Positions 1-64,000 are shown, counted from the stretch's first letter. The stretch: 64,000 bases of DNA from Roseibacillus persicicus (GCF_014651675.1 NZ_BMXI01000014.1:1-64000); one strand, 5' to 3'. Program-made: numbers and translations. The notes: generated by a model not told the origin, from the sequence alone.

Positions 1-96
1 AGAAGGTTTTTCAATCCATCCGAGCGCTCCTCAAGGAACCTGATGTTCTTAAATCAGTCTGCAATCCTTACTCCGAATAACGGCAAGTTCATTTGA
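1..96. other. sequence upstream of a truncated hydrolase gene
   Basis: This stretch does not read like the beta-strand repeats of the gene that follows. Plus-strand frame 3 is open from base 3 to a TAA at 78-80 and reads like the helical, charged end of another protein (it includes RALLKEPDVLKSV). The frame of the downstream hydrolase is closed by TGA at 94-96. It may be the tail of an inserted gene or of an ordinary neighbour; the window edge prevents a decision. Confidence 0.25.
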
Positions 97-114
97 AAAA
101 CGGTCTATAGTCAG

Positions 115-3100
115 ATGGACGGGACCGTGAATCACACAGGAGGAGATTTCGATGTAAATGCTTTGGAATTGGGGCGAGCTTTGGGGAGTTCCGCTAACTA
201 TGAACTTTCAAGTGGAGAACTTAGAATAGGACGGGCTAAAAATGGAGTCTCTCTCTATCTGGGGGCCAATTCAAGTTCGAGTGATTCCGGGAGCGGAACC
301 TTCGTCATTTCCGGGGGCTCGTTTCTCACGAGGACAGGAGTTCGATTAGGTCATTTTTCGAAGGATGGTGACGGGACTTTCTCGGTTCTCGGTTCGGCTT
401 CGAGCGAGATTGGGATCGCGGGCGCGAATACTGATTCCGACGGCTTTTGGGAGCAGAACAGTGGATCCGTTTTACGGGTTGGAATCGACTTTGGTGGGGT
501 CACTCCGATCGTTCTAAAGGATGGAAGCTCGACTGCAGGCCCTTCTGCCACCTTTGAAGATGGCGCCCTACTGGATGTAGACTACTACAATCTAACCAGC
601 GGAGGGGGGACCTGGGTGGTGATGGAAGTTGAGAATGGTCCGGTCATCGACAACGGACTGGCCTTTGCCCCCGGGGTCGATACCAGCGTTTGGTCGTTTA
701 CGATCGACAACTCCGGTTCGAATGGTCGCTTGCTAGTTTCGGCTACTGGCCAGCCTTTGGGTTATGCTCTCACTATAGGAAGCACGCTTCAGCAGAAGAT
801 GCGCTACGGGATGGATTACGAGCGCTTGTGGTATTGGACTGGAGGACTCTCAGGTTCCGAGCGCGATCAGGTTGCTCGCTGGTCTGCAGTTGATGCTGAC
901 ATCGATTTCGTTCGGGTGGCGATCAACTCCAAGTATGAGTTGACTGAAGGGAGCTATGACCTCTCGGCCTACACCAGTAAGATTATCCCTCTGATGCAGG
1001 AGATGAAGCAGGCGAATCCCAATATCAAATTTTTCGCAAGTCCGCGCCCACTCAATGAGGCCTATCCAAACAAGAAGTGGGAGAACCAGGATGTCAAATG
1101 GCAGCCGTATCCCATCTGGGTCACAGGAGCATCTGACCCAGTAACGAGTGACTTTGATTTCAAGTGGGAAAAGTGTGCCGAATATCTGGAGCGCTATATC
1201 TTGTTGATGAAGTCCTATGGATTCAAGATCAGCTTTCTCGATTTAACCAACGAATGGCAGGATGCAACTCCTCTTGGAGGATCGCGAATTGATACGGGCG
1301 ATGCCCGAGATATTACAAACTACCTCAAGGCAAACCTGGACCCCGAAGACATGCCTCTAATTGTGACAAGCTCTGCTTGGAACTATGCTCAAGGAACCTC
1401 TTGGATCAACGCTCACACTACGAATGCCAGAAGGGACTCCATTGATATAGCGGCCAGCCACAACACTGACCGTGGGGGGGATGCTCAAACTTTCGCGGAC
1501 AAAGTTCGCAGTGTGCTAGGGCCGGAGAAAGAAATCTGGAATACCGAGGTTCATGGTTGGAAAAGCACATCCAGTGAGAACGAAACGACTTCTTTCTACT
1601 ACTATCTTGAGGCGATTCGAGCCGGGTTTTCCGGTATCAACGGTTGGTTGGCGATCGGAACAGCTAATCAAGGGCATTCCTACATCCTCAATCCGAGCGG
1701 CTCTCCAACTCGCAATGTTAAATACTATATTTATCGTAAGTTGAGCTCCACTTCGAACTATGGTCACGCGCTCGACATTCTTGAGGAACCCGGAGCATTG
1801 ACGATTCCTTTGGGCTCCAACGACGATGACATTCCCCGAACGGTTGCCGCCTTCATCAAGGGCAACCTGATGACGGTCTGGGTTGTGAACGAGAGTTCGA
1901 GCACGGTCCCTTTGGTGATTACTCCTTCTGGCCGATCGATTGCTGAGTCCAATGTGAGACGCACCCGCTGGACAGACCCGAGTGATGTCGAGGGCTTTGA
2001 AACTTTCGAACCTGTCTTTGAGGGAGCTTCCTTTGCCTCGAATATTCCAGCCGAATCCGTTTGCTGCTTTGAGATCGTCCTCGATACCGAGGATTTTTCC
2101 AACGATCGGATTGAGGCTGAAGATTACTCTCATGCCTGGGACGTGGCAACTGAGACGACTGGTGATTCGGATGGTGAATTGAATGTGGGCCATATTCGCG
2201 GTGGGAGTTTCACTCGATATGGTGGGGTTGCCCTGGAAGACGATTCGGTGATGACGTTTCGACTGGCTCGCCCAGCTGGTCGTCCCGATGGAGTTGTCGA
2301 AATTCGAGAAGGAAGTTCGACGGGCAATCTGCTTGGAACGGTTGCAGTTCCTGTAACCGGGAATTGGCAAAGCTATGAAACGGTCTCGACTCAACTCGAT
2401 GTCGATGCCGGAATTTATAATCTCTATCTCAACTTTGTGGAGGCTTCGTCTTCAACTGGAAACTTTCTCGCGAATTTCAACTGGTTCACGGTCAATGAGC
2501 CGACCGTTCCAGAAGCTCCTGTCCAGCTCACTGCAACCCCTGTCGAAAACAGTCGGATCGACTTAACTTGGGATTTGGTCTCCGAGGCGGATAGCTACAC
2601 TGTGCTTCGTTCGACTAGTTTGGATGGCACGTATGATGAGATTGCGAATGGTGTGACCACTTCTAGTTTCAGTGATTCTTCCGTGGTGGCTGGAGTGTCG
2701 TATTTTTACGTTGTTCGGGCTGTTAATGCAGGGGGAGAGAGTGCTAACTCGCCGGGTGCGAGTGCTTCTCTGCTTCTTGCGGCTCCCATCTCTTTCACGG
2801 CGAACAAGGTCAATGCATCACGCATTGACCTCGGTTGGGGGGCGGTATCTGGTGCGACCAGCTACTTGGTGAAGCGAGCCACGATGGAAGGCGGACCCTA
2901 CGCTACGATCGCCAGTGGGGTGACCGCGACTTCATACAGTGACTCGGATTCGTTGACTCCCGGCATTCGCTATTACTATGTCGCGACGGCTTCCTCGGGT
3001 GGAGCCGAGAGCGCAGCTTCCAATGAAGCTTCGGCTGTTCCATCGGATCCCCTCGTTCCTGATGATGTCGTTATCGAGAGTCTTGAGCTTGGGACCAACC

Positions 3101-3312
3101 TTGCCGGTGAGGAGCAAGTCTTGGCCGCAGTTGCCAAATCAGGTCTGGGACAGTTCTACCAAGTCATGGGAAGTGAGGATTTGACGGCCAACAGCTGGAG
3201 TCCTGTAAGCTCGATCTATCAAGGTAATGGAGGTCTTCTTGAGATCGATTTCGCTTTTGATTACTCGACCAATTCCAAGATGTTTTTCCGGCTGGAAGCT
3301 TGGACGGAGTAG
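115..3312 (+). CDS. secreted GH-A clan glycoside hydrolase with CBM6 and two FN3 domains, lacking its 5' end
   Basis: This is a modular polysaccharide-degrading enzyme. Residues 1-215 are short Gly/Ser/Thr beta repeats of the sort found in verrucomicrobial surface proteins. Residues 220-600 form a TIM-barrel hydrolase with E380 in DLTNEW (strand-4 acid/base candidate) and E478 in WNTEVHGW (strand-7 nucleophile candidate); GH30-like is my best guess within clan GH-A. Residues 670-800 resemble a CBM6 module (starts IEAEDYSHAW). Two fibronectin type III domains cover about 805-980, and a short C-terminal module ends in FFRLEAW. There is no signal peptide. The in-frame codons just before the ATG (97-114) still look coding (KTVYSQ), and a TGA closes the frame at 94-96. 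The gene is therefore probably truncated at its 5' end. The substrate cannot be named. Confidence 0.75.
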   Translation: MDGTVNHTGGDFDVNALELGRALGSSANYELSSGELRIGRAKNGVSLYLGANSSSSDSGSGTFVISGGSFLTRTGVRLGHFSKDGDGTFSVLGSASSEIGIAGANTDSDGFWEQNSGSVLRVGIDFGGVTPIVLKDGSSTAGPSATFEDGALLDVDYYNLTSGGGTWVVMEVENGPVIDNGLAFAPGVDTSVWSFTIDNSGSNGRLLVSATGQPLGYALTIGSTLQQKMRYGMDYERLWYWTGGLSGSERDQVARWSAVDADIDFVRVAINSKYELTEGSYDLSAYTSKIIPLMQEMKQANPNIKFFASPRPLNEAYPNKKWENQDVKWQPYPIWVTGASDPVTSDFDFKWEKCAEYLERYILLMKSYGFKISFLDLTNEWQDATPLGGSRIDTGDARDITNYLKANLDPEDMPLIVTSSAWNYAQGTSWINAHTTNARRDSIDIAASHNTDRGGDAQTFADKVRSVLGPEKEIWNTEVHGWKSTSSENETTSFYYYLEAIRAGFSGINGWLAIGTANQGHSYILNPSGSPTRNVKYYIYRKLSSTSNYGHALDILEEPGALTIPLGSNDDDIPRTVAAFIKGNLMTVWVVNESSSTVPLVITPSGRSIAESNVRRTRWTDPSDVEGFETFEPVFEGASFASNIPAESVCCFEIVLDTEDFSNDRIEAEDYSHAWDVATETTGDSDGELNVGHIRGGSFTRYGGVALEDDSVMTFRLARPAGRPDGVVEIREGSSTGNLLGTVAVPVTGNWQSYETVSTQLDVDAGIYNLYLNFVEASSSTGNFLANFNWFTVNEPTVPEAPVQLTATPVENSRIDLTWDLVSEADSYTVLRSTSLDGTYDEIANGVTTSSFSDSSVVAGVSYFYVVRAVNAGGESANSPGASASLLLAAPISFTANKVNASRIDLGWGAVSGATSYLVKRATMEGGPYATIASGVTATSYSDSDSLTPGIRYYYVATASSGGAESAASNEASAVPSDPLVPDDVVIESLELGTNLAGEEQVLAAVAKSGLGQFYQVMGSEDLTANSWSPVSSIYQGNGGLLEIDFAFDYSTNSKMFFRLEAWTE

Positions 3313-3401
3313 TTCTCGATGGACGAAGGCTTCAGAAGCTTTTCAGTTTTCCAAAAAGCAATTTCGTTGACTGCAAACTGTTTTTTTGAACACTTTGCGA
3401 A

Positions 3402-5591
3402 ATGAGTGTTTCCGCGAGTCCAGATGTGAGGGAGGTTCTCAAACGGACCTTTGGTTTCGACGATTTCCGGCCGCATCAAGCTGAGCTTGTGGAAGGCTTG
3501 GTAACGGGGCGCGATGTCTTCGGGGTGATGCCGACGGGGGGAGGAAAGTCTCTCTGTTATCAGCTCCCGGCGGTGGTGGCTCCAGGCTGTGCGGTGGTGG
3601 TGAGTCCTTTGATTGCGCTCATGAAAGACCAGGTCGACGCGGCTTTGGCGAATGGGATTCGGGCAGCCTGTGTGAATAGCAATATGTCTCTGGAGGACCG
3701 CAAAGAGGCGGCACGGGCTTACCGAACGGGGGAACTAGATTTGCTCTATCTTGCGCCCGAACGCCTCTCTTCCAGCGGGATGCTGGATCGTTTGCGCGAC
3801 TGCCCCAGCGGGGGGCCTGCCTTCTTTGCGATTGATGAGGCGCACTGCCTTTCCGAGTGGGGGCACGACTTTCGGCCGGACTATCTGTTCCTTGGCGAGC
3901 TTCGCAAAGCCTTTCCCGAGACGCCCATTGGAGCTTTTACCGCCACTGCGACTTCGAAGGTGGCAGATGATATTGAGGCTAAGCTCAATCTTCATCAACC
4001 AGTCAAGATTCGAGCCTCCTTCGACCGCTCCAATCTCTATTACGATGTTCGGCAGAAGCAGGATTGGGAAAGTCAGCTGATCGATTTTGTGAAAGCGCGG
4101 CCTGGGCAATCGGGAGTGATCTACCGCACTTCACGAAAGAGTGTGGAGGACACCGCGAATTTGCTGAAGGCCAATGGCATCGCCGCACAGGCCTATCATG
4201 CGGGGATGGAATCCGCTGAGCGAAGCCGCGTGCAGGAGGCCTTTATTCGGGATGATGTGGGAATCATCGTGGCGACGGTGGCATTCGGGATGGGGATCGA
4301 TAAGCCGGACGTGCGTTTCGTCTTACATGGCGATTTACCTAAAAATATTGAGTCCTACTATCAGGAGACCGGACGCGCCGGTCGCGATGGGGAGCCTTCC
4401 GAATGCTTGCTTCTGTATTCTCCCCGGGATGGAGCCAAGTTGCGGAATTTTCTAACAGAGATTTCGGATGAAAAGGAACGGCTCCGCACCATGAACCTGT
4501 TGCGTGAGATGGAGAAGTTCGCCGCCGTGCCGACCTGTCGTCGCAAGGCTTTGCTTCGTTACTTTGGGGAAACTTTAGAAGGGGAGAATTGTGGCAATTG
4601 TGACTTCTGTGCAGGTGGCTATGAGAAGGTCGATGCCACGCGGGATGCGCAGTATATTCTTTCGGCGATTGCTCGCACGGGGGAGCGCTTTGGCAGTCGA
4701 CATGTTTGCGATGTCGTGGCGGGTGCGAATACTGAGAAGATTCGCGAGAATGGTCATCAGAACTTGAAGACTTACGGTCTCGGCAGTGGCAAGCACAAGA
4801 AGCATTGGCGCAATGTGCTCGATAACCTCATTGCCCACGAGGTGGTGGAGCTGTCCGACGATGGCTATTCCATCCCCAGGCTGACTGCGGAATCGTGGCG
4901 CATCATGAAGGGCGAGCGGGAGTTCTCGTTCTATCAGGACCCGCGGAAAGAGCGGGCCAAGGTCTCGAAGAAAGCGGGAGAGGATATTCCCTGTGATGAA
5001 GGTCTCTTCGAGCATCTCAAGGCTTTGCGAAAGTCGATCGCCGATGAGGATTCAGTTCCTCCTTATGTCGTTTTGGCAGACCGCACCTTGCGCTTTTTGT
5101 CTGCGGCGATGCCTGTGGATGATGGCGACTTGCGGAAGATTCCCGGGATTGGAACTCACAAATGTGAAGTTTATGGGCCGCGTTTTCTAGCCGTAATCGG
5201 GGAGTATCTTGGTCTTCATCCGGAGGTGGAACGGAAGCGCAAGTCGATTGCGGAAGTGAAGCCAAAAGCTTCGGCAGAAAAGGTCAAGCGCCCTCCTTCT
5301 GCCACCTTCATGACCACCTTGGAGATGATTCGATCCGGTCTGACCTTGCCGGAAATCGCCGAGAAGCGTTCGTTGAGTCTCAGCACGATTGAAGGACACT
5401 TTGCCCGCTTTATCGAGGAAGGAGAAGAGTTGGATTGGCGTGCGCAGGTGAATCCCGAGCAGGAGAAGTTCGCTCGCGAATTGCTCATGAAACACGGCAC
5501 GGAGTCTCTCAAACCGGTGGTTGAGGAATCCGAAGGACGACTGACCTACGGACAAGTCCGCATTCTCCTCGCAGTGATGGCACGAGAGTGA
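3402..5591 (+). CDS. recQ: ATP-dependent DNA helicase RecQ
   Basis: A 3'-5' superfamily 2 DNA helicase for recombination and fork repair, acting in the cytoplasm. Walker A is MPTGGGKS at residues 43-50 and the DEAH box is at 145-148, followed by the RecQ aromatic-rich loop CLSEWGHDFRP. Motif VI is seen in QETGRAGRDG at 321-330. The RQC zinc site is C379, C397, C400 and C403. A winged-helix segment and an HRDC domain (about 530-605) follow. Residues 640-690 hold an extra helix-turn-helix segment (GLTLPEIAEKRSLSLSTIEG), giving 729 residues against about 610 in E. coli RecQ; this extension is common in several phyla. The gene stands alone, 89 bp after the hydrolase. Confidence 0.97.
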   Translation: MSVSASPDVREVLKRTFGFDDFRPHQAELVEGLVTGRDVFGVMPTGGGKSLCYQLPAVVAPGCAVVVSPLIALMKDQVDAALANGIRAACVNSNMSLEDRKEAARAYRTGELDLLYLAPERLSSSGMLDRLRDCPSGGPAFFAIDEAHCLSEWGHDFRPDYLFLGELRKAFPETPIGAFTATATSKVADDIEAKLNLHQPVKIRASFDRSNLYYDVRQKQDWESQLIDFVKARPGQSGVIYRTSRKSVEDTANLLKANGIAAQAYHAGMESAERSRVQEAFIRDDVGIIVATVAFGMGIDKPDVRFVLHGDLPKNIESYYQETGRAGRDGEPSECLLLYSPRDGAKLRNFLTEISDEKERLRTMNLLREMEKFAAVPTCRRKALLRYFGETLEGENCGNCDFCAGGYEKVDATRDAQYILSAIARTGERFGSRHVCDVVAGANTEKIRENGHQNLKTYGLGSGKHKKHWRNVLDNLIAHEVVELSDDGYSIPRLTAESWRIMKGEREFSFYQDPRKERAKVSKKAGEDIPCDEGLFEHLKALRKSIADEDSVPPYVVLADRTLRFLSAAMPVDDGDLRKIPGIGTHKCEVYGPRFLAVIGEYLGLHPEVERKRKSIAEVKPKASAEKVKRPPSATFMTTLEMIRSGLTLPEIAEKRSLSLSTIEGHFARFIEEGEELDWRAQVNPEQEKFARELLMKHGTESLKPVVEESEGRLTYGQVRILLAVMARE

Positions 5592-5603
5592 GGCACTCCG
5601 AAG

Positions 5604-5621
5604 ATTGGGGTTACCCCCAAT
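5604..5621. terminator. palindrome just after recQ
   Basis: The sequence ATTGGGG-TTAC-CCCCAAT forms a 7-bp stem 13 bp after the recQ stop codon. It is nested inside a wider inverted repeat, GCACTCC at 5593-5599 with GGAGTGC at 5639-5645. No T tract follows, so it may be part of the repeat region rather than a true terminator. Confidence 0.35.
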
Positions 5622-5956
5622 CCGTCGGGAGACCTTTTGGAGTGCGTGCCGCTTGCTGCCGCTTTGAGGTGGATGGGTTCGTTCTCCCACCTACCCGGGA
5701 AGAGCAAAGCTTGCTTGCTCAACCACGGGGGCACGCGGAGGCATGGAGAGCAGACCGGCAAAGGGAGGGATAGGCAAACCTGTACCTTTCAGTAGATGCG
5801 AGTTTGACGAGTCCTACGAAGAAAAGGCGCCTCGATTCCTCTCAGGCGACGGTATTCTGTAACACCACAAGCTGAAGAATTTAGCGTCTTTGGGTTGTTC
5901 TCTGAACCACGTGACATAGAATGACGGAGCTGTGGGGCGAGTGGGGGCACTCGCGG
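5621..5956. repeat. 336-bp direct tandem repeat, copy 1
   Basis: The first of two adjacent copies, starting at TCCGTCGGGAGACC. It contains the landmarks GGAGTGCGTGCCGC, TTGCTTGCTCAACCACGG, GCATGGAGAGCAGACCGG and AAGAATTTAGCGTC, all repeated 335-336 bp further on. It ends with a short hairpin GCGAGTGGGGGCACTCGC. Open frames inside it on either strand are short, lack start context and look unlike neighbouring proteins. I treat it as a non-coding interspersed repeat. Confidence 0.9.
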
Positions 5957-6292
5957 TCCGACGGGAGACTTTTTGGAGTGCGTGCCGCTTGCTGCCGCTT
6001 TGAGATGGATGGGTTCGTTCTCTCACCTACCCGGGAAGAGCAAAGCTTGCTTGCTCAACCACGGGGTCACGCGGAGGCATGGAGAGCAGACCGGCAAAGG
6101 GAGGGAAAGCAGACCTGCACCTTTCAATAGAATCGAGTTTGACGAGTCCTTCGAAGAAAAGGCGCCTCGATTCCCCTTAGGCGGTGGTGTTCTGTAACAC
6201 CGCAAGCGGAAGAATTTAGCGTCTTCGGGTTGTTCGTTGAACCACGGTTGTTCGAATGACGAGGCTGTGGGGCGAGTGTGGGCACTCGCGGT
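5957..6292. repeat. 336-bp direct tandem repeat, copy 2
   Basis: The second copy, starting TCCGACGGGAGACT, differs from copy 1 by scattered substitutions and small changes. The variant hairpin GCGAGTGTGGGCACTCGC sits at its end. The copy stops about 17 bp beyond the stop codon of the minus-strand sulfatase, so the two copies fill the whole gap between recQ and the sulfatase. Confidence 0.9.
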
Positions 6293-6309
6293 CCCTTTCT
6301 GGCCCTTTA

Positions 6310-7881
6310 TTACTTCTTCCTCGTCCGCGAGCTGGTTTGGGCTCCATTCTTTCCAGAGTAGTTGGACCATTCGGGATGAACGGTTTGCTTTTCGGTGAGG
6401 ACGGGAGCCCGCTCTTTCTTTGGAGCTCGCAACACATCTTCTGCCATCTCGTGCCACTTCTTGGAAAGCCTTTCGACAATCCCGGCATGCTGGTCTGCCA
6501 CGTTGAAAAGCTCGGTGCGGTCTTCCTTGATGTTGTAGAGCTGCCAAGGGCCTTGGCGAAAGGAAACAAGCTTCCAGTCTCCATCACGGAGAGCGCGGTC
6601 CTTGGAAAAGAGAAAGTGGATCGGAGGGCGGCTGGCGGGAGATTCCCCAGCGAAAATTGGAGTCAGTGATTGTCCTGCCAGCGGCTGCAAATCGCGGTCC
6701 GGGAACTCATCGGGCATTTCGGTTTTCGCGACTTCAAGGAAGGTCGGCATGACGTCCACCAAGTGAGCGGGGGAGTGAGAGACCGAGCCGGCATCGGTCT
6801 TGAGACCTGCAGGCCAATGGACGATGGCGGGGGAGGCGATGCCTCCTTCGAACTGATTCTGTTTGTAGTAGCGGAAAGGGGTGTTGCGCGCCCAAGCCCA
6901 ACCGGTGCTGTCGGACCAGTTGCTGCCCTTTTCATAAGGCTGTTTGTCCATCCCGACACTGATGCGGTCGTAGGGGCAGGCTCCGTTGTCGTTGACGAAA
7001 AGGATGAGGGTGTTCTCGAGTTCTCCGTTCTCTTTCAAAGAGGCAACCAGACGGGCCATTTCCCTATCAATGCGGTGCACCAAAGCGGCGAGGGCGGCCA
7101 TGCGGCGGGATTCCCAATCCTGAATCTCGGGAGTCAGGCTATCCCAGGCCGGAACGTGGCCGGGTCGAGGTGATACTTTGATCTCTTTGCCAAAGAGCTT
7201 CCCTCGATTCATCTTTTCGCTGCGTTCGGTGTGAACCACATCCCAACCGACCTGGTATCTCTTCAGGTATCTTTCGTAATCTTCCTTCAGAGGTTGCAAG
7301 GGGGCGTGAGGGGCGTTGAAGGCGAGATAAAGGAACCACGGTTTTTCTTTCTCCCGGGCATCATCGAGAAAGCTCAAGGCATGGTCGACCTTGGCGGTGG
7401 TGGTGTAGAACCCTTCCTCGGGGACTTCCCAATGCTTTCCATCGAGCCGGAAAGTATTGTCGCCGCGAAAATAGTTCGTGGCGCCGGAGAGGTGGCCAAA
7501 GTAGCGCTCGAATCCGAAGTCGGTGGGCTCCTTGGCGAGGTGCCATTTGCCGCTCATCAAGGTCGTATATCCGGCGGGTTGCAGAACCTCGGGGATGGTG
7601 ACGGCTCGCTGCAGCTTCTCATCCCCAGCCTGACGACACCAGAGTCCGGTGAGCAGGCTGACTCGCGAGGAGTGGCACTTGGCGGTGTTGTAAAACTGGG
7701 AAAAGCGCAGCCCGTCTGCAGCCAATTGGTCCAAGGTGGGGGTTTCGATCTCGCCACCATAGCAGCCGAGGTCGGAAAACCCCATATCATCGGTCATCAC
7801 CAGCAGGATATTGGGGCGCTCGGCCTGTAGTCCCGCAACGGCTAGGCAAAGGACGCAAAGAGTCTGAAAAAGTCGATTCAT
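6310..7881 (-). CDS. secreted sulfatase (formylglycine-dependent)
   Basis: A 523-residue sulfatase that would hydrolyse sulfate esters of glycans outside the cytoplasm. A signal peptide (MNRLFQTLCVLCLAVAGLQA) precedes RPNILLVMTDDMG, whose DD pair binds the active-site calcium. The maturation motif is C69-H-S-S-R, with C69 expected to become formylglycine; the usual Pro at the third position is Ser here. The NDNG motif in LFVNDNGACPYD supplies further metal ligands. The C-terminal third (DGDWKLVSFRQGPWQLYNI) is the standard sulfatase subdomain. No anaerobic or aerobic maturase gene lies in this window. Substrate specificity is not readable from the sequence. Confidence 0.95.
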   Translation of the reverse strand: MNRLFQTLCVLCLAVAGLQAERPNILLVMTDDMGFSDLGCYGGEIETPTLDQLAADGLRFSQFYNTAKCHSSRVSLLTGLWCRQAGDEKLQRAVTIPEVLQPAGYTTLMSGKWHLAKEPTDFGFERYFGHLSGATNYFRGDNTFRLDGKHWEVPEEGFYTTTAKVDHALSFLDDAREKEKPWFLYLAFNAPHAPLQPLKEDYERYLKRYQVGWDVVHTERSEKMNRGKLFGKEIKVSPRPGHVPAWDSLTPEIQDWESRRMAALAALVHRIDREMARLVASLKENGELENTLILFVNDNGACPYDRISVGMDKQPYEKGSNWSDSTGWAWARNTPFRYYKQNQFEGGIASPAIVHWPAGLKTDAGSVSHSPAHLVDVMPTFLEVAKTEMPDEFPDRDLQPLAGQSLTPIFAGESPASRPPIHFLFSKDRALRDGDWKLVSFRQGPWQLYNIKEDRTELFNVADQHAGIVERLSKKWHEMAEDVLRAPKKERAPVLTEKQTVHPEWSNYSGKNGAQTSSRTRKK

Positions 7882-7956
7882 ACGAAAGTTACTCGGATTT
7901 ATCCGTTCAGCTTTCAGCGGCTTTCGCCAATCGACCTTTTTATGTGTCTGGAGGCT

Positions 7957-9075
<1,119 letters not shown>

Positions 9076-9156
9076 GGCTCCGCTTTGCTCGAAAACGGGG
9101 GAAAGAAAAAGGAAAAAACGACAAGGAAGGGTGGGCTTCCAGCAGTTTGGTTGCGC

Positions 9157-9678
9157 TTAAGCCTTCTTCTCTGCGGATTCTTCTTCCGTTAATTCTGGCG
9201 CTGCAAGCGGGGGAAGCTCGGGAGTTTCGCCCTCTACTTCAATGAAGGTTGCGCCTTCGCTGCCGTCGAGAGAGGGGAGGATTCCCATGAATTCTCCGCT
9301 ATCGTTTTCGCTCGGAGCGGGCAGAGGAGGAAGTTCCAGCGGGGGAATCTCGCTCAGGTCAGCCTCGGCAGCGGTCGAAGCGGCGGGTCCCGAGGTCTTG
9401 GCCGGGGTGTTCTTGGCGAGCAGCATTTTGCCCTTTCTCTCGGGCTCCGGGGTCGTCGACTTCGCTTTCACTTTGGCCACTGAGGTGCCTTCGGGGAGGA
9501 AGCGCGAAGGATCGGCCTTGGTGAGGCGGAGCTTGGGTTCGCTGGGGCCGAGAGTCTTTTCTTTCGCGGCGCGGAAGGTGTCCGTGGTGGTTTCTTTCAC
9601 CTTGGTCACGGTGTTCTTGACCGAACTGCAAGAGCTCAGGGCGGAAATCGCCAGGATTGGGAAGAGGACAAGTTTCAT
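9157..9678 (-). CDS. small secreted lipoprotein of unknown function
   Basis: I set the start at the ATG at 9676-9678 because it gives a clean lipoprotein signal, MKLVLFPILAISALSSC, with the lipobox Cys at residue 17. The longer frame, back to 9768, would bury this signal behind 30 unrelated residues. The mature part is about 157 residues, low in complexity, rich in Pro, Glu, Ala and Lys, with no catalytic motif. It ends in repeated LPPL segments (LPPLPAPSE, LPPLAAPEL). It lies 81 bp after ychF in the direction of transcription and could share its transcript. Function unknown. Confidence 0.75.
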   Translation of the reverse strand: MKLVLFPILAISALSSCSSVKNTVTKVKETTTDTFRAAKEKTLGPSEPKLRLTKADPSRFLPEGTSVAKVKAKSTTPEPERKGKMLLAKNTPAKTSGPAASTAAEADLSEIPPLELPPLPAPSENDSGEFMGILPSLDGSEGATFIEVEGETPELPPLAAPELTEEESAEKKA

Positions 9679-9945
9679 TGGGGGACGGGCAGGTTTAATC
9701 TGACTGGGCGCTCTGGCAAGCATCGAACGTAGTGACAGTTTTGACAGGATAGCTGTTGTTACGTTCAAAAACCCCAGCTGGATTTCATGAAAACCAACTC
9801 ATTTGCGAGAAGCCAGCTCCGCTTTTCGGCGGAGAGTCTGTCCAATGAGGCCAAGTTTTTGCGCAAACATGTCAACTTCTAAGCCTTTATCGGCGCGAGT
9901 CGCGGGAATTGAAAAAGCGGGAGCCCTTTCGCGTAGAGCCACACC

Positions 9946-12168
9946 ATGAAATTCTCTTCGATTTGCAATGCTCTGGCATTGATTGCGGTGGTGTTCCTTC
10001 CGAGGGTCTCTGCCTCTGACCCACTGGTCCTTGGCAAGGCGGAAGGCCGCTTCGAAGTCGGGAAGCTCCTGGCGCAGGATGACTTCACCGACCTCAGCAA
10101 TTGGAAGGTGCAGATTGAGAAGCGCGGAGACGAGAACGCGGCATGGGTGGAGTCCCGGGACGGGTGGCTCGATTGCTACTTACCCGGACGAGGAGCGACA
10201 ATTTGGTTCAAGGAAAAGCTGAAGACGCGCGTCTCCATCGTCTACGAGGTGGTCTGTCCGCAGGTCTCACCCGGAGTGAAGGGGATGAGCCCGCGGGATA
10301 TCAACAACTTCTGGCTGGCCTCGGATCCCGGGGGAGGAAGTCTTTTCGATGAAAAGCGCTACACGGGAAAATTTTCGAGCTACGATAAGATTCATGGCTA
10401 CTACGCCAGCACGGGAGGGGGCGGGGCCGGGAGCGCCAATCGCACGGTTCGACTGCGTCGCTATCCTCGGGAAGTGAATGGCGAGCATGCCGCGCACCTG
10501 TTCCTCAATGACAAGGACGAGCAAAAGGATTATCTCATCCGGCCGGACGAGGTGATGACCGTGCAGCTGGTGGCCTACGACGATCTCATTCAATACATCG
10601 TGGACGGGAAAGTCGTCTATGAAGCTGAGTATGGGGATCTGGCCCAGATGGAGCGTCTTTCCTCGGGTGGCGAGAAGGCGACCTTTCCCACGCGCTACAC
10701 GAAAAGGCATTTTCCCTTCTATCAGGAAGGATATTTCGGTTTCCGCATGGTCGGGACCCATCACCGATACCGGAACTTTCGCGTCTATGAGCTGCAGCCG
10801 CCGTCACCTGTTGAGGTGAGCGTGTCTTCGGTGGAGGAACTTCGTGAAGCGGTGAAGGAGAGCAATCGTCATATCCGCATGACTCCCGGCACCTATGTGA
10901 TTGAGGATTTGGAAAATGACGCCAACGTCGTTCACTTCACCGGTTCCAACAACGAGATTAACCTCACTGACGTCAAATTCGAGATCCCGCTCGAGGTCAT
11001 CCGGAAGATGCGGCGGAGTCGGGGGGGAGAGCAGGCGGTGCTGCTGCTCTCGGGAGACCGCATCACGCTCATCGGCCTCAAGACCGAGAACACCTATCCC
11101 AATGGCAAATCCAAGGTCACCGATTTCGGCAGCTATAACCAACAATCCGAGCTGCATCCACCCCATGCCATTGTCGAGCTACGGGCAAACGGGGACGATA
11201 TCATCTTGCGAGGCTTGCACATGACGGTGCGAGGGTCCTCACCTTACGGCTACGGTAATATGTATGGCATTGGGGGAGGAGCTGCGATGAGCTTGCGAAA
11301 GCACAGTGGGATTTTGGCCAAAGGCAATCGGCCTATTATCGAGGATTGCTACGTTAAGATGGAGGCGTTCGGTCATGCCATTTTCTTCCAGGGCGGAGAC
11401 AATATCTTGGTCCGCAACTGCACGGTGGAAGGGGAGATCCGTCGCAGCGATGAGTTGTATCAAGAGAAGGACAAAGACGATTTGGCTCGAAAGTTTAACT
11501 ACCAGTTGCAGTGGCCGGACTCGGTCAAAGGGCTTCCTATTCCGCGGGACCATATGATCAACCTCGCGGAGGATGGCATTCGCGCCTATCCCGGTGCCCG
11601 CCATGTGAAGGTGGAGAATTGCCGGGTCAGCAAAATGCGGGCGGGGGTGAAGCTCTATCTCGCGCGGAGTGCGGAGGTCTACGATTGTGTGGTGACCGAC
11701 TGCATCGTGCAGGGCTATTCGCTACCCAGCAAAGGGAAGATTGTCCGTTGTTCCGGCAATGCCGCCTATGGTCCGCTGCTCTATATCCATACCAACTCCA
11801 ACAATAGCCAGAACATCGATCTGACCGTGTTGCCGGCGACGGAGACACTTGGGGATCATCCATTGGCCGCGATTCGGGGGACTCGTAATCGGGTGCGTTT
11901 CAAGGCCAGCGAGGGTCCTGAACCAGTGGTTCTGCGTCCGATTATCGTGGGCTATCAGATGCGCTTCGACTTTCTCAGTGTCGACTTTCCCAAGGTTCCT
12001 CCTGGCTATGAAAAGCACTTTGCCAAACATGCAGATGAGCACTATCGGGCTGAAGAGAACACTATCATCAATGAGACTGGGCATCCTGTCGTTCTCGGCG
12101 ACCAGTCCCGTGATAATGCGATTGAGAGCAAAGGAAGAGTGACCGACTTGGGGCGGAACAGCCATTGA
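9946..12168 (+). CDS. secreted protein with jelly-roll and right-handed beta-helix domains
   Basis: A 740-residue exported protein with signal peptide MKFSSICNALALIAVVFL cleaved near VSAS-DP. Residues 40-280 look like a concanavalin-A-like jelly roll (DUF6250-like), a module often joined to polysaccharide-active proteins. Residues 285-720 read as a right-handed parallel beta-helix: short strands with recurrent turns such as HAIFFQGGDNILVRNCTVEG and VKVENCRVSKMRAG. Beta-helices of this kind occur in polysaccharide lyases, pectinases and carbohydrate epimerases. I cannot see a diagnostic catalytic set, so no enzyme class is claimed. The gene is monocistronic and converges on transketolase at a shared terminator. 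Confidence 0.7.
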   Translation: MKFSSICNALALIAVVFLPRVSASDPLVLGKAEGRFEVGKLLAQDDFTDLSNWKVQIEKRGDENAAWVESRDGWLDCYLPGRGATIWFKEKLKTRVSIVYEVVCPQVSPGVKGMSPRDINNFWLASDPGGGSLFDEKRYTGKFSSYDKIHGYYASTGGGGAGSANRTVRLRRYPREVNGEHAAHLFLNDKDEQKDYLIRPDEVMTVQLVAYDDLIQYIVDGKVVYEAEYGDLAQMERLSSGGEKATFPTRYTKRHFPFYQEGYFGFRMVGTHHRYRNFRVYELQPPSPVEVSVSSVEELREAVKESNRHIRMTPGTYVIEDLENDANVVHFTGSNNEINLTDVKFEIPLEVIRKMRRSRGGEQAVLLLSGDRITLIGLKTENTYPNGKSKVTDFGSYNQQSELHPPHAIVELRANGDDIILRGLHMTVRGSSPYGYGNMYGIGGGAAMSLRKHSGILAKGNRPIIEDCYVKMEAFGHAIFFQGGDNILVRNCTVEGEIRRSDELYQEKDKDDLARKFNYQLQWPDSVKGLPIPRDHMINLAEDGIRAYPGARHVKVENCRVSKMRAGVKLYLARSAEVYDCVVTDCIVQGYSLPSKGKIVRCSGNAAYGPLLYIHTNSNNSQNIDLTVLPATETLGDHPLAAIRGTRNRVRFKASEGPEPVVLRPIIVGYQMRFDFLSVDFPKVPPGYEKHFAKHADEHYRAEENTIINETGHPVVLGDQSRDNAIESKGRVTDLGRNSH

Positions 12169-12201
12169 GTAGTCAGCTGCCTGGCATGAGCTGAAGGCAC
12201 A

Positions 12202-12236
12202 AAAAAACTCAGGGCCCGGAGAACCCTGAGTTTTTT
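12202..12236. terminator. bidirectional intrinsic terminator
   Basis: A 13-bp perfect stem (AAAAAACTCAGGG paired with CCCTGAGTTTTTT, 9-nt loop) lies between the convergent beta-helix gene and transketolase. Both strands end in a T run, so it can stop transcription from either side. Confidence 0.9.
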
Positions 12237-12257
12237 GAAAATGGGAATAGACAAGCC

Positions 12258-14228
12258 CTACGCAAGAGCCTTCTCGATGGCCTCGACAGTGATGCCGAGC
12301 TCGGAGAAGACGGTGTCGCCGGGAGCGGAGATGCCGAAGCGGTCGATGGCGATGATTTCGCCGTCGCAGCCGACATACTTGTGCCAGAGCCCCGAAACGC
12401 CGGCCTCGATGGCGATGCGCTTGGTGCAGGCTTTTGGCAAAATCTCTTCCTTGTAGTCGCAACCCTGACGGTCGAAGCGCTCCATGCAGGGCATGGAGAC
12501 CACGCGGACCCCGGGCTTGCCGTCAGCAGCCTTGATGGCGTGCTGGAGCTCGGAACCTGTCGCGATGACGATGGCTTCGAGGGCTCCTTCTTCCTTCTTG
12601 GCGATGTAGGCTCCACGGCTGGTGCCTTCGCGGCGGGCAGTCACGTCGATTTGCTTCTGGGTGACGACCTTTTGGCGGGAAAGGATCAACGCGGTCGGTC
12701 CGTCGGTGCGGAGCATCGCGGAGGCCCAGGCGCCGGCCACTTCCTCGGGGTCGCCGGGGCGGATAACGTCGAGGTTGGGGATCACGCGGAGGCCGCTCAC
12801 GGTCTCGACGGGCTGGTGAGTCGGTCCGTCTTCGCCCACACCCACGGAGTCGTGGGTGAAGATGTAGATGACGGGCAACTTGGCCAAGCCTGCCAGACGA
12901 ATGCTGGGGCGCAGGTAGTCGGCAAAGACAAGGAAGGTCGCGCCGCTGGCACGGAAGAGACCGTCATAGGCGATGCCGTTGCAGATCGCGCCCATGGCGT
13001 GCTCGCGGATACCGAACCAGATGTTTTTCCCCTCGGGAGTTTCGGCAGAGTAGTCGCCGGCATCCTTGATGTAGTTCTTGGTCGAACCGTAAAGGTCGGC
13101 GGAACCAGTCAAAAGGCTGGGGACGAGCTTGGAAACTTCGTTGATGACAACCCCACCTGCTCCACGGGTGGCGTCGGCGTAGTCATCGCCAAAGGCAGGG
13201 ATGGTGTCGCGCAGGTCGGAGGGAATGGCGCCGGAGACGCAGTCCTGAAGCTCCTTCGCCAACTCGGGGTTCGCCGCAGTCCAGGCGTCGTAGGTGGCCT
13301 GCCAAGCATCGAAGGCCGCTTTCTTCTCCTCCGCCTTCGCTGCGAAGTGAGCTTTCACCTCATCGGAGACGTAGAAGGTCTCGGCGGGAAGGCCGAGTCC
13401 CGCGCGGGCGCTTTCCGCAAAGTTCGCTCCGCCTTCGCCGTGGCCCTTCGCGGTGCCGGCGACTTCGGGGATGCCGCGACCGATCTCGGTCTTGGCGATG
13501 ATGACGGTGGGCTTGCCATTCTTGGTGTTCTTGGCGGTCTCCAGGGCTGCTGCAACCGCGGAGAGGTCGTGCCCGTCGATGGTGGAGGCATTCCAGTTGA
13601 GAGACTTGAAGTAAGCTTCGGTGTCCCAGCCCTGGGTGACCTTGGCCATGGCGTCGAGGGTGACGTCGTTGGAGTCGTAGATCAGGATCAGGTTGTCGAG
13701 CTCGTTGTGACCAGCGAAGGCGATGGCCTCTTGGGCGACCCCTTCCTGGAGGCAGCCGTCACCGGCGAGGGCGACGACGTGGTTGTCGAAGATGGTGTGG
13801 TCGGCAGTGTTGAACTTGGCCGCGGCCCGCTTGGCGGAAAGGGCGTAACCAACGGCATTGCCCACTCCTTGACCGAGGGGGCCGGTGGTGGCTTCGACGC
13901 CGACGGTTTCGAAGTTCTCAGGGTGACCAGGAGTCTTGCTGTGAAGCTTGCGGAAGTTCTTCAACTCCTCGAGAGAGAGGTCGTATCCAGCAAGGTGCAA
14001 CCAGCTGTAAATAAACATCGAGCCGTGACCTGCGGAAAGGATGAAGCGGTCACGATTCAACCACTTGGGAGCAGCAGGGTTGAAGTTCAGTGACTCGGAA
14101 AAGAGAACGGAACCGATTTCCGCACAACCGAGGGGAAGCCCCAAGTGACCGGAGGAGCAAGCGTGGACGGCATCAATGGCGAGGCCGCGAGCCTCAGCGG
14201 CGGCTTTTTGCAAAACATCTGTGTTCAT
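12258..14228 (-). CDS. tkt: transketolase
   Basis: A thiamine-diphosphate enzyme of the non-oxidative pentose phosphate pathway that moves two-carbon ketol units between sugar phosphates. The start at 14226-14228 ([15 protein letters not shown]) matches the family N-terminus; the longer frame to 14276 adds 16 non-conserved residues. The protein has 656 residues, the normal length. The family motif appears as [15 protein letters not shown], the TPP and Mg motif GDGCLQEG is near residue 157, and the pyrimidine-domain segment [14 protein letters not shown] is present. With rpe at 41.5 kb it supports an operating pentose phosphate branch. A 570-codon plus-strand frame over it is a shadow. Confidence 0.97.
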
Positions 14229-14564
14229 GAGAAAGGCGGGAACCTTGGGGAAATGAGGCGAATTGACAAGCCGCAACCGCTATGAAAACGCAAAGTGTTA
14301 AAGAGTAGACGGCTTCATACTCGCTCTTTTTCGTGTGTTTTCAGGCGTCGCGACTCCCGAGGCAGATGGAAAACGGGGGGTGAAAGAGCGAAAATGAGAT
14401 TCTGTGGTTTGGATTGCAGACACTTTCGCGAATTTGAGGAGTAATTCTCCAATTCAGACGAAAAACACCAAATGAGTGGGAGGACGGAACGGTGGGTTTC
14501 TGGCAGGAAAACTCCACTTGCCGGACTCGCTTCTCTTTTCAAAGGGTGTTAGACGCTGGCGCTC
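14229..14564. other. divergent intergenic region, no gene seen
   Basis: These 336 bp separate the starts of transketolase (minus) and the CPBP protease (plus), so they should hold both promoters. I see no convincing small gene, RNA or long inverted repeat, and no confident -35/-10 pair. Confidence 0.5.
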
Positions 14565-15368
14565 ATGCAGGGCTTTGAATACGCGTTTCTGGGAGGCAGC
14601 CTCTTGCTTTCGGTCGCGTTGTTGCTCGTTTGTTTGCTTTTCTTTTCTTTCCGAAAGGGCTGGGCCTCTCGTCCCGGGCGACATGTGGGAGTGGTGGAGA
14701 CCCGTCACCTCGGCTGGATTGATATGGCGGGAGTAGGTCTGATTTTCGCCATCTATTTGGGGAACTGGATTGATTTGGGTCAAATTCGAAGTCCAGAATT
14801 CGCGACCACCGGGTTGCTGGTGAGCCAACTGGTTCTCCAGTTGGCTTTTATTGGGGTGGTTTTGGGGGTGCTCTATCATCGCGTCGATTTGACGCTCTTC
14901 TGGGGCTTGCGTCCCGGGCGATACTGGTGGGTGATCGGGGTGACGTTTACGGGCTTCATTGTCTATTCCCTCATTTTGGAAGGGTTGTGGGCGCTGGGCT
15001 TCGAAGATTGGACCGCCCGGGTCTTTCGCCGGGTGGCGGATCCGGTGGCTGCTGAAAACGAGGTCCTACCCGTGTCTATCTACCTGTGGGGCCTGGTTAC
15101 GGTTGTCGCGGCTCCAATGACCGAGGAGATCGTCTTTCGTGGTTACCTCTATCCCGTCCTCAAGCGGATGGGTGGGATTTGGCTGGCGGCTCTCACGGTC
15201 TCGCTGTTCTTTGCCGCCGCTCATCTGGATGGAGCGTATTTACTCGGGCGTTTCTTGCTGAGTTTGATTCTAATTGCTGCCTACGAACTGACCGGATCGA
15301 TCTGGGCTCCGGTTGGGATTCATTTTTTGAACAACGGTTTTGTTTTTTCGGGTAGTTTTCTGGAGTGA
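14565..15368 (+). CDS. CPBP-family intramembrane metalloprotease
   Basis: A 267-residue multi-pass membrane protein of the CAAX-protease/bacteriocin-processing (Abi) family. The metal-binding signatures are visible: E187-E188-x3-R192 in TEEIVFRGYLYP, H220 in FFAAAH, and H253 with N256/N257 in GIHFLNN. About seven hydrophobic helices are present, beginning with SLLLSVALLLVCLLFF. Family members cleave membrane substrates or act in protein maturation; the substrate here is unknown. Its stop codon shares one base with the ATG of thiL (TGATG), so it heads a translationally coupled operon. Confidence 0.88.
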   Translation: MQGFEYAFLGGSLLLSVALLLVCLLFFSFRKGWASRPGRHVGVVETRHLGWIDMAGVGLIFAIYLGNWIDLGQIRSPEFATTGLLVSQLVLQLAFIGVVLGVLYHRVDLTLFWGLRPGRYWWVIGVTFTGFIVYSLILEGLWALGFEDWTARVFRRVADPVAAENEVLPVSIYLWGLVTVVAAPMTEEIVFRGYLYPVLKRMGGIWLAALTVSLFFAAAHLDGAYLLGRFLLSLILIAAYELTGSIWAPVGIHFLNNGFVFSGSFLE

Positions 15369-16285
15369 TGAGCGATGCCCCCAGTCAGGAACGACTCGAA
15401 AGCCTCGGAGAGGAGGAAGTGGTGCGCCGATTGGTGGCGGGATTACCCATGGGGAAAAATGTGCTGGTCGGAGCGGGTGACGATTGCGCGGTGGTCGATG
15501 TGGGCGGGGATGATTTGCTCCTGTTAAAAACCGACGCAGTCGTGGCCGGGGTGCACTTTTTACCTGAGACGGAACCCGAGCGCGTCGGGTGGAAGGCGGC
15601 CGCGCGCGTGGTGAGCGACTTTGCCGCCATGGGGGGGAGTTCTCACGAGTTGATGGTGACCTTGGCCGCCTCGGGCAACGAATCGATGGCTTGGGTCGAG
15701 GGGCTCTACCGTGGATTGGTGAAGTGCGCGGAGAGATATGGAGCGTCCATTGTTGGTGGCGAGACCGTGAGTTTGCCAGACGGTGGCGCGACCCTAATTA
15801 GTATTTCGGGAACCGGCAGAGTGCCGCGCAATGGAGTGGTCACGCGCGGCAGTGGTCGCGTGGATGATGACCTCTGGGTGACCGGACGGCTGGGTGGCAG
15901 CTTCGAGAGCGAACGCCATCTGGACTTTCTGCCGCGGGCGGAGGAAGGCAAGTGGTTGGGTAAGTATGCCCACGCCATGATGGACCTCTCCGATGGGTTG
16001 CGACGTGACCTGCCTCGCTTGGCTCGGGCCAGTGGTTGTGGCTTTGTTTTGGAAGAGGAGTGCTTGCCTCTCCACGACGGATGCACGGTGGAGCAGGCGC
16101 TGGGGGATGGCGAAGATATGGAGCTTCTCCTTGCGGCACCGGCCGGGGATTGGGTAGCGGAGTTTCAGAGGGTGTTCCCAACGGTGGGATTGACTCGCAT
16201 TGGGCGGCTCACTGCAGAAGGAGAGGGCGATCTCGGGAGTGGAGGTTGGCAACATTTCAACAGGAAAAGCAAGGAATCGAAATGA
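15368..16285 (+). CDS. thiL: thiamine-monophosphate kinase
   Basis: ThiL phosphorylates thiamine monophosphate to the cofactor thiamine diphosphate, the last step of thiamine synthesis. I chose the ATG at 15368, which overlaps the upstream stop by one base; a GTG three bases earlier is possible. The N-terminal SLGEEEVVRRL, the nucleotide-binding GAGDDCAVVD, the metal-binding KTDAVVAGVHF and ARVVSDFAAMGG, and the later HAMMDLSDGLRRDL are all family hallmarks. The protein has 305 residues, close to normal. It overlaps the next gene by four bases (ATGA). Transketolase nearby is a thiamine-diphosphate enzyme, but no regulatory link is visible. Confidence 0.95.
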   Translation: MSDAPSQERLESLGEEEVVRRLVAGLPMGKNVLVGAGDDCAVVDVGGDDLLLLKTDAVVAGVHFLPETEPERVGWKAAARVVSDFAAMGGSSHELMVTLAASGNESMAWVEGLYRGLVKCAERYGASIVGGETVSLPDGGATLISISGTGRVPRNGVVTRGSGRVDDDLWVTGRLGGSFESERHLDFLPRAEEGKWLGKYAHAMMDLSDGLRRDLPRLARASGCGFVLEEECLPLHDGCTVEQALGDGEDMELLLAAPAGDWVAEFQRVFPTVGLTRIGRLTAEGEGDLGSGGWQHFNRKSKESK

Positions 16286-17535
16286 ACGATGGTCGTGAAA
16301 AATTAAAGCGGATGCGGATGCTCGCCACGGGATTGCTCGTGGTCATGGCAGTGACTTACGGAGTTTCCCGCACTCTGGAGGAAACCATGACGGCTTGGGC
16401 CTGGGTGAGAGCGTTTTCGGAAGCGGCGATGGTGGGAGCTCTGGCAGACTGGTTTGCGGTCACCGCCTTGTTCCGGCATCCGCTCGGTCTGCCGATCCCG
16501 CACACCGCGATCGTGCGCGAGGAGAAGGAGCGGATTGGGGCTTTGGTGGGGCAGTTTGTTAGGGGGAGCTTTTTCACCCGCGAAGAAGTGAGCCGTCAGT
16601 GGAAGGACTGGCGTCCGGTGGAACGCTTGGCCGGTTGGCTCTCTTCACAGGAAAATGCCGAGCGGGCCGTCCAGCGGGTGGCAGGGACCTTACCCGCCCT
16701 CATGGCCAAGACGGACGGGATGGAGCTTTCCCGCATGGGAGCTGAGAAGTTGCGGGAGGGCTTGCAAGGGCTGCCTGTGGGGCGTTTGGTTTCGGTTCTT
16801 TTGGAAGGTTTTCTGCGCAGTCCATCCCGTCGTCAGGTTCTCGCGCCGGTGCTGGGACGCCTGAGTCTAACCGTGGCGCAGAATCGCGATTGGGTCATGG
16901 ACGAGGCCCGCAAAGGAGCTCCCATGCGAGGGGCAAAAATTCTCGGCGCTGTTACCGAAGTGGCCGCCATGATGATGTCCGGTAAAGCCATCGAAAAGCT
17001 TTCAGCGGAGCTGGAATCTGCCAGCAAGGACGAAGCCCACCCGCTCTTCGACAAGATAGAGGAAGCGCTGGGGCAGACTTTGGAGGAACTGGAGTCCAGT
17101 GGCGGGAGCGAGTGGGAGGCTTTCAAAGAACGCGTCCTCGCAGACCCCGAGACCCAAGCAGTCCTCGAAGAAGTGATTCGCGGAGTCGGACGTTACACTC
17201 TCGCGGAGGCCCGCAATCTGGAGGAAGGTGGCGATGGGGGACGGTGGAGCGAGATGATTTCGGGAATGTCGCACCGACTTTTGGATGACCCCGAGAAGCT
17301 CGACAACCTGGAGTCAACGATTGAGAAAGCAGTTGCCGGATTCTTCGAGCGCTATGGTGAAGGGATTGAAAAAATCATCAGCCGCACCGTCGACAGTTGG
17401 GAAGCCGATGACCTCATCGAGCGCCTCGAAAACCAAGTCGGCCCCGACCTCCAATTCATCCGCATCAACGGGACTTTGATTGGTGGGTGCGTCGGGTTGT
17501 TATTGCACGGCTTGGGAGTGTTGATTTGGGGCTAG
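16282..17535 (+). CDS. DUF445 family membrane protein
   Basis: A 417-residue protein of the DUF445 family (YjiN/YheB-like), function unknown. The start ATG at 16282 overlaps the thiL stop in an ATGA; an open frame reaches back to 16036 but only inside thiL. A transmembrane helix (LATGLLVVMAVTYGVS) near the N-terminus is followed by the family signature EAAMVGALADWFAVTALFRH. The long helical middle (about 100-380) is rich in Glu and Arg, and a second hydrophobic helix (LIGGCVGLLLHGLGVLIWG) closes the protein, so both ends are membrane-anchored. It is the third gene of the CPBP-thiL operon. Confidence 0.85.
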   Translation: MNDGREKLKRMRMLATGLLVVMAVTYGVSRTLEETMTAWAWVRAFSEAAMVGALADWFAVTALFRHPLGLPIPHTAIVREEKERIGALVGQFVRGSFFTREEVSRQWKDWRPVERLAGWLSSQENAERAVQRVAGTLPALMAKTDGMELSRMGAEKLREGLQGLPVGRLVSVLLEGFLRSPSRRQVLAPVLGRLSLTVAQNRDWVMDEARKGAPMRGAKILGAVTEVAAMMMSGKAIEKLSAELESASKDEAHPLFDKIEEALGQTLEELESSGGSEWEAFKERVLADPETQAVLEEVIRGVGRYTLAEARNLEEGGDGGRWSEMISGMSHRLLDDPEKLDNLESTIEKAVAGFFERYGEGIEKIISRTVDSWEADDLIERLENQVGPDLQFIRINGTLIGGCVGLLLHGLGVLIWG

Positions 17536-17554
17536 CCCAGTCTTGGTGGCGGAT

Positions 17555-20008
17555 TTATTTTTTGAGAAACTCCAAAGACCAGACTTGGTTTGGTGAGTGG
17601 GCGTGTTCCCAAGTGTGGATGCCGGCTCCGTCTGAGTAATTGATTTCGGCGACGTCGAGGAGTTTGCCGTTGGCGGCGTTTTCGAGGTGGAACCAAGTTC
17701 CGACGATGTGCTTGGGGATCCATTGTTGATGCAGGTTGGTGGCATCGATTTCCTGCATATTCACAGCGGGGTTGTCATCGCTTATGATGGCGAGCGCCCG
17801 GGTGCCGCTGGTGAGGCGGTAGTGGCCACTTTCCAGCTTGTGGAAGGTCCAGCTTTGCTCGCGATTGGAAAGGTCGGCATACTGTTGCACGTCTGTGCCG
17901 CGAGTGGTCAAGAGGCGTCCGGAGTGTTTGGCGCGGAGCTTGTAAGGCTGGCCTTCGGTAATCTTGCCGGGCTCGCCCGAGGGGCGGGTGAAGGCGGTGC
18001 CCTCCGGATAGAACTCGATCGCGACTCCTCCGCCTGCTGCCAAATTGAGGTCGAGGTTTCCGTCGGACGTGACCAACTCCTCGGAAATCGCGATGGAGTA
18101 AGGATTGGCGCGATAGTCGGAATCGGGTGCGTCCTGATAGATAATTGCATGGTAGTTCTTTCCTGCTGTTAGAAAGTCCAGTGACACTTTCAATTGGCGA
18201 GCGTCTTCGTTGTTGATGCCGCCGAGGAACCAGTTCTCGTCCTTGCGGCGGGCGGTGATGACGTAGTCGCCAATTTCGGAAGCGAGGATCCGGGTTTCAT
18301 CCCACTTTCCGACCGGGATATTGCGGATGAACTGGGTGGCAGGTTCGTTGTCGTAGGCTTGGTAGAAATCAGCAGCCATCACGAGCGGGCTGTAAATGAC
18401 GACCATGAGTCCGAGTTGCTGGGCCCGCGTGCCGAAGCGATGCTCGGGATGGTAAGCTCCGTCGAAGAGAGCGGGAGTGTAATCCATGGGGCCACCTAAC
18501 AAGCGGGTGAAGGGAAGGGTGCAAGTCTGGCTCGGAGGGTTGCCGATGAAGTGGTTGAACTCGCCTCCACGTGCTCCTTCGCGAGCGACGAAGTTGGGCC
18601 AAGTGCGGGAGATTCCGGTGGCTTTGATGGGTTCGTGGGCACTGATCATTATCTTGTGCTCGGCGGCCATCTCGATGACTTTTTGGTGATGCCGGACCGA
18701 GAATTGCCCGTGGTGATGTTCGCGGCCGGCATCTGTTAGACCTGGCGTGTAGAGAGGAATGTCACCGCTGACGTAGCCGGTCTTGATACGGTTGATGCCG
18801 TATTTGTTGTAGTATTCAAAGGCGGCGGGAAGTTGTTTTTCGTAGTTGGTGAGGTTGCCTCCGGTCTCGTGGTGGCCGACGAGGGTGACCCCTTTTTCGC
18901 GACCGTAGTCAGTGACCTTTTGGATGTCGAAGTCGGGGTAGCACTTCATCATGTTCATGTCGCCCCAGCCGGGGATGTCACCCTCCCAGCCTTCGTTCCA
19001 GCCTTCGATGAGAAGGCAGGGAATGTTGTTGCGGACACAGGCGTCAATGTAGCGCAGAGCTCGCTCGGTGGTGGCTCCGTGTTTGTCGGGATTGGCAGCG
19101 AGCTCCCAGTTCCAAGTGCCCGTGATGCAGCCCCACCAGATACCCATGAACTTGGCAGGCTCGATCCAACTGGGGTCTTCGATTGCGCAAGGTTCATTGA
19201 GATTGAGGATGAGGGAGGACTCGATGAGGTCGCCGGGGCGATTCCCAATCTGGATGGTGCGCCAAGGGGAAAAGTGCGGGGTTTTGGCTTTCACTTTGAC
19301 GTCGGATTCGAACCACGGGACGAGGTCGGCTTTTAAAGAAAACTCTTTGCCTCCATCGGATTGTTTGAGTTTCATTCCTGCCCAGTCGGTGAGGTTGGCT
19401 TCGTGGAGAGAAAGGTAGGTGCCCGCCGTGGTGAGCATGGTCACTGGCGTTGAGGCCCCCCGCTCGGCGCAGTCTGTTAGATTTGTTTCGTTGTAGTCGC
19501 GCTCGTAGGTGTCGGGCAACGCTTCGACCCACCAGGTCTGATGATTGGCGGTGAAGTTGAAAGCGGTGAGCTCATCGGTGATTTCGAATTCATTGAGGTC
19601 GGGTTGTTTGGGGAACTCGTAGCGAAAGGCGACTCCATCGTTGTAGGCACGGAAGGTGAGATTGAGCCGGCGATAGGGGTGTTCGGTCTCGCGGAGGAAG
19701 AGAGCGAGTTCGTTGGCATGATTTCGTATCGAGGAGTGTTGCCCCCAGACGGGCTGCCAAGTCTCGTCAATCGTTGAGGGCTTGGCCTCGAGGATTTCAA
19801 AGGGCCCGTCGAGGGCTGGCAGATCCTTCAGGATGAAACCGAGGCGGGAAGGGCTGATGAGAACTTCATTTCCTTTACGGACTTCGTATTTCAATTCCTT
19901 CGAATTCGAATTGATCGTGACCTTGAGAGAACCGTCGGGAGATTGAAGCATTTCCTTTTGAGCGAGAAGTGGGGTGATGAGAAGAAGGAAGAAAATGAGG
20001 GGTTTCAT
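17555..20008 (-). CDS. glycoside hydrolase family 97 enzyme with C-terminal ricin-like domain
   Basis: An exported 817-residue alpha-glycosidase. Signal peptide MKPLIFFLLLITPLLAQ precedes the GH97 N-terminal super-sandwich (SPDGSLKVTI). The TIM barrel holds INRIKTGYVSGDIP, AHEPIKATGISRTWPN and AREGARGGEFN. As I recall the family, retaining alpha-galactosidases carry an Asp nucleophile where inverting SusB-type alpha-glucosidases have Gly; KTGYV here suggests the inverting type. Residues 690-817 add a ricin-type beta-trefoil-like domain (repeats such as QQYADLSNREQSWTF, QQWIPKHIVG, NQVWSLEFL), absent from typical GH97 enzymes and likely a carbohydrate-binding module. It stands alone, facing the DUF445 gene. 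Confidence 0.93.
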   Translation of the reverse strand: MKPLIFFLLLITPLLAQKEMLQSPDGSLKVTINSNSKELKYEVRKGNEVLISPSRLGFILKDLPALDGPFEILEAKPSTIDETWQPVWGQHSSIRNHANELALFLRETEHPYRRLNLTFRAYNDGVAFRYEFPKQPDLNEFEITDELTAFNFTANHQTWWVEALPDTYERDYNETNLTDCAERGASTPVTMLTTAGTYLSLHEANLTDWAGMKLKQSDGGKEFSLKADLVPWFESDVKVKAKTPHFSPWRTIQIGNRPGDLIESSLILNLNEPCAIEDPSWIEPAKFMGIWWGCITGTWNWELAANPDKHGATTERALRYIDACVRNNIPCLLIEGWNEGWEGDIPGWGDMNMMKCYPDFDIQKVTDYGREKGVTLVGHHETGGNLTNYEKQLPAAFEYYNKYGINRIKTGYVSGDIPLYTPGLTDAGREHHHGQFSVRHHQKVIEMAAEHKIMISAHEPIKATGISRTWPNFVAREGARGGEFNHFIGNPPSQTCTLPFTRLLGGPMDYTPALFDGAYHPEHRFGTRAQQLGLMVVIYSPLVMAADFYQAYDNEPATQFIRNIPVGKWDETRILASEIGDYVITARRKDENWFLGGINNEDARQLKVSLDFLTAGKNYHAIIYQDAPDSDYRANPYSIAISEELVTSDGNLDLNLAAGGGVAIEFYPEGTAFTRPSGEPGKITEGQPYKLRAKHSGRLLTTRGTDVQQYADLSNREQSWTFHKLESGHYRLTSGTRALAIISDDNPAVNMQEIDATNLHQQWIPKHIVGTWFHLENAANGKLLDVAEINYSDGAGIHTWEHAHSPNQVWSLEFLKK

Positions 20009-20093
20009 CGAATAGGCGATTCTGAGTTTGTTGAGTCTTGGGTGGCTATTTGCAAAGGTGAAATCGGGGAGCGGGGTTTACTTGAAAACGAAA

Positions 20094-20119
20094 AAAGCGG
20101 ACCGATAATGGTCCGCTTT
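20094..20119. terminator. intrinsic terminator downstream of the PEP-CTERM gene
   Basis: A 10-bp stem (AAAGCGGACC, loop GATAAT, GGTCCGCTTT) is flanked on the minus-strand side by a run of six T. It ends the minus-strand unit of the PEP-CTERM and TSP3-repeat genes. Confidence 0.85.
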
Positions 20120-20184
20120 CTTTTGAAGAACAGCCTCCTGGATCGCCTGGGAAAGGGGGGAGGCCGTGTGGGGTTAGTTACCCG

Positions 20185-20892
20185 CTATGCGCGCCGACGA
20201 CGGAGAAGGCTCAACATGCCCAAACCTCCGAGCAAGGCCGCGGAGGGTTCGGGAATGGTGGTATAGCTCAGGGAACTGGTAAAGGTGACAGGAGACTGAC
20301 CCGGATTGCCCATAGCCAGGCCGTCGCCAAAGGCTTCGTCGGAGCGGAACGCCGTGTCCGAGGTGTAAGTGCCGACGAAGGTGAAGGTGTCACCGGCTGA
20401 CAAGCCGAGGTCGGCAAGAGCGACCGTCATCACATAGGGGCTGGCAGTTGGGCCGCCCGTGGAGCCGTTGGCCGTGTTTACGAAGGTGTGGGAGCCGGCA
20501 TCGACAGTTTCCCAGAGACCCGCAAATCCACTGTCGAGAGCAATCGCGTAGTCGATGCCAAAGCCAGCCGGGGCTGTAACCGTAGACCGGTTGGTGCCGT
20601 CAAAGCCTGAAATCGCATTGCGAAGTGGATCGCCGGTGTCGGTGTAGCCGCCGGTATTGTTTTCGCCGCCGGCTACGCTGTCGATGTAGAGAACGAACTT
20701 ATCATTCAAGCTGTTTCCAGTGGAGAGGCTGAAGGTCAGGTTCGTCCCGTCGTCGGAGATCAAGAGTTCGTCCAGGACTCCGCCGAAGCCGGCGTTTCCA
20801 TTGGAAGAGTAGGTCGTCGCCGCCGACAAGCCAAAGCTTGTAAAGGCAAGGGCAATACTCGCTCCCAATACGGGATGGCATGTTGATTTCAT
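20185..20892 (-). CDS. PEP-CTERM sorted exported protein
   Basis: A 235-residue exported protein. Signal peptide MKSTCHPVLGASIALAFTSF ends near LSAA. The C-terminus is a PEP-CTERM sorting tail: IPEPSAALLGGLGMLSLL followed by RRRRA, expected to be processed by an exosortase. The body (LDELLISDDGTNLTFSLSTG, DKFVLYIDS, TDTAFRSDEAF) resembles the C-terminal third of the neighbouring 1151-residue protein, suggesting a shared domain. It starts 33 bp after that gene's stop and is probably co-transcribed. Such proteins are surface- or matrix-associated; the exact role is unknown. Confidence 0.85.
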   Translation of the reverse strand: MKSTCHPVLGASIALAFTSFGLSAATTYSSNGNAGFGGVLDELLISDDGTNLTFSLSTGNSLNDKFVLYIDSVAGGENNTGGYTDTGDPLRNAISGFDGTNRSTVTAPAGFGIDYAIALDSGFAGLWETVDAGSHTFVNTANGSTGGPTASPYVMTVALADLGLSAGDTFTFVGTYTSDTAFRSDEAFGDGLAMGNPGQSPVTFTSSLSYTTIPEPSAALLGGLGMLSLLRRRRA

Positions 20893-20925
20893 ATGTGTTT
20901 TTTCTGAATTTATACTGGTTGGGTT

Positions 20926-23900
20926 TTACTCGGCGGTTCCCGCTGCAACACGGTAAAAGCCTTTTGCTCCTGAGACTGCAACAGAGGTGGAGTCAGTGAC
21001 TCCTCCCGCATTAAAGGTCGATCCTGCAACATTGGTGAAAGCGGTGGAAAGATCGGGAGAATATTCGAGGTGATAATCTTCTCCAGAAATGAGACCACCA
21101 GCAGTAATGCTAAAGGTAGTTCCCATGAGATTGCAATCCACAATCGAAATCCCTGCTCCCTGGGTGGGGATGGTGATGGTGAAACATTGGTCGCCGTCGA
21201 TGGCGGAGAGGTCGATTAGGTTGGTGGTCCCCAGGTTGTCGGTGCCCGCGCCTTCTCCATTCAGATCGATTGGTAGTGCGCCCAAGAACTGATTGGAGGT
21301 GAAGCCGTGGTTGTCGCTCGTGATGAAAGCCATGGCCTTGATATCAGTTCCGGTGGGAGACCCGATGTCCGCCAGGTCGATGCAGACTTCCAGGCCGGCC
21401 CGAACAGCTTGCGCTGCCGTTTGGTCAGCCGCTCCAGTGCCTCCGGTAACCCCTGCGAAGTTCAAGTTGAAGTAACCGACACCAATGGGATTGGGTGTCA
21501 AGAGACCGGCGTTGGGAGTTCCCGTTTCTCCAAACCCTTCCTGACTGCCTCCGAAGATGTTGGAGTAGGATGCGAATTGGCCCGTTGCCAAGTTTGAGAT
21601 ATCGAGGTCCAGTTGGTTGGTGGAGCCAAGTCCACGACGAACGATGAGGTGATAATCTGGTTGGAAAGCGGTGTCGAAGATGAGACCGTTCATGTTGCCT
21701 GAACCATCATTGCCAGCCGCAGTCAGGACGTTGGTGCCAACGGCGGAAGTGGAGTCGATAAAGATCTGCAGCTTGTTGAAGTTGTTTTCGATGTTGCCGG
21801 TTAGCATGAGGAACAGCTTTCCGTCCTGAATTCCGGCGTAAGCGGCATTGAGCTCGGAGCGACTGTCCTGGGCATTGGTGTCGCCAAAGTTCGTTTGGAC
21901 CGCCTGCACGGCGATCGCTGCTCCATAGAGATCTTCGCGATAGCCATTGCAAAGTAGGGCTGGAGCACTGGCAGGGGTGGACGCAATATCCGTTGGATCG
22001 CTGCCCAAGAGGACTTCAAAGCCGTCATCCAGCCCATCCAAGTCCGTATCGACCACAAGAGGATCGGTCCCGGTCTCGGTCCCATTGACGAAAGTTCCCG
22101 TGCCGGTTTCCCAGTCATCGTTCAGGCCGTCGCCATCGGTATCAAGGAGGCAAGGATTGGTTCCGTTTGTGATCTCAACATCATCGTTCAAGGTGTCTCC
22201 GTCGGAATCCGCCGATAAAGGATTGGTTCCATTGCTTTGTTCGGTTCCGTTGTTCAAGGTGTCGCCGTCGTTGTTGGCGGTAGCTGCTGTGAGAGTAGTG
22301 AGGTCTCCTGCAAAGTTGAGTTCGAAGGTGTCGCGCAATGAGTCCCCGTCGCTGTCAGTCGGTTGGGTCGTGCCAAGGGCTTCCCAGCTGGTGGTGATCA
22401 CCAGATTATCCCAAGCGGTGGTGACATTTCCTCCCGATGCCAGGCGGATGGCGGAGGGAGTGAGATTGGCAGGGTCCGAGGGAATGATGTCGGCATCGCC
22501 CAGAGCGGGCTCTGGCTGGCCGAGGTCGGGATCTAGAAAGAGCTTGGCGGTGGCATCGCCAAGATCTTCTCCGATAGCTCCCACCAAGGTATAGGTTTGG
22601 CCATCGACTGGTGATTCGATGCTCTGAAAGGCTCCATTGGGCTCCTCGATTCCCAACTGCTGGTCGACGCCCGAGACACCGAAGAACATCTGTTCCGTTC
22701 CGTTGCGGAAGAAGCTCAAGCCTGCAAAGGTGCTTTCGCTCCGGTAAGTCATATCCACGCGGAAGTAGATTTTTTGATTGGAGGCAGTGGGGAGGTTTCC
22801 GAATTGGCTGATGGCCTCGCCGCCAGCAGTGGGGCCGGCGAGAGCGCGGTAGGCCGTGGAATTGTTCTCGGTTAACAACTTTCCACAGACGATTCGCGAA
22901 TTCCCAAACCAAGCGCTCTGGTCACCCAGATGGCCGATGAAAGCGTCGTTGGCAGTGGAGTTGTCGTAGTCAAAGAATTCTCCTCCGATGGCATTGTCGA
23001 GCGTGCCGGGGGCGTAGTCAAAGTAGTCCAAGCCGACGACTTCCGCATTGGCGGTGGAAGGTTTGCTGGCGGGTGAATTGGGGTCGGTGCCAGCGGCGAC
23101 TTCGGACAGGTCGTTCACATCATCGCCGTCGGTGTCAGACTCGTTGGGGTCACTGCCGGTATCGTTGGCGTCGACAAAGGTGCCGCTGCCGCTTTCCACT
23201 CCATCGTTCAGCCCATCGCCATCGCTATCGGGATCGAGCGGGTCCGTGCCAGTGTTGGTTGCGGAGGAGAAGATGCCGGTGTTGGTCTCATTTCCATCGA
23301 AGACCTGATCATCGTCGGAATCTGCGTCCTGGGGATTGGTGCCCCGGGCATATTCTTGCGCGTTGTTGGAACTGTCGATATCCGGATCGCCGAGGGCTCC
23401 ATTGATGCCATCTTTCGCACCGGGTGAACTCTCACCGACGGTGCCGTCGTCATTTTCATCGAGGCCATTGGCGATTTCCCAGTCGTCGGGAAGACCATCG
23501 CCATCGGTGTCGGTTCCGTCGCTCACAGTGGTGACGTCCGACCAAGTTGTTCCAAACCGAATCTCATCCAGAATGAAGCCGTTGCCGGTGGTGCCTCCTT
23601 CTCCGTCAGGGGTGCCATTGTTGAAGCGGGCCACTGAAACCCGGTCGAGCTGCAGGTCGAAGCCACTGAAGGTCGCAGTCGGGGCACCAGATGCGGACTC
23701 ACTGCCCAGGTTGCCGGGATTGCGCCAGATTGAGATCGAATCACCTCCACCTGTCGCGCTGAAGGTGATTTTTCCCACAAAGAGGTTCACATTGGTGTCC
23801 GGTGCGCCCAGGTCGGCGGAAAAGTCGGCGGTATTTTCGAAAAGACGAAGGGCGAAATTGGCATCGTTGGCCGCTGCTCCAGGCTCGCCCGTCACAATCT

Positions 23901-24381
23901 GAAGCTTGCGGTTGCCGGCATCGTCGAAGCCGCCATTGTGCATCTCCAGCCCCCGGTAGTTTTCCGGGCTATCAATGGAATCGAGTTGAATGAGGACCGC
24001 GAAGTAGACCGTGCCATCGGTGGCGTCGGTGTAGGGATTGGCGAGAACGCGACCGGCGCGGCCAAATCCCTTTTCGAAGTATTCGATCGCTCCTCCGGTG
24101 ACTGCCATGGAGTTGGTGCCATCGCTGTAGGTGAGCCCCGTCGCGGCTACGTCCGGAGATTGCGCTCCGCCGTAGGCTTCCAACCAATTGCCGGTGAAGC
24201 CCGTGCGCGCCGGACCCTGCCCGACCAGGTTCTCAAACCCTGCAGAATAATCGGGGCTGCCCCCGACTTCGAACGAATCTTCCGCAATGATGGCTGCGGA
24301 GAGGGATGACAGGCTACTGAAGGTAGCCGCCATGGTGCTGGAGAGGACAAGGCGTCCTCGGGTGATGGATTTGGTTTTCAT
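20926..24381 (-). CDS. large exported protein with LamG-like domains and thrombospondin type 3 repeats
   Basis: A 1151-residue protein starting at the ATG at 24379-24381, which gives the signal peptide MKTKSITRGRLVLSSTMAA. Residues about 30-270 and 440-660 are two jelly-roll (LamG-like) domains. Two Asp-rich calcium-binding TSP3 blocks follow each one, with units such as DSDGDGLNDGVESG, DTDGDDVNDLSEVAAGTDP and DTDGDGLNDDWETGTG. Residues about 810-1060 resemble the PEP-CTERM neighbour. The last 70 residues form the verrucomicrobial C-terminal module ending KGFYRVAAG, probably a secretion or surface-attachment signal. Expected role is calcium-dependent surface adhesion or structure; no catalytic motif is seen. 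Confidence 0.8.
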   Translation of the reverse strand: MKTKSITRGRLVLSSTMAATFSSLSSLSAAIIAEDSFEVGGSPDYSAGFENLVGQGPARTGFTGNWLEAYGGAQSPDVAATGLTYSDGTNSMAVTGGAIEYFEKGFGRAGRVLANPYTDATDGTVYFAVLIQLDSIDSPENYRGLEMHNGGFDDAGNRKLQIVTGEPGAAANDANFALRLFENTADFSADLGAPDTNVNLFVGKITFSATGGGDSISIWRNPGNLGSESASGAPTATFSGFDLQLDRVSVARFNNGTPDGEGGTTGNGFILDEIRFGTTWSDVTTVSDGTDTDGDGLPDDWEIANGLDENDDGTVGESSPGAKDGINGALGDPDIDSSNNAQEYARGTNPQDADSDDDQVFDGNETNTGIFSSATNTGTDPLDPDSDGDGLNDGVESGSGTFVDANDTGSDPNESDTDGDDVNDLSEVAAGTDPNSPASKPSTANAEVVGLDYFDYAPGTLDNAIGGEFFDYDNSTANDAFIGHLGDQSAWFGNSRIVCGKLLTENNSTAYRALAGPTAGGEAISQFGNLPTASNQKIYFRVDMTYRSESTFAGLSFFRNGTEQMFFGVSGVDQQLGIEEPNGAFQSIESPVDGQTYTLVGAIGEDLGDATAKLFLDPDLGQPEPALGDADIIPSDPANLTPSAIRLASGGNVTTAWDNLVITTSWEALGTTQPTDSDGDSLRDTFELNFAGDLTTLTAATANNDGDTLNNGTEQSNGTNPLSADSDGDTLNDDVEITNGTNPCLLDTDGDGLNDDWETGTGTFVNGTETGTDPLVVDTDLDGLDDGFEVLLGSDPTDIASTPASAPALLCNGYREDLYGAAIAVQAVQTNFGDTNAQDSRSELNAAYAGIQDGKLFLMLTGNIENNFNKLQIFIDSTSAVGTNVLTAAGNDGSGNMNGLIFDTAFQPDYHLIVRRGLGSTNQLDLDISNLATGQFASYSNIFGGSQEGFGETGTPNAGLLTPNPIGVGYFNLNFAGVTGGTGAADQTAAQAVRAGLEVCIDLADIGSPTGTDIKAMAFITSDNHGFTSNQFLGALPIDLNGEGAGTDNLGTTNLIDLSAIDGDQCFTITIPTQGAGISIVDCNLMGTTFSITAGGLISGEDYHLEYSPDLSTAFTNVAGSTFNAGGVTDSTSVAVSGAKGFYRVAAGTAE

Positions 24382-24527
24382 GGGTTGAGGGAAAGGACAG
24401 CCGTGTTGAGATGCCGTCAAAAAAATCTTCCAATAAGCAAACGGCGTTTCATGGCTTTTGGTTTACGGAAAAAGTTCTTTTTCTGGTGAGGGCACGACGA
24501 AGGTTTTTTCCTCTGTGAATTGAAGCG

Positions 24528-25646
24528 ATGTTCGCTATCCCGCTTGTCGGAAAGGGAGATCTTGGCCATCACTCTGTGGTGACTCGACTGTTACTTCTCT
24601 TGTTTGCCGCCACTTGTCTTCCGTTGTCAGGGCATGTTGTGGAGCAGCTCTATTCCGAGTTCAAGGAGTCGGAAGAAGGCTGGCGGCTGGAGGTCCAATT
24701 CGATGCCGGCTATGCGGATCCGGTGACCCGGGACGCACCTCTGGTGCCACAACCCACCCGCGAATGGCTGCTCGCCCAGTCCGAAGAGTCATGGGCGGAG
24801 ATGCGGCGCGAGGCCGAGATCTATCTGCGTGAGCTGCTGACGATTCGCGCCAATGGGCGGGACTTGGATTGGGAGGCCAGCTTTCCGGATTGGGAGGCTA
24901 GCCCTCCCGACTTTCCCGAACTCTTGAACGGAGGCGGATACTTTCGGGTGAATGTGGCGGGCGAAGAGCCGGGGCGTTTGGTCATTGGGGTCAGGGAGGG
25001 GAATTACCCCAAGCTCATCGTGGAGCGCGAGGGAACCTACCTGGTGGTGGACAAGGGAGAGCAGAAAGAGGTGCGCGAAGGAGGACGCTGGTGGGTTTGG
25101 TTGCGGGAGGGATATCGGCATGTCATCCCTCTTGGCTGGGATCACGTGCTCTTTGTTTTCGGGCTCTTCTTTTACCGGAGAAAATTGCTGGAGCTCTTCC
25201 ATCAGTCCCTAGCCTTCACCGTGGCTCATTCGGTGACTCTGGGGCTGGCGGCGGCGGGTCTGGTGATGTTGCCGGAAAGTTGGAGTGGTCCCCTGGAGGT
25301 CGCCATCGCGTTGAGTCTCGTTCTCGTGGGCTTGGAAAATCTTCGCAAGGAGCGTCGGCTGAAGCTGCGCCTCTTCCTCGTTTTTCTACTCGGGCTTTTG
25401 CACGGGCTTGGCTTCGCGGGAGCGTTGGCGAACTACGTCGATCGCGAGGCGCTTGTTCCTTCAGTGGCGGCCCTCAACATTGGGGTTGAGCTCGCGCAAA
25501 TCACCCTGCTTGGGCTGGCATGGTTGCTCACCATCAAATGGAGCGAGAAGCCTGCCTACGAAAAAGTCCGCGTATCGGGCAGTCTCTTGGTTGCGGCAGC
25601 GGGGGCTTATTGGGCCGTGACCCGCTTGATGGGGCTCTTTGCCTAG
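24528..25646 (+). CDS. HupE/UreJ-like membrane protein
   Basis: A 372-residue membrane protein related to HupE/UreJ, a family associated with nickel or cobalt permeation. After an N-terminal hydrophobic segment (LLLLLFAATCLPLSG) comes a periplasmic domain of about 190 residues. The C-terminal membrane domain has the family marks GWDHVLFVFGLFF, FTVAHSVTLGLAA, FLLGLLHGLGFAGAL and NIGVELAQITLLGLAWL, whose conserved His and Asp would face the metal. The start is uncertain: the ATG at 24528 gives a 16-residue lead, and a GTG at 24576 or 24579 would also work. Its stop overlaps the tonB stop on the other strand (CTAG at 25643-25646). Confidence 0.8.
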   Translation: MFAIPLVGKGDLGHHSVVTRLLLLLFAATCLPLSGHVVEQLYSEFKESEEGWRLEVQFDAGYADPVTRDAPLVPQPTREWLLAQSEESWAEMRREAEIYLRELLTIRANGRDLDWEASFPDWEASPPDFPELLNGGGYFRVNVAGEEPGRLVIGVREGNYPKLIVEREGTYLVVDKGEQKEVREGGRWWVWLREGYRHVIPLGWDHVLFVFGLFFYRRKLLELFHQSLAFTVAHSVTLGLAAAGLVMLPESWSGPLEVAIALSLVLVGLENLRKERRLKLRLFLVFLLGLLHGLGFAGALANYVDREALVPSVAALNIGVELAQITLLGLAWLLTIKWSEKPAYEKVRVSGSLLVAAAGAYWAVTRLMGLFA

Positions 25647-26650
25647 TTCAAGCGAAAGGTGACTGGAATGGTCAACTGGTAAGCGACAGATTGACCGAGG
25701 CCGTTCTTGGCGGGATTGAAGCGCCACTTTTTGACGGCTGCCAAGGCGGATGAATCGAGGGCGCTGTGACCGGAACTCGCGATCACTCGAGGGGAAGAGA
25801 CTTTCCCGTCGGAGGTGACGGTGGCGGCGATGCGGGTTGTGCCTTCCAGTCCAGCCTTGCGGGCGGAGTTGGGGTATCGCGGGGGAGTGCGCTTCGATAC
25901 CACGGGAGCGGCGGCGACTTTCTTCGCTAGAGAGGCCTTTCGCCGTTCTTCCGCTTGGATGGCGGCGAGCTCGGACTTCTTGCGGCGCTCGGCTTCGCGC
26001 TGGGCGGCGAGGGCTTTGCGTTGCTCGTTTCTAACAGCCTCTTCTGCGGCCCGTTTTTTGGCGAGAAGAGCTTCTTGCTCCTTGCGTTTTTGCTCGGCTT
26101 CCTTGCGTTTTTGCTCTGCCAGTTCACGGGCTTTGGCTTCGGCGAGCTCGCGGGCTTCGATTTCTGCGAGGCGGACCTCTTCTTCTTCCGCAAAGCGCTC
26201 AAAGGTCTCGATTGCCTCGCTGGCATCTTGCACGAGTTCGTGGGCAGGAAAGGTCACCGTTGAATCCGATAACGCCAGTATCGGAGGTGCAGCCGGCGGG
26301 CGGAATTGCGCGGGAGGTTGGGGTGCCGAGAGGCTGGCGTGGGCGTGGGGCACGACTTTGCGAGGTGTGGCCTCGGGAGCCGGCTGTTCTTCAGTCGGGC
26401 GAAATTCCAGCTCGCTGGACTGCACCCGAATCGGTTCCAGCTCAATCTTGAGAAGCTTGGGCAAGGCGACGTAGCCAAAGGCTGCGAGCCCGCCCGCGCA
26501 AACCAGACCCGAGATTCCAAACGATAGAATCACTTCCTTCACGGTGCGCCGTTCTCCCGGCTGTGGCCTGGGTGGGAGAGGCTTGGTCGAAGTCACGAAC
26601 TGGACAGGGGAACTCTTGGACGAGCTGGAATCCGAGGGAGAAGCGTTCAT
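25643..26650 (-). CDS. tonB: energy transducer TonB
   Basis: TonB couples the proton gradient across the inner membrane to outer-membrane receptors. Starting at the ATG at 26648-26650 (MNASPSDSSSSK) the protein has 335 residues; the frame runs upstream to 26758 without a better start. One transmembrane helix (ILSFGISGLVCAGGLAAFGY) is followed by a Pro-rich stretch and then about 90 residues of charged helix rich in Glu, Lys, Arg and Ala (AEQKRKEAEQKRKEQEALL), instead of the usual Pro-Lys spacer. The C-terminal TonB domain spans about 255-335 (PPRYPNSARKAGLEGT, VKKWRFNPAKNG). No exbB or exbD is present in the window. It lies downstream of the receptor locus. Confidence 0.9.
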   Translation of the reverse strand: MNASPSDSSSSKSSPVQFVTSTKPLPPRPQPGERRTVKEVILSFGISGLVCAGGLAAFGYVALPKLLKIELEPIRVQSSELEFRPTEEQPAPEATPRKVVPHAHASLSAPQPPAQFRPPAAPPILALSDSTVTFPAHELVQDASEAIETFERFAEEEEVRLAEIEARELAEAKARELAEQKRKEAEQKRKEQEALLAKKRAAEEAVRNEQRKALAAQREAERRKKSELAAIQAEERRKASLAKKVAAAPVVSKRTPPRYPNSARKAGLEGTTRIAATVTSDGKVSSPRVIASSGHSALDSSALAAVKKWRFNPAKNGLGQSVAYQLTIPVTFRLN

Positions 26651-26744
26651 AATTCGGCGGGAGCGGGGAGAAGTATAGAAATTGCGTGAAATCGAGCTAG
26701 CGCGGCTTTGCGGGTGACTAGCGGTCAGTTGCGATCCCGAGAGG

Positions 26745-26802
26745 CCCCTCTTTTTCAAGAGGGGTTAACCAGCTGCTGGAAGCCGTTCACCAGCAGCTGG
26801 TT
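26745..26802. repeat. two adjacent hairpins between tonB and a PEP-CTERM gene
   Basis: Hairpin one (26745-26764) is CCCCTCTT-TTTC-AAGAGGGG. Hairpin two (26767-26802) has perfect 13-bp arms, AACCAGCTGCTGG and CCAGCAGCTGGTT, with a 10-nt loop. They lie 28 bp beyond the stop of the PEP-CTERM gene at 26831. Neither is followed by a T tract, so they may be an attenuator, an mRNA 3' stabiliser or a tandem terminator of unusual form. Confidence 0.7.
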
Positions 26803-26830
26803 CTCACCATCCCTTGAAAAATTTCAGGAA

Positions 26831-27517
26831 CTAGCGAGCAGTGCGCCGCCTTCTCAGGAGTGCTGAGCCAGCGAAAAGAGTCAGCAAGGCTGTCGAGGGC
26901 TCGGGGATGACTGCCACGAAGTTGTCCGAGGAGTCGACCTGCAGTTCGTAGATCAAGCTGTGGGGGGCGGTTTCCCATTGAACCTGATAAGAGGTGATCG
27001 GATCGGTCACTCCGCTCAAGTCCCACTGGAAGACGAAGTTGTTGGTCGCGGTTGCAGGCCCGCCGAAGCTATAGGTGTAGTCGCCCGCATAGGTCGCGGA
27101 GAGATCCGCGGGGTAGAGGTCGGTCCCATTCACCAGTAATTGGGGAGTGGAGGCGAAGGAGCTGGCGCCCATATCGATTTGGAAAACGATAGTCGCGAGG
27201 TTGGCGACGGGGTTGCTGGATTCCACCACGAGGGAACCACTGTTGCCACCATCATAGAAGCTATTGGTGGCGAAGTATCCTCCGCCTGAGGTTTTGTTGA
27301 AAGTCGCGTCGCCGGTGGACCCTGCGACATTCGGGCTGACTGGGGCGGGCCAAGGCGAAGTTCCGGGATAGCTGCCGTAGCCAGTCAGTCGGCTGCCTAC
27401 CAGTTGGTCCCAACCATCAGTGCTGGTGTTCCCAGGGAAAGAAATGGTGAGGGCCGCGTGAGAGCTGAGCGCGCTCGTGACCAGGACAAAAGTGGATGTT
27501 AGGAATGTGTGTTTCAT
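26831..27517 (-). CDS. PEP-CTERM sorted exported protein
   Basis: A 228-residue exported protein with signal peptide MKHTFLTSTFVLVTSALSS (cleavage near SHA-AL). The C-terminus is IPEPSTALLTLFAGSALL followed by RRRRTAR, a clear PEP-CTERM tail. The body is Ser/Gly/Thr/Asn-rich beta sequence without recognisable catalytic residues (examples GGGYFATNSFYDGGNSGSLV, SYQVQWETAPHSLIYELQV). It lies 101 bp downstream of another secreted-protein gene on the same strand and upstream of tonB, so it may belong to the receptor locus, though the spacing allows an independent promoter. Function unknown. Confidence 0.83.
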   Translation of the reverse strand: MKHTFLTSTFVLVTSALSSHAALTISFPGNTSTDGWDQLVGSRLTGYGSYPGTSPWPAPVSPNVAGSTGDATFNKTSGGGYFATNSFYDGGNSGSLVVESSNPVANLATIVFQIDMGASSFASTPQLLVNGTDLYPADLSATYAGDYTYSFGGPATATNNFVFQWDLSGVTDPITSYQVQWETAPHSLIYELQVDSSDNFVAVIPEPSTALLTLFAGSALLRRRRTAR

Positions 27518-27618
27518 AGCGTGTTCTCTGTTTGAGATGGATTGAAAGTGAAGGGATTCGGTTTTAAGTTCTGTCGCTTGTTTGTTTCTTTGTGGCGACG
27601 ATTTGTCTTTCCAGGCGT

Positions 27619-28461
27619 TCAGTGGGCTAGACGGAAAAAAGTCGGCGAAGTGGTGCGAGGGAGGGTGACGAATTTATGGTCTCCCTGCTCCTCAACTGTG
27701 GCACTCACCTCTGTCCAGGAATCTGGCTCAGCGAGATTTTGCGTCGCTTGCAACTGAGCTGTTAGAGTGCTGGGCCACGAAATCTGAATTTCACTTTCCG
27801 TGAGAGAAAGCTCCGGGCTGGGAAGGGTTTCAGGTGCGGGAGATGGCGCCAGATCGAGAACGAAGGCATCGATGGAGTCGTGGGCATCGGCGTAACCAAT
27901 CAGCGAAAGATCCACCGTTGTCGCGGCACCGGGCAGAGTCCAAGTGAATGACGTGATCGCCAGAGTGCGCTCGAAAAGAGTGCCTGCATCGAGAGTGACG
28001 AAGCTCACCAGAGCCTCAGTGGGTTGGCTCGAGTTCAAGAGCACTGAATATCCGGTCAACCCTTGCGGAGCATCGTCGCCTTCCTCAAACGAAGAGTTGA
28101 GAACTTCGCTCACTTGCAGGGTGGCGGTTTGGAAGGGGACGTTTGCGGTAGCGGTGATTTGTATATTGGCAGCCGCAGAGAAGGTGTAGAGTCGGCGATC
28201 GTTTTCGTCCGTGTATTTGATTCCTCCGGGAAAAGCGAGAGGGGTGGTCTGCGAGAGAATGGGCTGCACCAGATTGGCGGAGGCGTCGGCGGGGCTGCTC
28301 CCGGTTGCATTGGTATCGCTCAAGCCCGCCAAGGAATCGAAGCTGGCAAATGCGGAGTTCTCTTCATTGCGCGTGTCGGGAATGGTGAAGAGTGAGAGGT
28401 CGGCCTGAGCTTTCAGCACAAGGGAGAGAGCGAGGAGGGTTTGAAATGCGGAGTGGGACAT
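27619..28461 (-). CDS. exported protein downstream of the TonB-dependent receptor
   Basis: A 280-residue exported protein. The ATG at 28459-28461 gives the signal peptide MSHSAFQTLLALSLVLKAQA; the frame extends 17 codons further upstream but without a signal. The body is a beta-rich domain, and the C-terminus (IQISWPSTLTAQLQATQNL, then SPTFFRLAH) is the same kind of 'FFRL' end module seen in the first gene and in the TSP3 protein. It starts 86 bp after the receptor stop and is plausibly in the same operon. It could be a surface partner of the receptor, but no ligand-binding motif is visible. Confidence 0.65.
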   Translation of the reverse strand: MSHSAFQTLLALSLVLKAQADLSLFTIPDTRNEENSAFASFDSLAGLSDTNATGSSPADASANLVQPILSQTTPLAFPGGIKYTDENDRRLYTFSAAANIQITATANVPFQTATLQVSEVLNSSFEEGDDAPQGLTGYSVLLNSSQPTEALVSFVTLDAGTLFERTLAITSFTWTLPGAATTVDLSLIGYADAHDSIDAFVLDLAPSPAPETLPSPELSLTESEIQISWPSTLTAQLQATQNLAEPDSWTEVSATVEEQGDHKFVTLPRTTSPTFFRLAH

Positions 28462-28546
28462 GGGAGGGATGGTTGCGATTTTGCGCCTCGGGCGCTGGTG
28501 CTGACTTGTCAATCCGTGATGCTCCGTTGACTCCGGCTAGCTTGAG

Positions 28547-30775
28547 CTAGAAGGTCAGATCGCAGGAAAGGAAGAAGGCTCGACCGGGCTGGGTGTAAAA
28601 GGAATTGGGCAGTCCATTGCCGCCGTGGCCGGTTCCTCTTCGAGCGGTGGCCCAGAGAATGTAGTCTTCGTCGAGCAGATTGCTGATTCCGCCCCGCAGC
28701 CGGACATTTTCGGAGAGCTGGTAATAGGCTGTGAGATCCAAGGTGAGCCAAGAGTCAGCGGGGAGGAAGTCCGTGCCATCGCTGTCGTCAATATCGGAGA
28801 GATCCTTGGCTGCGGCGTAGGTGGCGGTGAGAGTCGAGCCCCACTTCTCGCTGGGCGAGTGATAGGCCAGATAGGCGACCGATTTCCATGGCTCGATGGA
28901 GTTGAGCGGTTCATCCCCCGAGCCTTCGCCATCGTCCGCATGGCCTTCCGACCAAGAGAGCGAGCCTCCCAAGGTGAGCCCTTCCAGGAAGGAAAACTGT
29001 TCTCCAAGGTTCCAGTCAGCGGAAAATTCCAGCCCGTAGATTTCCACCTCGCCCCGATTGACGGTCGTCAGTTCGTCCGGTGTCCCGGGAGGGTTGTCGA
29101 CGAGGAGAACTCCATTTTCCAAAAAGTCCGAGTAGAGATTGTAGTAGCCGGTCAGCTTCGAAGTGAAGAGGTCCGAAGAGTAGTCGAGGCCTAGCTCAAA
29201 GGAGTTCGAACGTTCTTCCGAAAGGTCGGGATTGGGGACGGTGATAAAGGTGTCGGTGTGGGAGAATACTCCGTTCAGTTCCTCCGCCGAGGGATTGCGC
29301 GTTCCTTGCGCCCACGAGCCAAAGATACTGACTTGGTCCGTCACGTGATAGGCGAGAGAGAGGCTGGGGGAGATGGAGAAGTTGTCGAAGGCAGCCGCTT
29401 CCTGACCATTGCTTTGCGAGAGGAAAGCGGCGGTGTTTTCGGGGTCCACCGAGTAGTGGTCAAGGCGGACCGCAGGCGTGATTTCGAACTCGTCGTTGGC
29501 TCCGAAGCGGACTCTGTCTTTCACGAAGAGTCCTCCGCGAATGACCTCGGAGGGTGCCATCCCAATCAGGTCCTGGACGATGGAACCACCGCTAGCAAAG
29601 CGCTGGGTGCGAAAGAAGCTGGACTCTACCTGAGAGTATGAACCCTCGATCCCGTAGCTCAGTTGATGGCGCGAGATTTCCTTTGTCGCCTGCAGTTGCA
29701 AACCGGAGATTTCGGTTTGGTAGTCGATGTCGTTCAGGTAGTCGCGAAGCCCTCCAAAGGCCACGCCTTGCTGCACGTTATCGGTCGCCGCTTCAGCTCG
29801 TTGCCAATAGGCGGTAGTCTTCAAGCTGTCGTAAAGAGGGGTTGGCGCGGTGAGCTCCAGATCAAGTGAAAAGCGGAGGCGTTCGCGGAGGTCGTCCGAG
29901 GTCAACAAGGTGTTGAAGATGCCTTGCCCCGTGTCGCCTTCCGCACTGTTGACATCGACAAAGGAACGGGCGCGGTAGAAGTCGGCGGTGGCGGTGAGTA
30001 GTGCGTCGTCAGAGGGACGCCAGTTCAAGGTTGCGACCACCGCGTCGGACTCGAAGTCCGCGGGATTGGCCGGGTAGAAGGAATTGTTGCGTCTCTCTTG
30101 ACCCTGTCGGTAGGAGTAAAGAACAGACGCGGCGGCCCTTCCGTTGCCCAGTGCCGTTGCCAGGCGATTGTGGATGGACTCGTTGACAGAAGAGAATGTG
30201 ACCGAGTCGCGGAGGGCGAAGCCTTCCAACTCGGGACCCAAAAGGGTGAGGGCGGATTCGGTTCGCCCTGAGACAGCGCCACCAAGAGCATCGGAGCTCG
30301 TGGACGAGTTGGCTGCTGATTTGTGAAGTTCGACTTCGGCGAAGGTTGCGGGGTCGAAGTAGATTCGACCGGGGCCTCCCGAGCCTTCAAAAGACTTCGA
30401 GATGAAGTCGTCCGGCTGGCGGATGCCATCCACGTCGATGGAGATCCGGTTGCCCTCCAGGCCGCGAATATTGATGCCGGAGTCTCCACCCGACAGGTAG
30501 GGAATCAAACCGTCGGTGCCGGCAAAGTCGAAGGGAATGGAGACTCCTGGTTCATACTTGAAGGCATCAGTTAAATTAGTTGCACCGGTTTGTAAGATGT
30601 CCTCCGCCGAGATGGTGGAGGAGGAACTGGCGCGGGATATACTTTCTTCCTCTTCCAGGCGGGAGGCGACCACCACGGTCTCCTCAAGCTCAAGTTCCTG
30701 CGCGAAAAGCGAAGGAGTGAGGCTGAGAGAGGCCGTGGTGGCAACGACCAGCCTGACAGAGGGGCGAAAGAACAT
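28547..30775 (-). CDS. TonB-dependent outer-membrane receptor, heme/hemoglobin-type
   Basis: A 742-residue outer-membrane receptor that would import a large ligand using TonB energy. Signal peptide cleavage is near LFA-QE. A TonB box (ETVVVAS) is at about 32-38. The plug domain includes NLTDAFKYEPGVSIP and SGINIRGLEGNRISIDVDGI. The plug ends in a segment typical of the hemoglobin/transferrin/heme receptor group (VELHKSAANSSTSSDALGGA). The 22-strand barrel is indicated by alternating aromatic strands and the terminal Phe (LSCDLTF). A FRAP/NPDL pair typical of heme receptors is only partly visible: VPNPDLSEERSNSFELGLDY is present. Neighbouring DUF6607 and HemS-like genes support a heme or iron role. 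Confidence 0.9.
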   Translation of the reverse strand: MFFRPSVRLVVATTASLSLTPSLFAQELELEETVVVASRLEEEESISRASSSSTISAEDILQTGATNLTDAFKYEPGVSIPFDFAGTDGLIPYLSGGDSGINIRGLEGNRISIDVDGIRQPDDFISKSFEGSGGPGRIYFDPATFAEVELHKSAANSSTSSDALGGAVSGRTESALTLLGPELEGFALRDSVTFSSVNESIHNRLATALGNGRAAASVLYSYRQGQERRNNSFYPANPADFESDAVVATLNWRPSDDALLTATADFYRARSFVDVNSAEGDTGQGIFNTLLTSDDLRERLRFSLDLELTAPTPLYDSLKTTAYWQRAEAATDNVQQGVAFGGLRDYLNDIDYQTEISGLQLQATKEISRHQLSYGIEGSYSQVESSFFRTQRFASGGSIVQDLIGMAPSEVIRGGLFVKDRVRFGANDEFEITPAVRLDHYSVDPENTAAFLSQSNGQEAAAFDNFSISPSLSLAYHVTDQVSIFGSWAQGTRNPSAEELNGVFSHTDTFITVPNPDLSEERSNSFELGLDYSSDLFTSKLTGYYNLYSDFLENGVLLVDNPPGTPDELTTVNRGEVEIYGLEFSADWNLGEQFSFLEGLTLGGSLSWSEGHADDGEGSGDEPLNSIEPWKSVAYLAYHSPSEKWGSTLTATYAAAKDLSDIDDSDGTDFLPADSWLTLDLTAYYQLSENVRLRGGISNLLDEDYILWATARRGTGHGGNGLPNSFYTQPGRAFFLSCDLTF

Positions 30776-30809
30776 TTTGAAAAACTTGGCTGGGTAGAAG
30801 AGTCCAGGC

Positions 30810-31766
30810 TTAGCGCAAGTGCTGGGTCAGGATGGCGTCGATTTCCGGGCGGGAGATGGACGAGTCCTTCTTGAAGTTTTCCGCAAGTTCGCTCATGCGG
30901 GCCATGAGAGGCTTTTTGTCGAGCTTGCTGATGTAGTGGACGGGGCCTTCGGATTTGGCGATGACTTCAGTCCAAGCGTGACGAACATTTTTCCAGAACG
31001 GGTGGGTGGCGGCCCAGTATTCGTTGGCCTTCTTGACACCGAGTTCCTGGTCACTTCCTTCTTCCGGAACGATGCGCTTGTAGGTATTGGCTCCGCTTTC
31101 CAGACAGAGAAAGTGGTTCTGTCCTTCGCTACGCACTTGCTTGCGATTGTCCTGCAGATGGACCCAGCCTTCCGGGGTGATGAGGTGGCGGTTGATGACC
31201 TGGAGTCGATCGTAGTCGCTTCGCTTGGTATATTCCCGACGGGGAAGCGGACGAGTGGAGAGGTCGGAGGTCCACTCGGAAAAGTCGCCGCTGTGTTCCC
31301 ACTTTCCTGCTGCCTTGTAGCGGGGACTGTCATCGACCTGAGTGACCAGTTGGGTCCAGGTTCCCTTGACTTCTTCCTCGCTCAACTCGACCGGTAACCA
31401 AGTGCGCTTGCCTTCGTAGGTGAGCACCTCGGTGTCCTCATAGTTCCAGATCTGCGCCCAGTGCTTGATGATGCGGGGGCCGTCCATGTCTTCCACAATG
31501 AGCAGATGCTGCAGGGTGATGCTGGAGCCGAGATCCTCGGCAACTTTCACCAGCTCAAGGGCATTCGCCTTGTAGGGATCCTTGAGCTCATAGTCGGGTT
31601 GCAGAGGGACGGTCTCTTCGAACTTGAATTCGACTTCGAAGGTTCCAGCCATGGAGAGGATTGCGGCCCGGTCGCGGTCGAAATCCGCGTGGGGGGCTGC
31701 TGAACAGACCGCGGTCATGGCGACCGCGAAGAGGGTTGACCATTTCGTGAATTGATTGCGTTTCAT
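30810..31766 (-). CDS. DUF6607 family exported protein
   Basis: A 318-residue exported protein with signal peptide MKRNQFTKWSTLFAVAMTAV, cleaved near CSAA. The family marks are TLQHLLIVEDMDGPRIIKHW, QIWNYED, TWTQLVTQVDDSPRYKAAG, PLPRREYTKRSDYDRL and GWVHLQDNRKQV. From memory the DUF6607 family is found beside TonB-dependent receptors in heme or iron loci; its biochemical role is not established. It ends 34 bp before the receptor gene, so the two are almost certainly co-transcribed. The many conserved Arg, Trp and Tyr residues suggest a ligand-binding periplasmic protein, but this is inference. Confidence 0.82.
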   Translation of the reverse strand: MKRNQFTKWSTLFAVAMTAVCSAAPHADFDRDRAAILSMAGTFEVEFKFEETVPLQPDYELKDPYKANALELVKVAEDLGSSITLQHLLIVEDMDGPRIIKHWAQIWNYEDTEVLTYEGKRTWLPVELSEEEVKGTWTQLVTQVDDSPRYKAAGKWEHSGDFSEWTSDLSTRPLPRREYTKRSDYDRLQVINRHLITPEGWVHLQDNRKQVRSEGQNHFLCLESGANTYKRIVPEEGSDQELGVKKANEYWAATHPFWKNVRHAWTEVIAKSEGPVHYISKLDKKPLMARMSELAENFKKDSSISRPEIDAILTQHLR

Positions 31767-31853
31767 CAGGCGGAACTTAGGCAGAGGATCCTGCTCGGGT
31801 CTGGCGGTTCATTGTGGAGCCTTAGCGTTGAATTGCCTTTTGCCAGTCGGGTT

Positions 31854-32693
31854 TTAGGGCGTGTGTTCTTGATAGCGACCGTCGGGTGTTCCCAGCAGCG
31901 TTTGCCACCTGTTGGTAAAGGCGTGGGCGGGAGCAGAGAGAGAGGCGATGACCCCGCCATGGGTGTTGATGCAGGAAACCTTGCGAACCGCCTGACCGTC
32001 AAAGTTTTCACGGCTGATGAAGATTCCATGGATTGCTCCCGCATCGATGAGAAAGACGTCATTCTCTCCCTCAGAGATGATTCTTCCCTCGCGAGTCTCG
32101 ACGCGGCGGGGGTGATGGGAGGCTACCAGTTGGGTGCCGCTTGCGGGGATGGTGAGCGTGGTGTGCTCTCCGGTTTTGCAGAGTGCTGTTAGAATGTTGA
32201 AGAAAGGGTTTTGTCCGGCGAGTTTCCGTCGAGTCACGGACGCATCCTGGCAACAGGGGCAGAGGGTGAGGGGCTTGACTTTCCGGTGAGCTTGGAGGGA
32301 CTCATTCTCGGGCTTCATCTCCCAACCAAACAAGTTGGTGAGGAGGGCGAGGGAATCGGGCCCGACATTCACGAAAGAAAGGCGGCTTCCACGGTTACTG
32401 AAATCGAACTCGATGGCGCCTGAGCCACTATCGTCGGTTTCCACCACGTAGACCTTGTCAATCTGTGCCTGTTGGAATGTCAGGCTGGGTTGGGTGCTGA
32501 GAAAATAGCCGCCTTCATCCAAGTAGCTGGCTCCGAGGTCGATGTTGCCACGGTAGCTGACGGCGGCACTATGCAGTTCGAATTCGCTCTGCCCCAGATA
32601 GTTCATCACCTCCCAGAAGGAGGGGTGAGGTGCTTCCAGTTCGTGGAGCCAGCGCCATTGGTCACAGACGGGAGGTTTGGTTTTCGGCCTCAT
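31854..32693 (-). CDS. putative HemS/HutX-like heme-handling protein
   Basis: A 279-residue protein without a signal peptide. Two segments look like repeats of the HemS/HutX heme-binding fold: SGAIEFDFSNRGSRLSFVNV in the first half and AIHGIFISRENFDGQAVRKV with INTHGGVIASL in the second. HemS/ChuS proteins are cytoplasmic heme carriers or degraders with two such repeats, but at about 340 residues they are longer, and I cannot place a conserved heme-ligand His with confidence. A CPCC motif (LTLCPCCQDAS) lies near the middle and is unusual for that family. Its ATG overlaps the stop of a 50-codon upstream ORF, and it precedes the DUF6607 gene by 87 bp. Confidence 0.5.
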   Translation of the reverse strand: MRPKTKPPVCDQWRWLHELEAPHPSFWEVMNYLGQSEFELHSAAVSYRGNIDLGASYLDEGGYFLSTQPSLTFQQAQIDKVYVVETDDSGSGAIEFDFSNRGSRLSFVNVGPDSLALLTNLFGWEMKPENESLQAHRKVKPLTLCPCCQDASVTRRKLAGQNPFFNILTALCKTGEHTTLTIPASGTQLVASHHPRRVETREGRIISEGENDVFLIDAGAIHGIFISRENFDGQAVRKVSCINTHGGVIASLSAPAHAFTNRWQTLLGTPDGRYQEHTP

Positions 32694-32842
32694 TTTGTTT
32701 TCTTGTTTGAGTTTTTCGAGTTGTTGGGGGATTTGGGAGCGGCTGGTTTCGGTTGAGCGCCTGTCTGCTTTTTCTTCCGAACAGGGCGGTAGATATAGGC
32801 TTGTTTCCCGCTGATTCGGCTACTGGTATTCGAGTAAGTCAT
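32690..32842 (-). CDS. 50-residue basic protein translationally coupled to the HemS-like gene
   Basis: A short frame begins MTYSNTSSRISGKQAYIYRP at the ATG at 32840-32842 and ends in a Lys/Asn/Pro-rich tail (PKSPNNSKNSNKKTK). Its TGA overlaps the ATG of the next gene by four bases (ATGA), the arrangement used by other coupled genes in this window. Its place at the head of a heme-uptake-like operon recalls HemP, but it lacks the LRxTRxGKLILTK-type ending of HemP, so no name is given. It may be a genuine small protein or a leader peptide controlling the operon. Confidence 0.5.
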   Translation of the reverse strand: MTYSNTSSRISGKQAYIYRPVRKKKQTGAQPKPAAPKSPNNSKNSNKKTK

Positions 32843-32959
32843 GGCGTCCACTATGGCGGCATTTTTCACTCTCTGCTGGTGGTCCTTTACCGGGAATTGG
32901 CGATGGAGTGCCAGCGAGCAGGGTTCAGTGTTGGCGCAGCTTCTCGCGAAGAGACGGGT

Positions 32960-33682
32960 TTAGCTCAGGCGTTTCAGAAAGGCCGAGGGCGTCATCCCTT
33001 GTTCCTCTGAGAAGGCCTTGGTGAAGTGCGAGAGCGAATTGTAGCCAACCTCGAGGGCTGCTTCGGTGACGTTGTGGTGGGCTGATGCCATGAGCTCTGC
33101 TGCTCGCTCAATGCGAAAGGCGCGGAGGTGGAGTGAGAGGGTTTTGCCGGTATCCTGTTTCACCAGACGACTGAGGTAGTGTGGAGCGCATCCGACATCC
33201 TGGGCGAGTTCGTTGAGGTCGAGCGGTTCCTGGAGGCGGGCTTGCAAAAGCTCCAGCGCCTGTCTCGTGTAGCGATGCGCCCGTTGTTTCAATTGGGTGC
33301 AGAAGAGTGGCTCACCGGCTGGTTTGTGGAAGAGGTGAAGCGAGAGGATCTCGAGGATCTTGGCCTGGAACCAAGCGTGCCTTGCGGCCTCGGCCACGGG
33401 AGGCGAGACGAGGTCTTCGTAAAATTGAGCTTCCCGGCTGCTCCATCGGCGAAGAATTCCCAGATTTTTTTCCAAGAGGGGGATGGGGCTGCGGAAGAGG
33501 CGTTCGAGAGGCTCGGACTCGAGGCGAAGGAGAAGAAAGTCGTGTCCGACTTGGGACTCGAAGCGGGTAGCGGTGCGAAGACCGGGAGACTGTCCCATTT
33601 GGAAGATGGCAAGAGACTGGGGCAGGAGGGTGATGCGAGTGCCAGGGGCTATGATCAGCCCCTCTCCCTTGAGATTGAGCAC
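32960..33682 (-). CDS. AraC-family transcriptional regulator, start uncertain
   Basis: A DNA-binding regulator whose C-terminal AraC/XylS domain (about residues 140-240) has both helix-turn-helix units: LDLNELAQDVGCAPHYLSRL and NVTEAALEVGYNSLSHFTKA followed by GMTPSAFLKRL. The N-terminal sensor part resembles PchR-type iron or siderophore regulators only loosely. The listed start is a GTG at 33680-33682, but about 50 codons upstream in the same frame still read as protein (HDEKKPFAASLLWFQEL, then SLHFVLNLKGEG) as far back as a TAG at 33836-33838, with no ATG, GTG or TTG among them. The true start may be non-standard or the gene may be frameshifted. It precedes the heme-like operon on the same strand and is its likely regulator. 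Confidence 0.8.
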   Translation of the reverse strand: MLNLKGEGLIIAPGTRITLLPQSLAIFQMGQSPGLRTATRFESQVGHDFLLLRLESEPLERLFRSPIPLLEKNLGILRRWSSREAQFYEDLVSPPVAEAARHAWFQAKILEILSLHLFHKPAGEPLFCTQLKQRAHRYTRQALELLQARLQEPLDLNELAQDVGCAPHYLSRLVKQDTGKTLSLHLRAFRIERAAELMASAHHNVTEAALEVGYNSLSHFTKAFSEEQGMTPSAFLKRLS

Positions 33683-33934
33683 AAAGTGAAGGGAGGACGC
33701 ATGGAGCTCGTCCTGCCAAGTCGCGCTTTGGCTGGAGAGTTCTTGAAACCACAGCAGCGAGGCTGCGAATGGCTTCTTTTCGTCATGAAGAAGGCGAGCT
33801 TTGATAGTAGACGGGTCGCAGGGCTGACGCCGAGTCTACGGATTGTGGATGAGAAGTCGAGCCTTTACTGAGACTGAGTCTCAGTAGCTTTATCTTCTGC
33901 TGGTTAGGGAGAATGGATTGTTCGGGGGGGAGGG

Positions 33935-34786
33935 CTATCGGGGAGCCAGCGAAATGCCGTCGGGCCCGATGACGATTTTGCGCTGCTTGTAGAGAGCTCC
34001 GGTGGCGCGTTTGAAGGCCTTCTTGCTGACGCCCACCGCTTTGTAGATTTCTTCCGCAGGGCTCTTGTCGCTGATGTGCCAGAAGCCACCACGGGCCTCG
34101 AGTTCGCGCAGCAGCTTTTCCTCGAGTTCTTCCACGAGATATTGTTTGGGCGGGTAGAGAGAGAGGTCGATCTTCCCGTCGTCGCGCACCTTGAGGACGT
34201 AGCCGTCGGTTTTTTCTCCGGCATGCAGTCGGCGGAAGACGCTGTCGTGATAGATCACGCCCGACATCTCATTGTTGATGATGGCTTTGTAACCCAAGTC
34301 GCTTTTCCCGTAGAGTAGGAGCTCCACAGCCTCGCCCTCAATGTAGGGAGGCTCTTCTTTGCTGAAAAAGCGGGAAAGGCGGCGGCTAGCCACGATGCGT
34401 TCGGTGACCTCATCCACGTAGACATGGACGACGTAGGAACGGCCAACCTCGCAAGGCTCCTTTTGTTCGCGGAAGGGGAGGAGGAGCTCTTTGGGAAGGC
34501 CCCAGTCGAGGAAGACGCCGACGTCGGTCGACTGGACGGCTTCCAGATAACCGAACTCGCCCGGCATGACCTTGGGCATGCGGGTGGTGGCGATGGGGCG
34601 GTCCTCGGAGTCGCGATAAAGAAAGACATCGACCTTACCGCCGAGAAGCGTGCCCTTGGGCACATCGCTATTGGGCAGGAGAACATCGCCGAGATGCGGA
34701 CCCGCATCTAGAAAGACTCCCATCGGGGCCTCCCGCATCACTACCAACTCCGCCCGTTCACCGATCTCCGCCATGCTGGGATTCAT
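33935..34786 (-). CDS. cvfB: S1-domain RNA-binding protein CvfB
   Basis: A cytoplasmic RNA-binding protein of the CvfB/YitL family with tandem S1-like domains and a C-terminal winged helix. Segments GVFLDAGPHLGDVLLPNSD and DVGVFLDWGLPKELLLPFRE are the first two S1-type domains, RIVASRRLSRFFSKE is a family signature, and DGKIDLSLYPPK marks the third. The winged helix runs over SPAEEIYKAVGVSKKAFKRA with the family end IVIGPDGISL. I use the ATG at 34784-34786 (MNPSMAEIG); 34774 is equally possible. CvfB influences virulence gene expression in Staphylococcus; here a general RNA-binding role is all that can be said. Confidence 0.9.
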   Translation of the reverse strand: MNPSMAEIGERAELVVMREAPMGVFLDAGPHLGDVLLPNSDVPKGTLLGGKVDVFLYRDSEDRPIATTRMPKVMPGEFGYLEAVQSTDVGVFLDWGLPKELLLPFREQKEPCEVGRSYVVHVYVDEVTERIVASRRLSRFFSKEEPPYIEGEAVELLLYGKSDLGYKAIINNEMSGVIYHDSVFRRLHAGEKTDGYVLKVRDDGKIDLSLYPPKQYLVEELEEKLLRELEARGGFWHISDKSPAEEIYKAVGVSKKAFKRATGALYKQRKIVIGPDGISLAPR

Positions 34787-34899
34787 CGGGCAAGCGGTCG
34801 TCTTTTGCAATCCGCAAAGTAGAGCGGGTTCGTTCGGGAGGCCGCGGGGTCGGGTTCGCTATCGGGAGAGAGGTAATAAGCTTCGAAATCGGGAAACAA

Positions 34900-34927
34900 A
34901 AAAGGACCGTGTTCGCACGGTCCTTTT
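34900..34927. terminator. intrinsic terminator with TTCG tetraloop
   Basis: A 12-bp perfect stem (AAAAGGACCGTG, loop TTCG, CACGGTCCTTTT). On the minus strand it is followed by a T run. It ends the Verru_Chthon protein A unit. Confidence 0.9.
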
Positions 34928-34965
34928 GTCGTTAGAGTTGATAGTGAACGCCGGAGTCAAGTGGG

Positions 34966-35670
34966 CTACTCCGCCTGTTGCTTCAGGAGAGCTTTCACGA
35001 GTGGCAGGCTGTCCTCGTAGCCGCGGATTTCCACGTTCTTGGAGTCGGGGTTGGTCCAAGCAATCTGAAAGTTTCGCTTGCGGGGGAGGATGTCCCAAAG
35101 GCCGGTGCTCAGGCGTTTCCACTCGGAACCGTCCTTACTATAAACGTAGTAGGGAACCTGACCGTTCTTTTTCACCTTCTTGAACTTCGAGATGTTTTTG
35201 CTCTGGCCGGGGGCGAGCTCAATGGGCTCATCACCAACGATCAGCCGCAGAGTGCTTTCGCTCATGTTGGAGATTTGGAAAGAAGCCAGTGGGAAGCCTC
35301 GGGCTCCGTCGTTATAGGCCTTGATGAGGTAAGGCTTCTCCTTGATTCCGGAGGGGAAAAGCACGAAGAGAACTTCGGATGCTCCCTTGGGGATCGCGGT
35401 TTTGCTCCAGCTTTGAAAGCTCCCCGAGCCGTCCTTCTGTCCAACCCGGACCTCGTCACCCACCACGGTAAGAACGTCCTGATGGTTATCGAGGTGTTTG
35501 GCGAGCTTGGTATCCAAGGTGTCTTCCCCAGCGGGATCTCCGGTGAGAGTGACCTCGCGAACTGAGTTGGAATAGCCAAAGCAGAGCGTGCGAACTTCAA
35601 TCTGACGAGGTTCCTGCGCCAGAAGCGAGGCCGTGAGGAGGCTTAGGATGAGCGTGATTTTAGAGAGCAT
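34966..35670 (-). CDS. exported protein partnered with Verru_Chthon protein A
   Basis: A 234-residue exported protein with signal peptide MLSKITLILSLLTASLLAQ. The mature part starts RQIEVRTLCFGYSNSVREVT and contains VLFVLFPSGIKEKPYLIKAY and PYYVYSKDGSEWKRLSTGLW; I cannot assign a characterised family. It is 48 bp downstream of the 1211-residue prepilin-like gene, with a terminator directly after, so the two form a two-gene unit. A role in assembling or sitting on the pilin-like structure is inference from position only. Confidence 0.75.
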   Translation of the reverse strand: MLSKITLILSLLTASLLAQEPRQIEVRTLCFGYSNSVREVTLTGDPAGEDTLDTKLAKHLDNHQDVLTVVGDEVRVGQKDGSGSFQSWSKTAIPKGASEVLFVLFPSGIKEKPYLIKAYNDGARGFPLASFQISNMSESTLRLIVGDEPIELAPGQSKNISKFKKVKKNGQVPYYVYSKDGSEWKRLSTGLWDILPRKRNFQIAWTNPDSKNVEIRGYEDSLPLVKALLKQQAE

Positions 35671-35718
35671 AAGGGAGGTTAATGCGGGAGATGATAAAAG
35701 CGAATGACCAAAGCGTCT

Positions 35719-38700
35719 CTAGACTTCTTCCGGGGAAAGCCAGGCGAAGGAGACGATCTTGAAGCGACGTCCGAAGGCGGCGTTGGAAGGGTTGAGGTCG
35801 TCGAATTGCGTGCCGGGAGTCTGGGTCGAGTCAACAAACTCGGGGACCCTTTGCACGATGGCTTCGCACCAGGCTTGCGCTTGGATCTGGCCGTTTTTGG
35901 CGACTGAGTTTCCGTAAGCGCGAATGCGGAAGGTGTCGGAACGAACCGTAAGGAGGCTTCCCAAGCTTTGCAGCAAGTCTCCCTGCAAAAGAGTGGCGGG
36001 GGAGCCCTCGGCGGTGTTTCCGATGAGCGCGTCAGGGTTCTTCACGCGGTCGTCCACATTCTGGATGCCAACGCCATCAACTAGCGAGAAAAGCTCACCC
36101 TCGGTGCCTTCGCCCGCACGATTGCTTGCCCCGGTGGGGTCGTTGGCGAGGTCGATGGCGGTTTGGAGAACGCCTTTTTGGCTGAAGCTCTCATTCCGTC
36201 CTCCCACCCGGCGATTGACGAACTCCGAGAGAGAGAGGAAGGGGCCTTCGTCATCGATGCAGCGATTCTTGATTTGCTCCACAATCTCCTCGGCGAGGAG
36301 TTCGGCCTGGTCGTCGGTCAGACGGTGGAAGCCGAGCCAGCGTTCAGCCCGGTCGCGGGCGGTTCCGCCGACGTCACCGCTTCCAGCCGCGAGACTGAGG
36401 TCGCCGCTGCTTTCGCTGTAGCTGGGCAAGAAGCGGGAAAAGGCGCTGGCACCCGAGACCGAGTGGCGGTCTCCGTCGCGGGCTGGCACTTCGATTTCGA
36501 AGGCGCTCATGATGAGAGATTTCCAAGCGGCAACCGATGTGGAGTGCACGTTGAAGGGGCCTTCTAGCATTTGATAAGCGGCAATTTCGCGGGAAGAGGT
36601 TTCGAGGTCTCCCGAGAGCTTGTCCACCACCTCATCGTCGGACTCGCCCGAGCTGATGTAGGGCTGGAGTCGTGGGGTCAGAGTGCTTTCTCCCTCGATG
36701 AAATTGCGGACGGACGGCTCGTTGGACTGGCTGGTTCCTTTGCTCAATCCAGAGAAGTAGTAGCTGTCCCACAGCTTTTGATTCAAAAGGTAGGAGTGGT
36801 CGACAAAGGTCCCGTCCACTACCGAGTCGGAGTCCAGGAGGGGGTGGGCGTGAGAGTTGCCGAAGGGATAGTTGAAGAATGGCGGACGAACGGCGGCAAT
36901 CAAATTGGCAGCCTGAAACTGTCCCAGCGATACCATTGGAGTGGTTGGCAGCACGAACATGGGCGATGCGGTCAGACCGGTCTCGGCGCTTTGTCCGGAG
37001 CCAAAGTAGCCGCGGTTGATGGAGTCCCCTTCGGGAACGATTTCAACCATCGGGAAGCCGTTCAAGGAATCGACATTGCGGAAGCTGAACTCGTAACTCT
37101 GCACGGGCTGGGGTGCTTCGTCCTCGTCCTGGTCGTAGGCGATCAGGGCAGGGTTGCCGTAGAGCCAGCCTTTGGTTGGGCTCAGAAGGTCGTTGGAAGA
37201 CTTGGCCGTCATGGTGAAGACTGCGAACGGAGTTTTGCCGCCCCGGTTGGAATCGGAGTCTCTTTGCTCCAACTCAACGGCCGTGAAGGAACGCTCGATG
37301 ATGAGGTCGGTGTCCTCTTCGTAAAGGCGGTCCTTTTCAGTCACACGGAAAGAGCTACCAAGGATTTCGGTATCGCTGATGCCACCCAGGCGGTCCATTT
37401 CGACCAGCATGGTGAAGTCTTTCATGGCATCGTCTTCACTATCGGAATTGGCGTCGTTGTTGGACAGCTTGGCCTTCACGATGATGGAATCCTGAGGGCG
37501 AAGGGCGCACCAGTGGAACCAGGAGGACTTGATGTCAGTGGAACTCGGAGAGGAAAAGGCTCTTTGCTCAAAGCTATAAAGACTCTGTGGGTTGCGATAC
37601 TGAAGGTAGCGGGCCAAGTGGTCGAAGCGAAAGCCGCCAGTGGGATTCCATCCCTCGACAAAGTCCACGTTCTTGACAAGGGAGCTCGCTTTCTCCGCTC
37701 CCACGGAGTTGCCGCTCTGGATGACGAAGTCGCGCTTGACCTCACCCCAAGTGTCGCCTTGCTTGACGAGGGCGGTGAAAATTTTGTTTTCACCCGGCTC
37801 CAAGCGAATGGGCTCGCGGCTGAGACCATTTTCCATATCTCCACCCCGAATATTGAAGGAGAAGTTGGTGATGGCATCGCTCTTCCCACTTCCGCCGGAG
37901 ACCGAGCCCCAGACAAAGTTGGATAGCGGCCAATAGTTTCGGGTCACCCGGCTGTCACCGGAATCGACGATGCGCAGGTCGGCTGCTCCAGTTCGGCCAG
38001 CTTGCTTGGCGAAGCGGAAAGCAACGGGAATTTTGTCCAATCCAATCGAAACGCCATCGAATTCGATGGGTACGGAGTAGGGGTTCCAAAGGGTGATAAC
38101 GGGCTCGAAGACCAACCAGGGCTTCAAGTGAGTGTATCGGGGATCTTCTCGCGCGTAGGTCGCCGCAGCATTGCTGCCATCGATGGAGGCAAGGGTGTGG
38201 GTGACCATCGAGAAGAGAATCTGGAGCTTGGCTACCACCGGCTTGAGCGCCACTGCCTCCGGGCTGGAGTCATTGACGTCGAAGGTGCGGGGTGACGGGG
38301 GCGCGAGGTTGGCTGTGACGTTCACCGGCTCGGTCGCATCACCGTCTTGGAAATTGAGATACTGGTTGTAGTAATCAGAGAGGTAGGACCAATGGGGATC
38401 GGCTACTCCAAAGGGGCTGGTGGTGCCGGAATAGACGCGTTGGCCGGCCAGCAAATCATTTTCCAAAATGGTGGTGAGGTCGCGCTTGAGGCCACCATTG
38501 GCAACGTCGGAGAGAACTCCGCGAGAGTAGGTGGTGTAGTCAAAGAAATGCTCTTTCGCCGCAGAGTTGGCGTTGCCACTCCCAGAGGCGGCATCGAGAG
38601 TGCGGGAGGAAATCAGGCTTCCCCAATCGGATTCATCCGTGGGGCTATAGCTGCTGATATCCAGCGCATCGCGATAGTAGGTCTCGGGAAAAGTGAGGTT

Positions 38701-39354
38701 GGAGGCGAGATGATGATTGTCGGTTGGGCGGGTGTCGTCGCGATAGAGGTCAAGGCGCACCTTGGTGTCTTCGGAAAGGACGGTCCAAGCGAGATTGCCG
38801 GATTCCGCATCACCACTTGTGCTCTTGATTGGAATGAGTTCGCTGCGGATGGGGGCTTCGCCGGTTCCCGTCCCAAAGGTTCCCTCTCCAAGAAGCTTGA
38901 CGGATGAAGAACTGGTCGACTGGTTGGCGTAGGCAAAGTCGGTGGCCATGCCGGAGGGGGAGGTGTGGCTAGTCAGCCAGCCACGGAATCGGTCGCTCTT
39001 CTCGGATTTGTAGTCGGGGGTACCGGACTCTTCGGTAGGGTCCCAAGACCAGGATTCCCACGCGCCCAGGAGATGCGGCTGTTGGGGATCGGCGTGAACA
39101 CTGGCGGCAGGAGCAGCAACCGCGCGGTCGCTACCCATCTGGGCCTGGAGTTCACCCAAGGCAATCTGAAGGGCCAAACGGGCATTGGCTCGGGCTTCAT
39201 TGCCATACGACTCGCTACTCGAGCTGCGTAGGGTGACTGCGGAAAGTGAGAGAATGCCAACCGCAATTAGCGACAGTAGCACCATCATTGTTATGGTGAC
39301 GACCATGGTGAACCCATCGTCTGGCTCTTTTCTAGGGTATGATTGAATTCTCAT
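35719..39354 (-). CDS. Verru_Chthon cassette protein A (prepilin-like giant protein)
   Basis: A 1211-residue protein with a type IV pilin-like N-terminus: a short basic leader ending in Gly14-Phe15 (DDGFTMVVTITMMVLLSLIA) and one hydrophobic helix, followed by NARLALQIALGELQAQMGSD. This is the hallmark of Verru_Chthon cassette protein A (TIGR02600), a family of unknown function limited to Verrucomicrobiota. The Glu at position +5 of true pilins is absent. The extracellular part is large, with helix-hairpin-helix-like turns late in the chain (LTDDQAELLAEEIVEQI, GPFLSLSEFVNRR) as in GspK-type minor pseudopilins. The usual cassette partners B, C and D are not adjacent. Confidence 0.85.
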   Translation of the reverse strand: MRIQSYPRKEPDDGFTMVVTITMMVLLSLIAVGILSLSAVTLRSSSSESYGNEARANARLALQIALGELQAQMGSDRAVAAPAASVHADPQQPHLLGAWESWSWDPTEESGTPDYKSEKSDRFRGWLTSHTSPSGMATDFAYANQSTSSSSVKLLGEGTFGTGTGEAPIRSELIPIKSTSGDAESGNLAWTVLSEDTKVRLDLYRDDTRPTDNHHLASNLTFPETYYRDALDISSYSPTDESDWGSLISSRTLDAASGSGNANSAAKEHFFDYTTYSRGVLSDVANGGLKRDLTTILENDLLAGQRVYSGTTSPFGVADPHWSYLSDYYNQYLNFQDGDATEPVNVTANLAPPSPRTFDVNDSSPEAVALKPVVAKLQILFSMVTHTLASIDGSNAAATYAREDPRYTHLKPWLVFEPVITLWNPYSVPIEFDGVSIGLDKIPVAFRFAKQAGRTGAADLRIVDSGDSRVTRNYWPLSNFVWGSVSGGSGKSDAITNFSFNIRGGDMENGLSREPIRLEPGENKIFTALVKQGDTWGEVKRDFVIQSGNSVGAEKASSLVKNVDFVEGWNPTGGFRFDHLARYLQYRNPQSLYSFEQRAFSSPSSTDIKSSWFHWCALRPQDSIIVKAKLSNNDANSDSEDDAMKDFTMLVEMDRLGGISDTEILGSSFRVTEKDRLYEEDTDLIIERSFTAVELEQRDSDSNRGGKTPFAVFTMTAKSSNDLLSPTKGWLYGNPALIAYDQDEDEAPQPVQSYEFSFRNVDSLNGFPMVEIVPEGDSINRGYFGSGQSAETGLTASPMFVLPTTPMVSLGQFQAANLIAAVRPPFFNYPFGNSHAHPLLDSDSVVDGTFVDHSYLLNQKLWDSYYFSGLSKGTSQSNEPSVRNFIEGESTLTPRLQPYISSGESDDEVVDKLSGDLETSSREIAAYQMLEGPFNVHSTSVAAWKSLIMSAFEIEVPARDGDRHSVSGASAFSRFLPSYSESSGDLSLAAGSGDVGGTARDRAERWLGFHRLTDDQAELLAEEIVEQIKNRCIDDEGPFLSLSEFVNRRVGGRNESFSQKGVLQTAIDLANDPTGASNRAGEGTEGELFSLVDGVGIQNVDDRVKNPDALIGNTAEGSPATLLQGDLLQSLGSLLTVRSDTFRIRAYGNSVAKNGQIQAQAWCEAIVQRVPEFVDSTQTPGTQFDDLNPSNAAFGRRFKIVSFAWLSPEEV

Positions 39355-39689
39355 GTGGTTTTTTAAGATATTGGTATCTAGGTCTACTTTAGTTGACTAA
39401 AGCGGAGTGGTCTTTCGATTTTTGAGAGCTGACTGAACCCTTTTGGGGATTAGTTTTTCGCCTTATTTTAGGGAAATACGGCTATTTTCTCAATTTTTTT
39501 GAAAGGCTGAAAGCGGGTGAGCATTTACCGCGCCAGTCTCCTTAAATACCGCAAAATCGATATTCGTTACACGAACCACAACCTTTTCTGTTTTTTTCGT
39601 AACACCTGCATGATTGACGCCAATTGAGCTTTCTGACGGGTCGGGGAGGTGTCTTGACTGGATACTATCCGGAACCTTTACTTGATTTA
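39355..39689. other. divergent AT-rich intergenic region with palindrome
   Basis: These 335 bp separate the divergent starts of the Verru_Chthon gene and a PEP-CTERM gene. A near-perfect palindrome CTTTAGT-TG-ACTAAAG lies at 39387-39402, 33 bp upstream of the Verru_Chthon start, and could be an operator. The DNA is visibly more T-rich than its surroundings. I see no gene in it. Confidence 0.45.
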
Positions 39690-40349
39690 ATGAGAAGGAG
39701 ATATGGAATTTTGTCCGGTGCGAGCATTCTGCTCCCGGCGGCGGCGTCGGCGGTGGTGTTAAATACCGTTGAAAACTTCAATGGGGGCCTTGTGGGATTC
39801 GGCGGGCCCGTGAATTATTCCATCCTGACGGGAGGGGTGGATGGCCCTTCGGATGGCTTTCTCGCGATCACCTCGGCCTCACCCAACATCTTCGCGACCC
39901 GTGTGATTCAGCCGGGTCCTTTTACCGGAAATTATCGGGCGATCGGGGCCAATGCGGTTCAATTTTCTCTCCTCGACCTGGATTCCGAAGATTCGGTGGT
40001 CGTTCGGGTGGGATTTGGGATTCGAAATGTGAACTTTTGGGTCTCCAATCTGAGTTTTGACCCCGTCTTTGGTGCCCCGTGGCAAGAGGTGACGGTGTCT
40101 TTCGACGATGCAAGCGGCTGGACCCAGGTGATTGGAGCGGGCGGGGCGACGGACTTTGAGCTGGCGTTGGAGAATGCGGAGACCTTCCAGATCCGCGCTG
40201 ATGCGGTGGCGGATGGGAAGGAGCCGGATACGATTGCGGGTTCGATAGGAATCGACAATGTCAGTTTCCTCGCGATCCCGGAGCCGGGGATCGGGCTTTT
40301 GCTAGCTTTATTGCCAGGCTGTTTTTTGCGTCGGTCGAGGGCAGTCTAA
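39690..40349 (+). CDS. PEP-CTERM sorted exported protein
   Basis: A 219-residue exported protein starting at the ATG at 39690 (MRRRYGILSGASILLPAAAS); a longer frame from 39624 would place 22 unrelated residues before the signal. The C-terminus IPEPGIGLLLALLPGCFL followed by RRSRAV is a PEP-CTERM tail. The body is a jelly-roll-like domain (NTVENFNGGLVGFGGPVNYS, VVRVGFGIRNVNFWVSNL) that could bind carbohydrate, but no ligand residues are recognisable. Its stop overlaps the ispE stop on the other strand by three bases. Confidence 0.8.
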   Translation: MRRRYGILSGASILLPAAASAVVLNTVENFNGGLVGFGGPVNYSILTGGVDGPSDGFLAITSASPNIFATRVIQPGPFTGNYRAIGANAVQFSLLDLDSEDSVVVRVGFGIRNVNFWVSNLSFDPVFGAPWQEVTVSFDDASGWTQVIGAGGATDFELALENAETFQIRADAVADGKEPDTIAGSIGIDNVSFLAIPEPGIGLLLALLPGCFLRRSRAV

Positions 40350-41209
40350 CCGGCTTCGCCACACCAGGTCCAGAGGCCGGGATCAGTTGCGTCCTTGACC
40401 TCGGCAGCGAGTTTCTCGCCATCGACGCCTTCCTCCAAGACGGCAAAGATAGTTGAGCCGGACCCGCTCATCATGGCGGCGGCTACTCCCTCGGTGGCGA
40501 GGAGTTTGCGCTTGAGGATGGCTAGGAAGAGGTGTTTCTCGAAAACGGGCTTCTCCAGATCGTTCACCATTCGGACCCCCGCAATCTCTTGGGGGCCGTA
40601 GGGGATGTCTGCGTGTTCGCGGGAATACTTCCAGCGCTTGTAGGCTTGCTCGGTGGAAACGGGGAAGCCGGGCTTGAAGAGGACCACTTGCTCGTTCCAT
40701 TCGATCCCGGCGGCCTCCACGTCCGTGCCGCGTCCACGACACCAGCAGGCTTCGTCGAAAAAGAAAAAGGGCACGTCTGAGCCGAGGCTGGCTCCGATCT
40801 TGGATAGCTTGTCGAACTCGATCGGCTCGTCATAGAGGGCGTTGAGGCCCAGAAGAGTCGCGGCGGCATCGCTGGAGCCACCACCCAATCCGGCTCCGTG
40901 GGGAATGGCCTTTTCGAGACGGATCTTGTAGCTGACCTTGACGTCGGCTTGTTGCTCAAAGGCCCTCACCGCGCGGGTCACCAGATTGGTTCCGTCGGTG
41001 GGCACTCCCGGTGCATCGCACTCCAGGGAATAGGAATCCGCGGATTCGAAATGAAGCTGGTCGCTCAAGCCCCGCAGCGGGGTCATGAGGGTTTCCACCT
41101 TATGAAATCCATCACGTCGTCTCCCTAAAACACGAAGGGAGAGGTTCAATTTAGCCGGGGCATCTACGAGCACGCCCAAGGAAGTGCCAGAAGTGGACGC
41201 GAAATCCAA
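40346..41209 (-). CDS. ispE: 4-diphosphocytidyl-2-C-methyl-D-erythritol kinase
   Basis: IspE phosphorylates CDP-methylerythritol in the MEP pathway of isoprenoid synthesis. This GHMP kinase shows the substrate-binding N-terminus DAPAKLNLSLRVLGRRRDGF, the ATP-binding PHGAGLGGGSSDAAATLLGL (about residues 109-128), SDVPFFF and the C-terminal MMSGSGSTIFAV glycine loop. The protein has 287 residues, normal length. It overlaps the PEP-CTERM gene tail to tail, and no operon partner is evident. With uppP in the same window it fits envelope lipid carrier supply, although the two are not linked. Confidence 0.96.
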   Translation of the reverse strand: MDFASTSGTSLGVLVDAPAKLNLSLRVLGRRRDGFHKVETLMTPLRGLSDQLHFESADSYSLECDAPGVPTDGTNLVTRAVRAFEQQADVKVSYKIRLEKAIPHGAGLGGGSSDAAATLLGLNALYDEPIEFDKLSKIGASLGSDVPFFFFDEACWCRGRGTDVEAAGIEWNEQVVLFKPGFPVSTEQAYKRWKYSREHADIPYGPQEIAGVRMVNDLEKPVFEKHLFLAILKRKLLATEGVAAAMMSGSGSTIFAVLEEGVDGEKLAAEVKDATDPGLWTWCGEAG

Positions 41210-41303
41210 TTTTCATTTTCAAAATCGTGCGTTCGAGGGGGTGGTGGGGCTTTTGGGGAACTGCAGATGGACGCGGATTGAAGAGGGTTGGAGGCGTTTT
41301 TTG

Positions 41304-41379
41304 GACAGAATTTACGGAATTAAGAGACTTTTGACGGGGCTTTGGTCTTTTTGACAGGATTTACAGGATGGACAGGATT
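41304..41379. repeat. short 9-bp direct repeats (GACAGGATT type)
   Basis: Three units with an exact 9-bp period, GACAGGATT, TACAGGATG and GACAGGATT, lie at 41353-41379. A weaker copy, GACAGAATTTACGGAAT, lies at 41304-41320. I recall similar ACAGGAT repeats scattered in intergenic DNA of Verrucomicrobiota. The surrounding gap between ispE and rpe (41210-41458) shows no gene. Confidence 0.7.
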
Positions 41380-41458
41380 TTGCCGCTGCTTTGGGATTTG
41401 ACGTGTTCTCTGACTTTAGTTTTTAGGTTTTTAGTGCTTAGTTTTTGGATTCTGCGCT

Positions 41459-42145
41459 ATGCCTTCCGGCATGAAGAACTGGACTTATCAAGACCTCATC
41501 GTTGCGCCATCCCTGCTGGCCGCAGACTTTGGCCGCGTAGCGGAGGAAACGAGTCGCGCCATCAATTCGGGCGGTGATTGGATGCACCTCGATATCATGG
41601 ACGGGAATTTCGTGGACAATATCTCTTTCGGCCCTGCCATGGTTGAGACCGTCCACGCAACCAACGATGTGTTCTTGGACGTCCATCTCATGATTCAGCG
41701 CCCCGACCACTACTTGCCGCGTTTCGTGGCTGCGGGTGCCGATATGATTACGGTGCATGTGGAGCCGGAGGCCACCCATGACGTGGGGGCGACCCTCGCC
41801 GCTATCCGGGCGGCCGGGGTGAAGGCGGGTCTGGCGCTCAATCCGGCTACCGAATTCGAATCAGTGGTGCCCTTTTTGGATCAGATCGATATGTTGCTCT
41901 GCATGACCGTGGTGCCCGGATTTGGAGGGCAATCCTTTATGGGTGACATGATGGCCAAGGTGGAACGCGCTGCTGCCATTCGTGCGGAAAAAGGGCTTTC
42001 CTATCACATTGAGGTCGATGGCGGAGTCGATCCGGACACCGCACCGATTTGCCGGGCTGCGGGGGCCAATGTTCTGGTGGCGGGTTCCTCCACCTTCAAG
42101 GCCGCCGATATGAAGGCTGCCGTCTCCGCCATCCGCGGGGAATAG
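41459..42145 (+). CDS. rpe: ribulose-phosphate 3-epimerase
   Basis: Interconverts ribulose 5-phosphate and xylulose 5-phosphate in the pentose phosphate pathway. The TIM barrel shows IVAPSLLAADFG, the metal-site segments DWMHLDIMDGNFVDNISFGP and FLDVHLMIQ, then MTVVPGFGGQSF and the closing HIEVDGGVDPDTA with VAGSSTF for phosphate binding. The protein has 228 residues, normal length. The ATG at 41459 is used; the one four codons later is equally possible. It may be read alone, since the next gene begins 55 bp later with its own Shine-Dalgarno. Confidence 0.97.
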   Translation: MPSGMKNWTYQDLIVAPSLLAADFGRVAEETSRAINSGGDWMHLDIMDGNFVDNISFGPAMVETVHATNDVFLDVHLMIQRPDHYLPRFVAAGADMITVHVEPEATHDVGATLAAIRAAGVKAGLALNPATEFESVVPFLDQIDMLLCMTVVPGFGGQSFMGDMMAKVERAAAIRAEKGLSYHIEVDGGVDPDTAPICRAAGANVLVAGSSTFKAADMKAAVSAIRGE

Positions 42146-42200
42146 CCTTTTGCTTTCTACTGGCAAAAATCATGGCTCGAGCGACGTTAGGGAGAGACAA

Positions 42201-43187
42201 ATGAATCGCAAACTCATCGCAATCATCGTGGCGGCATTGGCCATCGTTGTCGGTCTATTCGTTCTGCAGTCCCGGCGCCCGGCCGAGGCTTCGAACGAGG
42301 AACTCGCAACCAAAAGTGACTTTTCAACCAGCGACTCGCTGCCGGGATTCAAGTCTCGACGTGACAAATCGGAGCGCGTGATCGATCCGGCTGAGCTGGA
42401 ACCCCTCCATCCTCCCATCATCAAGGAGACGGTGGTTTTGGAAGAAGGTCAGCGGTTCGAGGACTTGAGCGATGAAGAGCGCGCGAAAATCGAGGAGCAG
42501 CAGCGGGAGATTGCGACTTTGATTGCTCGCAACAACCAGGAGAAGTTTGAGGTTCAGGTGGCTGATTTGGTCAAAGGCCTCGAGCTTGATGCGGCTCAGG
42601 AGAATGAGTTGCGCTCTTATTTCGAAGGAATCCAGGCTCGCATTGCCGGGGGTGATTTGCAGGCCTATGGCGACCTCGAGAAGGTCTTGAATAGCGATGG
42701 GCTGGAGGAAATCTTGCGAGGCGTGCTCACTTCTGAGCAACTTGAGGTTCATCAGGCGACTGCGGATCGCCTGCGTGAGCAGCGAGCGGAACAGACCGCC
42801 GCGGTCGAGTTCGAACAAGTCACCTCTCTGCTTTCGCTCACCGAATCCCAGAAAACTGCGGTGAAGGATATTTTGCGTGAGAATGCTCTGCAGCAGGGAG
42901 GAACGGGGGAAGGGGCAGGAATGCCGGACGTCGCTTCCCAAGCGGCCCTCGGAGAAAACCTTTTGAATGAAATTCAGTCTGCCGGACCGAATGCCAATCC
43001 GCTCGCCATCATGATGCAACAGCGGCTCGCCGCAGCTAGAGAGCAGCAACTGAAGCCCTTCGAAGGGGTTTTGTCCGCGGAGCAATTGGACCTTTACCGT
43101 CAGTCCCTCGAGGTTCGCGATGCGGATTTATCCCGCTTCCAGAACAGCTTGAATGCCTTTTCTGCCAACCAAGGAGGAGCCCAATGA
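42201..43187 (+). CDS. membrane-anchored coiled-coil protein with LTxxQ-like motifs
   Basis: A 328-residue protein starting at the ATG at 42201, preceded by GGAGAG, a good ribosome-binding site. An N-terminal helix (LIAIIVAALAIVVGLFVL) anchors or exports it. The rest is charged helix with several motifs like the LTxxQ of CpxP/Spy periplasmic chaperones: LDAAQENELRSYF, LTSEQLEVHQ, LTESQKTAVKDIL and LSAEQLDLYRQ. It overlaps the parvulin gene by four bases (ATGA), so the two are made together, which suggests a pair handling unfolded envelope proteins. It is not a clear member of any named family. Confidence 0.7.
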   Translation: MNRKLIAIIVAALAIVVGLFVLQSRRPAEASNEELATKSDFSTSDSLPGFKSRRDKSERVIDPAELEPLHPPIIKETVVLEEGQRFEDLSDEERAKIEEQQREIATLIARNNQEKFEVQVADLVKGLELDAAQENELRSYFEGIQARIAGGDLQAYGDLEKVLNSDGLEEILRGVLTSEQLEVHQATADRLREQRAEQTAAVEFEQVTSLLSLTESQKTAVKDILRENALQQGGTGEGAGMPDVASQAALGENLLNEIQSAGPNANPLAIMMQQRLAAAREQQLKPFEGVLSAEQLDLYRQSLEVRDADLSRFQNSLNAFSANQGGAQ

Positions 43188-44056
43188 TACGTGTCAACGG
43201 CGAGCTCATTAACCCGAATCTATTGGAAGAGGCTTTCACCCGAATCAAATCGGAGGCCGAGCTGCGGACCCAGGTTTCCTGCTGCGAGCGGGACGAGGAG
43301 TTTAGCAAGGCCGCAGAAGAAGAGGTGATCGACTCCATCCTGATTGCGCAGGAAGCGGAGAAGAATCACCGGGACCTGGACGAGCAGGAGATTGCGCGGC
43401 GTTTGGAGGAACTGATTAAGCTCTATCGTGAACATGGAGCCTCTTGGGAAATGCTGGAGGCGGAGCGCGACAATTTGCGCGACGAGGTCATGGCCAATCT
43501 CAGGATGGAACGCTTCATGGGCGAACACATCCCCGAAGTTGCGCCTCCCACTGAGGAAGAGCTGGCGGACTATTTCGAGTCGGTGAAGAAGCAATATCGC
43601 GACCTTCCCGAAGCCCGCTGCCTGCATCTCATTAAAATGATCGATGGTCATGAGGACCAGAAGGAGCTTCTGGAAGAGATGGTGGCTCTGCGGAAGAGGC
43701 TGCTCGAGGGCGAGGATTTCTCGACTTTGGCCAAAGCCGAGACTGAAAAGTCGAGCAAGGAAGTCGACCTTGGCTGGATCCCACTCGACCGTCCGACCAA
43801 TCCGTTCGAGACCATCTTGTTTTCACTACAAGAGGGGGAGATTTCTCCGGTTCTCAGTTACGAGCACGCCTTGCATTTGGTGAAAGTGACTGAGCGCAAG
43901 GGGGGCATGACCCCTGCTCTGGAAGAGATTGCCGACGAGCTTCGCAATCGCTATGTGGTCGAAAAACGGCAGGCGGCCCTGCGGGCTCTGGCCTCGAAGC
44001 TTCGGTCGGAGGCGGTGATTGAGCATGTTGATTTCGAGAATCCCGACGAGTCCTAG
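43184..44056 (+). CDS. parvulin-type peptidyl-prolyl isomerase
   Basis: A 290-residue protein with an N-terminal helical chaperone-like region (about 1-135) and a C-terminal parvulin (rotamase) domain at about 145-265. Visible rotamase marks are ARCLHLIKMIDG, EDFSTLAKAETEKSSKEVDL, GWIPLDR, FSLQEGEISPVLSYEHALHL. It lacks a signal peptide and starts MIRVNGELINPNLLEEAFTR, like NifM-type and other cytoplasmic parvulins. The ATG lies in an ATGA overlap with the LTxxQ gene. It would assist folding by cis-trans proline isomerisation; the client is unknown. Confidence 0.82.
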   Translation: MIRVNGELINPNLLEEAFTRIKSEAELRTQVSCCERDEEFSKAAEEEVIDSILIAQEAEKNHRDLDEQEIARRLEELIKLYREHGASWEMLEAERDNLRDEVMANLRMERFMGEHIPEVAPPTEEELADYFESVKKQYRDLPEARCLHLIKMIDGHEDQKELLEEMVALRKRLLEGEDFSTLAKAETEKSSKEVDLGWIPLDRPTNPFETILFSLQEGEISPVLSYEHALHLVKVTERKGGMTPALEEIADELRNRYVVEKRQAALRALASKLRSEAVIEHVDFENPDES

Positions 44057-44132
44057 TGGTCGAATTCTGACCAGTGATGCGAAACCTGTGATTCAGGTTT
44101 GCCAGCGTCGCAAGTGGCAGTAAAGTCCGCTC

Positions 44133-45086
44133 ATGAGCGGATGCGCTGGAGCCAGCGGGAAAAAAGGATTGCGCCCGGGAGATTTTGGTCCCCGGATGCG
44201 GATGGATGCGAGTTTGCACCTTGATAAAAAGCCGGACTGGATTCGGGTCAAGCTGCCGAATAATCCCGTCTTTTGGGACACCAAGTCCATGGTCAAGGAC
44301 CTGAAGTTGGTGACAGTCTGCGAAGAGGCCCAGTGCCCCAACCGTTGGGAATGCTGGGGACAGGGAACGGCGACCTTCATGATTGCGGGCGAAAAGTGCA
44401 CCCGGGCCTGCGGATTCTGCGCGGTCAAAACAGCCAAGCCCGACGCCCTCGAAGAAGATGAGCCCCAGCGCGTTGCGGAAGCGACTCGCCGGATGAAACT
44501 CAATCACGTGGTGATCACCGCCGTCGCCCGCGACGACCTCGCTGACGGGGGAGCCGAGCATTTTGAAAAAACCATCGAGGCGGTCCGCGAAGTGAATCCA
44601 GGCATCACCATTGAGGTGCTGGTTCCGGATTTTAACGATAAAGATTGGGCGCTCGAAATGGTGATGCGCGCAAAGCCGCAAATCTTTAACCACAATCTCG
44701 AGACCGTGCGCCGTCTCACTCCGCTGGTGCGTAGCCGCGCCCAGTATGACCGCTCGTTGGCTGTCTTGAAAAAGGCGAAGGCCATGGCCCCCGGTAAGGT
44801 GGCGACCAAGAGTGGAATCATGCTTGGTCTAGGCGAGCGCGACGAGGAGATCGAGCAGGCCATGGATGACCTCCGCGCGGCCGACGTCACTGTTTTGACG
44901 CTGGGACAATATCTGCGTCCCACTCCCATGCACCTTCCGGTTGTCGAGTATGTGACCCCCGAGAAGTTCGCGGAGTGGAAGGCGGTCGCGGAGGCCAAGG
45001 GCTTCCGCCACGTGGCCAGCGGTCCACTGGTGCGCAGCTCCTACCATGCGGCCGACTTCAAGCCGGAGCTGGACCTTGAGGATTGA
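44133..45086 (+). CDS. lipA: lipoyl synthase
   Basis: A radical SAM enzyme that inserts two sulfur atoms into protein-bound octanoyl chains to make lipoate. The auxiliary cluster motif is CEEAQCPNRWEC (C-x4-C-x5-C) and the radical SAM motif is CTRACGFC, both intact. GTATFMIAGEKCT, FNHNLETVRRLTPLVR and KSGIMLGLGERDEEI are family blocks, and the distal Ser of the auxiliary site is in VRSSYHA. At 317 residues it is normal in length. The ATG at 44133 or the one at 44202 (MDASLHLDKKPDW) could be used. lipB is not in the window. Confidence 0.97.
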   Translation: MSGCAGASGKKGLRPGDFGPRMRMDASLHLDKKPDWIRVKLPNNPVFWDTKSMVKDLKLVTVCEEAQCPNRWECWGQGTATFMIAGEKCTRACGFCAVKTAKPDALEEDEPQRVAEATRRMKLNHVVITAVARDDLADGGAEHFEKTIEAVREVNPGITIEVLVPDFNDKDWALEMVMRAKPQIFNHNLETVRRLTPLVRSRAQYDRSLAVLKKAKAMAPGKVATKSGIMLGLGERDEEIEQAMDDLRAADVTVLTLGQYLRPTPMHLPVVEYVTPEKFAEWKAVAEAKGFRHVASGPLVRSSYHAADFKPELDLED

Positions 45087-45125
45087 TTTTTCTTTCTGCC
45101 AAATCCGTCCGCGAACTTTCTAGAA

Positions 45126-45596
45126 ATGGCTACCGAGATCGAACGCAAGTTTCTCGTGATCGGCGAGGTGCCCGGGGGCCGAAGTTCCGAAATGGTGCAA
45201 GGCTATCTGAGCCAGGACCCCGAGCGGACGATTCGGGTGCGCATTGATGACGAAAGGGCCTTTCTCACCATCAAAGGCAAGGCGGTGGGAATTACGCGGG
45301 TTGAATTCGAATACGAAGTGCCCGTCGCGGATGCGCGGGAGATGCTCGCACTGGCTACGGGGTTTCCGATTCGCAAAACCCGCACCCGCGTTCAGGAGGG
45401 CGATCACCTTTGGGAGGTCGACGTTTTTCATGACCTCAATGAGGGCTTGGTTATTGCGGAAGTGGAGCTGGAATCGGAGGACGAAGAGCTCGTTCTCCCA
45501 ACTTGGGTGGGTGAAGAGGTGACGGCTGACGTCCGCTATCTGAATGCCTGCCTCTCGCGAAAGCCCTTTCGTGAATGGTCCGATGAGCCCGTGTGA
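45126..45596 (+). CDS. CYTH domain protein (putative inorganic triphosphatase)
   Basis: A 156-residue CYTH (triphosphate tunnel) protein, most like bacterial inorganic triphosphatases. The signature ExExK is E4-I-E6-R-K8 in MATEIERKFL. Tunnel residues are visible in TIRVRIDDERAFLTIKGK, TRVEFEYEVP, IRKTRTRVQEGDHLWEVDVF and VIAEVELESEDE. The family hydrolyses tripolyphosphate or related triphosphates with divalent metal. It lies 39 bp downstream of lipA and could be co-transcribed with it. No CHAD domain is attached. Confidence 0.9.
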   Translation: MATEIERKFLVIGEVPGGRSSEMVQGYLSQDPERTIRVRIDDERAFLTIKGKAVGITRVEFEYEVPVADAREMLALATGFPIRKTRTRVQEGDHLWEVDVFHDLNEGLVIAEVELESEDEELVLPTWVGEEVTADVRYLNACLSRKPFREWSDEPV

Positions 45597-45611
45597 AGTT
45601 TTGCTTCGATC

Positions 45612-46259
45612 TTAGGGGATCTTGTAGAAGGGGTTGGGAATCTTGAAGTTCCGTTCGCTGTAGCCGCCTTCCAAATCACTCGTTTGGTCCCCGAAGCTGG
45701 CAATGATGGTGTAGCCTTCGGAGGTGAGATTTTTCCGGACGCGGGACTTGAAGGCGACCGCTTTCTCATAGGGGGCATCGGACTTGTTCGGTCGCAAAAC
45801 GAGCTTCTCGTATTTTCCCATGCCCTGGCTTGTCAGATTCTTCGCAGTGGCCGCGCGCTCGTCTTCGGTGCGTCCGGTCAGAAAGATGACCGCGAGATCA
45901 AGGTCAACTGCGGTTTGGTAGACCTTCTTGACTGGTTCGATTGCGGGAGCTTCGGCGCGCGCAACCCACTTGCTCCAGACCGGTGGTTGGTAGCCCCAGT
46001 CGGTCTCTTTCATGTGAGGAAGGTTCGAGAGAACGGTCTCATCGATATCAAAAATCACTGCCAGTTTCGCTTGCCCGGAAGCCGCTCGCCTCGTGAGGAA
46101 GGCCTCGGCGCTGGCGACGGAGGCTGCCACGTCCCCTTGATAATCACCGGACTCGGCGTAGGTGGTGACTTCCCTTTTTAAGTCCGACAAATTCGCGGGC
46201 TCACGTGACGGCGAGGCGCACGAAATAAGGCAGAGGACTAGGAAGCTGAGATACTTCAT
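45612..46259 (-). CDS. lipoprotein acid phosphatase (HAD subfamily IIIB)
   Basis: A 215-residue exported phosphatase of the e(P4)/class B-C acid phosphatase group. The ATG at 46257-46259 gives the lipoprotein signal MKYLSFLVLCLISC with Cys14 as lipid anchor; the frame open to 46352 would hide it. HAD motif I is VIFDIDETVLS, with Asp nucleophile and Asp acid/base, motif II is IFLTGRTEDER, and motif IV is IIASFGDQTSDLEG. Family members remove phosphate from nucleotides or sugar phosphates in the periplasm or at the surface. It converges on the CYTH gene, 15 bp apart. Confidence 0.9.
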   Translation of the reverse strand: MKYLSFLVLCLISCASPSREPANLSDLKREVTTYAESGDYQGDVAASVASAEAFLTRRAASGQAKLAVIFDIDETVLSNLPHMKETDWGYQPPVWSKWVARAEAPAIEPVKKVYQTAVDLDLAVIFLTGRTEDERAATAKNLTSQGMGKYEKLVLRPNKSDAPYEKAVAFKSRVRKNLTSEGYTIIASFGDQTSDLEGGYSERNFKIPNPFYKIP

Positions 46260-46348
46260 GCTGGGACTATACCCTTTAAAGCAACCCAAGGACGAACATT
46301 CTCTTTGTTCTGGGAAGAGGACAGGGAGCAGCCTCGTTTTCCCGGATT

Positions 46349-47335
46349 TCAATTCCCTCCCGTGGATGCCCGCTGAATGAGTTCTCCCTGGAGGGTGATC
46401 TCGCTCACTGGACGATCGGGGGCTTCAATACGCTTCATGAGAAGCTCGGCGGCTGATTCTCCGATCGCTTGGGCGGGTTGCCGAATCACGGTTACCGGAG
46501 GATCGACAAAGGTCGCCCAGGAAGGATCGTCGAAGCAGGCGAAACCGATGTCTTCCGGCACCCTTAGTTTCATCTCCTTGATAGCGCGGAAGGCGCCGGT
46601 AGCTAGAAGGGCGCTACTGCAAAGAATGGCATCCGGGGGAACGTCATCGTTCAAAAGCTTTTTCGTGAGGCGGTTTCCTTCCTCTTCAAAGGCGTCGATT
46701 TGATGGGTGCCTGCGATGAAGCTTTCTTGGCCCTCGAAGGCGGATTTGAATCCTGAGATCCGGGCGCTCGCCGTGTAGCTCCGAGCTCCGAAGATCCCCG
46801 CGATTCGTTTGAAGCCGCCCGCGATGAGGGTGCGAGTGAGAGCATGAGCTGCGGCTTCGTTGTCGATGATGACCGAATCCAAAGTGCTTTTGGGGAATTT
46901 GCGGTCGAAAAGAACGAGGGGCACGGTGCTCACCGTGTTGAGTTTTTGGACCCGGTTTCTTGTGGGTGAGAGGAGAATTCCAGCGACTTGTTCCTCTTCC
47001 AAGAGTTTGAGGTAATGCTCTTCGCGGGTAGAATCTTCGTCCGTATTGCAGATGAGAACGTTGTAACCATGCTGAAAGGCCACCTGTTCTACCGCGCGGC
47101 TAATTTCGCTAAAGAAAGGGTTGCGGATGTCCGAGAGGACCAAACCTATGACACGGGACTTCTGTGCGCGAAGTGAACGGGCGACCCGGTTCGGGCGATA
47201 GCCGAGTTCCTTCACCGCCTCCTCCACCTTCTTTCTCGCGCTTTCGCTGATGTATCCTTTGCCAGCCAGAACTCTGGAGACGGTAGCCGTCGAGCAGTCG
47301 GCTAATTTGGCAACGTCTTTGATTGAAGGGTTCAT
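46349..47335 (-). CDS. LacI-family repressor of the fructose PTS operon
   Basis: A 328-residue LacI/GalR regulator. The N-terminal helix-turn-helix (SIKDVAKLADCSTATVSRVL) and hinge (GYRPNRVARSLRAQKS) are followed by a periplasmic-binding-protein-like sensor (IGLVLSDIRNPFFSEISRAV, PLVLFDRKFP, FACFDDPSWATFVDPPVTVI). It is divergent from the PTS genes, and a palindromic LacI-type operator lies between them, over the PTS promoter. By analogy with FruR/Cra and CcpA-like local repressors, the inducer is probably fructose 1-phosphate, but the sequence does not prove this. Confidence 0.93.
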   Translation of the reverse strand: MNPSIKDVAKLADCSTATVSRVLAGKGYISESARKKVEEAVKELGYRPNRVARSLRAQKSRVIGLVLSDIRNPFFSEISRAVEQVAFQHGYNVLICNTDEDSTREEHYLKLLEEEQVAGILLSPTRNRVQKLNTVSTVPLVLFDRKFPKSTLDSVIIDNEAAAHALTRTLIAGGFKRIAGIFGARSYTASARISGFKSAFEGQESFIAGTHQIDAFEEEGNRLTKKLLNDDVPPDAILCSSALLATGAFRAIKEMKLRVPEDIGFACFDDPSWATFVDPPVTVIRQPAQAIGESAAELLMKRIEAPDRPVSEITLQGELIQRASTGGN

Positions 47336-47477
47336 TTGTGGAATCGTTTTCAGTGTATTTGCACAGTAATTTCCGGTCGGCGGCTGTGGGCGATGAGGTC
47401 TTCTAGGACGTTTTCCTTTTTAAATAAAGGGTAAAATCAGTTTGAGGAGAGGTCGATTTTAAGGGGCTATTTTTATG

Positions 47478-47506
47478 TTGACGTCTTTTTCTGTAAACGT
47501 TTACAT
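47478..47506 (+). promoter_or_regulatory. fructose operon promoter with overlapping LacI-type operator
   Basis: TTGACG at 47478-47483 and TTACAT at 47501-47506 are separated by 17 bp, giving a -35/-10 pair 55 bp before the PTS fusion start. The perfect palindrome TGTAAACGTTTACA (47492-47505), with the central CG typical of LacI-family sites, covers the spacer and -10 element, so a bound repressor would block transcription. Confidence 0.8.
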
Positions 47507-47560
47507 AAAAAGTGTCCGCTCGTCGTCGGTCACTTTTTCAAATCCAGCTGAAGCAAATCC

Positions 47561-50038
47561 ATGTTAACTCTCACCAAGAAAGATATCCGCCTGGGTGCGG
47601 TCGTTTCGAATAAAGAAGATGCAATCCGTGAGGTGGCGGCCCTGTTGCGTCAAAGCGGTGCGATCGAGGAGTCCTACGTCCAAAGTATGTTGGAGCGTGA
47701 AAAGGTGGCGACCACCTACCTCGGCAATGGGTTGGCCATTCCCCATGGTCGGCCGCAGGACGCGGATGCGATCAACGAGACCCGGGTGGCGGTGTTGCAG
47801 GTGCCTGCGGGGGTCTCTTGGCAAGACGGAAAGGTGGCTCACCTCGTCATTGGCATCGCGGCCAAGTCTGACGAGCACATTGCGCTGCTTCGACAGCTGA
47901 CCGGAATCGTAGGAGATGCGGAGTTGGCGAAGCGATTGGCGAATACCACGGATCCCGACGAGGTGTTGAATGCGATTTCCCTGTCGGGTGAAAAGCAAGC
48001 CGATGCAGCGAGTGGGGCCGTGAATGACGACTTCATCGGGAGCGAGCTGGAGGTGAAGTTCCAGAACTCACGAGGCTTTCACCTGCGGCCGGCTGGGAAG
48101 TTTGCCCGCGCGGTGCAGGGGTATGATGGAGAGGTGACTTTCGTGGTGAATGGACATGAGTTCTCGCCCGACAGCCCTTCTCGTATCATTGGCCAGGGGA
48201 TTAGTGCGGGAGACGTGATTCGTCTGCGGGTGAAGGGCGAGAACGAGACTGATACCCTTTCGACTCTGGCCGCCTTGTTGGAGGAGATTAACAACGAGCC
48301 TCTGGAGGAAGACGATGCGGAGGCCGCGCTTTTGACCGAATGGCATTCCGAGCAAGCACAGGGGGAGGGGATTCGGGGAGTGATGGCGTCTCCCGGGCTC
48401 GCGTTGGCCGCTGCTTGGCGATGGGTTGAGGCCGACCTGAGCACGAGGAAGCGCACGGCTGGCGATACGGACTCGGAAGTGGCGGCGCTACGGACGGCTC
48501 TGGAAACCGCTCGCAACCAGCTCATCACGCTTACCGAAGGGAAGCTTAACCAAGTTCAGCGTGGGCTTTTCGAGGCTCATGTTTCCCTGATCGAGGACGC
48601 GGATCTTCGTGAGGAAGTGGAGAAGGAGATCCGAACGGGTCAGGATGCCCTTTCCTCCTGGTCGAAGATCATCGAGGAGCGCGCGACGGCGATGGAGGGT
48701 GTGGAGGATAAGAATCTCGCTCAACGCGCGGCAGACTTTCGAGATATTGGACAACGGGTTCGCAAGGTTCTCTTGGGCGTCGATAGCGACCCGTTCGAAT
48801 CGGTGGTCGATCCCATCATCCTGCTTGGTGATGACTTGGAGCCCTCTGAAGCGGCGCAGCTCAAGGCTGATAAAATCAAGGGCATCTGTCTCAAAAAAGG
48901 GAGTCCGAATGCTCATGCGGCAATTGTTTCCCGGTCTCTTGGGATTCCCATGTTAGTTGCGATGGGAGACGAGCTCGACGCAGTGGCTCCCGGGGACAAG
49001 CTCATTCTCAACGCTTCCGGAGGGCGTCTGATTCAAAACCCGAGCGAGGCTGATTGCGCATCCGCATTGGCGGTTATTGAAGAAGTGAGTGTCCAGCGGG
49101 ACAACGATTGGGACCAGCGCTTCGAGCCCGCGGTTCTGCGCGACGGGCATCGGGTGGAAGTGGTGGCGAATATCGGCCAGACCTCGGAGGCTCACACGGT
49201 TCTCGAATCTGGTGCAGAGGGGGTCGGTCTTGTGCGAACGGAATTTCTGTTTCTGGACCGCGACCATGCTCCCGAGGAAGAGGAACAGTATCTCGCCCTC
49301 AAAGAGATGATCGAGGCCTTGGAGGGCTTGCCCATGATCGTGCGCACTATGGATATTGGCGGCGACAAGCCAGTGTCCTATCTGGGCCTGAGCGAGCTCG
49401 ATCTGTCGTTTCTCGGTCTCCGTGGTTTTCGCCTCAGCATGGCCAGGCCCGACCTCGCCACGGCACAGTTGCGGGCCATTTTTCGAGCCGCGGAGCACGG
49501 GCCGATTCGGCTCATGTTTCCCATGATTGCGTCCCCCAACGACTTCCTGCGGGCAAGGGAAATGACGGATAAGGTTCGGCGCGAAATGGGCGGCCGGGAG
49601 GTGGAGCTCGGCGTGATGATCGAGGTGCCTTCTGCTGTGGCGATGGCTTCCGAGTTGGCCGAGTTGGCAGACTTCTTTTCAATCGGAACAAATGACTTAA
49701 CCCAATATGCGCTGGCGGCGGATCGGACCCACCCTCTTCTCGCGGGCCGGGCGGACAGTCTGCATCCCGCTGTGCTCCGTCTCATCGAGCAAACGGTGCA
49801 AGCGGCCCATGCGAAGGGCAAGTGGGTCGGTGTTTGTGGAGGACTTGCCGCTGATCCGCTTGGGGCTCTCATTTTAACTGGGCTCGGGGTCGATGAGCTG
49901 AGTGTTCCTCCCTCACTCGTTCCACAAATCAAGGCTCTCCTCCGGCGGGAAGAGCTCTTGGGTCTCCATAAACTTGCCCAAAAGGCACTGAGCCAACGCG
50001 ACCCTCGTGCCGTCCGTGCTCTTCGCCCTTCACACTAA
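47561..50038 (+). CDS. fruB: PTS fusion protein EIIA(Fru)-HPr-Enzyme I
   Basis: An 825-residue multiphosphoryl transfer protein that carries phosphate from PEP to fructose permease in one chain. EIIA spans about 1-145 with H62 in LAIPHGRP. HPr spans about 160-250 with H174 in RGFHLRPAGKF. Enzyme I covers about 270-825, with H452 in GSPNAHAAIVSRSLGIPMLV, the PEP-binding EGVGLVRTEFLFLDR and IRLMFPMIASP, and the C-terminal SIGTNDLTQYALAADR. The arrangement matches FruB/FPr of proteobacteria. It is the first gene of the operon and is followed 12 bp later by 1-phosphofructokinase, so fructose uptake needs no general PTS proteins from elsewhere. Confidence 0.96.
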   Translation: MLTLTKKDIRLGAVVSNKEDAIREVAALLRQSGAIEESYVQSMLEREKVATTYLGNGLAIPHGRPQDADAINETRVAVLQVPAGVSWQDGKVAHLVIGIAAKSDEHIALLRQLTGIVGDAELAKRLANTTDPDEVLNAISLSGEKQADAASGAVNDDFIGSELEVKFQNSRGFHLRPAGKFARAVQGYDGEVTFVVNGHEFSPDSPSRIIGQGISAGDVIRLRVKGENETDTLSTLAALLEEINNEPLEEDDAEAALLTEWHSEQAQGEGIRGVMASPGLALAAAWRWVEADLSTRKRTAGDTDSEVAALRTALETARNQLITLTEGKLNQVQRGLFEAHVSLIEDADLREEVEKEIRTGQDALSSWSKIIEERATAMEGVEDKNLAQRAADFRDIGQRVRKVLLGVDSDPFESVVDPIILLGDDLEPSEAAQLKADKIKGICLKKGSPNAHAAIVSRSLGIPMLVAMGDELDAVAPGDKLILNASGGRLIQNPSEADCASALAVIEEVSVQRDNDWDQRFEPAVLRDGHRVEVVANIGQTSEAHTVLESGAEGVGLVRTEFLFLDRDHAPEEEEQYLALKEMIEALEGLPMIVRTMDIGGDKPVSYLGLSELDLSFLGLRGFRLSMARPDLATAQLRAIFRAAEHGPIRLMFPMIASPNDFLRAREMTDKVRREMGGREVELGVMIEVPSAVAMASELAELADFFSIGTNDLTQYALAADRTHPLLAGRADSLHPAVLRLIEQTVQAAHAKGKWVGVCGGLAADPLGALILTGLGVDELSVPPSLVPQIKALLRREELLGLHKLAQKALSQRDPRAVRALRPSH

Positions 50039-50050
50039 ATTTTCGACTTC

Positions 50051-51028
50051 ATGAATTCATCAACAGACCTCGTTACCATCACCCTCAATCCCGCGATTGA
50101 CCACACGGTCATCCTCGATCAATTGGCGATCGGGAGCGTCAACCGAACCCTGGAGTATTACCGCCAGACCGGCGGGAAAGGCGTCAATGTCTCCGCCATG
50201 TTAGGCGGCTTCGGGATCGCGACTACCGCAACTGGTTTTCTGGGGAAAGAGAATCCCCGCCTCTTCACCGACCTCTTTAAAGCCAATCAAATTCGTGACG
50301 AGTTCATCTGGATAGCGGGGGAGACCCGGACCGGAATCAAGATTGTCGACGAGGGAAGCAAGGAGACCACCGACATCAATTTTCCTGGTCTTGAACCGAG
50401 TTTTGCGGACGTGCAGTTGTTCGAGAAACGCTTACGTAAACTCATCCAACCCGGGCGTTGGTTTGTCTTGGCCGGCAGCTTGCCGGTGGGAATCAGCTTG
50501 GACTTTTTCAGCGAAATCATCGCCCTGATCAAACAGGGTGGAGGCTTGGTGGCCGCTGATACCAGTGGGGAAGCCTTGAAGGTCGCCATCAATAGCGGGG
50601 TTGATATGGTGAAGCCCAACCAGCACGAACTGGCGGAATATCTCGGGCACGACCTGCCGGATTTCAACAGTTGGGTTCACGCTGCACGGGAGCTCCAAGA
50701 GAGTCAGGTCAGCCACGTCATTCTCTCCCTCGGCAGTGAAGGCGCTCTCTTTATCAGCCCTGAAAAAGCCCTCATGGCATCCGCTCCGCCGGTCAAGGTG
50801 GTGAGCACTGTGGGCGCGGGCGACAGTATGGTTGCGGGCTATCTGGCAGGCCTCACCACAGGGCGTGCACCGGCGGAGTGCGCGAAGCTCGCCTCGGTTT
50901 TTGCCTGGTGCGCATTGGAAGATGTGCGGCGACGACTTCCGGCACGCGAAGTCATCGAGGCCCGGATGGCGCAAATCAAGATTCAGCCTCTTCCTGACCG
51001 CAAGCCGGCCGCCCTGCCGGGGCGATAG
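50051..51028 (+). CDS. fruK: 1-phosphofructokinase
   Basis: A PfkB-family kinase that converts fructose 1-phosphate, the PTS product, to fructose 1,6-bisphosphate for glycolysis. The N-terminal TLNPAIDHTVILDQL and QTGGKGVNVSAML are the PfkB substrate-binding blocks, WFVLAGSLPVGIS is a family segment, and the catalytic anion hole with Asp base is VVSTVGAGDSMVAGYLAGL. The protein has 325 residues, normal for FruK. It is the second gene of the operon, between the EIIA-HPr-EI fusion and the EIIBC permease. Confidence 0.95.
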   Translation: MNSSTDLVTITLNPAIDHTVILDQLAIGSVNRTLEYYRQTGGKGVNVSAMLGGFGIATTATGFLGKENPRLFTDLFKANQIRDEFIWIAGETRTGIKIVDEGSKETTDINFPGLEPSFADVQLFEKRLRKLIQPGRWFVLAGSLPVGISLDFFSEIIALIKQGGGLVAADTSGEALKVAINSGVDMVKPNQHELAEYLGHDLPDFNSWVHAARELQESQVSHVILSLGSEGALFISPEKALMASAPPVKVVSTVGAGDSMVAGYLAGLTTGRAPAECAKLASVFAWCALEDVRRRLPAREVIEARMAQIKIQPLPDRKPAALPGR

Positions 51029-51085
51029 CTCTCTTCAGTCTGAGTCCTTCCTGGGGCTCTGGAAACAACTCAAAAAAACACCATC

Positions 51086-52762
51086 ATGAAAACAGTATCA
51101 GTCGTACTCTCGTCACCTCCCGACGAGCCACTCAGCCGCATGGCCATAGCCGCGCTGGAGGCAGAAGCTTCGCTACGGGAGCTTGCACTCGAGGTCTCCA
51201 CCGACTCTTCCTTGCCTCGCAATTCGGTTCAGCTCAGCTCAGGCGGAGATTCGGTAGCATCGGATCGTCCACGCCTCATTGGTGATCCGGGGAAGTTTCT
51301 GGAGCTCTTCAACCAACGTCAGAAAACGCCTCCAACTCTCGACTCCGTTCCCCGTGGGGTGGAGGCGGAGGGGGCAGGTTCCTCTCCCGCGAGCAAGTTC
51401 CTTGTCGGAGTGACTTCTTGCCCCACCGGAATCGCGCACACCTTCATGGCGGCTGAGGCCTTGGCCAAGGGGGCCGCCGCCATGGGCTATACCATGAAGG
51501 TGGAAACCCGCGGCTCAGTAGGGGCGAAAAACGAACTGACCGACGAAGAAATTGCTCGTGCTGATGCCGTCATCGTGGCCGCTGACGCCAATGTTGAAAC
51601 CGCTCGTTTTGCAGGCAAGCGCTTGTTGGAGACTGGAACCAAGGCTGCTATCAACGACTCGAAAAAGCTCATCGAAGAGGCGTTGAAGCAAGAGCCTTCG
51701 TCTTCGGAAGGGAAGTCGAGCGAGAAGGCAAACGGAGGGAAAGAACAATGCAGTGGACCCTATAAGCACCTCATGACCGGGGTGTCCCATATGCTTCCTC
51801 TGGTAACTGCGGGCGGACTTTGCATTGCTCTCGCTTTTGCCTTTGGTGGTATCTACGCCGGCGATAAGGAGGGAAGTCTGGGCTGGGCTCTGATGCAAAT
51901 TGGTGGTGCCTCGGCCTTTGCTCTTTTCATCCCCATCTTCGCCGGTTTCATCGCTTTCTCCATCGCCGACCGGCCGGGTTTGACCCCGGGATTGATTGGC
52001 GGAATGCTGGCGACCAGTTTGGGCGCGGGCTTCCTCGGTGGAATCGTCGCCGGCTTCATGGCTGGTTACTTCACGCGGTGGCTGAACAAAGCGCTGAAGC
52101 TTCCCGACAGCATTGCGGGTTTGAAACCGGTTCTGCTTTTGCCCCTCATTTCCTCCCTCGTGATTGGCCTCGCGATGATCTATGTCGTCGGTCCACCGGT
52201 GAAGGGCATTATGGAGGGAGTCTCGTCGTGGCTCATGACCATGCAAGGCACCAGCGCCCTTCTCTTGGGCTTAATCCTGGGTGGCATGATGGCCTTCGAT
52301 ATGGGTGGACCCATCAACAAGGCTGCCTACACCTTCGCGGTCGGCTTGGTTGCCACCAAGATCTACGGGCCAATGGCAGCGGTGATGGCGGCGGGAATGG
52401 TCCCGCCCTTGGGGCTCAGTCTAGCTGCGACTCTTTTTAAGAACCGCTTCACTTCTGATGAGCGGAAATCAAGCAAAGCTACCGCGCTCCTGGGGATCTC
52501 CTTCATTACCGAAGGAGCGATTCCCTTCGCCGCCGCTGATCCCTTCCGGGTCATTCCCTCCATCGTAGCGGGGGCCGCTGTTGCGGGTGCGATTTCACTG
52601 ACCGCGGGATGCCAGTTGGTTGTGCCGCACGGCGGAATCTTCGTCTTGGCCATCCCCAATGCCATCAACCATATGCTGGCCTACGTCATCGCCATTCTCG
52701 CGGGAACCCTTGTCACCACCGCGCTCCTCTTTTTCCTCAAGAAGCCTCAGGAGGCTCTTTAA
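51086..52762 (+). CDS. fruA: PTS fructose permease EIIBC
   Basis: The 558-residue inner-membrane fructose transporter that phosphorylates its substrate at carbon 1. Residues 1-80 are a short, Cys-free vestigial EIIB' domain. The active EIIB domain has C112 in [20 protein letters not shown]. The EIIC domain (about 225-558) has some nine membrane helices and the substrate-site segments [20 protein letters not shown] and [20 protein letters not shown]. The EIIB'-EIIB-EIIC order matches E. coli FruA. It follows fruK by 57 bp, and the porin gene follows 23 bp later. Confidence 0.96.
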
Positions 52763-52785
52763 TCAAACCTAAATCAAACAACACA

Positions 52786-54051
52786 ATGAGACCCAAAAAC
52801 TTATTAGCGCTTCTAGCGACCGTTTCTCCTCTGATTGCCGAGGATGTGCCTATCACCGATACCTCTTTGCTTGCCGACAGTTCTTCCTGGCGGGAAAGCG
52901 ACCTCTTGACCGGGGACTGGGGGGGAGTTCGCACTTCCCAAGAGGAGTCCGGCATGACCTACTTCGCCTACTACAGCGGAATTCTCGCTTCCAATGTCTT
53001 GGGGGGAATCGAGAGCGAAGGAAACTTTTCCGGAGACCTCTTCGTGGGTGTGGAGTTCGACCTCGAAACATTGTTCGGGTGGGACGATACCAAGTTTGTT
53101 CTCTCCGGCATCGACCGTCACGGCCAGAGTATCGATAAGGGTGTCGGAGGACAATATAGCGTGATGCAAAACGTGGGAGGGCAGACCGCTTTTCTCTACA
53201 ACGTCACCTTGGAGAAGCTGTTCTTTGACGAAAGTCTTTCCGTCAAACTGGGTCGTATGTCGGCGACCGACGACTTTGTCGGCTCGCCCTACTACGGTTA
53301 TTCTCTCAACAACGCGGTGAACGGACAGATTCGCGCGGCCTTGTTCGATGGCGTAATGAGCTCTTATCCTTTTGCGGTCTGGGGCGGGCGGGTGAAGCAG
53401 CAAGTGAACGAAGAACTCTCTGTAATGGTTGGGGTCTTCAATCAATCACCCGACATCTTTGATCGGGGGGACCAAGGGATTGACTTTGGTCTCGAGGATG
53501 AAGACGGGCTCTCCATCTTCACGCAGGTGAACTGGAATCCCACCTTTGCCGGCCGTCCGGCCCACTTCTTCGCGGGGGTCAACCAAGTTGTGAACTTCGA
53601 TATCGAGCGCTTCAATACAACCGCTACTCGCGATGAGTTTTCGCGTTTCTATGCCCACGCTGACTACCAGGTTTTCGCCGAGACCGCAGGAAGCGACCAA
53701 GGTCTCGTGCTCTTCGCGACCCTTGGCTACACCCCCTACGACGATGTCGCGATCATCCCCATCCAGACGACCTTTGGGGCCCACTATAAAGGGCTCTTCG
53801 AGGGGCGCGATGAAGACCGCACCCTGTTCTTCGCGACCTACGGTCAGTTCAGCGATGAGTATGCCGCAGAAGAAGCGCTCGCCGGTCGGAGCCGTCCGGA
53901 GTCCGAGATCGTGCTTGAACTCGGGCATCGTTTCCAGCTGACCCCCTCCACCTACATTCAACCGGATATTCAGTATATCATCAATCCGGGTGGCACTGGA
54001 GAAATCGAAGACGCCCTCGTCCTTGGCTGCCAGTTTGGTGCCTCCTTCTAG
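52786..54051 (+). CDS. OprB-family carbohydrate-selective porin
   Basis: A 421-residue outer-membrane porin. The ATG at 52786 gives the signal peptide MRPKNLLALLATVSPLIAED; the frame open from 52609 lies inside fruA. The OprB marks are the N-terminal SDLLTGDWGGVRTSQEESGM with DWGGxR motif, GRMSATDDFVG, and the C-terminal QLTPSTYIQPDIQYIINPGG ending in Phe. OprB channels admit glucose and other sugars. Its position 23 bp after fruA makes it the fourth gene of the fructose operon, so it is probably a fructose-inducible entry channel. Outer-membrane porins inside fru operons are uncommon in model bacteria. Confidence 0.92.
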   Translation: MRPKNLLALLATVSPLIAEDVPITDTSLLADSSSWRESDLLTGDWGGVRTSQEESGMTYFAYYSGILASNVLGGIESEGNFSGDLFVGVEFDLETLFGWDDTKFVLSGIDRHGQSIDKGVGGQYSVMQNVGGQTAFLYNVTLEKLFFDESLSVKLGRMSATDDFVGSPYYGYSLNNAVNGQIRAALFDGVMSSYPFAVWGGRVKQQVNEELSVMVGVFNQSPDIFDRGDQGIDFGLEDEDGLSIFTQVNWNPTFAGRPAHFFAGVNQVVNFDIERFNTTATRDEFSRFYAHADYQVFAETAGSDQGLVLFATLGYTPYDDVAIIPIQTTFGAHYKGLFEGRDEDRTLFFATYGQFSDEYAAEEALAGRSRPESEIVLELGHRFQLTPSTYIQPDIQYIINPGGTGEIEDALVLGCQFGASF

Positions 54052-54249
54052 GGGTGCCCAGGGAGGCTGATTTTCGAAATAGCGCTTCCTTCATACCCAG
54101 CAATGCCGGCTTCCGGGTGAAACGATGGATGGCTCCTGTGAGCATCTCTTCATCTACTCCCTCGCTTCGACTCGGGCCGGCGTTGCTTTCCTTTCCTCTG
54201 AGAGAGTGACTTCTTCTCGAATTCCCCATTTCCTTTCCCTCGAACCCCC

Positions 54250-54345
54250 ATGCAAAACCTTGGAAAAAACTCCAGCCTGCGGTTTCTAGTCATCCTACTC
54301 ATCGTCATCAGCATGTTCGTTCTCGCGGCGTTGATTCCGGTTTAA
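54250..54345 (+). CDS. possible 31-residue single-helix membrane protein
   Basis: A short frame begins MQNLGKNSSLRF and continues as a hydrophobic helix (LVILLIVISMFVLAALIP) to a TAA at 54343-54345. Positive charges before the helix suggest the N-terminus stays in the cytoplasm. It lies 136 bp before uppP on the same strand. A purine-rich ribosome-binding site is not obvious, and many genes here lack one. It is a candidate small membrane protein; only conservation would prove it. Confidence 0.4.
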   Translation: MQNLGKNSSLRFLVILLIVISMFVLAALIPV

Positions 54346-54481
54346 GGAATTGATTTCCATTTGGTAAAAAGCACTGCAGCCTGATTTTATTTTGATTTTA
54401 GAAAGGAATGACGGTGGCGGAGCTTTTGGCGGGCGCGAGATGAACGCATTTTCCCCTCGGTGTCGCTGATGCCGTAGTGCT

Positions 54482-55303
54482 ATGGAAATTTGGGAAGCAA
54501 TTGTTGTAGGGGTGGTGCAGGGCTTGGCTGAGTTTTTGCCCATCTCATCATCGGGTCATATCGTGCTCACCCAATTTCTCTTGGGAATGCGGCCGTTTCC
54601 TGAGGGACAGGACGCAGACGTGGTTTTTGAGGTTATTCTTCATGTAGGGACGTTGTTGAGTGTGTTGGTGTATTTTTGGAAGAAGCTCTGGAGGATGACG
54701 CAGTCCTTATGGACCAAGTCGATGGTGGATGAGCGCAAGTGGATTGGATTTTTAGCCTTGGCGACTCTGCCTGCAGTAGTTCTGGTTCTGACCCCATTGG
54801 GTGATGTGTTCGAATCCGCCTACGAGAATCCGTTTTTTGTATCAGGCTTACTACTGATTACCGGTGCTTTGCTCTTGGCCCCGAAGGTCATCAAAGCCAA
54901 GCAGCGGGAGTTGAGTTGGAAGAGCGCGCTCGTAATGGGTGTGGGACAAGCCTTTGCAATCTTGCCGGGTATTTCCCGCAGCGGCTCGACCATCACTGCG
55001 GGTCTTTTGGGCGGTGTGGAGCCGAAGAAGGCGGCTGAGTTCGCTTTTCTGATGTCGATTCCGGCTATTGCTGGTGCTGTCGTCTTCAAGTTGGATGAAG
55101 TGAAGGAAAAGTTCAGTGGTGAGGATATGCCTGCCTATTTCTCTGGTGCGGTGGCGGCGTTCCTAGTTGGGCTCTTTGCGGTGTATGTTGTGATGAAGGC
55201 GATTCAACGCGGTAAATTCCAGTACTTCGCCTATTACTGTTTCGTGGCAGGGGTCTTGGGGATGATTTGGTTCGGTTTTGTGAATACCGGTTGGAAGGTT
55301 TAG
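54482..55303 (+). CDS. uppP: undecaprenyl-diphosphatase
   Basis: UppP (BacA) removes a phosphate from undecaprenyl diphosphate, recycling the lipid carrier for cell-wall synthesis and giving bacitracin tolerance. The first signature, GVVQGLAEFLPISSSGH, is at residues 10-26 and includes the catalytic Glu and Ser residues. The second, GVGQAFAILPGISRSGST, includes the essential Arg. Eight or so membrane helices are present in 273 residues, normal length. Its stop lies two bases before the ATG of a nuclease gene, so it starts an operon that continues to hisF. Confidence 0.97.
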   Translation: MEIWEAIVVGVVQGLAEFLPISSSGHIVLTQFLLGMRPFPEGQDADVVFEVILHVGTLLSVLVYFWKKLWRMTQSLWTKSMVDERKWIGFLALATLPAVVLVLTPLGDVFESAYENPFFVSGLLLITGALLLAPKVIKAKQRELSWKSALVMGVGQAFAILPGISRSGSTITAGLLGGVEPKKAAEFAFLMSIPAIAGAVVFKLDEVKEKFSGEDMPAYFSGAVAAFLVGLFAVYVVMKAIQRGKFQYFAYYCFVAGVLGMIWFGFVNTGWKV

Positions 55304-55305
55304 TG

Positions 55306-55998
55306 ATGAAAAAGAAGAAAAGTCTCGGTTCCATTATTCTCGGTCTGCTGGCCGCTGCTGTCGTCTGGTTTCTGCAAGAAAAAGGTTTTCTTGAGAAAGA
55401 CGGGAGCCTTGGCAGTGGTGCCGAGGTGCCGGCTGGCGCGGTCTCCGCAGAAAATTTCACCCGTGTTCAGACGCAGGGGCAGGGGTGGACTTTGCTTCAG
55501 AACTGCCGGCTTGTCACCGGGCGGAATGGGGATGGGGATAGCTTTCATGTGAAGCACGAGAAGGGAGAGACCGAGTTCCGGCTCTACTTCGTGGACACTC
55601 CCGAGAGCGAATTCAAGCAATACGGGGGAGGGGAGAACAACGGGAAGCGGCTGGCCGAACAAGGAGAGTATTTCGGAGGTCTGGGGCAGGGAGATACCAC
55701 GACGGTAGGCCGAGCCAGTAAGGAGTTGGTAAAGAAGATTTTATCCAAGAATGACTTCCAGGTCCTGACCAAGTGGGAGAATGTCTACGGTCCTGACAGG
55801 AAATATTGTCTGGTGGTGATTCCTTGGGAAGGGCGGGAAATCTACCTGCACGAACTCCTGGTCGCCAAAGGTTTGGCCCGGATACATACCCGAGGTGCCA
55901 ACCTGCCTCAGGGGCGTGGCTATCAAGACCAAAAGTCTTTTCTCAAGGGATTGGAGCAAGATGCCCGCGAGAAAAAAGTGGGCGCATGGGGTCTTTAG
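55306..55998 (+). CDS. staphylococcal-nuclease-like protein with membrane anchor
   Basis: A 230-residue protein starting at the ATG at 55306 (MKKKKSLGSIILGLLAAAVV), giving a basic end and one membrane helix. The C-terminal 150 residues form a thermonuclease (SNase) OB-fold: NGDGDSFHVKHEKG supplies a calcium Asp, FRLYFVDTPESE holds the Arg and the Asp-Thr-Pro-Glu core with catalytic Glu, and YGPDRKYCLVVI probably supplies the second Arg. LHELLVAKGLARIH matches the family end. A role in extracellular or periplasmic nucleic acid degradation is likely. It sits between uppP and hisF with gaps of 2 and 15 bp. Confidence 0.85.
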   Translation: MKKKKSLGSIILGLLAAAVVWFLQEKGFLEKDGSLGSGAEVPAGAVSAENFTRVQTQGQGWTLLQNCRLVTGRNGDGDSFHVKHEKGETEFRLYFVDTPESEFKQYGGGENNGKRLAEQGEYFGGLGQGDTTTVGRASKELVKKILSKNDFQVLTKWENVYGPDRKYCLVVIPWEGREIYLHELLVAKGLARIHTRGANLPQGRGYQDQKSFLKGLEQDAREKKVGAWGL

Positions 55999-56013
55999 TG
56001 GCTAGACACGGAC

Positions 56014-56778
56014 ATGCTCGCAAAACGAATCATACCTTGTCTCGACGTGACCAACGGTCGGGTGGTCAAAGGCGTCAACTTCGTCGACCTCATTGATGCC
56101 GGAGATCCGGTGGAATCCGCGGTCGCCTACAACGAGCAGGAGGCCGACGAGATTGTCTTTCTCGATATCACCGCCTCTTCCGACGGTCGGGCCACGATGG
56201 TCGACGTCGTGGAGCGCACCGCCGAGCGCTGCTTCGTCCCCTTGACGGTGGGTGGGGGAATTCGAGAGGTCGAAGACATGCGCATCATGTTGGGCGCGGG
56301 TGCGGACAAAGTGGGGGTCAATACCGCCGCGATTCATCGGCCGCAGGTCATCGATGAAGGAGCCCGCACTTTTGGTAATCAAGCCATCGTAGTCGCCATT
56401 GATGCCAAGCGTCAGGGGCCGGGCAAGTGGGGGGTCTATACCCACGGCGGCCGCAATCCGGTGGAAGGCCTGGACGCAATCGAGTGGGCCAAGGAAGTGG
56501 CCGACCGGGGCGCGGGGGAGATTCTGCTCACCAGCATGGACGCGGATGGCACCAAGAACGGATACGATATCGAGTTGACCGCCGCAGTCAGTGATGCGGT
56601 TGGCATCCCCGTCATCGCCAGTGGGGGAGCGGGGACCCTCGATCATCTGGTAGACGTTCTGAATGAAGGGCGTGCGGATGCTGTCTTGGCGGCCAGTATC
56701 TTTCACTTCGGAGAGTTCACCGTAGCACAGGCCAAACAGCGATTGAGAGAGGCTGGGCTCCCTGCGCGGGGCGAGTGA
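56014..56778 (+). CDS. hisF: imidazole glycerol phosphate synthase subunit HisF
   Basis: The cyclase subunit that uses ammonia from HisH to form imidazole glycerol phosphate and AICAR, in histidine synthesis. Catalytic Asp11 is in [15 protein letters not shown], and the second Asp is in [25 protein letters not shown] and [14 protein letters not shown] are the phosphate-binding loops of the half-barrels. The protein has 254 residues, normal length. hisH and other his genes are not adjacent. It is the last gene of the uppP operon by spacing. Confidence 0.97.
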
Positions 56779-56941
56779 TTGGCCTCTCTTGATATTCAGG
56801 AAAGCAAGATAATCTTAAAAAGTTATTGTAATTGTGACAAATTTGGCAGAGCATATGCTTGCGACTTGAATGACGAGTGGCTTCACTGCTGCTGTCGACC
56901 ACCCCTGGGGGGAGTGGAAAGTCAAACTAACCAGACAGACT

Positions 56942-57652
56942 ATGAAAAAAACAATCGCGCTTGGCGCAATCAGTGCAATGGCCTTCACCGGTCTTGCTTA
57001 TTCGGAAATCGATACTTCGTTCCACGTTGGTTACAACTCAACTTACGTATGGCGTGGTCAAGACCTCGGCGACAGCATGTATGAGTATGGTCTCGACGTG
57101 AGCGGCTCTTGCGACTGCGGTTTCGACTGGAATGCCGGTATCTGGTACGCCAACCCTTCCGACGGTGATTTCAACGACGAGTTGGACATCTACGGTAGCA
57201 TCTCCAAAGACTTTGGTGCAGCTACAGTCTCTCTCGGTTTCATCCACTATGAGTTCGACGAGACTGACGCCGACAACTCCGAGATCTTCCTCGGTTTGGG
57301 CACTTCTGTTTCCGGATTCGACCTTGGTGCAACTCTCTACTACGGAGTTGACGGTTCTGCAGGCACCAACCCTCTTTGGGGTGAGCTTACTGCTGGATAC
57401 GGATACGACTTCAGCGACATGATCTCTGGCTCTCTTGGCCTGACTGTTGGTGCTCTTCTTGACTCCGACACCGCTGGTGACCCTGACTACACTTGGTTCA
57501 CTATCAAGGCTGGTCTCGACATCGCTGCTTCTGAGGACATCACTGTCTCTCCTTACATCGCCTACAACACCAACGACGACGACGGCTTCCTCGGTAGCGC
57601 CCTCGACTTCGACGGTATCTACGGTGGTGTGACCGTTTCCTTCGCTTTCTAA
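56942..57652 (+). CDS. outer-membrane beta-barrel protein, TorF-like putative porin
   Basis: A 236-residue exported barrel. The ATG at 56942 gives a classic signal peptide (MKKTIALGAISAMAFTGLAYS); the frame from 56870 would add 24 unrelated residues. Alternating strands (FHVGYNSTYVWRGQDLGDSM, DLGATLYYGVDGS) and the terminal Phe of VTVSFAF show an outer-membrane beta barrel. It resembles the TorF/TIGR02001 group, whose N-terminal YVWRGQ is a shared mark. Codon choice is strongly biased to C-ending and a few T-ending codons, as in highly expressed genes. A strong terminator follows, so it is probably an abundant monocistronic protein. Confidence 0.85.
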   Translation: MKKTIALGAISAMAFTGLAYSEIDTSFHVGYNSTYVWRGQDLGDSMYEYGLDVSGSCDCGFDWNAGIWYANPSDGDFNDELDIYGSISKDFGAATVSLGFIHYEFDETDADNSEIFLGLGTSVSGFDLGATLYYGVDGSAGTNPLWGELTAGYGYDFSDMISGSLGLTVGALLDSDTAGDPDYTWFTIKAGLDIAASEDITVSPYIAYNTNDDDGFLGSALDFDGIYGGVTVSFAF

Positions 57653-57678
57653 GCGATCGTTACGTTTAACCTTTCGAG

Positions 57679-57712
57679 CGCGGCTCTGGATATTCCGGAG
57701 CCGCGTTTTTTT
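57679..57712 (+). terminator. intrinsic terminator after the outer-membrane barrel gene
   Basis: A 12-bp stem with one G-T pair (CGCGGCTCTGGA, loop TAT, TCCGGAGCCGCG) is followed by seven T. It lies 27 bp after the barrel stop codon. Confidence 0.93.
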
Positions 57713-57738
57713 GTCCCTCGGAATCAGGGGCGGTGAAT

Positions 57739-58500
57739 TCACCTTTGCATCAGTTCTTTCCGCAGGGCGCCGGGTCGGTCGGTGGTGATGGACCGGGTGC
57801 CGTAGGCGAGAAAGCGTCTTGCGGCCTTGGAATCGTTGACGGTCCAGACGTGGTGTTCATAGCCTGCTTCCCGTAGTCGCTTCACAAACTTGCGGTTCAC
57901 GGCACGGTGGGTATTGCTCGAGAGACCATCCGCTCCGGTTTCTTTCAGGAGAGCAAGGGTTCTGTCTCCCGATGGCGACAGGCCCCAACGGCGTCGATTG
58001 TGGGAGATAATGAGCATCGTTCGGCAATCGGGCTCCCTCTTTTTCCAAGCGGTTACAAAACTGGCATCGAAGGAGATGACCACGATCTGTTCGGGCTTCA
58101 GCTGGCATCGGGCGAGTGCTTTCTGTAATGGGGCTGCCATTTCCGGGCCGTTTTTGACCTCGATGAAGATCTTCTTACCGACCGGTACTGTCGCGAGAAC
58201 CTCTGCGAGGGTAGGGATGCGGGTGTTCTCGAACTTGCGATGCTTCCAACTCCCGACATCCAGCGTCTTGAGCTCGGCGAGGGTCGACTGGGCGATCTGC
58301 AGAGTCTTTCCTGCTACCTTCTTGGTGTCGGAATCATGGATGCAAACAATGTGGCCATCTTTGGTGAGCTGAAAGTCTCCTTCGATCGCGTCCGCTCCCT
58401 GCTTCCACGCGAGTTCAAAGGCTGGCAGGGTGTTCTCCGGCGCATCAGCTGAAGCTCCCCGGTGAGCGACGAGAAAAAAGGCGAAAATGAGCTCGACCAT
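57739..58500 (-). CDS. glycerophosphodiester phosphodiesterase
   Basis: A 253-residue GDPD TIM-barrel enzyme that splits glycerophosphodiesters to glycerol 3-phosphate and an alcohol. The catalytic His-Arg is H13-R14 in FLVAHRGASADAPENTLPAF. The metal ligands are in ADAIEGDFQLTKDGHIVCIH, with the second catalytic His in VCIHDSDT. IFIEVKNG and HVWTVNDSKAARRFLAYGTR, the latter with the conserved Trp-Thr-Val-Asn, complete the set. The catalytic motif begins only 12 residues in, so no cleavable signal peptide is present and the enzyme is probably cytoplasmic. Confidence 0.93.
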   Translation of the reverse strand: MVELIFAFFLVAHRGASADAPENTLPAFELAWKQGADAIEGDFQLTKDGHIVCIHDSDTKKVAGKTLQIAQSTLAELKTLDVGSWKHRKFENTRIPTLAEVLATVPVGKKIFIEVKNGPEMAAPLQKALARCQLKPEQIVVISFDASFVTAWKKREPDCRTMLIISHNRRRWGLSPSGDRTLALLKETGADGLSSNTHRAVNRKFVKRLREAGYEHHVWTVNDSKAARRFLAYGTRSITTDRPGALRKELMQR

Positions 58501-58540
58501 GCTTCTTTAGCGAAGCGGAAGGGACTCTCTGGGTATAAAA

Positions 58541-58566
58541 AAAGAGCGACCGGAGTCGCTCTTTTT
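58541..58566. terminator. intrinsic terminator between the DUF1080 and GDPD genes
   Basis: A 10-bp stem (AAAGAGCGAC, loop CGGA, GTCGCTCTTT), flanked on the minus-strand exit side by a run of T. It ends the DUF1080 gene and separates it from the GDPD gene downstream. Confidence 0.88.
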
Positions 58567-58604
58567 GAAAAAGATTATCGGGAAGGATTTCCTCCAGCGG
58601 CTGG

Positions 58605-59342
58605 TTAAAGCTTCTTGAGGTAAAGATTTTTCCAGAGGATATCTCCGGAAGGACCGCTGTGAACCTGCAGGGCAATGAAACCCTTGGCTGTGGCGTGGGC
58701 CTCGTCGTTGTCTACAAAGTTCGCGCGCTGTTCTCCATTGAGCCAAGTCTGGAGGTGATTGCCTTCGCATTTGATGACGATGGTATTCCAGCCATCCCAG
58801 TCGAAGAGCTTTTCCCCCTGTTTTGTGAACGCTGCCTTTACCTCCGCAGAAGCATCTTTGGCGGGATCCAGCCAACCACGGCGGGCTTCGTCAAAAATTC
58901 CTGCGGTCCAAGAGCGCTGCACCTTCTTATCGTTGTCGTGTTCGCACTGGTAACCGGTTACCCGACCGTCGGGGTTTTGCTCGTTTGGTTCCTTGTGGAG
59001 ACCTCGGAACATGCAGCCGGAATTGCCGTTCTTGTCGTTGAACTTGAACTGAAAGGTGAAGATGAAGTCGCCGAACTCCTCGTCAGTTCGCAGGAACGTA
59101 TTCCCCTTCACGTTCTTTCCGAACCCACGGATGCAGTCTTTCACAACTTCATATTCCGCAGTGCCGCCGGTTTTGCGCCAACCGGTGAGATCTTTTCCAT
59201 TGAAGAGAGAAGTGAATCCGGCCTGGGTTAGGGCGCCGCTATCAACTTCCGCCGGGAGACCTGCGGGCAGTGCTGGAGCTTCTTGATGGTGATCGGCGAG
59301 GACTGGGGCTGCCAAAAGCAGCGAGAGGACGAGTGTTTTCAT
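58605..59342 (-). CDS. DUF1080 (3-keto-disaccharide hydrolase-like) exported protein
   Basis: A 245-residue exported protein with signal peptide MKTLVLSLLLAAPVLA followed by His/Glu-rich HHQEAP. The DUF1080 fold, a concanavalin-A-like jelly roll, starts at FTSLFNGKDLTGWRKTGG. Other family segments are GNTFLRTDEEFGDFIFTFQF, NSGCMFRG, WNTIVIKCEGNHLQTWLNGE and GFIALQVHSGPSGDILWKNL. Characterised DUF1080 proteins act on 3-keto-glycosides, and the family is expanded in Verrucomicrobiota and Planctomycetota. It has its own terminator, and the gene upstream ends four bases before it on the same strand. Confidence 0.9.
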   Translation of the reverse strand: MKTLVLSLLLAAPVLADHHQEAPALPAGLPAEVDSGALTQAGFTSLFNGKDLTGWRKTGGTAEYEVVKDCIRGFGKNVKGNTFLRTDEEFGDFIFTFQFKFNDKNGNSGCMFRGLHKEPNEQNPDGRVTGYQCEHDNDKKVQRSWTAGIFDEARRGWLDPAKDASAEVKAAFTKQGEKLFDWDGWNTIVIKCEGNHLQTWLNGEQRANFVDNDEAHATAKGFIALQVHSGPSGDILWKNLYLKKL

Positions 59343-60253
59343 TTTTTTGGTAAGAAAAAGCCTTTCTGTTTATCCGAGATAGGCAGGCCGAGCTTTTCCA
59401 TCACTACGAGCATGTCTTCCCAGATTTTTCGCTTCTCTGCCAATGCATCTTTATCAGCGAGAAGGAGGAAGGAGGGGTGGTGGCTCACGCGCGTGGCGAC
59501 CCCGTTGACCTGATGCCACTTGGAGCGCAGGTCGTCGAAGCTGTCACTATTCTGCAAAAGAGCGTGAGAAGCAGCCGCCCCGAGAGCAATGATGACCTTG
59601 GGCTGAACGATCTCGATCTCGGACAGGACGAAGGGCAGAGAGTGGGCGATTTCCTCTGGCCGGGGAGGACGATTGTTAGAGGTCTGACCCGGAAGGGCGG
59701 GCCGGAATTTGCAGATATTGGTGAGGTAGACCCGGTCGCGGGAAAGTCCCATCGCTTTCAGGATCTGCTCCAGCTTTTCCCCTGCGGGACCTGCAAACGG
59801 CTCGCGTTTCTGCTCATCATGCTGCCCGGGAACTTCACCGATCAACATCAGGTCGGCTGTGACGGGGCCTCCGGAGAAAACCAAAGTCTTACGAAACGAG
59901 CCCAAATCCCGAAACGCGGGCCAGTGCTCGGCAAGGTCTCGCAAGGAGGCCAATTTTTCCTCCGGGGTCTGGCCTTGGGGCACGGGCTTGGCCACGTGCT
60001 CGATCTTCGGTTTGGCTGCCCCTCCGAAGGTAGGGCGGGCGATCATGGGCTCGGCCTGGGTCGCTTGCTTGGGTTCGGCACCGCCACCGGAATCTGTTTT
60101 CGCTTGGGCGGCCGCAGGCTCTTTGGCCCGAGCTTCCCCGCTAAGATTGATTTCCCCCTTATACATCTTGCGCAAGACCTCCCGCGCTTCGGTCGTGACC
60201 GAGAGATGGGTTTCGCCTTTGGCAAGAAGTTGGCGGAGATAGGGCAGAAGCAT
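59339..60253 (-). CDS. family-4-like uracil-DNA glycosylase without iron-sulfur cysteines
   Basis: A 304-residue protein related to type 4 uracil-DNA glycosylases, which excise uracil from DNA. The active-site block is LIGEVPGQHDEQKREPFAGP (normally GEAPG..ED..G.PFVG), with YLTNICKFRP and the leucine-loop HHPSFLLL later. About 90 N-terminal residues are an Ala/Glu/Lys-rich extension typical of several bacterial lineages. Only one Cys exists in the whole protein, so the 4Fe-4S cluster of this family cannot form. It overlaps the DUF1080 start by four bases, so the two are co-transcribed. Activity on uracil is likely but not assured. Confidence 0.85.
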   Translation of the reverse strand: MLLPYLRQLLAKGETHLSVTTEAREVLRKMYKGEINLSGEARAKEPAAAQAKTDSGGGAEPKQATQAEPMIARPTFGGAAKPKIEHVAKPVPQGQTPEEKLASLRDLAEHWPAFRDLGSFRKTLVFSGGPVTADLMLIGEVPGQHDEQKREPFAGPAGEKLEQILKAMGLSRDRVYLTNICKFRPALPGQTSNNRPPRPEEIAHSLPFVLSEIEIVQPKVIIALGAAASHALLQNSDSFDDLRSKWHQVNGVATRVSHHPSFLLLADKDALAEKRKIWEDMLVVMEKLGLPISDKQKGFFLPKK

Positions 60254-60434
60254 CTGGCAGTGAGAATCAGGGATCGCGCGGGGTGAGACCAGCCTATTTT
60301 CTATCGAAAGGAATCTCCATTATCTGTGGGACTATAGAGAACATGAAAAGCCGACGGCTGAGGGCTTAAAAACTCGAACCTTGACCTTCTATCTGAGTGC
60401 TTCATTCTCCGTGATCTAACCTAGGGATTGAGTT

Positions 60435-60641
60435 GTGGAGAGCGATTTACTGCATACTGAAAAAATTTTAGCGGACCGGAAAACTTTCTTTTTGGACCTG
60501 AAGGAGAACGCCCGCGGGCGCGTGGTCAAGATTACTGAAGACGTGGGAGGCAACCGGGACACCATCATGGTTCCCAGCGAAATCCTCGGCGACTTCATCG
60601 CTGCTTTGAGCGACATCAAGGCGACCAACGATAGCCAGTAG
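60435..60641 (+). CDS. PUR-alpha-like (DUF3276) nucleic-acid-binding protein
   Basis: A 68-residue protein of the bacterial PUR-alpha/DUF3276 group, which binds single-stranded nucleic acid. The recognisable core is FFLDLKENARGRVVKITEDV followed by IMVPSEILGDFI. The start is a GTG at 60435; a TTG three bases before is possible. It stands alone between the glycosylase (divergent) and the tRNA gene. Confidence 0.8.
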   Translation: MESDLLHTEKILADRKTFFLDLKENARGRVVKITEDVGGNRDTIMVPSEILGDFIAALSDIKATNDSQ

Positions 60642-60874
60642 GCGGGCCTTCAATTCGGCCTGGGGTGTTGTTCGGCCTTATTCCAAGCGTCTTCCTGGTG
60701 CAGGAGGCGGCGGAATTGATTGGAGTTCCCTCATTTCGCTGAAAAGCCCTTTCAACAAAACTGGCAGATGGGGCGATTGCTTTGCAGGCGGAGGAGTCTC
60801 TAAGCGAGAAGGGGATGCCTGCGGTCGCAGTCCATGGGGTTCTCTTAAAAAAGTGAAAAAAAATCCCCGCATGC

Positions 60875-60902
60875 TTGACATGGCAGGGCTTTTCTCTATT
60901 TT
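60875..60902 (+). promoter_or_regulatory. probable promoter of tRNA-Arg
   Basis: TTGACA at 60875-60880 and TATTTT at 60897-60902 are spaced 16 bp apart. Transcription would start near 60909, just before the 13-nt stem-forming leader of the tRNA. Confidence 0.6.
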
Positions 60903-60910
60903 CCGCCTCC

Positions 60911-61022
<112 letters not shown>

Positions 61023-61131
61023 TATTCGGAGTGTCGGCCGGTTGGAGCCCCGGTAGGTCGACGTTTTTCTGGGGCAATTGCCGGATAGAAGCTAAACCAA
61101 GGAACCTAACCTTAACCTACATAAACCAAAA

Positions 61132-62850
61132 ATGAGTGCAGAACTCGCACCTGTCGCCAACGAAGAGTTGGCGGCTCTTATTGATCAGGAGTTTCGCGAA
61201 TTTCGCGAAGGCTCAATCGTAAACGGAACCATCCTCGACATCCGACCTCAGGTCGTCATCGTCGACATCGGTTACAAGTCGGAGGGCGTTGTCCCCATCC
61301 AAGAATTCGAAGATGAAGAAATCGAAGTTGGCGACGAAGTAGAAATTTTACTCGAGAAGCTTGAGGACGACGACGGAATGATCGTCCTTTCCAAGGAAAA
61401 AGCAGCTCACAAGCAGAACTGGGACAAGATTGTCGCCGTGTTCGAAGAAGGCGGTCTCGTCCGAGGCAAAGTCAAGGCAGCCGTCAAAGGCGGCCTCATG
61501 GTCAACGTGGGGGTGGAAGCCTTCCTTCCCGGTTCCCAGGTCGACATCATTCCTCCCAAGGACCTTTCCGAATACGTGGGCAACATCTACGAATTCAAGA
61601 TCGTCAAGGTCAACGACGACCGCAAGAACATCGTTCTTTCCCGTCGTGAAGTTATCGAGGCCGAGCGCTCCGAGCGCCGCCAGAAGTTCCTCCAGACCGT
61701 CGCTGTTGGCGACAAGGTCACCGGACAGGTCAAGAACCTCACCGACTTCGGTGCGTTCGTCGACCTCGAGGGTATGGACGGGTTGCTTCACATCACCGAC
61801 ATGAGCTGGGGCCGCATCGCGCACCCCTCCGAGCTTCTCCGCATTGGCCAGGAGGTCGATGTCCAGATTCTCGAAGTGGACCGCGAGAAAGAGCGTGTTT
61901 CCCTCGGTCTCAAGCAGATGACCGACAACCCCTGGGCCGACATCCAGGCCAAGTTCCCTATCGGAGCCGAGGTTTCCGGAAAAGTTACCAAGCTTCTTCC
62001 ATACGGAGCCTTCGTCGAAATCGAAAAAGGAGTGGAAGGTCTCGTTCACGTCTCCGAACTCTCTTGGGTCAAGCGCATCACTCGCCCGAGCGATGTCCTC
62101 GAACTCGACCAGGAGCTCAAGGCAGTTGTCCTTGGCATCAGCGAAGACGAGCAGAAGATTTCCCTCGGTGTCCGCCAGCTCGAAGAGAACCCATGGGACG
62201 AAATCGAGTCTCGCTACCCAATCGGCAAGCAGGTCAAAGGAGAAATCCGCAACCTCACTGCCTACGGCGCCTTCATGGGCCTCGAGGAAGGTATCGATGG
62301 CATGATTCACGTCTCCGACCTCTCTTGGACTCGCAAGATCAACCACCCCTCCGAAATCCTCAAGAAGGGCGACGAAGTGGAAGCGGTTGTTCTCAGCATC
62401 GACAAAGAGAACCAGCGCGTGTCCATGGGCATGAAGCAGCTCGACAACGACCCATGGTCCGACATCGACAGCAAGTTCAAGGTCGGCGACATAGTCAAAG
62501 GAACTGTCGCGAAGATCGCCAGCTTTGGTGCCTTCGTCAGCCTCGACGGCGATATCGACGGACTCATCCACATCTCGCAGCTTAGCGAAGAGCACGTGGA
62601 GCGCGTCAAAGACGTCATCAAGGTCGGCGACGAAGTGGAAGCCCGCGTTATCAAGGTCGACAAGATCGAGCGCCGCGTCGGACTTTCCATCAAGGCTGTT
62701 GCCTACACCGACGACCAGTTGGAGAAAGAAAGCGCCAGCTTCGAGACCCTTCGCCCAGCCGGCGACCTTGTGGGACTCGAGCAAGCCTTCAACCTCGCCT
62801 CCTCCTCGACTCCGGAAACGGAAGAGTGGAGCCCAAGCGACGACAAGTAA
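61132..62850 (+). CDS. rpsA: 30S ribosomal protein S1
   Basis: A 572-residue S1 protein that binds mRNA on the small ribosomal subunit. Six S1 (OB-fold) domains are visible, starting near residues 25, 108, 191, 278, 365 and 452, each with the FGAFV/YGAFV type turn in domains 3-6 (LTDFGAFVDLEGMDGLLHIT, LLPYGAFVEIEKGVEGLVHV, ASFGAFVSLDGDIDGLIHIS). Codon use is strongly biased. The leader before the ATG is A/C-rich (ACCTAACCTTAACCTACATA) with no Shine-Dalgarno, as often seen for rpsA. A terminator follows. The 510-codon minus-strand frame across it is a shadow. Confidence 0.98.
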   Translation: MSAELAPVANEELAALIDQEFREFREGSIVNGTILDIRPQVVIVDIGYKSEGVVPIQEFEDEEIEVGDEVEILLEKLEDDDGMIVLSKEKAAHKQNWDKIVAVFEEGGLVRGKVKAAVKGGLMVNVGVEAFLPGSQVDIIPPKDLSEYVGNIYEFKIVKVNDDRKNIVLSRREVIEAERSERRQKFLQTVAVGDKVTGQVKNLTDFGAFVDLEGMDGLLHITDMSWGRIAHPSELLRIGQEVDVQILEVDREKERVSLGLKQMTDNPWADIQAKFPIGAEVSGKVTKLLPYGAFVEIEKGVEGLVHVSELSWVKRITRPSDVLELDQELKAVVLGISEDEQKISLGVRQLEENPWDEIESRYPIGKQVKGEIRNLTAYGAFMGLEEGIDGMIHVSDLSWTRKINHPSEILKKGDEVEAVVLSIDKENQRVSMGMKQLDNDPWSDIDSKFKVGDIVKGTVAKIASFGAFVSLDGDIDGLIHISQLSEEHVERVKDVIKVGDEVEARVIKVDKIERRVGLSIKAVAYTDDQLEKESASFETLRPAGDLVGLEQAFNLASSSTPETEEWSPSDDK

Positions 62851-62880
62851 GACTGGCTCTTCTAACAAACGATTCTTCAA

Positions 62881-62910
62881 AAACGCCTCGGGAAACCGGG
62901 GCGTTTTTTT
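62881..62910 (+). terminator. intrinsic terminator of rpsA
   Basis: An 11-bp stem with one T-G pair (AAACGCCTCGG, loop GAAA, CCGGGGCGTTT) runs into seven T, 30 bp after the rpsA stop codon. Confidence 0.93.
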
Positions 62911-63106
62911 GTTGGCGACTGTGCCTCGGACGGGAGGGATTCATTTTCGAGGGAGAAATCCCAGCCAGCCCGCCGAGTCCTTTTTGGGGGCTGTTTCCCT
63001 AAAGGACGGGCACGGGACGAATCTTGCTGGTGGGCAAGCTGTCGCGGCTACTGGCTAGTGCAACTTCCGCCTTCCGATCCCGCCCCTGATCGTTACACTG
63101 CCGCCG

Positions 63107-64000
63107 ATGGCTGGCTTCGATGCTCCTTTTTTTGAAAAGCTCTGGGCGGCGTGCTACTCGCGCTATCGCCGACCGGTTGAGGGGGTGCTCCTTCCAGAGG
63201 ATGTGACCAAGGAAAGGGTCGTGGAACTTTGGGATCGCCTGATGAGCCGTTATCCCCAATTGCCGGGCAAGCCCGCGTTCTCCGCCGCTTTGCTCGATGA
63301 AGCTTATGAGGGCTCCCGACACCAGGTCCGGGGTGAGCGCACGGAAAACGCGGACCCCCAGCGGCATCACGACCCCGACGACCAGCGCTACGAGGCGAAT
63401 CTGGATTTGGACAAGCTGCAGCAGCGCAGCGCGGACGACTCCTTCGTGGATCGTGAGTGGAATCTCTTGGCGCCCCTGCTCCGTCCCTTTGGTTTCGCAA
63501 CCCTTGGTCGCAAAGGGATTCGAGACCACGATGCCGAGGATGTCTTCATCGAGACCTTTGCCGAGTTGCCCCGTCTCAAAGGCTCCGACCAACGGGCTCC
63601 GATTGAAACGATCAGTCTTTTCGAGGAGATTATTCCGCTCTTTACCAAGATGCTGCAGTTCCGATCCATTGATTGGCGTCGCAGGCAGTCCGCGCTCAAG
63701 AACCAGCCCAATACCCAGCATTCCTATGAAGATCTGACCGAGGAGCAGGAGAATCGGCGTCAATTCGAGGACAAGTCCGCCCGGGTCTTCGGAGATCCTG
63801 CCGACCTGACCTTCGACCGTATTTATGAGCTGTGTGAGGAAGAGCTCACGGCCTTGGAGTGGGAGCTGGTCTTCGCCATTCACGTCGGACAGACCCACAC
63901 TATGGGCGAGCTTTTGGACGAGAAAGAGATTTTGGGCAAACTGGCGCTTAAGCCCACGGATTCAACCTCCAAAAAGCGTCGGGTCCTCAACGAGCATCTT
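63107..64000 (+). CDS. sigma-factor-like protein, cut by the window edge
   Basis: An open frame of 298 codons runs from the ATG at 63107 to the last base with no stop, so the gene continues beyond the window. Residues about 130-210 resemble sigma-70 region 2: DHDAEDVFIETFAELPRL recalls the core-binding helix and MLQFRSIDWRRRQSALKN the -10 recognition helix. Near the end, ELCEEELTALEWELVFAIHV with TMGELL recalls region 4, although its helix-turn-helix is weak. The N-terminus (ACYSRYRRPVEGVLLPEDV) is unusual. A divergent ECF-type sigma factor or a related regulator is the best guess. It starts 256 bp after rpsA, beyond a terminator. Confidence 0.65.
   Translation, partial: MAGFDAPFFEKLWAACYSRYRRPVEGVLLPEDVTKERVVELWDRLMSRYPQLPGKPAFSAALLDEAYEGSRHQVRGERTENADPQRHHDPDDQRYEANLDLDKLQQRSADDSFVDREWNLLAPLLRPFGFATLGRKGIRDHDAEDVFIETFAELPRLKGSDQRAPIETISLFEEIIPLFTKMLQFRSIDWRRRQSALKNQPNTQHSYEDLTEEQENRRQFEDKSARVFGDPADLTFDRIYELCEEELTALEWELVFAIHVGQTHTMGELLDEKEILGKLALKPTDSTSKKRRVLNEHL

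Follow-up and report, generated by a model that had tools for sequence, protein, structure and literature searches.

The cluster of eight genes described here, on the minus strand of the Roseibacillus persicicus draft genome (5.28 Mb, 97.5% complete), very probably serves to capture heme, and systems of this kind have so far been described only in Flavobacteriales. We put the probability that it is a RhuH-type heme acquisition system at roughly 0.86. New here is probable RhuH-type heme uptake in Verrucomicrobiota, accompanied by lineage-specific partners. The cluster lies in the window, by which we mean the whole 64,000-nucleotide stretch of DNA that was analysed, and all eight genes named between 25643 and 33838 in a preliminary description of this DNA were found, on the strand and in the order given there (Table 1). 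That description read the locus as one for heme (iron) acquisition, and the reading is now supported by three independent lines: membership of the DUF6607 protein in the RhuH family, a heme-type receptor and a HemS fold. Among the products, the HemS-like, FFRL-ended and 50-codon proteins match none of the Pfam and NCBIfam family models searched.

Table 1. Features of the putative heme acquisition locus, with positions counted from the first letter of the window
Feature	Position	Strand	Evidence
Fur-box-like palindrome ACTGAGACTcAGTCTCAGT	33867-33885		exact-site genome search, comparison with relatives
AraC-family regulator	32960-~33806	minus	HTH_18 E 3.8e-20
50-codon ORF with basic tail	32690-32842	minus	conserved in Roseibacillus ishigakijimensis
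HemS-fold protein, predicted cytoplasmic	31854-32693	minus	predicted structure, profile link
DUF6607, RhuH-type haemophore with signal peptide	30810-31766	minus	PF20311, 8xjc match
Heme-type TonB-dependent receptor	28547-30775	minus	TIGR01786, FRAP/NPDL boxes
Secreted beta-rich protein with FFRL end	27619-28461	minus	hhalign via relatives
Secreted PEP-CTERM protein with QWDL motif	26831-27517	minus	TIGR02595, family alignment
TonB protein, presumed receptor energiser	25643-26650	minus	TonB_C E 1.6e-23, TIGR01352 75 bits

The DUF6607 protein is a homologue of the haemophore RhuH. It matches PF20311 with an E-value of 6.6e-72 (242.6 bits), and its structure model, built from 51 homologues with a mean pLDDT of 92.5, finds RhuH of the duck pathogen Riemerella anatipestifer (PDB 8xjc) with a Foldseek E-value of 4.1e-28 and a Z of 34.2 over 274 residues; the next-best folds, bilin lyases and the heme protein nitrobindin, reach a Z of about 9–10. 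The relationship extends to sequence (profile E-value 1.8e-100, identity 36–38%). RhuH binds heme with a Kd of 3.4e-11 M and needs His96, and its predicted propionate-holding residues are Arg143, Tyr144, Arg170, Arg183 and Gln198 (PMC11967795). All 51 aligned DUF6607 homologues share His96, Arg143, Tyr144 and Arg170, and 43 of them keep Gln198; the equivalents in the window are His102, Arg149, Tyr150, Arg177 and Gln205, of which His102 is the presumed heme ligand. The heme contact Arg183 and the dimer residues Asp154 and Glu160 correspond to Val190, Gly160 and Thr166, positions that are variable across the DUF6607 family and not essential to it, and a Glu160Ala change in RhuH leaves heme use intact (PMC11967795). 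A signal peptide is visible in the DUF6607 sequence, and by analogy with RhuH, whose secretion route is outer membrane vesicles (PMC11967795), the window protein would be secreted and bind heme. RhuH homologues have been reported mainly in Weeksellaceae and Flavobacteriaceae (PMC11967795). Our set of 80 DUF6607 loci extends this range to Verrucomicrobiota, Planctomycetota, Hydrogenedentota, Myxococcota and Gammaproteobacteria, and the heme ligand is invariant in sequences from all five groups and from Bacteroidota. A literature search on DUF6607 itself returned nothing useful.

The receptor encoded next to this gene scores 348 bits against the heme/hemoglobin model TIGR01786 (cut-off 323.75) and carries the boxes TRNPSAEEL...FSHTDT...NPDL. 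The His between its FRAP-like and NPDL boxes, His506, is present in 17/17 verrucomicrobial sequences and is Asn in 6 gammaproteobacterial ones; His370 is invariant in 23 aligned receptor partners. It might be argued that the locus imports another tetrapyrrole or metal chelate, such as protoporphyrin, a heme breakdown product or a siderophore, and that the RhuH and HemS folds have been reused for this purpose. Receptor families switch ligand easily, several relatives' receptors score low against the family of the window receptor, and the HemS-fold protein, with its CPCC motif, has no conserved axial His. We consider such a switch very unlikely, given that the window receptor passes the heme/hemoglobin cut-off, that DUF6607 retains the residues most important for heme in RhuH, and that the affinity of RhuH itself for protoporphyrin IX is about a million-fold lower than for heme (PMC11967795).

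The protein that had been labelled 'HemS/HutX-like' deserves the label for its predicted structure and not for any sequence-family match. Its model, made from eleven homologues with a mean pLDDT of 82.6, matches HemS, ChuS and PhuS across nearly the entire length (Foldseek E-value 1.2e-13; against PhuS, Z 18.6 and rmsd 3.0 over 227 residues) and shows the full two-repeat fold of these proteins, with the single-repeat ChuX and HutX ranking next. Sequence identity to HemS, ChuS and PhuS is 7–12%. PF05171 (HemS) gives no match to the protein at E<=1 and none anywhere in the genome, and profiles of the family searched by sequence alone against solved structures found no HemS, so that the evidence for a HemS link is the model together with a chain of profiles: 33 relatives of the protein are weakly linked to a set of verrucomicrobial HemS proteins (E-value 5e-8), and that set in turn to solved HemS (2.8e-17). 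Literature on verrucomicrobial HemS yielded nothing useful. The gene occurs in 41 of 260 genomes of the bacterial family, and a short-clade DUF6607 gene is found in 33 of these as compared with 21 of the 219 genomes that lack it (Fisher exact test, p 3e-20, uncorrected for kinship); the starts of the two genes are at most 6.2 kb apart in 14 genomes.

Going by its model, the HemS-fold protein is probably a heme carrier or degrader. No His is conserved in the first helix of its second repeat, from which HemS takes its axial ligand, in alignments of either 11 or 33 sequences; this is a point against the heme reading, though another residue could serve. Between the repeats lies a CPCC motif (residues 145–148) that is invariant or nearly so in the family. 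Cys-Pro motifs are known heme-regulatory sites, and the protein could instead be a heme or iron sensor that feeds the AraC regulator, the CPCC cysteines being the sensing site; the position of its gene in Roseibacillus, between those for AraC and the haemophore and translationally coupled to the small basic ORF, would suit such a role. However, in several relatives flavodoxin genes adjoin this gene or another HemS gene, an arrangement that fits reductive heme chemistry, and we regard a sensor as improbable compared with a carrier or degrader.

As for the surface proteins, the product at the PEP-CTERM position ends in a PEP motif, a transmembrane stretch and a basic tail. It scores 21.4 bits against TIGR02595 (cut-off 16) and 15.7 against Pfam PF07589, under the 20.7 cut-off of the latter, and the genome holds two exosortase genes. 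It belongs to a family that recurs beside the haemophore gene and is marked by an invariant QWDL motif. When the best 24 members of this family from 260 genomes are taken, a short-clade DUF6607 gene lies no more than 5 kb away in 22 cases; the distance is at most 600 bases in 19 of these, and 21 share the strand of that gene. This linkage supports the earlier suggestion that the secreted partners are a lineage-specific addition, and it bears on a more sceptical view, which accepts the haemophore–receptor core but treats TonB and the PEP-CTERM and FFRL proteins as neighbours that do something unrelated at the cell surface. Two genes do separate the PEP-CTERM gene of the window from DUF6607, and secreted PEP-CTERM proteins are numerous in these genomes (123 first-look candidates in this one), but the spacing and orientation seen across genomes count against this view, and we think it somewhat unlikely. 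Literature on PEP-CTERM proteins with heme uptake yielded nothing useful.

The FFRL-ended protein has to be approached through its relatives. FFRL-ended secreted proteins come after the receptor in genome G011 and in an Akkermansiaceae genome, and these proteins match the PEP family with an E-value of 8.4e-16. The window protein matches the relatives L119 (from the Akkermansiaceae genome), L039 and L129 in hhalign with an E-value of 1.1e-7. Direct profile comparison between the PEP family and the window protein gave no significant match, so the two are linked only via this chain of intermediate proteins, through which the FFRL-ended protein is a distant relative of the PEP-CTERM family.

Comparison across relatives shows that gene order is loose: AraC and the haemophore form the common core, and the receptor, HemS-like and surface-protein genes vary. 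Conservation nevertheless reaches beyond the receptor and DUF6607, the limit at which the preliminary description would have been in doubt, since AraC, HemS-like and PEP-CTERM genes recur too. Of 23 short-clade DUF6607 genes from the bacterial family, 20 have AraC within 3.5 kb and 15 have a receptor nearby; some loci were retrieved via their HemS-like gene, and counts of that gene in them are not independent. Long-clade paralogues (14 loci) have neither AraC nor a receptor nearby and keep the heme residues. AraC and a receptor flank DUF6607 in Bacteroidota as well, and a receptor does so in Gammaproteobacteria and Myxococcota. Roseibacillus ishigakijimensis has AraC, the small ORF, HemS-like, DUF6607 and PEP-CTERM genes and no adjacent receptor, its best receptor homologue being on a different contig, and this counts against the heme reading.

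The palindrome upstream of the AraC gene is a perfect 9-1-9 repeat that agrees with the classical Fur consensus at 15/19 positions; it sits 61 bases upstream of the presumed start of AraC, and ACTGAGACTcAGTCTCAGT has no other exact copy in the genome. Fur-box-like sites occur at the equivalent place before AraC in most relatives. When 23 AraC upstream regions were scored against the classical Fur consensus, which had been chosen beforehand, the mean was 13.2/19 as compared with 10.6 for shuffles and 11.1 for the highest of 200 shuffle sets. The box, a candidate Fur site, fits a presumed iron response of the locus. In Riemerella anatipestifer, rhuH and the receptor gene rhuR share a Fur-box promoter (PMC11967795). 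A near-identical box, ATTGAGACTCAGTCTCAAA, precedes a separate operon encoding a porin, an FMN-binding protein, a PepSY protein and ApbE (names from sequence inspection), and its presence there fits iron control.

AraC relatives encoded beside DUF6607 are 52–72% identical to the regulator of the window. The exact start of the latter is uncertain because ATG, GTG and TTG are absent at the conserved N-terminus: an ATC at 33803-33805 lies near the relatives' starts, and the first canonical start is a GTG at 33682. The coupled 50-codon ORF proved to be real. A 50-codon counterpart sits at the equivalent place in Roseibacillus ishigakijimensis, with 15 of the 22 first residues identical, and in both species the ORF overlaps the HemS-like gene by the four bases ATGA. 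We considered this ORF as a candidate for HemP (PF10636) and rejected it, as the locus contains no match and nothing passed the cut-off in 20 genomes; the absence of HemP from the locus is another point against the heme reading.

Under the heme reading, iron shortage, acting through the Fur-like box, would switch on the AraC gene and probably those that follow it. The DUF6607 haemophore would leave the cell and take up heme through His102 within its beta-barrel, perhaps with help from the PEP-CTERM and FFRL proteins at the surface, which may capture ligand outside the cell. TonB would energise the receptor to bring heme across the outer membrane, and in the cytoplasm the HemS-fold protein would receive it for transfer or degradation. 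The analysis itself establishes homology, fold, conservation of the heme residues, linkage and the box, and from these we infer secretion, heme binding by this particular DUF6607 protein, the iron response, what the partners do and how heme crosses the inner membrane; a genome search for a FecCD permease gave weak scores only, likely from other ABC permeases, and this too counts against heme. Ferrochelatase was not found in the draft genome, and although absence from a draft is a weak argument, heme uptake would then be useful to the organism. A more specific version, which we offer as speculation and judge rather unlikely as it stands, is that exosortase-anchored, beta-rich PEP-CTERM proteins retain heme or hemoproteins at the cell surface or present them there, and that the HemS-fold protein, on receiving heme inside, uses its CPCC motif, perhaps with flavodoxin, and not the usual histidine.

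If the heme reading is correct, DUF6607, a widespread family without a named function in Pfam, gains a testable role well beyond Flavobacteriales. Two parts overlooked by annotation come into view: a protein with a HemS fold that Pfam does not detect, and a family of surface proteins linked to the haemophore. Free-living bacteria without a detected ferrochelatase would be natural heme scavengers.

Comparison with known systems places the locus next to RhuH–RhuR–RhuA of Riemerella anatipestifer, with which it shares a haemophore of the same family and with the same heme residues, as well as a neighbouring gene for a TonB-dependent heme receptor and a nearby Fur-type box. In contrast to that system, the Roseibacillus locus is a same-strand cluster that also includes AraC, the HemS-fold protein, PEP-CTERM/FFRL surface proteins and TonB, and it belongs to the phylum Verrucomicrobiota, whereas published homologues are mainly from Flavobacteriales (PMC11967795). 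Its receptor resembles HmuR/HemR-type receptors (TIGR01786) in the full-length match above the cut-off and in the FRAP and NPxL boxes with a His between them, but the FRAP box reads RNP[ST]AEE and the haemophore partner is of RhuH type and not of HmuY or HasA type. The HemS-fold protein shares with HemS, ChuS and PhuS (PF05171) the complete two-repeat fold and a gene within a heme-uptake locus, and differs from them in falling below Pfam detection, in its low identity, in having no conserved axial His and in its CPCC motif between the repeats. Finally, the pairing of a beta-rich surface protein with a heme receptor recalls, in its general logic, HmuY–HmuR of Porphyromonas; no sequence relation to it was shown, and surface attachment in Roseibacillus would be by exosortase.

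A further PEP-CTERM protein is encoded between the AraC and the HemS-like gene in several relatives, and CBM96-like secreted proteins stand behind the receptor in two (L033 and L036); these are other secreted proteins occupying the same slot. In the relative G003 the HemS-like gene has been relocated away from the haemophore locus, and its neighbours there are a second HemS gene (PF05171-like), a flavodoxin-like frame and a NADH dehydrogenase-like gene. The second clade of DUF6607, with longer frames of about 360–450 aa, retains the heme residues, and neither an AraC nor a receptor gene lies near it in any locus found.

The N-terminus of the window's AraC frame is conserved and lacks ATG, GTG and TTG; an ATC stands near the start position of the relatives. 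Either a rare start codon would be used or the protein would be truncated, beginning at a downstream GTG.

Ferrochelatase (PF00762) was not found in the whole draft genome containing the window (97.5% complete), so the organism may be auxotrophic for heme or may rely on a different route to it. Elsewhere in this genome, a palindrome near-identical to the Fur-box-like one before the AraC gene lies upstream of a porin gene, followed by genes that by appearance, on sequence inspection, are FMN-binding, PepSY and ApbE genes; this is likely a second iron-regulated operon.

Positions of the features discussed
Feature	Locus	Coordinates
AraC frame, conserved N-terminus (open from 33835)	window	33803-33835
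GTG, alternative AraC start	window	33682
Further PEP-CTERM protein (example)	L121	2745-3494
Relocated HemS-like gene and neighbours	L081 (G003)	4109-8032
Porin operon with Fur-box-like palindrome	L205 (G000:C6)	2794-6301
Long-clade DUF6607	L026, L027, L029, L031, L035, L038, L041, L042, L045, L046
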